Assembly (NCBI GenBank): GCA_003567725.1
Contig: PWYU01000121.1
Span: 1-42,134, forward strand
Direction of reading: 5' to 3'
From: Syntrophomonadaceae bacterium
GTDB lineage: Bacteria; Bacillota; Dethiobacteria; DTU022
Length of the DNA: 42,134 nucleotides
The position numbers and the translations under genes were made by a program. Every line of letters starts with the position of its first letter. Within the stretch, counting starts at the first letter, position 1. Of this stretch, positions 1 to 42,134 are shown piece by piece. The notes under the pieces are model-generated. The model did not search any database. It saw only the letters and a list, made by a program, of their open reading frames with translations, and was not told the DNA's origin.

Positions 1-1473
1 AAGGTTAGCGAAGTGCTGCCGGGTATTGATAAATCCGAATTCGACTGGATCGGTATTTATGGAAAAGTAGCTCAGAGCGGAATATCGGCCCGCTTCGAAA
101 ACTACTCCGAGCCGCAGGGGCGCTGGTACGATGTGAGCGCCTACAGCGACGAGCCTGGCTATTTTGCGGTTACTTTCCACGATATTACCGTGCGTAAGCA
201 AATATTAGAAGCTCACAAGCAAAGTGAGGAAAATAACCGGCAAATCCTTAAGAATATCGCAGATGTCATTTTCATTACTGATATGAACTTTAAACCTAAT
301 TATGTAAGCCCCTCGGTTGAAGTAGTTATCGGGGAATCGCCCAGTGAGTACATGAGTAAGAGCTTGGAACAAAGACTTCCACCGGATAGCCTGAAAAAGG
401 CAATCTCAATAATGCAGGAAGAAATTGAAAAGTATAGGAATCCGGCGGCAAGCAACAAGAAGCGAGCCCGTATATTTGAATTAGAGCTTTACAGGGCAGA
501 CGGAAGCACTGTCTGGGTGGCCATGCATGTATCTTTTTTGAAAGACGATACGGGAAATATTTTCGGTATGCTGGGTATCGCCCGCGATATTAGTGACCAG
601 AAGAAAGCAGAAAAGGAGTTGCGTGAGAGCGAAATGCGCAGCCAGGCCCTGGTCAAAGCGATTCCGGATCTGCTTTTCCGTTTCAACCAGGAAGGGGTGT
701 ACCTCGAAGCCGTTGTTAAAGACGAACTGCTGTTGCATCCAAAGGAGGATGAGCTTTACCGGCAGAACAGGCTGATTGGTAAAACAATGGCTGAAATGCT
801 GCCCGTGCCCATCGCTGATATGTTGATGACAGGGATCGAAAAAACCCTGGCAAGCGATGAAATGCAGATTATCGAATATAGTTACAATGCAAAAGGTTCA
901 GAGCATTACTTTGAAGCCCGCCTGGCGCCGATCGGTAAAACCGAAGTGGTCTCCATCGTCCGTGATATTACAGAACGAAAGAGTCACGAGGCTAAACTGC
1001 AATATATCAGCTTTCATGACCAGCTGACCGGTCTCTACAACCGGCGCTATTATGAAAACGAGCTAAAACGGTTGGATAATTCACGCGAGCATCCGATTGC
1101 CATTATCTCAGCCGACCTCGACGGACTGAAGCTGATTAACGACACCCTGGGCCACAGTGAGGGTGATAACTACCTGAAAACCGGGGCGGAACTCTTAAAA
1201 AGCGCCCTGCGTGCGTCAGACATCCTGGCCCGGGTCGGCGGAGATGAATTCGCTGTTGTTTTACCTGACACCACGCTTGAGGCAGGCCAGGGGATGGTTG
1301 AAAGAATAAGTCATCAAACTAAAGAATACAACCGGCAAAAAGCCACTGGTCTGCCTTTAAGCATATCGATCGGTTTAGCGGTCAGTGAGTCTGGTGAGCA
1401 CCGTCTGGAAGAGACCTATAATAAAGCCGATGCCGCCATGTATGAAGATAAAAAGCAGCGCTGTGAGAAGTAG
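1..1473 (+). CDS. PAS-PAS-PAS-GGDEF diguanylate cyclase, 5' partial
   Basis: Signalling protein expected to make cyclic di-GMP. The frame is open to the first base of the window, so the N terminus is missing; the GTG at 13 lies inside a PAS domain and is not a believable start. Seen in order: the tail of one PAS domain (to about residue 65), a PAS/PAC unit (about 66-200), a third PAS (about 205-325) and a C-terminal GGDEF domain. The active-site signature GGDEF is intact, and RxxD (RASD) sits exactly five residues before it, matching the known product-inhibition I-site. So catalysis and feedback inhibition both look possible. No membrane segment is visible in the part present. It ends with TAG. 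The next intact gene also handles c-di-GMP (HD-GYP), suggesting a local signalling pair. The ligand of the PAS domains is unknown. Confidence 0.9.
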   Translation, partial: KVSEVLPGIDKSEFDWIGIYGKVAQSGISARFENYSEPQGRWYDVSAYSDEPGYFAVTFHDITVRKQILEAHKQSEENNRQILKNIADVIFITDMNFKPNYVSPSVEVVIGESPSEYMSKSLEQRLPPDSLKKAISIMQEEIEKYRNPAASNKKRARIFELELYRADGSTVWVAMHVSFLKDDTGNIFGMLGIARDISDQKKAEKELRESEMRSQALVKAIPDLLFRFNQEGVYLEAVVKDELLLHPKEDELYRQNRLIGKTMAEMLPVPIADMLMTGIEKTLASDEMQIIEYSYNAKGSEHYFEARLAPIGKTEVVSIVRDITERKSHEAKLQYISFHDQLTGLYNRRYYENELKRLDNSREHPIAIISADLDGLKLINDTLGHSEGDNYLKTGAELLKSALRASDILARVGGDEFAVVLPDTTLEAGQGMVERISHQTKEYNRQKATGLPLSISIGLAVSESGEHRLEETYNKADAAMYEDKKQRCEK

Positions 1474-1556
1474 CACAAATAAACGGCAACACCTTATCAA
1501 TACCGGCTGGCAAGCATCCGTTATCCTGATATCCACAGCATAACGATTTTCAAGCT

Positions 1557-1740
1557 ATCCAGCCCCCTGCATTAAATATCCCCTATTGCCACCATGAAAA
1601 GTGGGACGGCTCAGGTTACCCCCGCGGGCCGAAGGGCAAAGAGATTCCCCTGCCGGTGCGTATCTTTGCCGTGGCCGATGTTTGCGATGCTTTAAACGGT
1701 GATAGGCCTTACTGCAAGGCCTGGTCGGAGAATTTGCTCT
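1557..1740 (+). pseudogene. HD-GYP domain remnant
   Basis: Non-coding scrap that translates to the C-terminal core of an HD-GYP phosphodiesterase, including [13 protein letters not shown] and a degraded DRPYCKAW. Over about 160 bases it is very close, at both base and protein level, to the end of the intact gene downstream (4240-4390). The N-terminal HD half is absent or unrecognisable, and after SEN the reading frame runs into unrelated AT-rich sequence. It looks like the leftover of a duplicated or recombined copy. It could once have been the C-terminal end of a gene following the GGDEF protein. Confidence 0.75.
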
Positions 1741-1927
1741 GGCTTAACGGGGTTAAAAGATTGGGTCTCAAGTTGTCTGAAATAATTATGTTATTTTTTG
1801 TATTTGGCAAGCAAATTAATTATAAAAATGAGAAAAGTGCTAATTTACTTCTGCGCACCTAATCAGATAAAATGTAACTAATATTTATAATTATTTTTTA
1901 AATTAGGTTTACAATGCAACTTCTAGT

Positions 1928-2056
1928 ATGAGCTTAGCGGAGGTGAAAGTCCTTCCCTGGGGGAGCAGCGGTGCAACCCGTGAAGTTTAGTCTGGGGCGG
2001 TCTCGTGAGGGGCTGTCTGAAGGAGACGCGGGAACCGAGAGGACCGTACTTCAGCT
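1928..2056 (+). mobile_element. group II intron domain I-like fragment
   Basis: A GC-rich block in an AT-rich spacer that reads like the 5' (domain I) part of a bacterial group II intron. It has GGAGGTGAAAGTCC near the start, then a TCGTGAGGGGCTGTCTGAAGG-type stretch about 80 bases on. Both resemble motifs I remember from domain I of such introns. No reverse transcriptase/maturase frame and no domain V hairpin follow before the next gene, so it would be a dead fragment. A different structured RNA is possible; it does not match the cobalamin riboswitch core despite a similar GGTGAAA motif. Confidence 0.5.
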
Positions 2057-2271
2057 CTGTGATTTGTCACTGATGCCTTCTTGAACATTGCCCGCAAAAC
2101 TGATATCTTTACAATATGATCTATATCAAGAAAAATGCAAACAGTCTGTCTATTGCCAGCAAGTCAAGGGGGGATAAGCTCATCTTAAATATTAGCTAAT
2201 TTTTGTATAATTTCTTTTAATCTATTATGGCAACCAGGCCATGCAGAACGGTTCAAAGGGAGGTCAGGGTA

Positions 2272-4488
2272 ATGACGAAGAAACAGACTTCTGTAATCCC
2301 CCGCCGTACCGTTTTTCTCTACTTTATCATTGCCGCAATTTATATTTACTTATCTGACCAGCTGTTGCTGTTCTATGTTAGCGATCCTGAAGTATTTGCT
2401 TTCTATCAGACCTACAAGGGATGGGGTTTTGTTGTTGTTACCGCAGTACTGCTTTATTTCCTGTTAAAAGGCCAAATGAAGCAGATATCTGCTGAAATGC
2501 AAGAACGCAGGAAAGCTGAAGAAGCTGAAAAAATTGTGGCCAGGCACTGGCAACAGATTTTTGATGCCAGCAGTGACGCAATTAGCCTGGTTGATACCAA
2601 CATGAATATCTTACGGCTTAACCGGGCTATGGCCGAAATAACAAGAATGGAGCCAGAAGAGCTAATAGGCCGAAGCTGCTGCGAAGTACTGCAGGGTGGC
2701 AGCACACGTGATAGTTGCCACTTATTGTATCCAGAAGAGTTGGGTGGACGAAAAGAATCTGAACTGCAGCTAAATGACCGCTGGTACATTGTAAGTGTGG
2801 ACCCGGTATTTGATGAAGAAGGTAAACTGCAGCATATTGTTCATACCTTACACGATATTACGAATCGCAAGATAACCGAAGAAAGTGTTCGCTCCCAGAG
2901 AAACGCTTTAAGCTCTATTTACAGTCTTTCTGCTTTGATGCAGACCGCAAAAACCAGCGGAGAAATGATGAAGGTGGTTTTAAAAGAAGCAAAACACCGG
3001 CTTCAGGTTGACGACGGTTCGATTATACTTCTTTCCCCGGATCATAAATATTTTACGATTACTGAAGCCGAAGGGCTGTGGATAGATTATACCGGGCACA
3101 GGTTCCCAGCTACCGAAGGCCTGTGCAGCCTGGTGCTTAAGTCCGGGGAACCTTATATTACCGAAGATTATAGCTCTGAAGATAAGGCTCTGCAATTTCT
3201 TAACCAGGCTGCTTTAACGGGACCTATGGTCCTGGTGCCGCTTAAGACCGATGCGGAAACGATAGGAGTACTGGAGGTATCCAGGCGTCTTGAAAATGCC
3301 GGCAAACCATTTTCAACCGAAGAGGTTGAGCTGCTCTCTGCTATCGGTGAAATAGCCGGAAACGCCCTACATCGCCAGACTCTTTTTGAAAGTGCGCATA
3401 AACGTTTAAAACAGCTGCAGGGATTGCGCACTATAGATATGGCCATAACCGGTAGCCTTGATTTGAACCTTACCTTTAACGTGATCTTAAATGAGATTAC
3501 CACTTTGCTGAATCTTGATGCTGCCGCAATACTGCGCCTGGAGAAAAACACTGCCATTTTACAGTACGAAGCAGGGCGCGGATTTTATAGCGAAAAGCTG
3601 CCAACACTCACCCTGCACCCCGGCGAAGGATATGCCGGGCAAGTAATTAAGGATCAAACGCCTATCTATATAAGCAACCTGGCTGAAGCAGACCGCGATC
3701 CGGTCCAGGGCCCGCTGCTAGATAGTGAAAACTTTGTCACCTATTACGCGGTTCCTTTAATTGCCAAGGGCCACATCCAGGGTGTGTTGGAGGCTTACCA
3801 CAGGGAACCGCAGGAGCCAGATGAAGAATGGCAGGATTTTTTACAGGCCCTGGCTGGACAGACGGCGATAGCGATCAACAACGCAGAGTTATTTCAAGGC
3901 ATGGATAGTGCCAACATGGAACTGCTCCAGGCTTACAATGCTACGATTGAAGGCTGGGCGTATGCCTTAGACTTAAAGGATGAAGAAACTGAAGCTCACA
4001 GCCAGCGGGTAACAAAATTAACCCTGCAGATTGCCCGAAAAATGGGCATCAAAGATGAACAACTGGTCCATGTAAAACGCGGGGCCCTGCTGCATGATAT
4101 CGGTAAGATGGGTGTACCAGACGCGATCTTGTTAAAGCCGGGCCCGCTTACTGAGGAGGAGTGGGAGATAATGCGCAAGCACCCCGCTCATGTCTATGAG
4201 ATGCTCTCCAGGATTGAATATTTGCGGCCGGCTATAGATATCCCCTACTGCCACCATGAAAAGTGGGATGGCTCAGGCTACCCCCGTGGACTTAAAGGAA
4301 AAGTGATACCCCTTTCGGCCCGTATCTTTGCCGTGGTGGATGTTTACGATGCCCTGACCAGTGATCGGCCTTACCGCAAGGCCTGGCCGGAAGAAGATGC
4401 CCTGGCCTTAATTAAAAAAGACAGTGGCAGCCATTTCGATCCGGAAGTGGTGGAGGTATTTTTTAAAGAGATTGAATATAGTTTATAG
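2272..4488 (+). CDS. membrane PAS-GAF-GAF-HD-GYP sensor phosphodiesterase
   Basis: Probable c-di-GMP phosphodiesterase of 738 residues. The start is set at 2272 because GGGAGGT ends seven bases before that ATG; the upstream ATG at 2227 has no ribosome-binding site. Two N-terminal membrane segments (about residues 12-35 and 48-68) are followed by a PAS domain (about 85-205), two GAF domains (about 220-365 and 385-545) and a C-terminal HD-GYP domain (about 565-735). The catalytic signatures HDIGKMG and [13 protein letters not shown] are complete, as is the trailing DRPYRKAW. The GAF domains probably bind a small ligand or c-di-GMP. Preceded by a broken paralogous fragment at 1557-1740. It opposes the enzymatic activity of the GGDEF protein at 1-1473. 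Confidence 0.92.
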   Translation: MTKKQTSVIPRRTVFLYFIIAAIYIYLSDQLLLFYVSDPEVFAFYQTYKGWGFVVVTAVLLYFLLKGQMKQISAEMQERRKAEEAEKIVARHWQQIFDASSDAISLVDTNMNILRLNRAMAEITRMEPEELIGRSCCEVLQGGSTRDSCHLLYPEELGGRKESELQLNDRWYIVSVDPVFDEEGKLQHIVHTLHDITNRKITEESVRSQRNALSSIYSLSALMQTAKTSGEMMKVVLKEAKHRLQVDDGSIILLSPDHKYFTITEAEGLWIDYTGHRFPATEGLCSLVLKSGEPYITEDYSSEDKALQFLNQAALTGPMVLVPLKTDAETIGVLEVSRRLENAGKPFSTEEVELLSAIGEIAGNALHRQTLFESAHKRLKQLQGLRTIDMAITGSLDLNLTFNVILNEITTLLNLDAAAILRLEKNTAILQYEAGRGFYSEKLPTLTLHPGEGYAGQVIKDQTPIYISNLAEADRDPVQGPLLDSENFVTYYAVPLIAKGHIQGVLEAYHREPQEPDEEWQDFLQALAGQTAIAINNAELFQGMDSANMELLQAYNATIEGWAYALDLKDEETEAHSQRVTKLTLQIARKMGIKDEQLVHVKRGALLHDIGKMGVPDAILLKPGPLTEEEWEIMRKHPAHVYEMLSRIEYLRPAIDIPYCHHEKWDGSGYPRGLKGKVIPLSARIFAVVDVYDALTSDRPYRKAWPEEDALALIKKDSGSHFDPEVVEVFFKEIEYSL

Positions 4489-4966
4489 ATATAAAAGATA
4501 ATAAACCATATGTGGCTATGTATAAAGAGAAATATCCCGGGAGGAATACCCGGATATTCGCCGAAGCCTGAAGTAGTATTAGTCATTTTATCATTTGGCA
4601 TTTGTTATGTCGATTGACCTGGCCCTTTTTGAAGGAAGGCCTTGCCGGTTGCTCGCCCGGCCGCAGCGGTCTTCGCAGCACTTTAAGTGCTGTGCATTTG
4701 GTGGCGCTAAAATAGCGCGATGACGGGCCGTAATACTGGCCCCGAAAAGTAAAGAGCAGTCAGCGGGCACAATGTTTTTCTGTGACCGCAAAACTGCTCT
4801 TGTCTTTGCAGGAACCTACAGGGTCCAGCAAAGCCCTGGCTTTTTAGCTTACCGGGCTATGCGCAGCAGGGGGCTTAAAGAATCGCGCCTTTTGCAGGGT
4901 TGAAGCCCGAGTACGCAGACCGGTAATAATATCTCCCGTCTTATAGCTTATACCTGTAATTAAAAA
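4489..4966. other. 478-base structured spacer between convergent genes
   Basis: No convincing coding frame (a 66-codon leftward frame at 4591-4791 follows the hairpins rather than a protein pattern). The stretch is GC-rich and full of short inverted repeats: CAGCACT/AGTGCTG near 4676-4694, GCGCT/AGCGC near 4704-4720, a compound hairpin at 4752-4801, and CTTTGC/GCAAAG at 4804-4833 enclosing GGA/TCC and CC/GG pairs. No T-run follows any hairpin closely enough to call a simple terminator. It may hold a non-coding RNA or a remnant of a mobile element. Confidence 0.45.
4752..4801. repeat. compound hairpin, three stacked stems
   Basis: The outer arms AAGAGCAGT (4752-4760) and ACTGCTCTT (4793-4801) are perfect complements. 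Inside them GCGG (4763-4766) pairs with CCGC (4786-4789), and CACA (4768-4771) with TGTG (4781-4784), leaving a nine-base loop. Seventeen base pairs with two small internal loops is much more than expected by chance in 50 bases. It has the form of a structured RNA rather than a terminator. Confidence 0.6.
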
Positions 4967-5239
4967 CTATTTAACTTGATCTTTTAGGGCTTTGCCCGGT
5001 TTAAAGGCAGGAACCTTCTGCGCTGCAATCTTGATTGCCTCGCCAGTGCTGGGATTACGTCCTTCGCGCGCTTTACGCTCACGCACTTCAAAGGTCCCGA
5101 AACCTACCAGCTGCACCTTTTCCCCTTTGGCCAGGGCATCAGCAATGCCATCTAAAACTGCTGCCAAAGCATTATCACTGTCCTTTTTAGTCATACCTGA
5201 CTTCGCTGCTACCATCTCGACTAATTCAGTTTTATTCAT
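4967..5239 (-). CDS. hup: HU-family DNA-binding protein
   Basis: Histone-like nucleoid protein of 90 residues, the usual HU length. The N-terminal [11 protein letters not shown] helix, the [18 protein letters not shown] beta-arm signature and the [10 protein letters not shown] tail are all canonical. It binds and bends DNA as a dimer. GAGAGGAG lies just upstream of the ATG, and a good promoter (TTGACT, 17 bases, TATGAT) is at 5278-5306. It stands alone between the structured spacer and the MORN lipoprotein gene. Confidence 0.97.
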
Positions 5240-5277
5240 ACTATCTCTCCTCTCTATCTATTATTGCATCGCATCAG

Positions 5278-5306
5278 ATCATAACGCTAAAATCCTTAAC
5301 AGTCAA
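5278..5306 (-). promoter_or_regulatory. sigma-A type promoter of hup
   Basis: On the minus strand a TTGACT -35 box (5301-5306), a 17-base spacer and a TATGAT -10 box (5278-5283) lie about 40-65 bases upstream of the hup start codon. Spacing is optimal and both boxes are one mismatch or less from consensus. Confidence 0.7.
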
Positions 5307-5387
5307 TAAATTAAGCACATTTACTGCTCCAGGGCGGGGCGCGAATGGATAGTAAGTATATTTAAATAGAACACGCGCCTTTATTAT

Positions 5388-5972
5388 TTACGGCCCGATA
5401 TACTCATCATATTCCCACTGGCCAGATAAAACCGTGCCATCCGGGAGCGTCATTGTCCCCTGGCCGTGCCACATACCGTCTTTGAATTCGCCAACGTATT
5501 TTCCACCATCCGGCCAAGTCATTGTCCCCTGGCCGTGCCATATACCGTCTTTGAATTCACCAACGTATTTATCCCCGTTAGCAAAGGTATAGGTTCCCTT
5601 GCCATGTTGCACACCGTCTTTGAATTCACCAACGTATTTATCCCCGTTAGCAAAGGTATAGGTTCCCTGGCCGTAGGGCATATCATCTTTGAACTCACCT
5701 ACGTATTTATTCCCTGCCCATTCACTATTTTCACCATAGGTACAGGTTCCCTGGCCATGTTGCATACCGTCTTTGAATTCTCCAACGTATTTATCACCAT
5801 CCGAGTTTGTATATGTTCCCTGACCGTGGGGTATGCCATCTTTTAATTCACCAGTATATGTACCACCTAAATAATCTATGGTTTCCTCGCTACCGCAGCC
5901 TGACAGCAATAATGCCAAAATCATAAAAACAACTAACAATAATATTGCATTCTTGCCAAAACCTTTGCTCAT
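5388..5972 (-). CDS. MORN-repeat lipoprotein
   Basis: 194-residue surface lipoprotein. An N-terminal hydrophobic signal ends in the lipobox LLSGC, then come six tandem MORN repeats of about 23 residues (pattern G-KYVGEFKDG--HGQGT-T) and a partial seventh. One repeat carries a short insertion (GENSEWA). The repeats are also similar at base level, so the tract is prone to recombination. MORN repeats form a beta-strand scaffold; in eukaryotes they bind lipids or proteins, but the bacterial role is unknown. The start has GGAG ten bases upstream. No operon partner is close: hup ends the region on one side and a gene-poor stretch begins on the other. Confidence 0.88.
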   Translation of the reverse strand: MSKGFGKNAILLLVVFMILALLLSGCGSEETIDYLGGTYTGELKDGIPHGQGTYTNSDGDKYVGEFKDGMQHGQGTCTYGENSEWAGNKYVGEFKDDMPYGQGTYTFANGDKYVGEFKDGVQHGKGTYTFANGDKYVGEFKDGIWHGQGTMTWPDGGKYVGEFKDGMWHGQGTMTLPDGTVLSGQWEYDEYIGP

Positions 5973-6270
5973 TACTTGATCACTCCATTATCTATAGTTA
6001 TTTTGCACCTAAAATGTGTTATATTTCCCTGCCATTTACCAATTATAAATATTCGGTATTATACAGTTATTAACCTGTAAGAAACTATAGTTCATCTTTG
6101 CTTTTTTATGCTGTTATTATTGCCTTTTCCAGGTGCTGCTTAAATCGATTCTAAGCGCTTCTATTTTGCAGGTCTGCTATGAGCGGCACCACCTTGGACC
6201 CTCTATGGTGCAATGAGTAGCCCTTAGTACTATACTATCAATCTTTGGATTTTATTAGCGTAAAATGGTA

Positions 6271-6510
6271 TCAGAAATAAATAGGCCTATAATAATGATT
6301 CAACAGCACAAAATCGTCTTTCTCGCCTTTCCCGGTGGTATCACTATTTTTTAGTCTATTGTCCGGCATTAAAGCAAGAACTATTAATGCAAAAATACCA
6401 AAAAAAACCGGCAATACCCCAGGTAATAGGATTTCATCCTTTATTTTTCTGCAATGTCACGGCACACTATTAACATTAATTATAAGTATTATAACAAGAT
6501 AACCTGCCAT
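6271..6510 (-). pseudogene. small membrane protein gene with one in-frame TGA
   Basis: AAAGGAGA is well placed before an ATG at 6510. The frame reads MAGYLVIILIINVNSVP, then TGA (6459-6457), then continues in the same frame for 61 more codons, with a second membrane segment (LLPGVLPVFFGIFALIVLAL) and a hydrophilic tail ending at TGA 6271. Together these would be a 79-residue, two-span protein. The simplest reading is a nonsense mutation in a decaying gene. A selenocysteine codon is a remote alternative, because a short stem AGGAT/ATCCT with loop GAA lies about 20 bases after the TGA. The protein family is not recognised. Confidence 0.45.
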
Positions 6511-6637
6511 CAAATTCTCCTTTCTATAAATAAATTGTGAGTTATTATGTGCTAATTAAAGGTAGTAATAGCATTTTAAACCCATTTAAATGAGCATTAT
6601 ATAATGCCAATTTAATTACCCTCCGTTCTTTTTATAT

Positions 6638-6823
6638 CTATATTTTATGTATGTTTTGAATTAGACAATATCCGTCGATCGCCCGGGCAAAAAGGATAAC
6701 GATACCAGGAATTGCTAAAACAGGCATGCCGAATGCAAGTTGATCTAGAATAAGCACTAATAAAACCAGACCACCACCATAATCTAACCACCCAAGAATA
6801 AACCTTTTTGCCCTGGGTTTCAT
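6638..6823 (-). CDS. small putative membrane protein
   Basis: 61-residue frame with two hydrophobic stretches (LVLLVLILDQLAF and PVLAIPGIVILFARAI) and a basic N terminus (MKPRAKRF), as in a two-span inner-membrane protein. The upstream GGGA is a weak ribosome-binding site. It lies 127 bases from the interrupted small membrane gene at 6271-6510 and points the same way. No family is recognised, and the surroundings are decaying, so it may be a relic. Confidence 0.35.
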   Translation of the reverse strand: MKPRAKRFILGWLDYGGGLVLLVLILDQLAFGMPVLAIPGIVILFARAIDGYCLIQNIHKI

Positions 6824-6971
6824 TGTTCACATTCCCGTTAACCGCTTTCATGGTTCTATTCAGCTGTCCAACCATACTGACTGCTGATTTCTAACGGGTA
6901 TGATCAAATTTTAACGCCACTACAGTTTATTTTTTCTCCGGTTTTTTTGTCCATTAGCACAATTTATAATA

Positions 6972-7271
6972 TTAACTCGTTCGATGTTTCTTACTGTTTT
7001 CCTTCAAGCGCCTAAAGACCTTTTCCAGAATTGCTTTCTTAAACTCTTCACCTTCAAGGACCTCGTAGGTTGTGGCCAGTAAAAGCACGGCCTTTTCCAA
7101 AATCCTTTCTTTTGCAGCCATCCACTCCAAAACATCTCTGCGATTCAAGTAAGCACCGATAGCCTGAACAGCTTAACCGGCAATGCCGGATCCGAAGTTG
7201 TTGAACAGCTCGTAGATGGGGTTGGACATATCATAAAACTGGTTCCATTCGCCGTACTCAAACTTACCCAT
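6972..7271 (-). pseudogene. 99-residue hypothetical protein interrupted by TAA
   Basis: From ATG 7271 the frame reads MGKFEYGEWNQFYDMSNPIY and on to GSGIAG (32 codons), meets TAA at 7175-7173, and continues in the same frame with a clearly protein-like, helical, charged sequence (AVQAIGAYLNRRDVLEWMA... EEFKKAILEKVFRRLKEN) to a TAA at 6972. One base change would restore a 99-residue protein. The family is not recognised. It abuts the end of the IS3 remnant, so its start region may derive from element-chromosome junction sequence. No strong ribosome-binding site is visible. Confidence 0.5.
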
Positions 7272-7282
7272 AATTTACCCGG

Positions 7283-7718
7283 TCAGCGGCCCTGCGTGGC
7301 ACGGTATGGAATATCTATGCCCCGGATATGATTGGGGTGAGCTGCTGTAACGTTACGCAGCAGAGAAGGGTTAAGCATATTGGGCCCGGTTGTGTTTGCT
7401 CAGGTTAGGGCCGGGACAGATAACTTGAATGCCCATTTCCTGAATATAGTGCTGGATGCGTTTGCGATTTACCCTGATGCCTATTTTAATCGCATTGATG
7501 TCATCTCTGATGCGCCTGGTCCCTTTAAATGGCTTTTCCGCGTGGAGTTTGTTTATCAGGTTCTTAATCTTAACTTCTTGCTCTGATGGCTTTTTGGCCT
7601 GGATTGCGCTTCTTTCAATTATTTGACACTTCGATAGGAGTGTCGCTTTTCCCCTGCCAAAGCGTGTCGCTTTTCTGTGGTCCATTATAGAAAATGTGTC
7701 TTTAGAGTAGCCTGACAT
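7283..7718 (-). pseudogene. IS3-family transposase OrfB fragment, frameshifted
   Basis: The frame from about 7640 carries the N-terminal HTH_21 region typical of IS3 OrfB: INKLHAEKPFKGTRRIRDDI, then RVNRKRIQHYIQEMGIQVICP and NLSKHN. It stops at about 7371. A second frame immediately downstream reads NHIRGIDIPYRATQG, which matches the start of the integrase core (usually NQVWxxDITYI...), then stops at 7283. The rest of the DDE domain is gone. So this is a frameshifted, truncated insertion-sequence relic. The 5' part up to 7718 contains GTGTCGCTTTTC twice and may be the element's left end. Confidence 0.75.
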
Positions 7719-7745
7719 CTTCGTTTAACTTGCAATCATATTGCA

Positions 7746-8135
7746 TTATAAGCCATTTGCGTTGCACTCATTTTCATCAAGCATTACACATAGCGCCAGA
7801 CAAGCCCGCAGCTCCATCTTTCTTTGGCCGCGAATAAAGTGCCTTTCAAACCCGAAAGAAACATCAAGCCTGCTGTTGACCCTCTCGGTAGCCGTTCGCA
7901 TTTTGTAGAGCTCTTTCCATTTGTAACTGGAACGGGCCACCGGGGTAAAAATACGGGGGTCTTCTTCCAGAGGGATGCGGATCGCTTTATTTACCGGACA
8001 CTGTTCTTTGCCTGCACAGTTGATGCCGTAATGATGAGCCGGACAGTACTGAAGAACCAGAGCCAGTCTTTCTAAATCCCCCAACACCTCAATTTCTTGC
8101 CAGCTAAAAAGTTGTTGTTGTGGTATAATGGCCAC
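7746..8135 (-). pseudogene. DDE transposase with large internal deletion
   Basis: The start is placed at GTG 8135 because AAAGGAGG lies seven bases upstream. The first about 30 residues (PQQQLFSWQEIEVLGDLERL) are the N terminus of a known DDE transposase type. The sequence then jumps in frame to the C-terminal part (IRIPLEEDPRIFTPV, RTATERVNSRLDVSFGFE). Several hundred residues, with most of the catalytic core, are missing. The family (IS1182/IS4/IS5-like) is from memory of this C-terminal signature and is not certain. It would be inactive, but it keeps both ends and an open frame, like a non-autonomous derivative. Confidence 0.7.
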
Positions 8136-8199
8136 GGGAAATCCTCCTTTTGTCTTTGTTTTCGTTAAAAACTTTTTCGACAAAACAGGAGGGTTTCCC
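8136..8199. repeat. long inverted repeat beside transposase start
   Basis: Left arm GGGAAATCCTCCTTTTGTC (8136-8154) and right arm 8179-8199 are complementary, with one mismatch and two extra bases, and enclose an AT-rich loop of about 24 bases. The left arm includes the transposase ribosome-binding site, so an RNA hairpin would hide it; this is a known way insertion sequences limit their own expression. It may instead mark the element terminus. Confidence 0.55.
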
Positions 8200-8278
8200 T
8201 TTTAATTCCACTAATGTTGTTATATTGAAATTAGATCGGCTAGATCAAATCTAGGCAATTGTCAGAATACTGATGGGG

Positions 8279-9271
8279 TCAATTTTGCCGTTTCTGCCGC
8301 TTACAATGAGCAAAAACCCTAATAAATAATAATATGCTGAAGGTGAGGTTGAAAAATAAGATCGGGTTATTGCCAAAACGATCGGCCAACCAGCCTATGC
8401 CAATTTTTGCAGCCAGGCCGGCAACAGCCACAGTAATAAACATGCTATTTGCAACATCGTAACTATAGCCTCTTTCTACAACCAGAAATGTGGGAATAAA
8501 AGCATTAATGCCTGTCCAGGATAGCGCCCCCAACCCGCCGACAAAGGTGCTCCAAATTATAAAGCGCCTGATCAGGGGGTCGCGAAATATTGCGACAGAA
8601 TAAGAAAGATCCCTGTATATTTTTTTAAAGCTGTAGGCTTGCTTTCCTGCCTCCTGTGAGTTTTTCCCACTGCGTTCAGCCTCAACTCCATTTTGGTTTT
8701 CGTATACTTTTTCAAACCGAATCGAACGATTCTGATTACGGGAAAAGAACAAGGTTACTGCAATCAGAACCAGGCCGGCGGCAATAAAAAGCAGCTGCCA
8801 GTTCAAAAAAAGAACAAAAAATGTTACCAGAAGAGGTGATACTATCCCGGCAATAATACCAAATGATTCAAAAGCCGCAGTAGCAGTAGCCGCTCGCTTC
8901 CGAGAGCCGATTATTGCCGCCAGGGTGTAACCGGCCGTAACATATATACCGCTGCTCATACCAAAGATAAAGGTCATCAAAGCCAATAGCGGATAATTGG
9001 GTGAAACAGAAACCCCAACAAAAGAGCAGGCCATTGCGGCGCTGCCGATAAGAACTGTCCTGGTGCACCCAATATGATCCGCTATCACACCAGAAGGGAA
9101 ACGGGCCAGGGCATATCCGAAAAAAACCAGGGTTACCAGCAAGCCGGCCTGAGTATTACCGATTAAAAAAGCTTCCCGTAACGGCAAAAGCAAAGGTGGA
9201 AAAAGATTCTTCGTAAGGGCCTGAAAGAAAAAAATAATTGCATTGAGCACAAATGCTGTCCCAAATACCAA
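8279..9271 (-). pseudogene. MFS transporter, C-terminally truncated
   Basis: Major facilitator superfamily permease of 330 residues, against about 400 for the family. Eight to nine membrane segments can be read, including the loop 2-3 motif GVIADHIGCTRTVLIG and the central loop with charged residues near 200-225. The sequence breaks off in segment nine with a tail (FAHCKRQKRQN) that is not transporter-like. The break lies next to the transposase relic at 7746-8199, which probably caused it. No ATG start exists: the frame is open to a TAG 48 bases upstream, and TTG 9271 with a weak AGGAAAG site is the best candidate. Substrate unknown; probably non-functional. Confidence 0.7.
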
Positions 9272-9402
9272 TCGAAACAGGCTTTCCTGATAGTCCTTCT
9301 AGTTTACAGCCAAATTTGAATGCCGCCTCCAAAAAGGAAGGACAATCCCTGCTTATGCCGGGAAGTTGCCCTTCACTGATTTCCTCATTCTGTCTTCATT
9401 TG

Positions 9403-9678
9403 TTATGAAAACAGGTCTTTTAACTGAGCTTTAATTTCATTGGTTTCTTTATCAATTTCTTTTTTAATTTCATTCCATTTATCGTCGCCTGCTCCTTTCA
9501 TGGTGTTCAGTTTTCCTTTTTGCTGCTCCATCCTTTGCTCCAGTTCTTTGATCTGTTCCTGGTACTGCATTTTAGTTTCAGCACTTTTTTTCTGGGCCTG
9601 GGCTTTTAATTTGTCAATTTCTGCCCGCCATTCTTTAAGCTGCGCTTCAAGCTTTTCTTGATATGTTTTTTTGTCCAC
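9403..9678 (-). CDS. small coiled-coil protein
   Basis: 91-residue, highly charged, almost wholly helical protein with heptad-like spacing (LEAQLKEWRAEIDKLKAQAQ, later KWNEIKKEIDKETNEIKAQL). The start is GTG 9678, eight bases after GGAGG; the earlier GTG at 9687 overlaps the ribosome-binding site. Similar short coiled-coil proteins are widespread and mostly uncharacterised; I do not assign a function. It is cytoplasmic, with no signal or membrane segment. Intact and well expressed-looking among relics. Confidence 0.75.
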   Translation of the reverse strand: MDKKTYQEKLEAQLKEWRAEIDKLKAQAQKKSAETKMQYQEQIKELEQRMEQQKGKLNTMKGAGDDKWNEIKKEIDKETNEIKAQLKDLFS

Positions 9679-9885
9679 TTTTTTCACCTCCCGTTAATTG
9701 ATTCCAATCCCTTTCACTAGCTTTTGCACTGTAACAACTATCACAAAAAAAGAGATTTCATCTGATCACAACTTATGTAAGGTGTTTGCGATAAGCATTA
9801 CTACAAATAATTTGACTGTAATTGTGGAATTTAAATAAAATGCATTATCTATCTATATTATAACATCGTTTTGTTACAGTTACAA

Positions 9886-10091
9886 AGGATTGGAAAATCC
9901 AAAAACCAACTCTATAGATTGAGTGATCCCTACAATATTGCCATCAGCATCGGCAGCAGACAAATGAGTGGTTTCACCCGAAGTAGAGGGCAACGGGTTT
10001 GATTTTTTACCCATGTATTTAAGCAATTTTTTATTCGACCGGTAATACTCAGGGCACTTTCTTTATCCACCATCCATTTATCGGTAAACTG
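9886..10091 (-). pseudogene. gamma-glutamyltransferase remnant
   Basis: Two short pieces in different frames match the middle of gamma-glutamyltranspeptidase: FTDKWMVDKESALSITGRI (around 10091-10030) and, after a frameshift, STSGETTHLSAADADGNIVG plus ITQSIELVFG (to about 9890). The second piece contains the region of the conserved autocleavage threonine (the GETTHLS-type motif). Everything before and after is lost. It is a degraded relic of a glutathione or peptide-processing gene. Confidence 0.7.
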
Positions 10092-10215
10092 AGGTTAAAG
10101 CAAACCTGTGCCAGGCCTGAATAAAACAGCTGCAACAGGGAAGACCGGCCCGTATTGCAGCTGCACAGTTTCATTATCAGTTTAACCTTGCAATTAATAT
10201 GTCATCTTAAGCAAG

Positions 10216-10989
10216 TTATTTTTGCCTTATAGCTATTCCGCCCTGACGAGCTGTAATCCAACCCAGGAAAAAGAGAACAGCTGCTGCAGCCAACCAGGCT
10301 ACAATGGTAAGAATTACCAGGTCGGTACCGTGGCGCACCCCGATACCGATCAGAGCCCAGACAAATACAGCAGAATAAATGTAATCCTGGCGCAGGTAAA
10401 AAACAGCCACGGCTAACAGAGCGGCAATAATTAACATTAGAATGGTGAAAAACACACCACCTGCTCCAATACCCAGCCAGCCGATGTTATATAACCAGAC
10501 ATTAAGGTTAACAATAGTTGCTGCCGAAAGCCACCCTAAATATAGGCTGAAGGGGAATTTCACCAGGATACGGTCGTAGATATTTCTCTCTGCTGTAACA
10601 GCACCTAAACGCAGATAGATTATTACCAGGGTAGCCAGGAACAACAGAATCACAATAAATGACCAGCCCACCTGCTGATAGTGCCAGAGAAAAATCCAGA
10701 GTATATTGAAGAAGCAGCTCAGGGCAAAGAGTATACCGACTGCCTTCACCGCAGGGCTTTCCCGGTAACGCGGTAAAGCCTGGTAAATTGTAAATGCAAT
10801 TAGAGAAAGGTAAATCAGGCCCCAGATCGAGAAAACATAACCGGCCGGAGTTATCAAGACCGGATTTAAAGCAGACAGGTCCTCCTGGGTCATATTATTA
10901 ATCGGTAGCGCATTTGACAGAAAATTAACTAAAAGCGTTACAAGCAGAGCCCCAATATTTATGTACGCTCTGATGTCACTCCTAATCAT
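10216..10989 (-). CDS. TspO/MBR-like tryptophan-rich membrane protein
   Basis: 257-residue integral membrane protein with about eight hydrophobic segments. It carries the TPAGYVFSIWGLIYLSL signature (residues about 47-63), the P-G--F-IWG-IY pattern of the longer TspO-like 'tryptophan-rich sensory protein' group. The start is ATG 10989, nine bases after GGAGA; the GTG three codons earlier is too close to that site. Canonical TspO binds porphyrins and cholesterol; whether this longer version does is unknown. It is monocistronic, with relics downstream and about 480 bases of non-coding sequence upstream. Confidence 0.7.
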   Translation of the reverse strand: MIRSDIRAYINIGALLVTLLVNFLSNALPINNMTQEDLSALNPVLITPAGYVFSIWGLIYLSLIAFTIYQALPRYRESPAVKAVGILFALSCFFNILWIFLWHYQQVGWSFIVILLFLATLVIIYLRLGAVTAERNIYDRILVKFPFSLYLGWLSAATIVNLNVWLYNIGWLGIGAGGVFFTILMLIIAALLAVAVFYLRQDYIYSAVFVWALIGIGVRHGTDLVILTIVAWLAAAAVLFFLGWITARQGGIAIRQK

Positions 10990-11482
10990 TATAATCACTC
11001 TCCTTCAAAAAGTAATAATCTATACTTTCATGATTCAGAAATGCGAACCTTAAATACAAACCTGTTGAAATAACAACCGAAACATTCGAAAAACAGTGTC
11101 TGGCAAAGTAATTAAAAACCTTTCCTGCTTTTTGAATCATCTGCGCAGGTAAAAATGTTAATTGCAGCCAAAATTTGCATAACTACATGCCCTTACTAAT
11201 TAATTCTATCTTTATTCCCGTTTCCCTGTTTATTTTTTTGCCAAAAAAAAGCATTTCAGCGATTTCAATATAATAACTGTTTTTCAGTTCTTTTAATACA
11301 ACAAAGGGTATGTCTACCGAACCGGTTGGCCTTTTACTGTTAATAGGACGGCAAATATCGATAATCCTGGGCCGGATAAGCCGGAACCTGAATAACAATT
11401 ACTAGTAAAACAGCAAGCGTTGACTTATAACCTTTATTATCGCTATAATGGGCGCAGTTGTTCAAATTATGGCGGTGATTAA
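10990..11482. other. intergenic region without a convincing gene
   Basis: About 490 bases between the diverging TspO-like and DUF3786 genes. A leftward frame at 11183-11398 (71 codons, TTG start) has some protein-like character (GSVDIPFVVLKELKNSYY) but no ribosome-binding site and no family I recognise. It may be a scrap. No clear promoter or repeat could be assigned. Confidence 0.4.
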
Positions 11483-12151
11483 ATGCCCGGTAAAAACCGA
11501 AACAAACAACTTCACCTGCTTGATGATTCGGCCAATGAACAAAAAAGACAGGAAGCCCTGCGCCATCGTTGCAATCAGCACAGGGAACGCTTAAAAAAAC
11601 GTGATCCCCAGGAAATAGCCGGGTTTGCGGCAATGAGCCTGCAAAAAAATAACGACAGCTCCATTTCACTGAGCGGCAACCACCTTTTGGAAACATATAC
11701 AATTACCTGGCCAAAATTAAGCGTCATTGACAGCGCCGGCAGGCCGGCAAAACTGGTTAAGGAGGCCCTCTGGCTGCATTACCTCGATCGGGCCGATGGT
11801 TGCTCCCTGACAAGGCGCTGGGTTAATTTAAGCGAAATTGGAGGTCTTTTTTACCAGCAAGCTTTTCAAGGTTACTGCGGAGACGAATTGGCTGAAGCCT
11901 GGGGTGACGATGTGGAAGGATTGCGGGAAAAATGCCTCTCTACCGGTGGCTGGGAACTAAGCGAACCCGGCGATCTAAGCATTGAATGGCGAGTTTTACC
12001 TCGCCTTCCTCTTTGCCTCTGTTACCGTCTGCCTGCCGGTTCGAAACCAGCCTGGGCTACAATTTTATTTGACGCTGCCGCCAATCATTATGTAGCTGCC
12101 GATGTTGCAGCAGTATCAGCTAAAGAACTGGCTGACAAACTCAAACCCTGA
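11483..12151 (+). CDS. DUF3786 family protein
   Basis: 222-residue soluble protein. Residues about 70-215 match the DUF3786 pattern as I remember it: ETYTITWPKL near the start, LWLHYLDRADG, WVNLSEIGG, then YRLPAGSKPAWATILFDAAA near the end. The first 60 residues are highly charged and probably disordered. The family occurs in anaerobes, sometimes beside corrinoid-dependent enzymes; its reaction is not established. The ATG follows GGCGGTG at a short distance. An MFS transporter starts 53 bases downstream, so the two may share a transcript. Confidence 0.65.
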   Translation: MPGKNRNKQLHLLDDSANEQKRQEALRHRCNQHRERLKKRDPQEIAGFAAMSLQKNNDSSISLSGNHLLETYTITWPKLSVIDSAGRPAKLVKEALWLHYLDRADGCSLTRRWVNLSEIGGLFYQQAFQGYCGDELAEAWGDDVEGLREKCLSTGGWELSEPGDLSIEWRVLPRLPLCLCYRLPAGSKPAWATILFDAAANHYVAADVAAVSAKELADKLKP

Positions 12152-12204
12152 TCAAACCATTCGACTTTTTAGATGATCATAAACCCAACGGGTAAATAGA
12201 AAAT

Positions 12205-13416
12205 ATGCAGACAGATATTAATCAAAATCAACAAAGCGGACAATTCCATAGTAAGCCTTTGAACTGGGTGCTTTTTTTTGGTTCAGTATTTTTTTTCACA
12301 AGCAACCTGTTTGCTTCTATCTCCATCTTGCCGGGTTACAGCCTGGAATTAGGGAGCACCCCTTTTCTGGCCGGTCTGCAAAACACTGTCTTTTCCGCAA
12401 CAGCGGTTTTGTTGCGCTTTATCTTTGGGCCCATTATGGATCAAAAAGGCCCCAAACCCTTAATGCTAATCGGAGTATTTGCCTTTGCCACAACTCCCCT
12501 GTTAATATATTTAAGCCCCACTTATCCTATGCTGCTGGCAGCAAGGGTTTACCAATCAATAGGCCTTGCTGTTTATTTGCCGGGTATTTCCACCCTGGCA
12601 TCTGAGATGGCGCCACCAGAGAAAATCGGAACCTGCCTGGGAACTTCGCGCATCTTTATAAACCTGGGGCTTCTGGCCGGCCCTTCAGCAGCCCTTTTTA
12701 TAGTTGGAGCTTTTGATTTTGAAACCTGGCTTGCTATAAGCGCTGTTACCTCCGTCATTTCGTTCTTGCTTCTTTACGGAGTTAAAATCCCTGATGTTTC
12801 TTACCGCACTGTTGCGGTTGCCGGATCCCTGAGCCAGATCAAAAAAGTCCTTACTGAAAAACTTATTTATCCTGTCATTGGAGGAATTTTACTTTATGCT
12901 TTTATCTACAGCGGTGTAGTTTCGTTTGCAGCAGTGCATATTGAATCTGCAGCGCCAAACTCCCAGGCTCCATACTTTTTTGTAATACTGGGTGTAGCCG
13001 GAATAGCAGGCTGCCTGGGAGCGGGAGCTCTTTCGGATATTTTCAGCCGCCAGAAATTAGCCTGGCCTTTGTTACTTTTTCTCGGACTGGGAGCGACAGC
13101 TTTTTCTATGATTTATCTATCACCTTTTCTGATCATTATTTGTGCAGTGATTTTAGGTCTGGGCATTCAGGGTAGTTCCCTGGTTTTTGCGGCCTGGTTG
13201 ATTGAATTGAGCAAGCCTGAACTGAGGGCTACAACCATGAGCATGCAGGAGAATTCCATTGATATTATGTTTGCTATAGGGGCTCTGGTTTTCGGGCTGG
13301 CCGCCCAGGGACCGGGCCTGGTTAGCGCTTTTATGGTTGTGGGGATGTTTACCATAGCCGCTGTTATACCCCTGGCCCGAATAAGCAGCAAAATTATCGC
13401 CGGAAAAACTCAATAG
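12205..13416 (+). CDS. MFS transporter
   Basis: Full-length 403-residue major facilitator permease with twelve hydrophobic segments. The first-half loop motif GPIMDQKGPKPLMLIG (an R-less variant of the GxxxDRxGRR signature) follows segment two, and GALSDIFSRQK is the equivalent in the second half. A hydrophilic N terminus of about 18 residues precedes segment one. It resembles drug/metabolite exporters, but the substrate cannot be read from sequence. It ends with TAG and overlaps the convergent zinc-ribbon gene by seven bases. Confidence 0.88.
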   Translation: MQTDINQNQQSGQFHSKPLNWVLFFGSVFFFTSNLFASISILPGYSLELGSTPFLAGLQNTVFSATAVLLRFIFGPIMDQKGPKPLMLIGVFAFATTPLLIYLSPTYPMLLAARVYQSIGLAVYLPGISTLASEMAPPEKIGTCLGTSRIFINLGLLAGPSAALFIVGAFDFETWLAISAVTSVISFLLLYGVKIPDVSYRTVAVAGSLSQIKKVLTEKLIYPVIGGILLYAFIYSGVVSFAAVHIESAAPNSQAPYFFVILGVAGIAGCLGAGALSDIFSRQKLAWPLLLFLGLGATAFSMIYLSPFLIIICAVILGLGIQGSSLVFAAWLIELSKPELRATTMSMQENSIDIMFAIGALVFGLAAQGPGLVSAFMVVGMFTIAAVIPLARISSKIIAGKTQ

Positions 13417-13787
13417 TCGAAGGGAACCAGGTAGACCTGTTTTCCCTCTTTACGGCCTTTAACCAGCTCACAGTGCCTTAAAATTGCAATCTGCTTATCC
13501 AGTTCAAGATCTGAAATGTTTAAGGCAGCCATAACCTCCGGGCGGGTAGCCTTTTCATTTTCTAAAATATAATTATAAATATCCTTTTGGATATCAAGTA
13601 AGCCTTCAGTTCCAGTCTCTCCAGTTTGCTGACGATGTTTTTTTGCCATCTGCACCGCCGCTACATCACATGTCTTAGGCCGCTGGAGAAGCTCCATATA
13701 GCAATCTTCACAGACTCTTTGCTCCTGATGATAATAAAGATCTTCTTCTTTTACTTTTTCCTGGCATTTATAACATTTAATGGCCAT
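13410..13787 (-). CDS. zinc-ribbon plus winged-helix small regulator-like protein
   Basis: 125-residue protein. The first 35 residues hold two CxxC pairs (CYKC and CEDC) separated by about 20 residues, a treble-clef or LIM-like zinc site. Residues about 65-122 look like a winged helix (ILENEKATRPEVMAALNISD, then KQIAILRHCELVKGRKEG). This suggests DNA or RNA binding with a metal-stabilised head. I do not recognise a named family. It is followed leftward by the MFS terminus (seven-base overlap) and lies 41 bases after the IscU-like gene in the same direction, so it may be co-transcribed. Confidence 0.75.
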   Translation of the reverse strand: MAIKCYKCQEKVKEEDLYYHQEQRVCEDCYMELLQRPKTCDVAAVQMAKKHRQQTGETGTEGLLDIQKDIYNYILENEKATRPEVMAALNISDLELDKQIAILRHCELVKGRKEGKQVYLVPFDY

Positions 13788-13828
13788 AATATGAACCTTC
13801 CTTTCTTTAACTGACAGGTGTAAGATCT

Positions 13829-14224
13829 TTAAGCCTGCTGTGGAGATTCTTTCTTTTTTTTGTGCTTTTGCAAGTAGTCTACTATGGCCTGTCGTAAAGC
13901 AGCTACTCCAATGTTGGAGCAGTGCACCTTGGATTCAGGCAGTCCGGATAGAGCCTTGACCACATCTTCTTCTTTTATAGCAACGGCGTCTCGAAGCGAT
14001 TTGCCCGTCGCCATTTCAGTTAAAATACTGGCGGTGGCAATTGAAGCCGGGCACCCGCAAATTTCAAAACTAACTTCTTTTAAACGATCGGCCCTTACAT
14101 GGATGTAAATACGGACAAAATCACCGCAATCCGGATCACCAACCGTCCCTACTCCGTTTGCTTCCGGAATAATACCTACATTTCTTGGATTTTGAAAATG
14201 ATCCATGACTTTAGCTGTATACAT
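13829..14224 (-). CDS. NifU/IscU-like Fe-S cluster scaffold
   Basis: 131-residue scaffold protein for iron-sulfur cluster assembly. The start MYTAKVMDHFQNPRN at 14224 is the canonical IscU/NifU N terminus, with AGGTG about eight bases upstream; a 34-codon upstream extension is not family-like. The three cluster cysteines are present: C33 (GDPDCGD), C56/C58 (CGCPASIA) and C102 (VHCSNIG). The Asp next to the first Cys is also there. No IscS partner is nearby. It diverges from the superoxide reductase gene, which fits an oxidative-stress neighbourhood. Confidence 0.92.
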   Translation of the reverse strand: MYTAKVMDHFQNPRNVGIIPEANGVGTVGDPDCGDFVRIYIHVRADRLKEVSFEICGCPASIATASILTEMATGKSLRDAVAIKEEDVVKALSGLPESKVHCSNIGVAALRQAIVDYLQKHKKKKESPQQA

Positions 14225-14317
14225 TTTTATAGCACCTGCCGGAATCAAAATATAGACCCGATTTTTATTATAACATATGCTTAAGACCGGAATCATTACG
14301 ATTTTACAGAATAATTG

Positions 14318-14359
14318 TTGCTTCAACCTGCAAGTTTTGCTATGATATTAGTATACTAA
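14318..14359 (+). promoter_or_regulatory. promoter and palindromic operator of superoxide reductase gene
   Basis: TTGCTT (14318-14323), 17 bases, TATGAT (14341-14346) form a good sigma-A promoter about 55 bases before the start codon. A perfect 12-base palindrome TTAGTATACTAA (14348-14359) directly follows the -10 box, where a bound repressor would block transcription. ACTAA/TTAGT arms recur just downstream. The PerR gene 1.5 kb away is an obvious candidate regulator, though the site is not a textbook PerR box. Confidence 0.55.
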
Positions 14360-14400
14360 ACTAATATAAAATCTATGATTAGTTTAAAGGAGGAAATGTA

Positions 14401-14796
14401 ATGAGTTCAATAGGAGGACATATTCAATCAGCCGACTGGAAGGCAGAGAAACACGTCCCTGTTATCGAGGTAAAAGGATCGGTTAACAAAAGTGAACCTT
14501 TTGAGGTTACATTAAGCGTGGGCAAAGAAATCCCTCATCCCCATACCACGGAACATCATATTCGCAATATTCAATTGTACTTCAAGCCAGATGAAGAGAA
14601 GTTTATTATTCATCTCGGAACATTTCAGTTTGAAGCTCACGGAGAATCAGCACAGGGCTCCAACCAGGGCAGCGCTAAATGTGAGCCAAAAGTCACCGCT
14701 TCCATCACCCTGGAAAAATCTGGTGAGCTTGTGGCCCTCAGTTATTGCAATATCCATGGCCTCTGGGATAACGCTCAAAAAGTTGATGTCAAATAA
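14401..14796 (+). CDS. superoxide reductase (neelaredoxin type)
   Basis: 131-residue class II superoxide reductase, which reduces superoxide to hydrogen peroxide in anaerobes using electrons from rubredoxin. The iron ligands are visible: H18 in EKHVP, H46/H48/H52-53 in HPHTTEHH, and the axial C116 with H119 in CNIHGLW. The catalytic E16-K17 pair is intact. The N-terminal desulforedoxin domain of class I enzymes is absent. AAAGGAGG stands seven bases before the ATG. It has its own promoter with an adjacent palindrome. Confidence 0.95.
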   Translation: MSSIGGHIQSADWKAEKHVPVIEVKGSVNKSEPFEVTLSVGKEIPHPHTTEHHIRNIQLYFKPDEEKFIIHLGTFQFEAHGESAQGSNQGSAKCEPKVTASITLEKSGELVALSYCNIHGLWDNAQKVDVK

Positions 14797-14844
14797 AGCT
14801 GCATTAACTAAGAGCTTTGTTCTACAATTTTTTTAACCATTTCA

Positions 14845-14883
14845 CAAGCTGTAGAGATCATTATTTATGATTTCTACAGCTTG
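14845..14883. repeat. 11-bp inverted repeat downstream of superoxide reductase gene
   Basis: Arms CAAGCTGTAGA (14845-14855) and TCTACAGCTTG (14873-14883) are perfect complements around a 17-base AT-rich loop. No T-run follows, so it is at best a weak terminator or an RNA-stabilising hairpin 48 bases after the stop codon. Confidence 0.5.
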
Positions 14884-15053
14884 CCTCTAAAGTGCAATTA
14901 TATCAGGCATCCCAAAAGTATAATAACCGCACCGCATAAGCATTTAAAAAACTTTAAGCCTGAAATTAGATTTTATTTTAAGAATGAGGCTGATAATAAC
15001 CAGAAGATATTGTTTCCTCAACTAACAAACTTATCTTCAGAAAGAGTGGTAAT

Positions 15054-15794
15054 ATGAGCTGGCTTGCAATAGGAGCGCTGGGGACCCTGGCCGGGGTAAT
15101 AGGTACCGGAGCAGGGGGCCTGGTGGCCATATTTATGAAAAAACCTTCATCGCGACTCACCGGGACTATCCTGGCCTTTGCAGCAGGTATTATGCTGTCC
15201 ATAGTGTTCCTTGAATTAATTCAAGAATCAATTGAATTTAGTAATTATGGCATAGCAGTTATTGGGCTAACCCTGGGTATGGGCGTATTTTACCTGTTTG
15301 ATCACTTGCTGCCTCATCATCATCCGGTAAGCCCGGAAAATTCTCATCTTGGCGGTTACTTAAAAAAAGGTACCTTGCTGGCCCTGGGCATCGGGCTGCA
15401 TAATTTTCCAGAAGGGCTGGCCATCGGCAGCGGTTTCATTGGTTCAACAGAGCTGGGAACGACCCTGGCCATTTTAATCGGCCTGCATAACATACCAGAA
15501 GGCATGGCCGTAGCAGCTCCCTTGCGGGCTGGAGGATACAGCTACCTGAAGGTGATCTGGATTACAGCTCTGGCCGGAGTTCCTATGGGGATAGGAGCCT
15601 TTATTGGAGCGGCGATCAGCACTATCTCGACTTTGATCCTGGGCCTGTCTTTGGGTTTTGCTGCCGGAGCCATGCTCTATATTGTCTGTGATGAATTAAT
15701 TCCTGATGCTTATGAAACTGCGGGGGCGCATTTTTCCATACTAGGCATTTTTTGCGGAACTGTCCTCGGCTTACTCTTTACTGCCTGGTTTTAA
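15054..15794 (+). CDS. ZIP-family metal transporter
   Basis: 246-residue integral membrane protein with about eight spans. The two transport-site signatures HNFPEGLA and HNIPEGMA sit in segments four and five, as in ZupT-like ZIP proteins. A histidine-rich cytoplasmic loop (LLPHHHP) precedes them. It probably imports zinc, iron or manganese. The nearby PerR and superoxide reductase genes suggest a link with metal supply under oxidative stress. The start has a weak AAGAGTGG site; a start a few codons further in is unlikely because MSWLAIGALGTLAG is the normal N terminus. Confidence 0.92.
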   Translation: MSWLAIGALGTLAGVIGTGAGGLVAIFMKKPSSRLTGTILAFAAGIMLSIVFLELIQESIEFSNYGIAVIGLTLGMGVFYLFDHLLPHHHPVSPENSHLGGYLKKGTLLALGIGLHNFPEGLAIGSGFIGSTELGTTLAILIGLHNIPEGMAVAAPLRAGGYSYLKVIWITALAGVPMGIGAFIGAAISTISTLILGLSLGFAAGAMLYIVCDELIPDAYETAGAHFSILGIFCGTVLGLLFTAWF

Positions 15795-15832
15795 ATATAC
15801 TTATTTTTACATAGATAAAATTGATTGTAAAT

Positions 15833-15902
15833 AGCTGTTATTTTCTATTAATAGCTTGACCTTTTATGGATTAAAAGATATGATCACCCATAGAAAATAG
15901 CT
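15833..15902 (+). promoter_or_regulatory. perR promoter flanked by an inverted repeat
   Basis: TTGACC (15856-15861), 17 bases, TATGAT (15879-15884) is a near-consensus promoter. It is bracketed by AGCTGTTATTTTCTAT (15833-15848) and its near-complement ATAGAAAATAGCT (15890-15902). A dimeric protein bound to both arms could loop out or cover the promoter, so autoregulation by the PerR-like product is plausible. Confidence 0.6.
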
Positions 15903-15926
15903 AAAGAAGGATTGAATAAAACTAAC

Positions 15927-16331
15927 ATGTTTAAAAATAAGTACAAGCGCAGCAGGCAAAGAGAAGAAATCCTGAAAATCTTGAAAAATACCGATATTCA
16001 TCCCACAGCAAGCTGGATCTATGACGAACTGAAAAAGGAATTTAAAAACCTCAGCATGGGAACTATTTATCGAAATCTCAATATTTTAATGGATCAAAAC
16101 CAGATAACAAAAATTGAATCGGGCAGCGGTTTCGATCGCTTTGACGGCAATGTTGACCCACATTACCACTTTATATGCCATGACTGCGAAGCAGTTTACG
16201 ATCTGCCTATGTCAGTAAAAAAAGACTTAAATGAGCAGGTCAATACTTATACTGGCCATCAGGCACAACAACACCGGATTAGCTTTTACGGACTGTGTGA
16301 AAACTGCAAAGAAGAAGTAACCCTCAATTAA
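15927..16331 (+). CDS. perR: PerR peroxide-sensing repressor
   Basis: 134-residue Fur-superfamily regulator. With ATG 15927 as start, all five metal-sensing residues of Bacillus subtilis PerR line up at a constant offset of 12: H25, D73, H79, H81 and D92 (37, 85, 91, 93 and 104 in B. subtilis). The four structural zinc cysteines do the same: C84, C87, C124, C127. Asp rather than Glu at the 104 position supports PerR over Fur. The N-terminal winged helix includes NLSMGTIYRNL. A TTG at 15912 abuts the GAAGGA site; the ATG is about 16 bases from it, so the exact start is uncertain. A DNA methyltransferase gene follows after 24 bases. Confidence 0.93.
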   Translation: MFKNKYKRSRQREEILKILKNTDIHPTASWIYDELKKEFKNLSMGTIYRNLNILMDQNQITKIESGSGFDRFDGNVDPHYHFICHDCEAVYDLPMSVKKDLNEQVNTYTGHQAQQHRISFYGLCENCKEEVTLN

Positions 16332-16355
16332 TTTATTCCTAAAAGGTGAACTCTG

Positions 16356-17639
16356 TTGCCCACAATTGAAGAAGTAACCTCATACCTGACTGATTTCAGC
16401 TATTGCGAAGATAACCAGCTGACTATCGATATGATAGAAACAATTTCCCCTGCCACATTGATCGAAAAGAAAACAATCGATGGAATCAAGATTCCCCTTT
16501 TTATTAATGAATACTGGACGTCCCGCCAGAGACAAACTGCATCTATTCATGAGATTTCTTACCGGGCCTGTTTTAAACCGCAGTTGCCCCGTTTTTTTAT
16601 AGAGCTTTTAACCGATCCGGGCGATACCGTTTATGATCCCTTTGCCGGGCGGGGCACCACAATCATTGAAGCCGCCCTTTTGGAAAGAAAAGTAATTGCG
16701 AATGATGTTAATCCATTAAGCAGAATTTTATGCCAACCACGCCTTAACCCACCATCTATTTTGGAAGTCCGTAACCGTTTGTCGGAAGTGCCCTTTGATA
16801 ATAAAGCCAGCAGCGATTTGGATCTGTCCATGTTTTACCATCCTGATACTGAAAAAGAATTACTTTCCTTGCAAGCCTATTTAGACAGAAAAAAAACCCA
16901 TTATATCGAGGATGATCTGGATCGCTGGATTAGAATGGTGGCTACCAATCGCCTCAGCGGTCACTCGAAAGGTTTTTTTTCAGTATATACAATGCCCCCT
17001 AATCAGGCTGTTTCAGCTAAACGTCAAAAAATAATCAATCTTAAGCGGAATCAAAAACCCGATTATCGCAATGTTAAGGATTTAATCCTCCGCAAAAGTG
17101 ATCAACTTATGCGTAAAATGACCGCTCAGCAAATCCGATCTTTAAACAAAGTATCAGATATAGCGATGTTTTTAGAAGTAGATGCTTCAGAAACGCAAAT
17201 GATAACAGATCAAAGCGTTAATCTAACGGTAACATCTCCGCCCTTCCTTAATGTTGTCCAGTATGCTGCTGACAACTGGCTTCGCTGCTGGTTCAATCAG
17301 ATTGAGACAGATGTAGTTGGGAAAAAAATTACCATGGCCACCACGTTACAGGATTGGTCGGCAGCTATGAGCAGAGTATTTAAAGAACTTTACCGTATCA
17401 CCAAACCGGGCGGCTGGATTGCTTTTGAAGTAGGGGAAGTGAGAGGCGGAAAAATCAACCTGGAAGAAGCTGTTGTGCCCCTTGGTTTAGAATGCGGTTT
17501 CCAATGTTTGGGCGTGGTGATTAACCGCCAATCCTTTACCAAAACCTCAAATATCTGGGGTGTAAAAAACAATCAGGCCGGGACCAACAGCAACCGGATT
17601 GTGCTGTTTTCCAGGCCCCGGCCCGATCACGCTGTTTAA
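16356..17639 (+). CDS. orphan DNA amino-methyltransferase
   Basis: 427-residue protein with two methyltransferase signatures: the SAM-binding motif DPFAGRGTT (about residues 94-102) followed by AALLERKVIANDVNPLS, and the catalytic motif TSPPF (about 290). TSPPF and DPF-G-GT point to an N4-cytosine or N6-adenine DNA methylase. The order, SAM motif first and catalytic motif second with about 190 residues between, is not the common beta order. The intervening segment probably holds target recognition. No restriction gene is near, so it would be a solitary methylase; an RNA target cannot be excluded. The start is TTG with AAAGGTGA six bases upstream. Probably co-transcribed with perR. Confidence 0.8.
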   Translation: MPTIEEVTSYLTDFSYCEDNQLTIDMIETISPATLIEKKTIDGIKIPLFINEYWTSRQRQTASIHEISYRACFKPQLPRFFIELLTDPGDTVYDPFAGRGTTIIEAALLERKVIANDVNPLSRILCQPRLNPPSILEVRNRLSEVPFDNKASSDLDLSMFYHPDTEKELLSLQAYLDRKKTHYIEDDLDRWIRMVATNRLSGHSKGFFSVYTMPPNQAVSAKRQKIINLKRNQKPDYRNVKDLILRKSDQLMRKMTAQQIRSLNKVSDIAMFLEVDASETQMITDQSVNLTVTSPPFLNVVQYAADNWLRCWFNQIETDVVGKKITMATTLQDWSAAMSRVFKELYRITKPGGWIAFEVGEVRGGKINLEEAVVPLGLECGFQCLGVVINRQSFTKTSNIWGVKNNQAGTNSNRIVLFSRPRPDHAV

Positions 17640-17645
17640 AAGTCC

Positions 17646-18206
17646 TCAAGGCCTTTCCATGGTCCTGCGGGGCGGCTCAAAATCACCACGGTTCATCGCC
17701 CTGGCCTGACGGGCTGAGTCGTACATTACCCACAGGTAAACTGCAATTAAACCAAGCCCGCGTGTTAAAAACCAGGCCCCCACCGCTATCAGGAACCACA
17801 TGAAGCCTTTACTAAAATATCCCAGGTACATGTAACCGGCGCCTGGAAAAATGAGATTTAGCAGGCTGGTTAAAATGGGATCTTTTCTAAATTCACTTTC
17901 CTCCTGGCTAATTCTTCTTGCTGGTTCTTCTTTTTCGCCTTTCTCCGGCGCCAGGAGCGAAGAGCGGCAATAACGGCATTTTATAGCAAAATCAATGATC
18001 TTTTCCCCACAAAAGGGGCAACGTTTATAAGTTACATCATCTTTATCTTGATCCAGTTCCGGTTGTCCTGTACATCCCCAGCTGGTACATCCACCGGTTT
18101 TCTCCCAGCAACGGGCATGGTAATTGCTCATACACATGCGGCAACGCACCGTTAATTCCTTGTTATTTATATCCTGTCCGCAGGCACTGCAGTAGTTTTC
18201 TTTCAT
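17646..18206 (-). CDS. RING/zinc-ribbon membrane protein
   Basis: 186 residues; the start is ATG 18206 because GGAGGG lies eight bases upstream. The N terminus has a CxxC-rich RING/PHD-like knot (CSACGQD, CRMCMSNYHARCWEK), then a second zinc ribbon (CPFCGEKI...CRYCRSS). A charged linker leads to a C-terminal membrane part with two to three spans (LLNLIFPGAGYMYLGYFSKG, FMWFLIAVGAWFLT) resembling TM2-like small membrane domains. It is likely a membrane-anchored zinc protein of unknown function. It converges on the methyltransferase gene with six bases between stop codons. Confidence 0.8.
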   Translation of the reverse strand: MKENYCSACGQDINNKELTVRCRMCMSNYHARCWEKTGGCTSWGCTGQPELDQDKDDVTYKRCPFCGEKIIDFAIKCRYCRSSLLAPEKGEKEEPARRISQEESEFRKDPILTSLLNLIFPGAGYMYLGYFSKGFMWFLIAVGAWFLTRGLGLIAVYLWVMYDSARQARAMNRGDFEPPRRTMERP

Positions 18207-18283
18207 CTTAAATCCCTCCATTTCGATTATACCATAAGACTGGCAATGTCCAATCAAAAGAGGCCGCTATAAAGATTTTTTCC

Positions 18284-18312
18284 TTGCCCTTTGTGAATTT
18301 TCAGTGGATAAT
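18284..18312 (+). promoter_or_regulatory. promoter upstream of hutP leader
   Basis: TTGCCC (18284-18289), a 17-base spacer and GATAAT (18307-18312). Transcription would begin near 18319, giving a 5' leader of about 150 bases that contains the conserved element at 18358-18434. Confidence 0.5.
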
Positions 18313-18357
18313 TAAAGCAATGTAATTACACAGACCTGGCTGTCATGATCCAGTAAA

Positions 18358-18434
18358 GCCTGCTGAAGAAAGGTGAAGCGAGCACAGTCTTTTTCAGCAG
18401 GCTGCGCAGCTAAATATGGCTGAGTGGACACAAA
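18358..18434 (+). ncRNA. conserved structured leader element, copy A
   Basis: About 75 bases nearly repeated at 26153-26231. The shared core runs GAAGAAAG, (G/C), TGAAGCGAGCACAG, later CAGCAGGC, then CGCAGCTAAATA, (T/C), GGCTGAGT. In this copy AGCCTGCTGAA (18357-18367) pairs perfectly with TTCAGCAGGCT (18393-18403), forming an 11-bp stem; CAGC/GCTG forms a second small hairpin around TAAATATG. It lies in the predicted 5' untranslated leader of hutP, ending 34 bases before the ATG. I do not recognise a known riboswitch class. A dispersed repeat is the alternative. Confidence 0.55.
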
Positions 18435-18468
18435 GCAATAATAATCAGTATTCTAAGGGGCGATAATT

Positions 18469-18873
18469 ATGGAAAGCAGGGAAGTAGCTAAAGCGGCAAT
18501 TTGTATAGCAATGACCGCTACACGAGAAGAAGAAATGGAGCTTAAACAAAAATATCGGGCAGCAGGAATCCAGTCTCTGGCTGTTGATTATGGAGGAGAA
18601 TTCTTAAGCTCCCTTCAAAAGGTAGTTGAAAGAGCTGTTGTAGCCTCAAAACGAGAGGGTATTATTGATGATTCCAGCCATTCAGATGGCGCTGTTGCCG
18701 GCGCAGCCCGGGAGGCACTTTCACAAATCATGCCCAAAGCTTTAGGATTAAACGTGGGAGGCAAAGTAGGCATAGCCAGAGGCGGGACCCATATTGCCGT
18801 TTCGATTTTTTTTGGAATCGGACTATTACACCGAAACGATATTGCCATCGGGTTGGGCCACCGGGCCATATAG
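18469..18873 (+). CDS. hutP: HutP-family RNA-binding regulator
   Basis: 134-residue protein with the HutP fold signatures: VAKAAICIAMTATREEE at the start, SSHSDGAVAGAAREAL in the middle, and GTHIAVSIFFGIGL and GLGHRAI at the end. In Bacillus HutP binds histidine and magnesium and acts as an antiterminator of the histidine-utilisation operon. The histidines in SSHSD and GLGHR correspond to likely metal ligands. No hut catabolic genes are adjacent, so its target is elsewhere or different. It has its own promoter and a structured leader. GGGGCGAT about six bases upstream serves as ribosome-binding site. Confidence 0.85.
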   Translation: MESREVAKAAICIAMTATREEEMELKQKYRAAGIQSLAVDYGGEFLSSLQKVVERAVVASKREGIIDDSSHSDGAVAGAAREALSQIMPKALGLNVGGKVGIARGGTHIAVSIFFGIGLLHRNDIAIGLGHRAI

Positions 18874-18944
18874 ATTGCACCTAAAATTTTAGAAATAACT
18901 CATTTACTTTTATACATTCGCTTTTCATAAGAGCAGGTTAAACT

Positions 18945-18973
18945 TTGACAAATGACCGCTGCACCGCTATTTT
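18945..18973 (+). promoter_or_regulatory. promoter of the DUF4349 lipoprotein gene
   Basis: Perfect TTGACA (18945-18950), 17-base spacer, TATTTT (18968-18973), giving a leader of about 90 bases before the ATG. Confidence 0.6.
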
Positions 18974-19067
18974 TATCAACCTTGCCGGTTCGCCAAACAA
19001 GGATTAACAGGAAAATGGAACCAATTACCGGCATGGTCGGTCTATACACTAAAGGAGAGTGACTGCC

Positions 19068-20057
19068 ATGTCTTTTAAGAGAATAATAATTATTACATCA
19101 TCCCTTATGCTGTTCGGCTTGATATCCCTGGCTCTGTTTTCATGCGCCTCACCACTTGAATATGCCTCCGAAGAAATGGATATGGATTATGCAGAAATAG
19201 CTCCTGAAGAGGCAGCTGAGGATTACATGGCGGAAGAATCAGGGCTTATCACAGCAGAACCTGAGGCCCCCGATGATAGTATTAGGACAACCTCAAACAG
19301 TGATCCTTCTCTGCGCCATGTTATTCGCCGGGGTTCAATTGAGCTTACTGTTTCTGATACCAGGGATAAGCTTGAGGAAGTGCAAAATATTGTTCGGGAA
19401 GCAGAAGGTTTGATTGCCAATCTTTATGTTTATGAGATCAGGGAAGGGCAGTATGGAGCAAGAATAACCGTGCGTGTACCGAATGCAAAATTTGACGCTG
19501 TTTTGAAACAGCTGGAAACACTGGGTAAAGCAACCAATATCCAAACCGAACTCGAAGATATTACCATGCAATATGTCGATCTGGAATCGCGGTTAAACAA
19601 CCAGAAAGCCCAGGAAGAGAGATTGACGGAAATTCTTGAAATGGCAGATACCGTAGAAGATGTGCTGGAAGTTGAAAAAGAGCTTAACCGGATTCGTGGT
19701 GAGATCGAAGCGATGACTGCCAGATTAAACCAGCTTAAAGACCAGGTAAGATTTGCCACAATCAATGTGTCTTTACAAGAAGAAACAATACCGACCGATA
19801 CAGTAACCACGAATCCTTTTCACAATTTAGGCCCCCGCATTTCTGAAGCATTTATTGGCAGTATCAACTTTTTACTTAACGTTTTTTCAGGATTAATAAT
19901 AATATTTACAGCCCTGCTCCCAGCCTTTATAGTTCTGTTGATCATTGGAGTTATAATTTGGGTTATCGTGCGTAGATATATCCGGAAAAAAGGCCGGCCA
20001 GACGAAGAACAGGCTGAAGAGCAGGCCTCGTTACCCCATCAAAATAAAGAATCATAA
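19068..20057 (+). CDS. DUF4349 membrane lipoprotein
   Basis: 329 residues. The start is ATG 19068, ten bases after AAAGGAG; the GTG at 19059 overlaps that site. The signal peptide ends with a lipobox-like LFSC. An acidic linker (about 25-75) is followed by the DUF4349 domain: RHVIRRGSIELTVSDT, the coiled coil near residues 155-220, VRFATINVSLQEE. A C-terminal membrane span (about 265-305) and a basic cytoplasmic tail end the protein. So it would be anchored at both ends. The family is common in Firmicutes and has no established function. It is followed by a hairpin terminator. Confidence 0.88.
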   Translation: MSFKRIIIITSSLMLFGLISLALFSCASPLEYASEEMDMDYAEIAPEEAAEDYMAEESGLITAEPEAPDDSIRTTSNSDPSLRHVIRRGSIELTVSDTRDKLEEVQNIVREAEGLIANLYVYEIREGQYGARITVRVPNAKFDAVLKQLETLGKATNIQTELEDITMQYVDLESRLNNQKAQEERLTEILEMADTVEDVLEVEKELNRIRGEIEAMTARLNQLKDQVRFATINVSLQEETIPTDTVTTNPFHNLGPRISEAFIGSINFLLNVFSGLIIIFTALLPAFIVLLIIGVIIWVIVRRYIRKKGRPDEEQAEEQASLPHQNKES

Positions 20058-20085
20058 GTCTTCAAAGTAAATTAATTGAAAAATA

Positions 20086-20112
20086 CGGGCATGCTGAATC
20101 AGGGCATGCCCG
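20086..20112 (-). terminator. Rho-independent terminator between convergent genes
   Basis: Perfect nine-base arms CGGGCATGC (20086-20094) and GCATGCCCG (20104-20112) with a nine-base loop. On the minus strand TATTTTT follows, so it best serves the marR transcript; it may also slow read-through from the DUF4349 gene. Confidence 0.75.
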
Positions 20113-20133
20113 GGTGCTTATGCCGGATAGATA

Positions 20134-20619
20134 TTAAGAATCAGGATTCTGTTTATCGTCCAGGACATCACCGAGAAGTATTTCTTCTCGCTCAAACAAA
20201 TCCAGGGTTTCCTGTAAAAGGTTGAGGAGCTGATTCCTCTTTCCTTCCGGAATATGGGATAAATAAACAGCCAGTAAAAGATTACGCCTATCTTCCACAT
20301 CTTTTAGGACTTCCAACCCCTTTGAAGTAATGGAAATCCAAACCTGGCGCCTGTCTTTCTCCTGCCTTTCCCTGTTTACCAGGCCCATTTTATAAAGACG
20401 GTTAATCAAAGCAGTAACTGCGCTTAAAGTCACCCCCAGCATATGAGCAAGAAACGAGGTGTTGCAGGGGCCTTTTCTCAGAGCGCGAAGAACTACAAAC
20501 TGGGTATCTGTAACCTCATCTGCAGTATACCTGCTGTGCAAAACCCTTACCCTGTATACCAGACGGCTAAAGATGTAATCGAGCTCTTTAATATATTCAA
20601 GAAGATTGTCTGTTGTTAT
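20134..20619 (-). CDS. MarR-family transcriptional regulator, unusual start
   Basis: Winged-helix regulator. The DNA-binding core is visible: TDTQFVVLRALRKGPCNTSF, MLGVTLSAVTALINRLYKMG and the wing RQEKDRRQVWISITSKG. The first standard start (TTG 20541) would cut off helix 1. The open frame extends upstream and encodes a good MarR N terminus (TTDNLLEYIKELDYIFSRLV). No ATG, GTG or earlier TTG exists there; an ATA at 20619 lies nine bases after GAGAGG. So I place the start at ATA, as in rare ATA/ATT-initiated genes. With it the protein has 161 residues. It diverges from lnt by 277 bases and may regulate it. Ligand unknown. Confidence 0.75.
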   Translation of the reverse strand: MTTDNLLEYIKELDYIFSRLVYRVRVLHSRYTADEVTDTQFVVLRALRKGPCNTSFLAHMLGVTLSAVTALINRLYKMGLVNRERQEKDRRQVWISITSKGLEVLKDVEDRRNLLLAVYLSHIPEGKRNQLLNLLQETLDLFEREEILLGDVLDDKQNPDS

Positions 20620-20896
20620 GGTGGGAAACCTCTCTTAGATATATTTAAAAACAACAACTGTTAACAGGGTTAAGTAATTAAATAGTACCTACTTTATACC
20701 ATTCAATGCCGATAAGATCAAGTTAATACAGGCATATTTTTTCGACTTTCAAGCTGTGATAAAATATATGTATGGGGATGTTTTAACCATTAAATCAGCA
20801 CTTAAACCAATTCTGCTGCCGGCATCATCTATGGATTAAAGAGCAGAGCAAAAACAAACGCCCAGAAAAGAGGGTTTTTTGAAAGTCAGGTGAGTT

Positions 20897-22441
20897 ATGA
20901 ACAGAATTTCTCCTTTACTTAATTTTATACTTTTGCATCATTATAAATATGCAGCTCCTCTATTTTCAGGATTAATCATTATCCTGGCTTTTCCGCCTTT
21001 CGACCAGGGTTACCTGGCCTGGGTTGCTTTAATACCCTTGTTCTGGACCTGTTTAAATTCAACTAAGGTCGACGCCTTTAAAGCAGGGTTTCTATTTAGC
21101 CTGCCCTTTACACTTTATGTTAACTATTACCTTACCCATGTCCTTTATCCTTACCTGCCTGATTTACTGGCAACAATTGCTATGATCAGCATGGTTCTAT
21201 ATATCAGTTTATTCTACGGCCTTTTCGGCCTGGCCGCTAATCTCGCTGGCCGCCCGGGCCGGGTTTGGTTTACAGCCCTGGCTTTACCTTCTCTTTGGAT
21301 GCTTGTGGAATATCTTCGTTCCCTCACTTTTCTTGCTTATAATGTAGGATACCTTGGCTACACCCAGTGGGGCTACCCCGGTTTACTTAACATCGCTTCT
21401 GTTTACGGTTACTGGGGGCTGCCTTTTATAATGGTTTTTTTCCAGACTATCTTAATCCTTTTCTTGATCCGGAAATTGCAGGGCAGGCAGTTGATTGCCA
21501 TCAGCTCTGTATTCGCAATAATCTTATTTCTGGGCTTGACTATTCCGGCTTTGCAAGAGGTCAGCCAGGAAGATGAACCACTTTATACTGCCCTGATCCA
21601 GGGTAATATAAAAACTGAAAGAATCATAAACACAAATCGGCAAAACACACTGGAGTATTATCTGGACTTGACCAGACAGGCTATCAAGGAAGAACCAAAA
21701 ACTGAACTGGTGGTCTGGCCTGAAACAATAGTTCATCTGGATTTCAGGGCGACCAGATCTCACCCGGAAGAACTGGTTAAAATGGGGAAAGAATACGGTA
21801 TAGATTTGCTATACGGGGCCAGGATACAAAATAATGGTGATCTCTACAACTCCGTAACTCTCTTCTCTGAAGAACAGCAAAATATACCAGTTTACAATAA
21901 GCACCGGCTGGTCCCCTTCGTCGAATTCTTTCCAGCAGAGCAGCTTTTAAACAGAATCCTGCAGCTTGATTTACTGCTGGGAAGCTATACCCCGGGCCAG
22001 GAGATCACCATTTTTAATGTTAACGGTATACCTGTTGCCGGAGTAGTATGCTTTGAATCATATTTTGGGGATCATATGCGGTTATTTGCTAATAAAGGCG
22101 CAAAACATCAGTTTATAGTCACCAATGATGCCTGGTTTAAAGAATCAATCGGCCTGGATCAACATGCCCAGGCCGCTGCTATCAGGGCCGCTGAAATCGG
22201 AACCGGGGTAACCCAGGTAGCAAACAGCGGCATTACGATCTCTTATGATTACCGTGGCAGAGAAGTGTTTAGATCGGGAAAAAGTGAGGCAGCTATCTTT
22301 ACCATTCCACTGGATCTGTCGGGCAGAGAAACTCTTTATAACCGGTTTGGAGATTATTTTCCGGCCTTTTGGGCTATTTTTCTCGTAATAGCCGCCCCTT
22401 ATATTATCGTAACAGCTAGGCGAGAAAACTCTTTATTATAA
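20897..22441 (+). CDS. lnt: apolipoprotein N-acyltransferase
   Basis: 514-residue membrane enzyme that adds the third acyl chain to the N-terminal cysteine of lipoproteins. About eight N-terminal hydrophobic segments (residues 15-215) precede the nitrilase-like domain. The catalytic triad is in place: E276 (VVWPETIVH), K335 (YNKHRLVPFVEF) and C385 (GVVCFESYF). A final span lies near 490-510. Length is normal for Lnt. This enzyme is typical of outer-membrane bacteria and rare in monoderm Firmicutes. The window encodes three lipoproteins it could act on. The 3' end overlaps the convergent ligase gene by 26 bases. Confidence 0.9.
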   Translation: MNRISPLLNFILLHHYKYAAPLFSGLIIILAFPPFDQGYLAWVALIPLFWTCLNSTKVDAFKAGFLFSLPFTLYVNYYLTHVLYPYLPDLLATIAMISMVLYISLFYGLFGLAANLAGRPGRVWFTALALPSLWMLVEYLRSLTFLAYNVGYLGYTQWGYPGLLNIASVYGYWGLPFIMVFFQTILILFLIRKLQGRQLIAISSVFAIILFLGLTIPALQEVSQEDEPLYTALIQGNIKTERIINTNRQNTLEYYLDLTRQAIKEEPKTELVVWPETIVHLDFRATRSHPEELVKMGKEYGIDLLYGARIQNNGDLYNSVTLFSEEQQNIPVYNKHRLVPFVEFFPAEQLLNRILQLDLLLGSYTPGQEITIFNVNGIPVAGVVCFESYFGDHMRLFANKGAKHQFIVTNDAWFKESIGLDQHAQAAAIRAAEIGTGVTQVANSGITISYDYRGREVFRSGKSEAAIFTIPLDLSGRETLYNRFGDYFPAFWAIFLVIAAPYIIVTARRENSLL

Positions 22442-23579
22442 CCACAGGTGTTCCCGCATCGGCCGAACCGCTGACCAGATCAGCCAGGCTGGCTAAAACA
22501 TCTTCCATGCGCCGGGGAGTGGTCCCTTCCCGTTCCATGCAATCTTTAGCCATTTTTTTCCTGACGCTTTCAGAAAGAATGGCTTCAATTTCTTCGGCTG
22601 TCTTATGCTCTTCATGGTAGCATTGATCGGCAAGATACTTATATTTAACCCCTTCCCTCAAGCAATCCAGGCCATCAGTAGCGGCAAAAGCCGCCCGGGG
22701 ATCGGCCAGTTCATAAATACCGCTGGTTGGATCTAAGTAGGCTCCGTCTCCGTAAATCATTACCTGAACGTCATGGCCAAATTGCTCTTTTATCCTTAAC
22801 CGTAAGGTTTCAACCAGTGCTTTACCTTCCCGGGGTGCCAGCTTAAGCCTTTCTCCAGAGGACATATTACTGCCGAGCAGCCCCCATTCCGAATATGCTT
22901 CCCCCTCGGTGCAGATCTGATCTAAGGTAATACAATTACTGAACTCTTTCATAATGATATTTTTAGTTGATTCCCTGGTATGAATATCGGCAGCGACAAC
23001 ACCGTCAGGTTTATAATCAAGAGCCTTAAGAGCCGAGTTTGAAAGAAGAAGGGTCGGCCTGGCGCCCTCTGCTTTTACGATTTCATGATAGAAGTTAATA
23101 TAGTCAACTCCGGTTACCGGGTGCTTAAAACTGCGATCGCCCAAATCTTTTAGGGTTAGTGCTTCTTTACCCAGTTTTTCAGTAAATTCCGGATCGATTA
23201 TCTGGTTGCCTACTTCATCAAAGGGGTAGGAAAGCTGGATTATTACTTCACCCCGCGGAACAGCCCGGGCCAGGCCTTTCAAGATCATAGAAAACCGATT
23301 ACGGCTGGCGATCGGGAAAATAACCGCTAGAGTACTGTCATCTGAAAGATCCAGTTTTTCTTTTATTTCCCGGGCAATATCATTAACCGTGATATAGTTA
23401 TTTTGAGCCCTGGCCACAATGGATTCGGTAATACAAATCACATCGTTGTCCCCCAGCAAACCGTCTTTGTTACAGCAGGACAGTGATTTCAATATTTCAG
23501 CTACGATATCCATTCCGGGTAAAATAACACCCATTTTTAGTCCAAACGCCAGCGAACCAACATAGTCAGGAATTTTCAT
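22416..23579 (-). CDS. CofE-like F420-0:gamma-glutamyl ligase family protein
   Basis: 387-residue cytoplasmic protein of the long CofE-like family seen in Firmicutes. In F420 producers CofE adds glutamates to coenzyme F420-0. Recognisable pieces are GDNDVICITESIVARAQ, FPIASRNRFSMILKG and HTRESTKNI. Other F420 genes are absent from the window, and many Firmicutes with this protein are not known F420 producers, so the real substrate may be another acid to which an amino acid is ligated. GGGGAGG lies about 12 bases before the ATG. MobA follows upstream on the same strand after 20 bases, giving a probable mobA-ligase transcript. Confidence 0.75.
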   Translation of the reverse strand: MKIPDYVGSLAFGLKMGVILPGMDIVAEILKSLSCCNKDGLLGDNDVICITESIVARAQNNYITVNDIAREIKEKLDLSDDSTLAVIFPIASRNRFSMILKGLARAVPRGEVIIQLSYPFDEVGNQIIDPEFTEKLGKEALTLKDLGDRSFKHPVTGVDYINFYHEIVKAEGARPTLLLSNSALKALDYKPDGVVAADIHTRESTKNIIMKEFSNCITLDQICTEGEAYSEWGLLGSNMSSGERLKLAPREGKALVETLRLRIKEQFGHDVQVMIYGDGAYLDPTSGIYELADPRAAFAATDGLDCLREGVKYKYLADQCYHEEHKTAEEIEAILSESVRKKMAKDCMEREGTTPRRMEDVLASLADLVSGSADAGTPVVIIKSFLA

Positions 23580-23599
23580 AAATACTCATTACCTCCCCT

Positions 23600-24241
23600 T
23601 CAAATGCTTTCTCTTTTACCTGCCATCAACTCCAGCGCCTGCTCATAATCCTCCCAGGTATTTATATTTATGAAAGAATTGTGGCCAGGATCATACCGGG
23701 CAATTTCTGCTGTCGTAATAAATCTGACCTTCAAATTCCGGTAGAACTCATTTACCTTGAAACGGCCCTGGCTAACCTGTTGCTCGATTACATCAATACA
23801 AGAACGTTTATAAAAGGCGTGAAGGGGCTGGTAGTACTCTCCCCCCACATGAGGCACAACCGCATCATAAGCAGGAGCAAAGCGGGCCATATACTTTATC
23901 AGTTCCAGGTTCAAAAAGGGCATGTCGCAGGCCACTACAAATTGATAGGGATGCTCTTTATTGCTAAGGCCGGCATGAATCCCCCTCAGAGGGCTTTTCC
24001 CTTTTTGCTTCAAAATATCGCCTGTCAGCATCACCGGTAAACCACTATACAGCTCCGGCCGATCAGTTACCACGGTGAGCTCATTAAATAAAACGCTCAA
24101 GCGATCGATCATTAATGCTATCAGGGATCGGCCGTTAAATTCTAAAAGGGCTTTAGGCCGCCCCAGGCGTTTACTATCACCACCAGCAAGAATTATCGCT
24201 CCTCCAGATTCACTAACATGATCAGTTATTTTATCTTTCAA
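23600..24241 (-). CDS. mobA: molybdenum cofactor guanylyltransferase
   Basis: 213 residues. The N-terminal nucleotide-binding signature AIILAGGDSKRLGRPKALLEF and the later VVACDMPFLNLELI are diagnostic of MobA, which attaches GMP to molybdopterin to make the dinucleotide cofactor of DMSO-reductase type enzymes. The start is TTG, with GGGGTGG just upstream. Downstream of tatC by 36 bases in the same direction. Molybdoenzymes with this cofactor are typical Tat substrates, so the grouping with tatC and tatA makes sense. Confidence 0.92.
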   Translation of the reverse strand: MKDKITDHVSESGGAIILAGGDSKRLGRPKALLEFNGRSLIALMIDRLSVLFNELTVVTDRPELYSGLPVMLTGDILKQKGKSPLRGIHAGLSNKEHPYQFVVACDMPFLNLELIKYMARFAPAYDAVVPHVGGEYYQPLHAFYKRSCIDVIEQQVSQGRFKVNEFYRNLKVRFITTAEIARYDPGHNSFININTWEDYEQALELMAGKRESI

Positions 24242-24277
24242 AAACCCACCCCGCCACTAAAGGATTTATGGCCAGCA

Positions 24278-25012
24278 TTATTGTTCTTCCCGGGCTTTCA
24301 AACGTTTTCTTTCACTGATTAAGACCATTATAATACCCAGCTCATAAAGCAAAACCAGTGGCAAAATCATTACCACCTGTGAAATAATATCAGGCGGGGT
24401 AATAATTGCCGAAAGGACCAGCATGATTAATAAAGCAATTTTTCTATGTCGCCTGAGAAATCCAGTCGATAAAAGACCAATTTTACCTAAAGCCCAGGTA
24501 AAAAGAGGCAGCTGGAAAACAGCGCCAAAAGCTAAATGAAAAGAAATAACAAATGAAATGTACTCAGTAACTGTAAACTGCGGATCAAGCCGGGCATCAG
24601 CAAATTGCAGGAAAAATTTAATAGTAAAAGGAAAAACTACCTGGTACGCAAATACAACCCCGGTTGAAAATAGCAAGATGATCCCGAAAAGCACGGCCAG
24701 GTAAAACTTCTTTTCCGGCCTGGTCAGGCCGGGGAAAATATAAGCCGAAAACTGATGCAGGATAACAGGAAGAGAAGCCACCAGTCCGCTAAATAAGGCC
24801 AATTTAAAATTAGCCATAAATGCTTCCGGAGGTGATAAATAGATCAACTTATGTCCTTCAAGCGGCAGGGTCAAAATAGCACGAATATGTTCAATGTAAG
24901 TAAAACAAATCCCTGACGCAACAAGCAAAGCGCCTGCCGAAACAACCAGGCGCAGGCGCAATTCTGAAAGATGTTCAAGGACGGGCATGGTGCCGTCTTC
25001 ATTATTAACCAC
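24278..25012 (-). CDS. tatC: Sec-independent translocase TatC
   Basis: 244 residues, six membrane spans. The signature LEHLSELRLRL is at the N terminus, and FPGLTRPEKKFY and the conserved second-half segments are present. TatC binds twin-arginine signal peptides and exports folded cofactor-bearing proteins. GTG 25012 with GGGAGG 12 bases upstream is the likely start; an ATG eight codons later also fits the family. It sits between tatA copies and mobA on one strand. Confidence 0.95.
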   Translation of the reverse strand: MVNNEDGTMPVLEHLSELRLRLVVSAGALLVASGICFTYIEHIRAILTLPLEGHKLIYLSPPEAFMANFKLALFSGLVASLPVILHQFSAYIFPGLTRPEKKFYLAVLFGIILLFSTGVVFAYQVVFPFTIKFFLQFADARLDPQFTVTEYISFVISFHLAFGAVFQLPLFTWALGKIGLLSTGFLRRHRKIALLIMLVLSAIITPPDIISQVVMILPLVLLYELGIIMVLISERKRLKAREEQ

Positions 25013-25098
25013 TTTTGTTGAATACCTCCCGGCATTCCCAACACTACAAAAAATCCCCCCTGCTTTATTGAACTCCGTTTGCTTTTAAAGCCAACCCC

Positions 25099-25287
25099 TT
25101 ATTTATCGGTTTCGGAGTTTGGGGTGGTTGATTCGTCAGATGCAGAGTTACTTTTTAATCCTTCTTTCAATTCTACTACACTTTTCCCGATCGCTTTAGC
25201 GAGTTCAGGAAGCTTAGTTGAACCAAATATTAAGAGGATTACTGCCAAAATGGCAATTATTTCTGTCGCTCCAATTCTTCCAAACAT
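25099..25287 (-). CDS. tatA: TatA/TatB-family pore protein, copy 1
   Basis: 62 residues: short N terminus, one membrane span (IIAILAVILLIFG), the FGSTKLPELAKAIGKS hinge and amphipathic helix, then a polar tail. It forms the size-variable part of the Tat pore. It precedes tatC by 86 bases. TatA and TatB cannot be told apart with confidence at this length. Confidence 0.93.
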   Translation of the reverse strand: MFGRIGATEIIAILAVILLIFGSTKLPELAKAIGKSVVELKEGLKSNSASDESTTPNSETDK

Positions 25288-25372
25288 TACAAATCCTCCT
25301 CTAAAGAGAATTAAATATCTTATGTCTAGCTGTGTTATTGTAACATATAACCTTTATGTAAGGAAATTATAA

Positions 25373-25564
25373 TTAACTGCTTTTATCAGTTTCGTTATCA
25401 TCCAAACTTATGGAATCCTTGAGCTCTTTGGTCGCTTTCCTGAACTCTTTTAAGCCATTACCTATAGAACGGCCCATTTCAGGCAATTTATTTGGGCCAA
25501 AAATGACCAGGGCAACCACAAGAACCAGCAAAATTTCCCACAGGCCGATTCTACCACCAATCAA
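25373..25564 (-). CDS. tatA: TatA/TatB-family pore protein, copy 2
   Basis: 63 residues with TTG 25564 as start, eight bases after GGAGG; the longer version begins inside the ribosome-binding site. One span (WEILLVLVVALVIFG) and the FGPNKLPEMGRSIGNGLKEF signature. The Pro in FGPNKLPE is the usual TatA form, while the first copy has Ser there, hinting that the two may have divided TatA/TatB roles. Same strand and probably the same transcript as copy 1 and tatC. Confidence 0.93.
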   Translation of the reverse strand: MIGGRIGLWEILLVLVVALVIFGPNKLPEMGRSIGNGLKEFRKATKELKDSISLDDNETDKSS

Positions 25565-25707
25565 ACTGTTCACCTCCAAGAAAATACAACCATTCGTATT
25601 TATATTATAACTGATCTTTATTATAAATGCGATAATCCGCGATCCAAAAATTTTTGCTAAAACTTTCGACCTGCTTCTTGCCTTGCTAAAAGATTAAGAT
25701 AAATAAT

Positions 25708-25734
25708 AAGGCTCAGGTGGCGACGCACAGCCTT
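25708..25734 (-). terminator. possible terminator after the DUF2007 gene
   Basis: AAGGCT/AGCCTT arms (six pairs) around a 15-base loop, followed on the minus strand by ATTATTTATC. A weak stem and an interrupted T-run make it a tentative call. Confidence 0.35.
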
Positions 25735-25749
25735 CCCGGGTTATTACTG

Positions 25750-26001
25750 TCACCATGTATCTCCAATTTCCAGATCGGGATCTATATCCAGCAATAATTC
25801 TGATGCCTCCTGCAGAAAAGATTCTGGAACTAAAATATGAACTTCCATGGCCTGGCCGCCGATAACCCTCATTGCCCCGGCATAAGGGCTGCTATCTGCT
25901 TTTTTAGCCGGAATCCCTTTCTCCTGTAAAAAGCCGCAGATTATATCTGCTTCCACGTCATTATGAGCTTCGACCAATATTTCCCATTTAGCGTCATCCA
26001 T
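25750..26001 (-). CDS. DUF2007 small protein
   Basis: 83-residue protein with the DUF2007 pattern: a ferredoxin-like fold beginning WEILVEAHNDVEADIICGFL, then the EVHILVPE strand. The family is thought to be a signal-transducing or ligand-binding domain, without a proven role. The start is ATG 26001, six bases after AGAGGT. Separated from tatA by 171 bases, so a shared function with Tat is not implied. Confidence 0.8.
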   Translation of the reverse strand: MDDAKWEILVEAHNDVEADIICGFLQEKGIPAKKADSSPYAGAMRVIGGQAMEVHILVPESFLQEASELLLDIDPDLEIGDTW

Positions 26002-26152
26002 TATATTACCTCTCATTTATTAAAGCTAACAATATTATTATTCCCCTTAAATGGTTTAAATTCTTGTCAGGCCTCCTCTACTCCTGCTCAAGCCGGGTAA
26101 TTAATATTAAAACAATCGTGGCTGCAGAGCCTATACTGTTATGATAAATTAA

Positions 26153-26231
26153 ATTCTGCGGAAGAAAGCTGAAGCGAGCACAGATTTCTACAGCAGGCAA
26201 CCGCAGCTAAATACGGCTGAGTTGATACAAA
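26153..26231 (+). ncRNA. conserved structured leader element, copy B
   Basis: Second copy of the element at 18358-18434, matching at about 85 per cent of positions by eye. Here CTGCGG near the start (26156-26161) can pair with CCGCAG near 26201-26206, and the small CAGC/GCTG hairpin around TAAATACG is preserved. The loop T of TAAATATG in copy A is C here. A TATGAT -10-like box is at 26140-26145 but no good -35 box. It ends about 100 bases before the iclR start. It is either a cis-regulatory RNA shared by two regulator genes or a repeat. Confidence 0.5.
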
Positions 26232-26332
26232 CAGTCAAACATTACGATTGGTTTGACAGAATATCCAAAGCGAATTATGATCTGTTCAGAACTGCGCTAT
26301 TTAGATCTAAACTGCCGGGAGGGTGGAGTTAA

Positions 26333-27154
26333 ATGCAAAAAGGAAAAACTGAGGCCGGGAAGAATAAAACAGTCCAATCGTTAGAAAGGGCTCTGTCCAT
26401 TATTGAGCAAATGGCACAGGCCGGTCGCCCTATTAATATTAGTGAACTGTCAGAGAAAGTAAATTTAAAAATCAGCACCGTCCACCGGTTATTAAATACA
26501 CTCGTGGAACGCGGTTATGTAGAACAAAACCGGGAAAACAACAGATACCAGCTGGGCTTAAAACTACTTGAGATAGCCAATAGTATTTTTACTTATGCTG
26601 ATCTAAGGACTATGTGCAGGCCTTTTTTAGCTGAACTGGTAAAAAAATGTAACGAAACTGCCAATCTTGCTATTTTAGATCATTCAGAAATAGTATATAT
26701 TGATCAAATTGAATCTCATAATTATATTATCGTTAAAATGTTTGCTCAGGTGGGTAACAGAGGCCCGGTACACTGTACCGCTTCAGGAAAGATACTCCTG
26801 GCCTACCTTTCTGAAACAGAACAGGATCAGATCTTATCTGCCATTGATTTAAAACCATTTACCGGCAATACTATCACTCAGGCTTCAGAGCTAAAGAAGG
26901 AATTAAACCAGGCCAAAAAACAGGGTTATGCCCTTGACTGGGGAGAAATGGAAGAATATGTGCGGTGTATAGCTGCCCCGATCTTCAATTATGAAAACAA
27001 GGCTGTAGCCAGCATCGGGATCTCCGGACCCGAAAACCGGATTACCACAAATTATGTTAATGACACTTTAGCCGGCATTGTAAAAGATATAGCCGCAAAA
27101 GCTTCGATCAGAATAGGTCACACTAAAGGCGGAAGCACGGCATCTTCCCGGTAA
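26333..27154 (+). CDS. IclR-family transcriptional regulator
   Basis: 273 residues. The N-terminal winged helix is clear (VQSLERALSIIEQMAQAGRP, LKISTVHRLLNTLVERGYVE), followed by the effector-binding domain with HCTASGKILLAYL and CIAAPIFNYENKAVASIGIS. IclR proteins usually control nearby catabolic genes. GGGAGG stands ten bases before the ATG. The next gene, queG, starts 30 bases downstream with its own ribosome-binding site, an odd partner for a catabolic regulator. The leader carries the conserved element copy B. Confidence 0.92.
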   Translation: MQKGKTEAGKNKTVQSLERALSIIEQMAQAGRPINISELSEKVNLKISTVHRLLNTLVERGYVEQNRENNRYQLGLKLLEIANSIFTYADLRTMCRPFLAELVKKCNETANLAILDHSEIVYIDQIESHNYIIVKMFAQVGNRGPVHCTASGKILLAYLSETEQDQILSAIDLKPFTGNTITQASELKKELNQAKKQGYALDWGEMEEYVRCIAAPIFNYENKAVASIGISGPENRITTNYVNDTLAGIVKDIAAKASIRIGHTKGGSTASSR

Positions 27155-27183
27155 AGGAATCTTTTTAGGAGGGCAAGCTCGTA

Positions 27184-28305
27184 GTGTTCATCAATGGCCG
27201 GATCATCAAAGAAATCGCCCTCTCCTCGGGCGCTGACCAGGTTGGCATAACTACTGCAGAACCGCTTTTTTACATGAAAGAGCGCCTGGAAAACCGAAAA
27301 AAAGAGCATAGAATTACTCCCTTTGAAACAAGCGAACCTTATTCTAGAATCAAGCCCGGCCTTCTGCTTCAAGACTGCCAGAGTATAATCACTATAGCGG
27401 CTCCTTATGCAGCAGCTGAGCATCCCGTTCCACAAAAAACAGCTGAACCAACAGGAAAAGTAGCTCGCTGTGCCAGAAGCCTTGATTACCATGTCCTGAT
27501 CGAAACGCTATGCCGACAGATTATTAAAGGGTTACAGCAGGAATTTGGAACAGGGTTTGAATACCGCATATTATGCGACCGCAGCCCCCTGCTGGAAAGA
27601 GAGCTGGTCAGTAATAGCGGGCTGGGTTTAATTGGCGAAAACTGCACTTTAATTAACCACCGCTACGGATCATATACGGCCCTGGGTACTATATTAACCA
27701 CTTTAGCATTTGAACCAGATCAGCCTGAGGGGAAACATTGCATGCAATGCGGCCGCTGCCGGGAAGCCTGTCCAACCGGTGCATTACTAGCACCTTATAT
27801 AATTAACCCTTATTTATGCCTTTCCTATTTAACTCAAGCTTCAGGCTGCTTCCCAAGAACAATGCGCTCAAAAATGGACAGACAAATCTACGGCTGTGAT
27901 ATTTGCCAGGAAATATGCCCTCATAACCAAGATGCCAAATGTTCCCCTATTCCGGAAATGGCTTTTTCTTTTTTTCCAGCTAAACCATTGCTGCTCCCCT
28001 TATTACGCCTAACTCAAAAAGAATTTAAAACAACCATTAACCTTACTTCAGCCGGGTGGAGAGGTAAAACTATTTTGCAGCGTAATGCAGTAATCGCCCT
28101 GGGCAATATAAAAGATCCCCATACAGTTAAGCCCCTGGCTGCCATTCTTAAAAATGATAACAGGGCAATAATCAGGTTGCATACGGCCTGGGCCCTGGGC
28201 CGGATCAGAAATGGAAAAGCTTTATTTGCCCTGGAAAAGGCCTATCATAACGATCCTGATTTAGAGGTAAGAAAAGAAGCAAAACTGGCTCTGCAAGAGA
28301 ATTAA
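27184..28305 (+). CDS. queG: epoxyqueuosine reductase
   Basis: 373-residue cobalamin- and Fe-S-dependent enzyme that makes the last step of queuosine in tRNA. Two [4Fe-4S] motifs are visible: CMQCGRCREACP (about residue 183) and CDICQEICPHN (about 240). The conserved catalytic-region Asp lies in the CDRSPLLERELVSNSGLG segment. The C terminus has HEAT-like repeats (LHTAWALGRIRNGKAL), as in the longer QueG proteins. The start is GTG with AGGAGGG about ten bases upstream. It needs B12, which the corrinoid system at 37666-38364 also uses. Confidence 0.95.
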   Translation: MFINGRIIKEIALSSGADQVGITTAEPLFYMKERLENRKKEHRITPFETSEPYSRIKPGLLLQDCQSIITIAAPYAAAEHPVPQKTAEPTGKVARCARSLDYHVLIETLCRQIIKGLQQEFGTGFEYRILCDRSPLLERELVSNSGLGLIGENCTLINHRYGSYTALGTILTTLAFEPDQPEGKHCMQCGRCREACPTGALLAPYIINPYLCLSYLTQASGCFPRTMRSKMDRQIYGCDICQEICPHNQDAKCSPIPEMAFSFFPAKPLLLPLLRLTQKEFKTTINLTSAGWRGKTILQRNAVIALGNIKDPHTVKPLAAILKNDNRAIIRLHTAWALGRIRNGKALFALEKAYHNDPDLEVRKEAKLALQEN

Positions 28306-28308
28306 AAA

Positions 28309-28326
28309 CAGGCCGGTTGCGGCCTG
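28309..28326 (-). terminator. hairpin with minus-strand T-run after queG
   Basis: Arms CAGGCCG and CGGCCTG with loop GTTG, perfect. The T-run (TTTTT) is on the minus strand, where no gene reads toward it. It could end an antisense transcript or act only as an RNA 3' hairpin for queG. Confidence 0.35.
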
Positions 28327-28419
28327 AATGGGCAGGAATCAGGATAAAAACAGCCAAATTATTGAGTGAGATGAATTTATGAGGACCATGTCACCTGACG
28401 GCACAAGGAGAATAATATC

Positions 28420-29541
28420 ATGAATAATTCTTTCCGTTTGATGCATATTAAAGGGATCCCGGTTGAAATACATATTAGTTGGCTCCTGATTTTTTTTCTA
28501 TTCAGTATCAGCCTGGCACAAAGTTACTTTCCTTTAATGATCGAAGGTTTAAGCCGCCAGGTTTACTGGACTGCCGGAATTATCACATCTTTATTGGTTT
28601 TTGCTTCCGTACTGACCCATGAACTGGGCCATTCATTTGTCGCCCTCAATGAAGGAATACCTATTAAAAAAATCACTTTATTTATTTTTGGCGGGGTGGC
28701 TCAAATGGAAGCGGAACCAAAAAACCCTAAAGCAGAATTCAGGGTTACAGCGGCCGGGCCATTAACCAGCTTTACCCTGGCCCTGTTAACCGGAGGCCTC
28801 TATTATTTGCTATTATCTCCGGGTTATATATACAGCGAAGCTATTTTCTTTATTGCCAGGATAAACTTAATAATGGCCGTTTTCAACCTGATTCCCGCAT
28901 TTCCACTTGATGGAGGACGATTATTCCGTTCAATCATCTGGCACTTCGGCCAAAACATGCTTAAAGCAACCCGAATAGCAGTTGCGATTGGTAGTGCCCT
29001 TTCATTTTTTGCCATGGGTGCCGGTTTTGTCATCATCTTTTTCCAGGGAAACCTGTTTGGGATCTGGTTGATTTTTTTGGGCTGGATGATTTACCAGGCC
29101 GGACAGTCCAGTTACTCACAGCTTGTATTTAAAGATACTTTTTCCGGGATAAAGGTCTCAAGGATCATGAGTACAAATTTGCAAACCATTTCTCCCGATG
29201 CAACCCTGGAGCAGGCGGCTGACAATTTCCTGCATTATAAGTATGGAGCATTTCCTGTGGTCTATGGTTCCACTACCCATGGCATTGTAACTTTACAGGA
29301 CCTGAAAGATATTCCCCGTGAAAAATGGCCTTATACGCCTGTGGCCCGAGTCCTAACTCCACTTAAAGATACCATGGTGATCAATCCTGAAAGTGACGCT
29401 GCAGAAGTAATGATGAAAATGGCAAACCAGAACATCGGCCGGGCCCTGGTCATGGCAGGCAATGGAGACCTGGTCGGCCTGCTTAGCAGAACCGATATGA
29501 TGCGTTTTATACAGATGCATATGGTTTTAGGAGATGAATAA
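28420..29541 (+). CDS. site-2 protease (M50) with CBS pair
   Basis: 373-residue intramembrane zinc metalloprotease of the SpoIVFB-like type. The zinc motif HELGH is at residues 67-71 within a membrane segment, and the second site NLIPAFPLDGGRLFRS is intact. About six hydrophobic segments occupy residues 15-230. Two CBS domains fill the C terminus (VSRIMSTNLQTISPDATLEQ, then the second CBS to the end). CBS domains bind adenine nucleotides and may gate the protease. The substrate cannot be inferred; no anti-sigma or pro-sigma gene is adjacent. A Gate-domain permease gene follows after 27 bases. Confidence 0.92.
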   Translation: MNNSFRLMHIKGIPVEIHISWLLIFFLFSISLAQSYFPLMIEGLSRQVYWTAGIITSLLVFASVLTHELGHSFVALNEGIPIKKITLFIFGGVAQMEAEPKNPKAEFRVTAAGPLTSFTLALLTGGLYYLLLSPGYIYSEAIFFIARINLIMAVFNLIPAFPLDGGRLFRSIIWHFGQNMLKATRIAVAIGSALSFFAMGAGFVIIFFQGNLFGIWLIFLGWMIYQAGQSSYSQLVFKDTFSGIKVSRIMSTNLQTISPDATLEQAADNFLHYKYGAFPVVYGSTTHGIVTLQDLKDIPREKWPYTPVARVLTPLKDTMVINPESDAAEVMMKMANQNIGRALVMAGNGDLVGLLSRTDMMRFIQMHMVLGDE

Positions 29542-29568
29542 TTATTCCATGTCAAAGGAGAAACAATA

Positions 29569-30009
29569 ATGAGCGCACTGATAATTCCTGTAAAAAAAGG
29601 GCTGATCAAAAGTCTTGATCTGCTATGGCTTTTAATCAAAATAATCATTCCTGTTTCCTTACTGGTAGCACTGCTCAATCATTTTGGAATCATGGAATCG
29701 CTGGCAGGTTTTTTTTCACCGGCCATGGCTTTATTCGGACTGCCCGGTGAAGCAACCATTGCCCTGTTGTTAAGTGCTTTTGTTAATTTCTACGCCGCCC
29801 TCGGTGTGATAACAACTATGACCCTGAGCCCTCAGCAAATAACTGTCCTGGCTGTAATGATCGGTATTTGCCATGAACTGCCCATAGAAACTGTCGTTAG
29901 CAGTTACACAGGCCTGCGGATTCCTGCAGCGGCCACCCTGCGGATCTTTACCGCTCTTGTGGCCGGGCTGCTTTTAAACTTCATTTATACCCTGGCCGGA
30001 GGAGGATGA
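29569..30009 (+). CDS. Gate-domain (nucleoside recognition) membrane protein, first half
   Basis: 146-residue membrane protein with four to five hydrophobic segments, matching the Gate/nucleoside-recognition domain of spore maturation proteins and the FeoB core. SLLVALLNHFGIMESLAGFF, GLPGEATIALLLSAFVNFYA and ICHELPIETVVSSYTGL are the clearest family pieces. The family is usually duplicated; here the second copy is the next gene. GGAG precedes the ATG by about nine bases. The transported molecule is unknown. Confidence 0.82.
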   Translation: MSALIIPVKKGLIKSLDLLWLLIKIIIPVSLLVALLNHFGIMESLAGFFSPAMALFGLPGEATIALLLSAFVNFYAALGVITTMTLSPQQITVLAVMIGICHELPIETVVSSYTGLRIPAAATLRIFTALVAGLLLNFIYTLAGGG

Positions 30010-30470
30010 GAAAGATGGAAATACTGATTTTACTTTATAACACCATCATAGATAGTATATTCAGCATAGCCCGGCTGGCTTTAATCCTGGTTCCTATCAT
30101 GGTTACCATAGAAATTGCCCGTTATTTCGAGGTAATCGAAAAAGTTACCGTGAGGGTAAAAGGCGCACTGAAGGTCCTTACTTTACCCCAGGAAGCAGCT
30201 TTCCCCATGCTGGCCGGAATTTTTTTCGGCATCGTTTTCGGCGCAGCCCTGATTATCGAATACTCCCGCGAGGGTTACCTGAACAAACGCGATTTACTAT
30301 TAATCGGAATCTTCCTCAGTATCTGCCATTCTGTAGTGGAGGACACTTTCATTTTGGCAGTATTTGGCGCCAATCCTGTAGTAATTTTAACTACCCGCCT
30401 AATTCTGGCAATCATCATAACCAGGTTAGCCGCTTTCTTGCTTGATCGTTCCGGTTTAAAGCTGGCTTAA
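30006..30470 (+). CDS. Gate-domain membrane protein, second half
   Basis: Partner of the previous gene: ARLALILVPIMVTIEIARYF, AAFPMLAGIFFGIVFGAALI, GIFLSICHSVVEDTFILAVF. The ICH(S/E)-(E)-(T) motif appears in both halves. The genes overlap as ATGA at 30006-30009, a usual sign of coupled translation. GGAGG at 30001-30005 fits better with the ATG at 30015, so the protein may be three residues shorter. The two probably form one heterodimeric transporter. It ends convergently against the amidase gene with a four-base overlap. Confidence 0.82.
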   Translation: MRKMEILILLYNTIIDSIFSIARLALILVPIMVTIEIARYFEVIEKVTVRVKGALKVLTLPQEAAFPMLAGIFFGIVFGAALIIEYSREGYLNKRDLLLIGIFLSICHSVVEDTFILAVFGANPVVILTTRLILAIIITRLAAFLLDRSGLKLA

Positions 30471-31783
30471 ACCCTAAAAGCCTGATATTTTCTAAAAACC
30501 TCTGCGATTTCTTCTGCCCATAGCAGCAGCAACTCATCTCCCATAAATGGGGCCACCAGCTGCAGGCCCAGTGGCAATCCGTTTTCAGCCTTTCCGGAAG
30601 GGATTGTCACCGTCGGTAACCCGGCGTGTGTCCAGGGCAAATTCATTCCAGGATCGCCTGTTGAGTGCAGGCCTTGCGGAGCAGGGCCTGCCGCAGAAGG
30701 GGTAATCCAGAGCCCGATCCCATTTTCCCATAAAACCGTTTCCAGCTTTTCTCTTAACTCTTTTCGTTTGCTGCGGGCAATTTTTAATTCTTCTTCAGAA
30801 ATACTTTGCCCTTCTTTGATTAATTCTGCCGTGCGCGGCCGGTATAATTCAGCAAAGCGCTCAAAAAGGTCCCTGTGCTCGTAAGCCATTTCAGCCGAGA
30901 TTAATTTGCGGTGCCACCTGGTAATATAATCGATATCATCAAGGACGCTTACCTCTTTGATAATGTAGCCGGACTCTTGCAGCCGGTTTAACTGCTGTTT
31001 AAAGGCTATCATTCCTTCTGGTGAAACCTGCTGATCCATATATTTTCCTTTAGGCACTCCCAGCACAGGCTGATAGCTAGCGCTAATCTCCTGCCAGTTG
31101 TAGCAAAGGCTTTCTGCAGCCAGGGCGACTCCTTTGACATCCTGGGCAAATAACCCGACATGGTCGGCAGATCGAGAAAAGTGCAGTAATCCTTCGGTCG
31201 AGATACGGTTATAGCTGGCCTTAAAACCAATAATACCACAATAAGCCGCCGGCCGATTGATTGATCCAACAGTTTGGGTCCCTAAAGTTAAAGGGCTGAA
31301 CCCGGCAGCTACAGCAGCAGCAGAACCGCTGCTCGAACCACCCGGGGTATGTTCAGGATTATGAGGATTTTTGGTGGGGCCGGGTTCATAATAAGCAAAT
31401 TCCGTGGTTACAGTTTTCCCGAGAATAAGGGCTCCGGCCTGACGCAAAAGGCTAACGCAATCGGCTTCCGGGCCGGCAAATTCTTGAGGATCAATACTGC
31501 TATTGGCTCTGGTAACAAAACCCTCCACATGGAAAATATCTTTCACCCCTACAAGGGCACCATACAAAGGAGGCCTGCTTTCAGGGGACGGATATATCTT
31601 TTGTAAAGCTTCCGCTTCACCAAGCAGCCTTTCCCGGCGCCTCAATTCAGGCAGCAGGGAATTTATTTCCCCGTCAAGCTTATCTATACGATCACATTGC
31701 TCATTAATATAATTCTGCAAATTTATCTTTTCATCTATTAAATCATTTACTGTAGAAAATAATGGAGCCGGATGAAGATACAT
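30467..31783 (-). CDS. amidase-signature family hydrolase
   Basis: 438-residue member of the amidase signature family, hydrolysing a carboxylic amide. The catalytic Lys is in GVKDIFHVEG (about 80), the cis-Ser in the GGSSSGSAAAVAAG segment (about 149-162), and the nucleophile Ser in VGSINRPAAYCGIIGFK. The usual GGSIR nucleophile loop is VGSIN here, a small deviation that might shift specificity. It is not a GatA (no GatB/C partner, and length and tail differ). GGAGG eight bases before the ATG. Substrate unknown. Confidence 0.88.
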   Translation of the reverse strand: MYLHPAPLFSTVNDLIDEKINLQNYINEQCDRIDKLDGEINSLLPELRRRERLLGEAEALQKIYPSPESRPPLYGALVGVKDIFHVEGFVTRANSSIDPQEFAGPEADCVSLLRQAGALILGKTVTTEFAYYEPGPTKNPHNPEHTPGGSSSGSAAAVAAGFSPLTLGTQTVGSINRPAAYCGIIGFKASYNRISTEGLLHFSRSADHVGLFAQDVKGVALAAESLCYNWQEISASYQPVLGVPKGKYMDQQVSPEGMIAFKQQLNRLQESGYIIKEVSVLDDIDYITRWHRKLISAEMAYEHRDLFERFAELYRPRTAELIKEGQSISEEELKIARSKRKELREKLETVLWENGIGLWITPSAAGPAPQGLHSTGDPGMNLPWTHAGLPTVTIPSGKAENGLPLGLQLVAPFMGDELLLLWAEEIAEVFRKYQAFRV

Positions 31784-31828
31784 TTCATAAACCTCCTTAT
31801 GATAAAAAGCAGTACCCGGTAGTCCCGT

Positions 31829-32317
31829 CTAGAAAAGCCAGAGACCTAAGAAATGAGCAATCATACCAGCGGCAATGCAAAAAACCAGGTGAAAACCCAT
31901 TCTGAGCAAACTGAACCTTAGTCCCAAAAAACCACCTTCAAAGGGTATTCTCGATAAACTCAGCATAGTCCAGCCCGAAAGCATGGCTATAGTTGTTCCC
32001 AGCCCCGCTCCTGAAGCATAAATAGTAGCGATGATTGGATAAGAAGCATAGGGGCCAAAAGCCATGATCATTCCACCAAAAGTACCAAGGAAAACCCCGG
32101 TCACACCTGCTTCCTGAGCCAACCAGCGCTTAATAAACTCTTCAGGAATTAAAACTTCAAGCAAGCCGGACAGCAAAAGGGCCAGGACTATAACCGGCAG
32201 GGCAACCAGCAGCTGGCGCAAACCGGCTTTTAGCCCCTCCAAATGCCTGGACTGCTTTATATTCAAAATAAATAAAACAACTGCGATACTAAAAAAAATC
32301 AGCGTGGTTGCCAGCAT
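31829..32317 (-). CDS. ArsP/DUF318-type permease, second half
   Basis: 162-residue membrane protein with about five spans, matching the second half of the COG0701 permease family (GVFLGTFGGMIMAFGPYASYPIIATIYASGAGL resembles the family's conserved GGxxPYxSYP segment). The start is ATG 32317: AGGAGGACAG directly precedes it within the end of the upstream gene, and it shares one base with that gene's TGA. A longer version from 32359 would overlap the neighbour by 43 bases without a ribosome-binding site. The pair would act together as one split permease. Confidence 0.8.
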   Translation of the reverse strand: MLATTLIFFSIAVVLFILNIKQSRHLEGLKAGLRQLLVALPVIVLALLLSGLLEVLIPEEFIKRWLAQEAGVTGVFLGTFGGMIMAFGPYASYPIIATIYASGAGLGTTIAMLSGWTMLSLSRIPFEGGFLGLRFSLLRMGFHLVFCIAAGMIAHFLGLWLF

Positions 32318-32844
32318 CACTGTCCTCCTGTTTTCCATGAAACGCCTTTTACACCGCACGGAAAGAAAAGCTTACTGATTAACCCCATAAGAAAGGGAAC
32401 CGGAAAAGTAAGGATATAACGCAGGAAAGCAATCTCAGGATTTATCAAGCTAATTTCCAGCGGTAGCCTGGTAAAATCATAAATTTGCTTACCGGATACA
32501 AAGGTAAACAGGAGATAAAAGGGAATACCCTTTCCTTTAAACCCGGCTAAAAAAGGGTAAAAAATATAAGGCCCCCCGGGGAAAAGCCCTCCAGCCAGAG
32601 AGCTCAACACAATACCTTTAGAACCGGAATATTTTTGCATCCATCCTTTAATCATATCTGCTGTAATTAAAGCCTGCAGCTGGCCGATAACCAGAAAAGC
32701 TGCAAATATCAGCAACAGAGCCCTGTAAGCAGTCATGCTCGACGTTATAAGTCCTTCTGTTACCAGATCCATTCCCCCGGTAAAAAAAGCCACGATTAAC
32801 AAAAGCAGCGAGGAAACAGCCAGGATGATGGCAGTGCTTTTCAT
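32317..32844 (-). CDS. ArsP/DUF318-type permease, first half
   Basis: 175 residues, about four spans, with the first-half family motif SLAGGLFPGGPYIFYPFLAG followed by LLFTFVSGKQIYDFTRLPLE. In single-chain members both halves lie in one protein. Some relatives export arsenicals or transport gases/thiols; no ars gene is here, so no substrate is claimed. Translationally coupled to the second half (TGATG). It follows galU after 12 bases on the same strand. Confidence 0.8.
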   Translation of the reverse strand: MKSTAIILAVSSLLLLIVAFFTGGMDLVTEGLITSSMTAYRALLLIFAAFLVIGQLQALITADMIKGWMQKYSGSKGIVLSSLAGGLFPGGPYIFYPFLAGFKGKGIPFYLLFTFVSGKQIYDFTRLPLEISLINPEIAFLRYILTFPVPFLMGLISKLFFPCGVKGVSWKTGGQ

Positions 32845-32856
32845 TATAATTCTCCT

Positions 32857-33729
32857 TTAGGAATCACCATACTTTAGATCGGTCAAAAAGGCTTTAAGCC
32901 CGGAAGACAGATCTTCTCTTCTAAGTGCATATTCAATAGTCGCTTCCAGGAATCCGAGGCGATCACCAACATCATAGCGACGACCTTCAAAAGTATAGGC
33001 CCATACCGGATAATTTTCAGCCAGAGTATTCAAGGCATCTGTAAGTTGAATCTCTCCACCAGAACCCGGCGGTGTATGTTCAAGGATCTCGAATATTTCC
33101 GGCTCTATTATATAGCGCCCCAGCACAGCAAGATCAGTTTTTGCTTCTTCCCGCGCCGGTTTTTCAGTAAGCCGGCTAACCCTGACCACTGAGCTTTCCG
33201 AATCATCAGATTCAACTGCCCCGTATTTATGGATGTGATCAAAACCAACCCGGCGCACTCCTAAAATGGTACTCTGCTTGCGGGTATATACTTCTGCCAT
33301 TTGCCCTATGCATGGAACCCGGGCATGAATCACGTCATCACCAAGCAAAACTGCAAAAGGTTCATTACCAACAAAACGGCGAGCGCAATATACTGCATGC
33401 CCCAGGCCAAGAGGTTCTTTTTGGCGGATAAAAAAAATGTTAGCCATGGTACTGATTTTCTGCATTTCCTCTAATTCTTGCTTTTTGTTTTTCCGATCCA
33501 GTAACAGCTCCAGTTCGATGCTGCGGTCAAAATGATCTTCAATGGACTGTTTATTGCGGCCGGTGATAATCAAGATATCTTCAATGCCGGCTGCAACTGC
33601 TTCTTCAACAACGTACTGGATGGTAGGTTTATCAACAATGGGCAACATCTCTTTGGGTTGGGCTTTTGATGCCGGCAAAAAACGGGTCCCCAGGCCCGCA
33701 GCCGGAATTACTGCTTTTTTGATTATCAT
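32857..33729 (-). CDS. galU: UTP-glucose-1-phosphate uridylyltransferase
   Basis: 290-residue cytosolic enzyme making UDP-glucose for glycolipid and envelope polysaccharide synthesis. Signatures: KKAVIPAAGLGTRFLPASKA with KEMLPIVDKP, the LLGDDVI metal site, and VGDRLGFLEATIEYALRR near the end. Length is standard. It is the first gene of a likely three-gene transcript with the split permease. The ribosome-binding site is weak (GGTGGTGA, 11 bases upstream). It is separated from the MttB-2 gene by 380 bases. Confidence 0.96.
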   Translation of the reverse strand: MIIKKAVIPAAGLGTRFLPASKAQPKEMLPIVDKPTIQYVVEEAVAAGIEDILIITGRNKQSIEDHFDRSIELELLLDRKNKKQELEEMQKISTMANIFFIRQKEPLGLGHAVYCARRFVGNEPFAVLLGDDVIHARVPCIGQMAEVYTRKQSTILGVRRVGFDHIHKYGAVESDDSESSVVRVSRLTEKPAREEAKTDLAVLGRYIIEPEIFEILEHTPPGSGGEIQLTDALNTLAENYPVWAYTFEGRRYDVGDRLGFLEATIEYALRREDLSSGLKAFLTDLKYGDS

Positions 33730-34109
33730 TATTGCAAATCACCACCTGTTATATTTATGACCTTGCTATAAGAAATTCCATAAAACATAACTTTTCCCTT
33801 CCCTTTAACTGTTACAAGCAGGCAGACGCTTAATTGCATAATCCTGATGGGGTAAGCGCTAATAACCCTGCACTTGCCAAGTAGAATTTAGAACAATTTT
33901 TATGCGATTTCTAACAGAAGAAGTTTTGCTGGGCAGGGCCATTTTAAGCAAAGATGATTTTGAAATGATCGGCCTTTTTTAAATTAGCCCGGCAGTTCCT
34001 GCGAAGACAATTCGATTGTTACTGTAACAAAGAGAAGACCAGGCAGGCAAAAAAACCCGATCAGCGTAACAGTTGCTTTAATTTAGAACAGCGGAAAGTT
34101 GCTTTTCAC
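33730..34109. other. spacer with a 15-base palindrome
   Basis: 380 bases between the MttB-2 stop and galU. TTGTTAC-T-GTAACAA (34016-34030) is a perfect 7-1-7 palindrome, and GTAACAG is repeated 50 bases further on. It could be an operator for galU or for an unrecognised leader. A 26-codon rightward frame at 33901-33981 (TEEVLLGRAILSKDDFEMIG) lacks a ribosome-binding site. No classic terminator follows the MttB-2 gene. Confidence 0.45.
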
Positions 34110-35591
34110 TTAACCTGATTCAGTTTCCCAGTGCAGGCCATCTCCTTTTTCTACAGTAACCAGTTCCGGAAACTCTTCCCTCACCCTGGCATCTATTTCA
34201 GGCGGAATAATGGGATCTGAAGGCTCCTGGAGAAATTGTGCAGCCAGCTCTTCTGCCCTTTTCCAGCTGTCTTTGCTGCCGGCATCTAACCAGCGCTGAT
34301 AGGGTTGCCGATCACTGGCCTGCGGCGCAAAGCTTTCAGTACGCATATATTTAATCGTATGTTCTTCACTGAGATAATTACCACCTGGTCCAACTTTGGC
34401 AATAATATCATAAGCCAGGCTGTCCTGGTTAATTTCAATGCCCCGCAAGGTGCGCAGGCAGCTGCCGACAATATCATTGTCAATAATATACTGGGCATAT
34501 GATACAGTAAGGGCCCCGTCAAGCATTCCAAATGCCTCATGAATAAAGTTACCGCCGGCCAAAGCGGCCAGCATGCCTGTAGTTGCGCTCTCATGGGCAG
34601 CCTGTGCATCGGGAAGCTTAGAATCAGTAGTCCCCACGGTTAAATAACAGGGCAAACGGTAATAATGTGCCATCTGGGTAATGGCCGCATTCATCAAGCC
34701 TGACTCAATGCTGCCCATTAAAAAAGACATGGTCCGCATATCCATCGTAATCGGAACAGCGCTGTAAAGGACAGGAGCGCCCGGATTGACCAGCTGGCTG
34801 AGCATAATCCCCATCAGGGCTTCTGCGTTTTGCTGCACCAGGGTGCCGGCCAGGGTAATCGGCGCTGTCGCGCCTGCTGCTGGTGCAGTAGAGGTAGCCA
34901 GAGGCAGCCCGTATCGGGCTACTTCCATAATGTATTCTGCCTGCTCAGCACTTATTTTTAAAGGACTTGTGATAGAAGATATAAAACCAATAAAGGGCCT
35001 GCGTTGGAGTTTTTCCAGGCCTCCAGCAATAATCGAAGCAATTTTTATGGAATCTTCCAAACCTTGCTTACTAAAAATCCCTCCCATGATCGGTTTTCCC
35101 GTATTCAAAAGGGACTGATACCTGGTATTGATATCTACTGTTTCTATGTTAATATCATGGGGATAAAGAGGATTAATGAAAAAATTTAAGTATTCAAGTC
35201 GATCGGCCAGTCTGGCCAGCTCAGCCACATCATGGATCTCACCCGGCCTTTTATTGCGTTCAAGATCTAGCACATAAAGAGCCAAACCACCGGTGCCAAA
35301 ATTAACTTTTTTACCACCTATGGTAATATCATTTCCTTCCTTTCGTCCATAAAAGACAAATTCTGCCGGCGCCTGCTTCACACAGCGGGATACGAGATCG
35401 CGGGTCACATAGATACGGTGCCGCTGGTGATCAACTGTAGCTCCGTTTTTTTCAAATATTTCAAGGGCAGGAGGGTAATTAATTTCAAAACCTACATTTT
35501 CCAAGACCTTGATGGAAGTTTCATGAATCTGACTGATTTCTTTTTCTGTTAGGACATTATAGCCTCCACCTTCATAAGTCAATTTTTCCAT
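34110..35591 (-). CDS. MttB-superfamily corrinoid methyltransferase 2 (non-pyrrolysine)
   Basis: 493 residues from ATG 35591, which follows GGGGGG-ACAGG; the frame extends 19 codons further without a site. It belongs to the trimethylamine methyltransferase superfamily: LENVGFEINYPPALEIFEKN at the start, PAAGATAPITLAGTLVQQNA and GTTDSKLPDAQAAHESATTG in the barrel core. There is no in-frame TAG, so it is of the MtgB-like kind that acts on substrates such as glycine betaine or related quaternary amines rather than trimethylamine. It would transfer a methyl group to the corrinoid protein at 37666-38364. About 25-30 per cent identical by eye to MttB-1, so the two probably differ in substrate. Directly after the CBS gene (54 bases). 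Confidence 0.9.
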   Translation of the reverse strand: MEKLTYEGGGYNVLTEKEISQIHETSIKVLENVGFEINYPPALEIFEKNGATVDHQRHRIYVTRDLVSRCVKQAPAEFVFYGRKEGNDITIGGKKVNFGTGGLALYVLDLERNKRPGEIHDVAELARLADRLEYLNFFINPLYPHDINIETVDINTRYQSLLNTGKPIMGGIFSKQGLEDSIKIASIIAGGLEKLQRRPFIGFISSITSPLKISAEQAEYIMEVARYGLPLATSTAPAAGATAPITLAGTLVQQNAEALMGIMLSQLVNPGAPVLYSAVPITMDMRTMSFLMGSIESGLMNAAITQMAHYYRLPCYLTVGTTDSKLPDAQAAHESATTGMLAALAGGNFIHEAFGMLDGALTVSYAQYIIDNDIVGSCLRTLRGIEINQDSLAYDIIAKVGPGGNYLSEEHTIKYMRTESFAPQASDRQPYQRWLDAGSKDSWKRAEELAAQFLQEPSDPIIPPEIDARVREEFPELVTVEKGDGLHWETESG

Positions 35592-35644
35592 AGTACCTGT
35601 CCCCCCGGCATATATTAATATAAACCCTTTTATTGAAGTACCTG

Positions 35645-36142
35645 TCATTGCTGGTTAATTGTTTCCCATTTTTGCACCATGGCCCTGATTAAATCCGCCC
35701 TGGTAATTATCCCCTTTAAGATGTTATTTTCATCAGTAACGGGAATACGATTAATTGTATTATCGTACATCAGGCGGCTCACTTTGTAAAGAGGGTCATT
35801 TTCTGTAACCCGTATCACATTTGTTGTCATAAGCGTTTCTACGGTAGTAGCAGCGACTAGCTCTATCACTTCCACCCCTCGATGCGTTATATCAACATGC
35901 AGGACCTCTTTACCTTTGGTAAAAACTTGATGAGGGTCTCGCAAAGGCTGGCCGATTATTTGCTGGGTATAACGTAAGATATCTGTTTCAGAAATAATTC
36001 CGATTACTTTATTCTGCTTATCAGTCACCGGCATACCACTAAATCTATTTTCATCCAGAATTTCAGCCGCTCTCTTCAGTGAAGTATCCGCTTTTACGCT
36101 GATCACTGGAGAAGTCATTACATCTTTCGCCAATACCGCCAT
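35645..36142 (-). CDS. CBS-pair protein
   Basis: 165 residues consisting of two CBS domains and almost nothing else: MTSPVISVKADTSLKRAAEI ... GIISETDILRY, then MTTNVIRVTENDPLYKVSRL ... GIITRADLIRAM. Such stand-alone modules bind AMP, ATP or SAM and regulate a partner. The next gene downstream is MttB-2, whose original long frame begins inside this gene's stop region. A SAM- or nucleotide-sensing control of the methyltransferase module is a reasonable guess, not shown. The upstream terminator at 36257-36288 can separate its transcription from the SAM methyltransferase gene. Confidence 0.9.
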   Translation of the reverse strand: MAVLAKDVMTSPVISVKADTSLKRAAEILDENRFSGMPVTDKQNKVIGIISETDILRYTQQIIGQPLRDPHQVFTKGKEVLHVDITHRGVEVIELVAATTVETLMTTNVIRVTENDPLYKVSRLMYDNTINRIPVTDENNILKGIITRADLIRAMVQKWETINQQ

Positions 36143-36256
36143 ATTAATCCCTCCCCTAAAGCTTTTAACTAAATTTTAACAACTGTCAGCGCATATAAAT
36201 GAATTCTTTCTATAGGATGTTATCACCACCTGGTTTACATTCTTAGCCGGCGAATT

Positions 36257-36305
36257 AAAAAAGGCAAGCAAGATTGTTCCTGCTTGCCGATCATCGGACA
36301 ATCTT
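36257..36305 (-). terminator. terminator with competing anti-terminator stem
   Basis: Reading the minus strand: GGCAAGCA and TGCTTGCC form an eight-base stem followed by TTTTTT, a complete intrinsic terminator (36257-36288). Immediately 5', AAGATTGT (36298-36305) plus CC can instead pair with GG...ACAATCTT, which lies in the terminator loop and part of its 3' arm. The two structures exclude each other, the layout of an attenuator. It sits between the SAM methyltransferase gene and the CBS/MttB-2 genes. Confidence 0.65.
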
Positions 36306-36416
36306 AATATACTTCTTAAATAAAATTTATCATAACTATAAGCGCCATTACAAGGGACTTTGCCCTTTAATTTCTTTACACAATGATTGCTTATGATAAA
36401 AATATTTCTAGTGCCG

Positions 36417-37664
36417 TTACTTATTGATCTGGATGATGCCAACTAATCCATGGCCAAGACCGTGTCCCTGCTGAAGATTCATCTCCAGGCTGCGAATGGC
36501 ATATCCAAGTTGAGCTTCGATCAAATCCGCCCTAATATCGCCGTAAAGGCCTTTACTGCCTTCCAGACTCTGCCGCATCACCCGGTAGGCTTTCTCAAGC
36601 GGTTTTATATCAGTTTGCGGCGGGTAGGGCAGCAGTTCCTCGTCACTATCATAATGTTCCATCAGAACCATGGTATAATCGACTAAAGCATTCCAGCTTT
36701 CGGCCAGCCTCTGAAGAACTTCATTCTGCCAATCGAATCCTTCCCTGGGTTTGTAGTCCACTTTAAGATCCGGGAAATAGGTCCTCAAACCGCGCTCAAA
36801 CAGCGAAGAAACCATGAGACGCAGAGGTTGAGGATTGCCGTTATAGGTGCCGGTCTCGATATGTCGGCCCACAAACAGGGAACGGTCGAAAAAGCGTAAT
36901 ACCTTCAGCTCTACTCCGGCTTTACGGGCTGCGCTTTCGAGAATTTTAAAAACTTCAGTCGGCGTCATAAGCCGCAGTGGAAATGAAGACAGCTCTACAC
37001 TATCTCTATCATCCTCAGCATAGAGGTAGTTAATCACATAGTCAATATAGGATACTTCTTCCGGATCGTGGGTCCACAGGTTTTGCCATTCATAAGAATA
37101 GCGGCCGATAAAATCAGCCAGGATCAAGCTTCCGTCATTACCATGCTTGCCCATATCTACAAAGAGCTTTTCTAATTCTTCATTGGTGCAGTGTGACAGA
37201 GTCCCGTAAGATGTAAAGTACAAATCATACGGTTCTTCACCTTCATCTACCGGCAGACCATTGGAAAAGTCTCCTTTGCAAAAATTAACATGCTCATAAT
37301 CGCCAAAGAGGTTTTCAGCTTCTTTAAGCAGCTCGATGCTTAAATCAATGCCCTTATATTGATCCATCATATCGTCTTTAATTAAACGGGTATCGAACTG
37401 CGATAACCTGGCCCCCTTGGCCATTTTGCTGAGCAGGTCATAGCCGTCCCCGGTTCCACATCCTAAGTCATAAAAACGCAACCCTTCTCCGCCTTCATTT
37501 AAATTCTTCTTTACAATATCTTCTATATGGGGCCTGAGGTAGTATTTAGTAATGAAATCTTCGAACTGGGTGCGGACATGGTCGTATTTACAGCGCAGGC
37601 CTCTTACCTGCTCACTATACCTCCCGTGTCTTATCGCCTCAGTATAAGCATTATCGGCATCCAT
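36417..37664 (-). CDS. SAM-dependent methyltransferase in corrinoid operon
   Basis: 415-residue class I methyltransferase. Motif I is FYDLGCGTGDGYDLL (about residues 64-78), with the acidic motif II in GIDLSIELLKEAENLF and the motif IV-like YDLYFTSYGTLSHC. The C-terminal 200 residues are an all-new, partly helical region (FDWQNEVLQRLAESWNALVD, YRVMRQSLEGSKGLYG) that I cannot place. It starts one base after the TAG stop of the corrinoid-protein gene, with GGAGG 11 bases upstream, so the two are expressed together. The substrate could be an amine related to betaine, or it may act in regulation; neither is shown by the sequence. Confidence 0.8.
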   Translation of the reverse strand: MDADNAYTEAIRHGRYSEQVRGLRCKYDHVRTQFEDFITKYYLRPHIEDIVKKNLNEGGEGLRFYDLGCGTGDGYDLLSKMAKGARLSQFDTRLIKDDMMDQYKGIDLSIELLKEAENLFGDYEHVNFCKGDFSNGLPVDEGEEPYDLYFTSYGTLSHCTNEELEKLFVDMGKHGNDGSLILADFIGRYSYEWQNLWTHDPEEVSYIDYVINYLYAEDDRDSVELSSFPLRLMTPTEVFKILESAARKAGVELKVLRFFDRSLFVGRHIETGTYNGNPQPLRLMVSSLFERGLRTYFPDLKVDYKPREGFDWQNEVLQRLAESWNALVDYTMVLMEHYDSDEELLPYPPQTDIKPLEKAYRVMRQSLEGSKGLYGDIRADLIEAQLGYAIRSLEMNLQQGHGLGHGLVGIIQINK

Positions 37665-37665
37665 A

Positions 37666-38364
37666 CTATTTAGTCCCTCCTGCCTGTATTAAATTCTCTG
37701 CAATCCGAATAGCAGCGAAAGCATCTTTTCCATAACCATCTGCTCCAATCTCGGCAGCAAAGTCATCGGAAGTAGGGGCCCCACCGATTATTACCTTAAC
37801 TTTGTCATGAAGTCCTTTTTTGTCTAGCTCTTTAACGACATCTTCCATATTAGTCATAGTTGTATTTAACAAAGCCGACAGCCCGATCAAGTCAGCATTT
37901 TCTTCTTCGGCCGCTTCAACTATTCGAGCAGCAGGCACATCAATGCCCATATCTACTACATTAAACCCGGCTCCTTTAAGCATAATAGAAACCAGGTTCT
38001 TCCCAATATCATGCAGGTCTTTTTCAACCGTAGCCATAATAACTTTCCCTTTGCCACCACTCCCGCCTTCGCTGGCAAGGTGCGGTTCCATCACGGTCAT
38101 ACCTGCTTCAACAGCTTCTGCTGCAGTAAGCATATCCGGGATAAAATACTCACCAGTTTCATATTTTTCCCCAACCTGCTCCATGCCTTTGCTCAGGCCT
38201 TCGAGCAGAATCGTATTGGTATCGATCCCGTTATCCAGGGCTTCCTGGACCAGTTCTGCCACCCCGGGTTCTCCAATGTAATCTTCTTCTATGCCTTCAT
38301 CATCTTTATTACGACGTCCCTGCAGGACATTTTCCACAATTCGTTCTATTATTTTATCACCCAA
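37666..38364 (-). CDS. MttC-like corrinoid protein
   Basis: 232-residue cobalamin-binding methyl carrier. An N-terminal helical cap (residues about 28-95: GLSKGMEQVGEKYETGEYFI) precedes the B12 domain. The lower axial ligand His118 is in the DxHxxG motif (DLHDIG, 116-121), with GLSALL and GGAPTS completing the base-binding signature. It would accept methyl groups from MttB-1 or MttB-2 and deliver them to a tetrahydrofolate methyltransferase, not found here. GGAGG is about ten bases before the ATG. An extra acidic stretch (DDEGIEEDYIGEP) after residue 20 is longer than usual. Stop is TAG, so amber is not recoded here. Confidence 0.95.
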   Translation of the reverse strand: MGDKIIERIVENVLQGRRNKDDEGIEEDYIGEPGVAELVQEALDNGIDTNTILLEGLSKGMEQVGEKYETGEYFIPDMLTAAEAVEAGMTVMEPHLASEGGSGGKGKVIMATVEKDLHDIGKNLVSIMLKGAGFNVVDMGIDVPAARIVEAAEEENADLIGLSALLNTTMTNMEDVVKELDKKGLHDKVKVIIGGAPTSDDFAAEIGADGYGKDAFAAIRIAENLIQAGGTK

Positions 38365-38419
38365 AACTAAAACTCCTCCTTGCTTATTTTTACTTTTGCA
38401 AGAGCCACTTAGCCCTTTT

Positions 38420-38452
38420 GCTTAAACACGCAATTTTATAAACGGTTTAAGC
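38420..38452 (-). repeat. intercistronic hairpin between MttB-1 and corrinoid genes
   Basis: Perfect eight-base arms GCTTAAAC (38420-38427) and GTTTAAGC (38445-38452) around a 17-base AT-rich loop, in the 131-base gap between the two genes. No T-run follows, so it is more likely an RNA stability or processing hairpin than a terminator. Confidence 0.5.
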
Positions 38453-38495
38453 ATAATCAGTTTTAAGACACATAAATAGCAGTCTTTCAGCATAA

Positions 38496-40031
38496 TTATT
38501 TCGAGTATGGGTTTAGCCGAGGCAGCAACCCGGGAATTTTTTCAAAAATACTTTTGCAAACATCTTCCGGCAGGTACTTCGGTTCGACCTGCTCCAGCTC
38601 TTTCATTTTTTCATGAGCTACCAGTAAAGTATGATCCTGATCTTCAGAGTCACCTTCAAATGGAAAACCGGGAAATATTTCGCCTCTACGCAGCATTTTT
38701 CTCGCATAGCGGGCATATAGTTTGTAAGGGCTTGCCATTACTTCGCCAATCATACTTTTAATCCTGTCTGCATCTTGTGGTTCAATTTTACTTCCTGCAT
38801 ATAGTGCTTTAACCATCCCAATTTGATGGTTTTCTAAGACAGCCTGCTCCGGGCTAAAGGTTTGAGTTTTATCCAGCAAACCAAAAGCATAATGAACTAA
38901 ATCGGGAGCTGAAGAAGGCACTGAAGTATATGTAAACATCTTTTCTACCGCCGCCTGAACTCCCGGAATTTTTGCATCTGCAACTCCTGCAGTAGAGTAA
39001 CAGGGGACCTGGTAATAGCGCGCCATCTGGGCACAGTCAATATTGTAATGGCAAAACTCGGGCACACCATACATATCATGAAGATCATCCATACGAGCCC
39101 GCACAGGCACAGCCCCGTATATAACAGGAGCTCCCGGATTGCTTAGCTGGTTTATTGCTATACCGGCCAAAACTTCTGCATTAACCTGTGCCATCATGCC
39201 AAACTCCTCAATTGGGGCTGTAGAGCCACCCTGGGGAGAAGTTGAGATAATAACAGGTAAATTTTTGCGAGAAATTGCCATAAGCTTTTCAGCGGTTTCA
39301 TCAACTACTTGTAAGGGGCTTTTAATTACGCTGGTTATAAAAGTAATCAGTGGATTCTTTAGCAATTCTTCTTTTCCGCCAGCTATTAATTCTGCCATAT
39401 CAATAACTTTTTCAAGCTGATCCAGGCTGGATATTCCGCTTACTATCGGTTTGGTAGTATGATTAAGTGCGGCAAAAAACATATTAACATCTTTATTTTC
39501 ACCAGTAATATCAGAATCCTGAACATTCACATTACGTAAGAAAAAATCAAGATTTTCCAGTTGTTCCGACAAATGTGCTGAACGGCAAAGATATTCTAAA
39601 TTCCCGCGATTCTTTTTCATCACCGGGAATACTTCTTCTCTGCCATCGATTTTTGAAACAAATGTCTCTGCCTCAATTTCTAACCAGTAATTAGTTTCCG
39701 ATCCGGTGCCAAAGTGAACCCTTGTCCCTTCAGCTTCCATAACAATTTTATTTTCAGGATCTCTTGCTCCAAGAACAACTTTCGAAGGGGCTGTATCCAG
39801 GGCCTGCTTTATGATTTTTTCAGGAATACTAACCCACCAGGCATCGTGTTCACCTTCACGGGTCGCTTTCACTTTTGCCCCAGCTTTTTCCAACATAGTT
39901 ACACATTCTTGATTGTAACAAAGAATGCCCGGGTTTTCTAAAAGATCCAGCGATGTTCGATGGACTAATTCAATCTGCTCCCGGTTCAAACGCTCATACG
40001 GTTTAGTTACATCTACTCCTCTTTGACTCAA
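38496..40031 (-). CDS. MttB-superfamily corrinoid methyltransferase 1 (non-pyrrolysine)
   Basis: 511 residues. Family pieces: HRTSLDLLENPGILCYNQEC, FGTGSETNYWLEIEAETF, TSPQGGSTAPIEEFGMMAQV, and YSTAGVADAKIPGVQAAVEK in the barrel. There is no in-frame TAG, so like MttB-2 it is a non-pyrrolysine type with a quaternary-amine substrate. It is the first gene after the terminator at 40535-40570 and so probably the operon leader. The start is the TTG at 40031: an in-frame TGA lies close upstream, and no ATG is usable. The ribosome-binding site AAAGGAGGTG is 31 bases away across a hairpin (see 40029-40072). The second-half tail, FPGFPFEGDSEDQDH, is acidic. Confidence 0.9.
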   Translation of the reverse strand: MSQRGVDVTKPYERLNREQIELVHRTSLDLLENPGILCYNQECVTMLEKAGAKVKATREGEHDAWWVSIPEKIIKQALDTAPSKVVLGARDPENKIVMEAEGTRVHFGTGSETNYWLEIEAETFVSKIDGREEVFPVMKKNRGNLEYLCRSAHLSEQLENLDFFLRNVNVQDSDITGENKDVNMFFAALNHTTKPIVSGISSLDQLEKVIDMAELIAGGKEELLKNPLITFITSVIKSPLQVVDETAEKLMAISRKNLPVIISTSPQGGSTAPIEEFGMMAQVNAEVLAGIAINQLSNPGAPVIYGAVPVRARMDDLHDMYGVPEFCHYNIDCAQMARYYQVPCYSTAGVADAKIPGVQAAVEKMFTYTSVPSSAPDLVHYAFGLLDKTQTFSPEQAVLENHQIGMVKALYAGSKIEPQDADRIKSMIGEVMASPYKLYARYARKMLRRGEIFPGFPFEGDSEDQDHTLLVAHEKMKELEQVEPKYLPEDVCKSIFEKIPGLLPRLNPYSK

Positions 40032-40072
40032 TCTGCCAGCCCGGTATTGTCACCGGGCTGTTCACCTCCTTT
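40029..40072 (-). promoter_or_regulatory. hairpin between ribosome-binding site and TTG start of MttB-1
   Basis: AAAGGAGGTG (minus strand of 40063-40072) is a perfect ribosome-binding site. Then come AGCCCGGT and ACCGGGCT (40052-40059 and 40038-40045) with a six-base loop, then GGCAGA and TTG. If the eight-base stem forms, the effective spacing falls from about 31 to about 12 bases, allowing initiation. If it melts, translation should drop. So the stem may be needed for, or may tune, translation. Confidence 0.65.
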
Positions 40073-40319
40073 AGTTACTGTACTTTCTCGAAAACCCATA
40101 AATTAAGTTCCGAGAGGCTGATCCTTAAATCACATCTGGAACATTTTAAATAGAAAGACTGTAAAACACCGGCTTTAAAATAAAAAAACCGTATTAAATC
40201 GTTCAGGGCGCGCCTGATTTTGATTGTTATACGGATGTTTTGTAATTTCTTCTAAAATTATCCGGCCCGTTAACCGGAGGCGCTTTCTTATTCCTGCCAG
40301 TTTCTTTAACAGTCCATAT

Positions 40320-40344
40320 GCTATTATTATGTCATAATAATAGC
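40320..40344. promoter_or_regulatory. 25-base perfect palindrome, probable operator
   Basis: GCTATTATTATG (40320-40331), a central T, and its exact complement (40333-40344). GTCCAT/ATGGAC arms flank it at wider spacing. It lies in the 460-base region (40073-40534) between the MttB-1 start and the bidirectional terminator, which otherwise holds no convincing gene. A 24-codon rightward frame beginning at 40365 is not supported. No clear promoter could be assigned. Confidence 0.6.
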
Positions 40345-40534
40345 GTTCTTGCAAAAGGGAAGATGGACAGTATTATGAAGGATAGCAATACTATGTTTAG
40401 GATTAGCCAATTAATCACAACTCATATCTACAAATAGGCCACACAATCATGCTCCATTGTTATTATACGTAAATTTAAGCAAGCCAGCTGTAATCACTTA
40501 ACAAATAAACCCTGAATTAAGGCGGGCACTTAAA

Positions 40535-40570
40535 GTTAAAAAGAAGGCTGTTTACAGCCTTCTTTTTAAC
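40535..40570. terminator. perfect 16-bp hairpin terminator
   Basis: GTTAAAAAGAAGGCTG (40535-40550) and its exact complement (40555-40570) with loop TTTA. The arms carry A5 on one side and T5 on the other, so it can end transcription in either direction. It lies 77 bases after the stop codon of the betaine-binding protein gene. Confidence 0.9.
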
Positions 40571-40646
40571 AAATAAAAGACATCCTTCTCTCGAATTTCT
40601 AAAAATCAAACCCTTTCAGACACAGTTTCAGTAAAACCCTTACCGC

Positions 40647-41582
40647 TTAACCAGAAATAAGTCCCACTTCGATAAGCCACTGACGGGTTACCTCTTCAGG
40701 ATCTTCTTCCAGCACTTCAACTTGATAATTCAATTCGATGATAGTATCAGTATCCAGTAAAGGCCCGATCTGGTTTAATAGAGCTTCTATTTCTTCTCTA
40801 CTAACATCCAGGCCTTCTGCAATGTCTGATCTGATTACAGGTGCCGGGTTGTAGACCGGGAAAAATTGCTGATCGTCTTCAAGGTTAACCAGATCCAATT
40901 CGGCAACCTTACTGTCTGTTGCAAAGCCCATGGCTACATCTACATCACCATCGCGCAAAGCCACATGGGTAAGTCCCAGTTCCATATCCATGATATTATC
41001 AAACTCAAAACCGTAAAGTTCCTGGAGCGCAGGGTAACCATCTTCGCGGACCATGAATTCATGCTCAGCAGCCAGGCTGACAGCATTTCCAGCGGCCTGC
41101 TGCTCCTCGATCCACTCCTTCAAATCAGTAATTGTCTCAATCCCTTCTTGTGCTGCGTGCTCTTCACGCATCATTAAGGTGTAAGTATTATCAAAAGGAG
41201 CTCTTTCCAACCAGATCAGGTCATTTTCTTCTAAGTCCCTTGACGAGACCAGATCATAAGCTTCCTGCTCATCAACAATTTCTTCTTCCTCTTCAAAAAT
41301 AACCATCCAGGCAGTCCCGGTGTATTCCCAGTAAGTGTGAATATCACCGCCTTCTAGGGCTGAGCGGGCAACCTCGGTTCCTCCAAGGTTAATGTTCGCA
41401 TTGACCGGGATTCCCGCATCATCCAGAACATGGTAAGTCATCCAACCCAGGAGAAATTGTTCGGTGAAGTTTTTAGTTCCTACCTCCACTACGGGTTCAG
41501 CAGCACAGCCTCCCAGTGCAATCATTAATGACAGGACAATCATAAATACTACTACTAAAGTTAATACTTTTTGCTTATTCAC
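40647..41582 (-). CDS. betaine/choline-type ABC transporter binding lipoprotein
   Basis: 311-residue extracytoplasmic binding protein of the OpuCC/OsmF type. The signal peptide ends in the lipobox LGGC (Cys26). The family N terminus VEVGTKNFTEQFLLG and the AALEG-DI--YWEYTGTAW segment are clear, followed by RDGDVDVAMGFATDSKVAEL. The protein is very acidic (for example EEEEEIVDEQEAYD), as in organisms that live in salty conditions, though this is weak evidence. It delivers betaine, choline or a similar quaternary amine to the permease upstream in the same direction. As such it would supply substrate to the MttB proteins. Confidence 0.9.
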   Translation of the reverse strand: MNKQKVLTLVVVFMIVLSLMIALGGCAAEPVVEVGTKNFTEQFLLGWMTYHVLDDAGIPVNANINLGGTEVARSALEGGDIHTYWEYTGTAWMVIFEEEEEIVDEQEAYDLVSSRDLEENDLIWLERAPFDNTYTLMMREEHAAQEGIETITDLKEWIEEQQAAGNAVSLAAEHEFMVREDGYPALQELYGFEFDNIMDMELGLTHVALRDGDVDVAMGFATDSKVAELDLVNLEDDQQFFPVYNPAPVIRSDIAEGLDVSREEIEALLNQIGPLLDTDTIIELNYQVEVLEEDPEEVTRQWLIEVGLISG

Positions 41583-41711
41583 AACTTATACCCCCATTTA
41601 AAATCAACTTTTCGAGAGAAGGATCCTTTATGCTATTGGACAAACCAGGTTTAGAACTAATATTCATAAACAAGCCTGATCTGGACCAAACTTATAAACA
41701 ACTTCAATATA

Positions 41712-42134
41712 TCAAACCTCAGCCTCGATAATACTCAGGATGTAATCCAGGAGAACGGCTAAACTTGCGGCCATAACCGCACCTGTTAAGAATAACTGGG
41801 GCCGCATAACAGCCATCCCGGTTTTAATCAAAACACCCAATCCACCGGCAGCAATAAAGGTGGCCAGGGTTGCCGCCCCGACATTTACTACCGATGCAGT
41901 CCTGATGCCTGCCATAATTACCGATAAGGCCAGGGGAATCTCAATCCTTCGCAGCACCCGGCCCGGTTTCATTCCCATTCCTTTCGCTGCCTCAATAATA
42001 TCAGGCGAGATTGTGTTTATCCCGGCATAAGTATTACGAAGTATAGGTAAAATCGAATATAGAAAGAGAGCAACAACAGCAGTTTGAAACCCCATCCCGA
42101 TAATACCCATAAAAATTGCCAGAACCGCAATACT
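41712..42134 (-). CDS. betaine-type ABC transporter permease, partial
   Basis: 141 residues present; the frame is open through the right edge, so the N terminus is missing. Membrane segments with the permease coupling motif EAAKGMGMKPGRVLRRIEIPLAL (the EAA loop) and later IRTASVVNVGAATLATFIAAGG and GLGVLIKTGM identify an OpuCB/OpuCD-like inner-membrane permease. It lies 129 bases upstream of the binding-protein gene on the same strand, so the two are probably one transporter. The ATPase is expected beyond the window. Confidence 0.92.
   Translation of the reverse strand, partial: SIAVLAIFMGIIGMGFQTAVVALFLYSILPILRNTYAGINTISPDIIEAAKGMGMKPGRVLRRIEIPLALSVIMAGIRTASVVNVGAATLATFIAAGGLGVLIKTGMAVMRPQLFLTGAVMAASLAVLLDYILSIIEAEV

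Follow-up and report, generated by a model that had tools for sequence, protein, structure and literature searches.

What does a SAM-dependent methyltransferase do beside genes resembling those of a B12-dependent amine demethylase, and do the two MttB-type proteins encoded with it belong to one pathway? To our knowledge, the majority of MttB-superfamily proteins have no known substrate. The window, by which we mean the whole stretch of DNA analysed, is the entire contig C124 (42134 bases). An earlier note had read the genes near its end as one methyl-carrier hub, in which a single corrinoid protein takes methyl groups from two MttB proteins acting on two quaternary amines, with a CBS-pair protein as metabolite-sensing control, alongside a SAM methyltransferase and a betaine importer.

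Gene content of the window

Genes were assigned by Pfam and NCBIfam profile searches (Table 1). Open reading frames and profiles bear out the presence of MttB1, the corrinoid protein CoP1, the SAM-dependent methyltransferase SAMMT, the CBS-pair protein and MttB2. The true start of MttB2 is probably near 35591, at about residue 20, since its homologues start at MEKLTYEGGG. The betaine-type importer was confirmed in part: an OpuAC binding protein, whose match to the OsmF model of NCBIfam is below the cut-off, and a permease are present, but the window being the whole contig, the system is cut by the contig end, leaving part of one permease and placing the ATPase and the other permease beyond it. 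In relatives with complete importers, such as L022, a CBS pair is found on the ATPase.

All named genes were found on the minus strand. This does not mean one transcript, and a strong terminator-like hairpin separates SAMMT from the CBS gene. The hairpin had no counterpart in the four relatives scanned, and a claim of two transcripts is therefore not based on it.

Table 1. Features of the MttB region, in window coordinates
Feature	Position	Strand	Assignment and support
MttB2	34110..35648	-	non-pyrrolysine MttB-superfamily; Pfam MTTB PF06253 E=4e-117
CBS-pair protein	35645..36142	-	Pfam CBS 1.9e-34
Terminator-like hairpin	36263..36288	-	11 bp stem + T6; between SAMMT and CBS genes
SAMMT, 415 aa	36417..37664	-	class I SAM-dependent methyltransferase; Methyltransf_25 3e-07
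CoP1, corrinoid protein	37666..38364	-	B12-binding 1e-31, B12-binding_2 2e-16
MttB1	38496..40031	-	non-pyrrolysine MttB-superfamily (COG5598/PF06253); Pfam MTTB 1e-61
Substrate-binding protein	40647..41582	-	OpuAC/OsmF-like, quaternary amine; OpuAC 4e-50
Importer permease, C-terminal part	41712..42134	-	BPD_transp_1 5e-19; runs off contig

Two diverged, non-pyrrolysine MttB proteins

Both proteins belong to the MttB superfamily, with PF06253 scores of 391.7 bits for MttB2 and 208.8 bits for MttB1 (gathering cut-off 25). Aligned with MtgB of Desulfitobacterium hafniense, they are 36% and 24% identical, respectively. On sequence comparison MttB1 is a deep, distinct branch of the superfamily; its orthologues were found in 25 Dethiobacteria genomes, each scoring above 930 bits. 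Among the matches listed, relatives of MttB1 on plasmids were less than 29% identical, and the viral and phage collections searched held no useful relatives.

The pyrrolysine site is occupied by valine in MttB1 and threonine in MttB2, and both frames are uninterrupted; for these reasons a pyrrolysine reading was rejected. Scores with the pyrrolysine MttB model TIGR02369 (444.6 bits for MttB2, 247.9 bits for MttB1) were below its 525-bit cut-off. MttB2 also matches PYLIS_3 of Rfam (58.7 bits), but this was discarded, as it lies inside uninterrupted coding sequence.

Four residues of MtgB, Y94, N199, R309 and H345, are predicted to bind glycine betaine, by docking and not from a ligand-bound structure (PMC6855144). 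In the alignment, these columns hold S, S, Y, Y in MttB1 and G, S, Y, E in MttB2. Thus the predicted residues are in neither window protein, but two paralogues elsewhere in the genome, on contigs C92 and C53 (C53a), carry Y, N, R, H, and the MttB paralogues of these contigs each adjoin an MtgA-type gene. This weakens the betaine reading of the locus, and the aligned positions indicate that the substrate of MttB1 is probably not glycine betaine. Like the MtgB/MtgA system of D. hafniense, the region has a non-pyrrolysine MttB enzyme and a B12-binding corrinoid protein, in a genome with MtgA-type enzymes; it differs by the low MttB identity, the missing glycine-betaine residues, the lack of MtgA and the added SAM methyltransferase.

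CoP1 is marked as a methyltransferase-cognate corrinoid protein by its B12-binding_2 cap and B12-binding domain and by an intact DxHxxG motif (DLHDIG). It scores under the NCBIfam cut-offs of the named corrinoid-protein subtypes and, aligned with CoP2-type proteins, shows a 14-residue insert beside VLQGRRNKDDEG. No MtgA gene was found within the window; three MtgA-type genes and further corrinoid-protein genes lie outside it in the same genome, and at loci L099 and L101 MtgA directly adjoins MttB1-CoP1.

Three separable units

By the earlier note, a gene order conserved in genomes where the SAM methyltransferase and the CBS protein both neighbour MttB-type genes would support a defined system. 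Gene order is kept in relatives, its conservation goes far beyond chance, and a defined neighbourhood of this kind is supported. Of the Dethiobacteria genomes, 23 carry both end genes, MttB1 and SAMMT, and in each of them the two are linked, with CoP1 between them in every Dethiobacteria locus viewed. The same three genes occur together in a Clostridiales genome from the Soudan mine; in two further loci, L035 and L061, one of them from Lentisphaerae, SAMMT adjoins MttB1 with no corrinoid gene between. MttB1 and SAMMT distances correlated over 17 loci (r=0.94), and shared ancestry alone accounts for part of this correlation. The adjacency of CBS and MttB2 is likewise conserved in relatives. In soda-lake bacteria, a putative B12-dependent amine-demethylase pair is nearly always encoded beside SAMMT.

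The region is made of three separable units, MttB1-CoP1-SAMMT, CBS-MttB2 and the importer, and in many relatives the importer sits between the other two. In genome G017, importer-CBS-MttB2 is retained; no close MttB1 was found there, and the locus has neither CoP1 nor more than a broken SAMMT end.

These arrangements bear on whether CoP1 serves both MttB proteins in one hub. The genes share a strand within 8 kb, and in the window's family CBS-MttB2 lacks a nearby corrinoid gene to itself. There is also a precedent in Eubacterium limosum: in the sections of PMC8604678 consulted, MtqC is shown by assay to serve several MttB proteins, so that a single hub is conceivable here, the sharing of CoP1 being hypothetical. 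The same sections describe several diverged MttBs in one genome (MtpB, MtcB, MtyB), from which the shared carrier MtqC and the tetrahydrofolate enzyme MtqA can be encoded apart; unlike the window, they place no SAM methyltransferase or CBS protein with them. Against one hub stand G017, the further corrinoid proteins of the window genome, the intervening importer, and four loci (L031-L033, L065) where the related second MttB comes with an MtgA and a corrinoid protein (CoP2) of its own. We consider a single hub unlikely: the claim of one carrier for two MttBs retains the MtqC precedent, but is weakened by the separability of CBS-MttB2. In the CBS-pair protein, whose part in metabolite control is hypothetical, both CBS copies carry G-h-h-[ST]-x-x-[AD]-like motifs, which suggest an adenosyl compound as ligand.

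SAMMT, a class I methyltransferase separable from MttB1

SAMMT has a Rossmann class I methyltransferase fold, with a helical insertion ahead of the last strand (AlphaFold pTM 0.82, mean pLDDT 77), and three conserved motifs, YDLGCGTGDG, which is an intact SAM motif, EWxxxW and DRSxxxGRHxxTG. Compared with the PDB, the model matched class I enzymes (best Z 18.2, rmsd 4.0 over 229 residues). No NCBIfam family was found at 0.001, and no specific Pfam family. Neither NCBIfam nor PDB sequence profiles gave a match to the betaine-synthesis methyltransferase families, and assignment to these from sequence was dropped as unsupported. The structural match to human GNMT, at Foldseek rank 36, is one of the generic class I hits and does not discriminate. 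An adenosylhomocysteinase neighbour at L062 and L096 might have tied the locus to SAM turnover, but this was rejected, the two genes being convergent in L062 and L096 lacking SAMMT.

Two genomes from a different Bacillota family carry SAMMT and gave no MttB match. Distant homologues lie on two Streptomyces plasmids, where their neighbours are a 2OG-Fe dioxygenase-like gene and one for a LysE exporter, with no MttB on either plasmid record; these neighbours fit a small-molecule substrate for SAMMT. Conversely, MttB1-CoP1 is kept in G030, where SAMMT is internally deleted with out-of-frame ends left, and in G025 and G055, where SAMMT is absent. Its distribution requires five or more changes on branches with good support, and some SAMMT-free MttB1 lineages may never have acquired it. 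The place given to SAMMT in the hub is weakened by these occurrences without MttB and by the three genomes that do without it.

The gene starts 1 bp downstream of CoP1 in the window, as might be expected if SAMMT used SAM to reactivate or prime the corrinoid, a role like that of the activation domain of MetH. The Soudan homologue also weakly matches CpaM (NF043040), whose name describes a SAM methyltransferase linked to corrinoid proteins; generic class I motifs are common to both, but this model, of 216 positions, gave no match to the window SAMMT and 22.9 bits to the Soudan homologue, against a cut-off of 180. A reactivator is nevertheless quite unlikely, given SAMMT without MttB, its position next to MttB1 without CoP1 in L035 and L061, the persistence of MttB1-CoP1 without it, and Met_synt_B12-like proteins in or near clusters L033, L061 and L101. 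In Ruegeria pomeroyi, corrinoid-dependent demethylation by MtgBCD is likewise tied to methionine metabolism (PMC12478193); this aerobic marine system has MtgC and MtgD as a methionine-synthase-type system and no separate class I enzyme.

The tight linkage to MttB1 could also mean that SAMMT is a protein methyltransferase modifying MttB1 or CoP1, and protein N-terminal methyltransferases are among its structural matches, though as generic class I enzymes. Its presence where no MttB was found and its loss where MttB1-CoP1 is kept make this highly improbable. Finally, SAMMT might be an unrelated passenger, held beside MttB1 through inherited gene order: it is lost in three genomes, and the entire neighbourhood, GalU included, is syntenic in close relatives. 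This too is very unlikely, for the adjacency is also found in distant genomes (Soudan Clostridiales, Lentisphaerae, another Bacillota family).

Discussion

The reading we favour, while holding it as somewhat short of probable, is that MttB1, CoP1 and SAMMT form a core that demethylates an amine, with SAMMT as an accessory small-molecule enzyme and not a step of the relay, and with CBS-MttB2 and the importer separable from it. MttB1 would move a methyl group from a methylated amine, probably not glycine betaine, onto the Co(I) corrinoid of CoP1, and one of the MtgA-type enzymes encoded outside the window would pass it on to tetrahydrofolate. CBS-MttB2 would act as a second demethylase unit, equipped with a putative sensor of its own, and the importer would make up the third unit. 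SAMMT most likely would N-methylate an amine or an amino acid from this same pool of compounds, and would perhaps make the amine that MttB1 unmakes, which would let the organism build up a methylated solute and also take it apart.

A substrate-modifying enzyme beside an MttB cluster has a precedent in the choline pathway of E. limosum, MthB/MthC/MthA/MthK (PMC12155760); there, the accessory enzyme is a choline kinase and, unlike in the window, the tetrahydrofolate enzyme MthA is inside the cluster. No paper in our literature search combined MttB, corrinoid protein, SAM-dependent methyltransferase and glycine betaine, and none paired CpaM with corrinoid or Dethiobacteria with glycine betaine. 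In the part of the Natranaerobius literature consulted, glycine-betaine transporters are reported and a matching methyltransferase is not named.

A bolder version, which we regard as rather doubtful, is that SAMMT founds an undescribed family making a methylated solute that MttB1-CoP1 of the same operon would strip, a reversible store whose methyl groups would be salvaged into tetrahydrofolate. Two points speak against the favoured reading: enzymes that make and break the same amine, encoded in a single operon, would run a futile cycle if left unregulated, and no specific relation of SAMMT to the known betaine-synthesis methyltransferases could be detected.

The conserved SAM-using partner offers a lead to the substrate for one deep MttB branch: if SAMMT makes what MttB1 breaks down, its product would name the substrate of both. 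If true, this would be a make-and-break methyl module in anaerobes, and would reveal a possible route by which haloalkaliphilic anaerobes regain the methyl groups of solutes they have stored.

Gene content

The window is all of contig C124, in an assembly of 2.39 Mb and 127 contigs. Close relatives are Syntrophomonadaceae MAGs from sediment samples, a group which we take, from sample names and general knowledge, to be soda-lake Dethiobacteria. The minus strand carries every gene named in the earlier note, and Pfam and NCBIfam back the assignments. The betaine importer described there is present in part only, being incomplete because the contig stops inside the permease. MEKLTYEGGG opens the homologues of MttB2, so that its true N-terminus is probably about 20 residues short of the longest ORF. 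Both MttB frames are uninterrupted and without pyrrolysine. A PYLIS_3 match falls within MttB2, a gene with no in-frame UAG, and this RNA model seems to pick up conserved mttB coding sequence.

Features located in the window and in compared loci
Locus	Feature	Position	Strand	Remark
Window	Two half-length, overlapping ArsP-type permease genes	31829-32844	-	Beside GalU, kept in relatives
Window	Rfam PYLIS_3 match, 58.7 bits	34532-34631	-	Within MttB2
L033	Stand-alone protein like the SAM-binding activation domain of MetH	14306-14977		In or near MttB-corrinoid cluster
L061	Same	5923-6594		In or near MttB-corrinoid cluster
L101	Same	7113-7652		In or near MttB-corrinoid cluster
L066 (G017, contig C47)	Phage-like genes (terminase-like, primase-like; read from sequence)	~9000-15400		Directly adjoin broken SAMMT end; intact importer-CBS-MttB2 on its other side

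MttB1, CoP1 and SAMMT are linked in relatives

SAMMT and MttB1 were both searched for in 98 genomes of the class Dethiobacteria. A close MttB1 (>930 bits) occurred in 25 of them, 23 of which had SAMMT, whole or partial, and in all 23 the two genes shared one contig. CoP1 lay between them in all loci viewed. The same order is repeated in a Soudan-mine Clostridiales genome (L033). Two loci have MttB1 adjoining SAMMT with no corrinoid gene between: L035, from a Lentisphaerae genome, and L061, from another Bacillota family. In L061, SAMMT is broken across two frames and the MttB2-like gene is truncated. The Lentisphaerae locus also has an asparagine synthase near SAMMT. In a deeper MttB1 branch (L096, L099, L100, L101), a third and very divergent MttB homologue comes after MttB1 and a corrinoid protein, with an asparagine-synthase-like gene behind it in L096 and L101.

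The neighbourhood is real: SAMMT and CBS are conserved beside MttB genes in relatives, and the proposal of the earlier note withstands this check. It is not one indivisible system, as its units are separable, and a single hub for two quaternary amines is not established. CBS-MttB2 is a second unit. Many relatives, unlike the window and L029, have the importer between SAMMT and CBS, and genome G017 keeps importer and CBS-MttB2 with SAMMT reduced to a broken end and no close MttB1 found. From its motifs, the CBS protein is a putative sensor of an adenosyl ligand. One region of contig C120 of the window genome holds three further MttB paralogues, a CBS-like frame and another betaine-type importer.

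Glycine-betaine enzymes are likely encoded elsewhere

A glycine-betaine label is probably wrong for both MttBs. Against D. hafniense MtgB (sequence from a PDB alignment), MttB1 is 24% and MttB2 36% identical. Docking predicted four MtgB residues to bind glycine betaine (PMC6855144); the corresponding columns read S,S,Y,Y for MttB1, and those of MttB2 read G,S,Y,E. Among 12 MttB-family matches in the genome, paralogues on C92 and C53 have all four residues (48% and 44% identity to MtgB) and adjoin MtgA-type genes, so that the glycine-betaine enzymes are likely encoded outside the window.

SAMMT is probably an accessory methyltransferase

Searches matched SAMMT to generic methyltransferase domains only among known families, and to generic class I enzymes in the PDB. 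The AlphaFold model (mean pLDDT 77, pTM 0.82) is class I in fold, with about 140 mostly helical residues inserted ahead of the last strand. The SAM motif, E-W-x3-W, D-R-S-x3-G-R-H-x2-T-G and a C-terminal G-x-G-x2-H are among the elements conserved out to Streptomyces homologues.

The gene can be missing where MttB1-CoP1 is kept. In G030 its first 49 residues are followed by the conserved C-terminus out of frame, the middle being deleted, and MttB1, CoP1 and importer are still there; MttB1-CoP1 also occurs without SAMMT in G025 and G055. On well-supported branches of the MttB1 tree, the SAMMT-neighbour label must change five times or more. SAMMT is present in G102 and G148, from another Bacillota family (probably Natranaerobiales), where MttB gave no match at all. 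Distant homologues (28-31% identity to the window protein) on two Streptomyces plasmids adjoin a 2OG-Fe dioxygenase-like protein and a LysE exporter. Because of these absences, the genomes with no MttB match and the Streptomyces neighbours, an accessory small-molecule methyltransferase fits better than an obligatory part of a corrinoid relay. Reactivation of the corrinoid by SAMMT is likewise disfavoured, because SAMMT occurs without MttB, adjoins MttB1 without CoP1 in two loci, and several clusters have Met_synt_B12-like proteins inside or nearby.

Contig C51 of the window genome weakly matches the tabulated MetH-activation-domain-like proteins. An S-adenosylhomocysteine hydrolase gene adjoins a SAMMT-MtgA-CoP2 cluster in L062 (convergent) and MttB1 in L096 (same strand).

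Proposed route of the methyl group

The corrinoid motif of CoP1 is intact, and the protein carries a 14-residue insert that the CoP2 type did not show. Further corrinoid-protein genes and three MtgA-type genes lie elsewhere in the genome. MtgA immediately adjoins MttB1-CoP1 in L099 and L101, which suggests that the methyl takes the ordinary route to tetrahydrofolate. Several MttB proteins of E. limosum use one common carrier (PMC8604678), so carrier sharing by the window MttBs would be possible.

Most likely, MttB1 would methylate Co(I)-CoP1 from some methylated amine, an MtgA encoded elsewhere would move the methyl to tetrahydrofolate, and SAMMT would act on an amine from the pool to which the MttB1 substrate belongs. 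Making and breaking a stored solute would most simply account for both linkage and independent occurrences, and would need regulation against futile cycling. The lasting interest lies in a hitherto undescribed SAM methyltransferase family, linked to a deep MttB branch.
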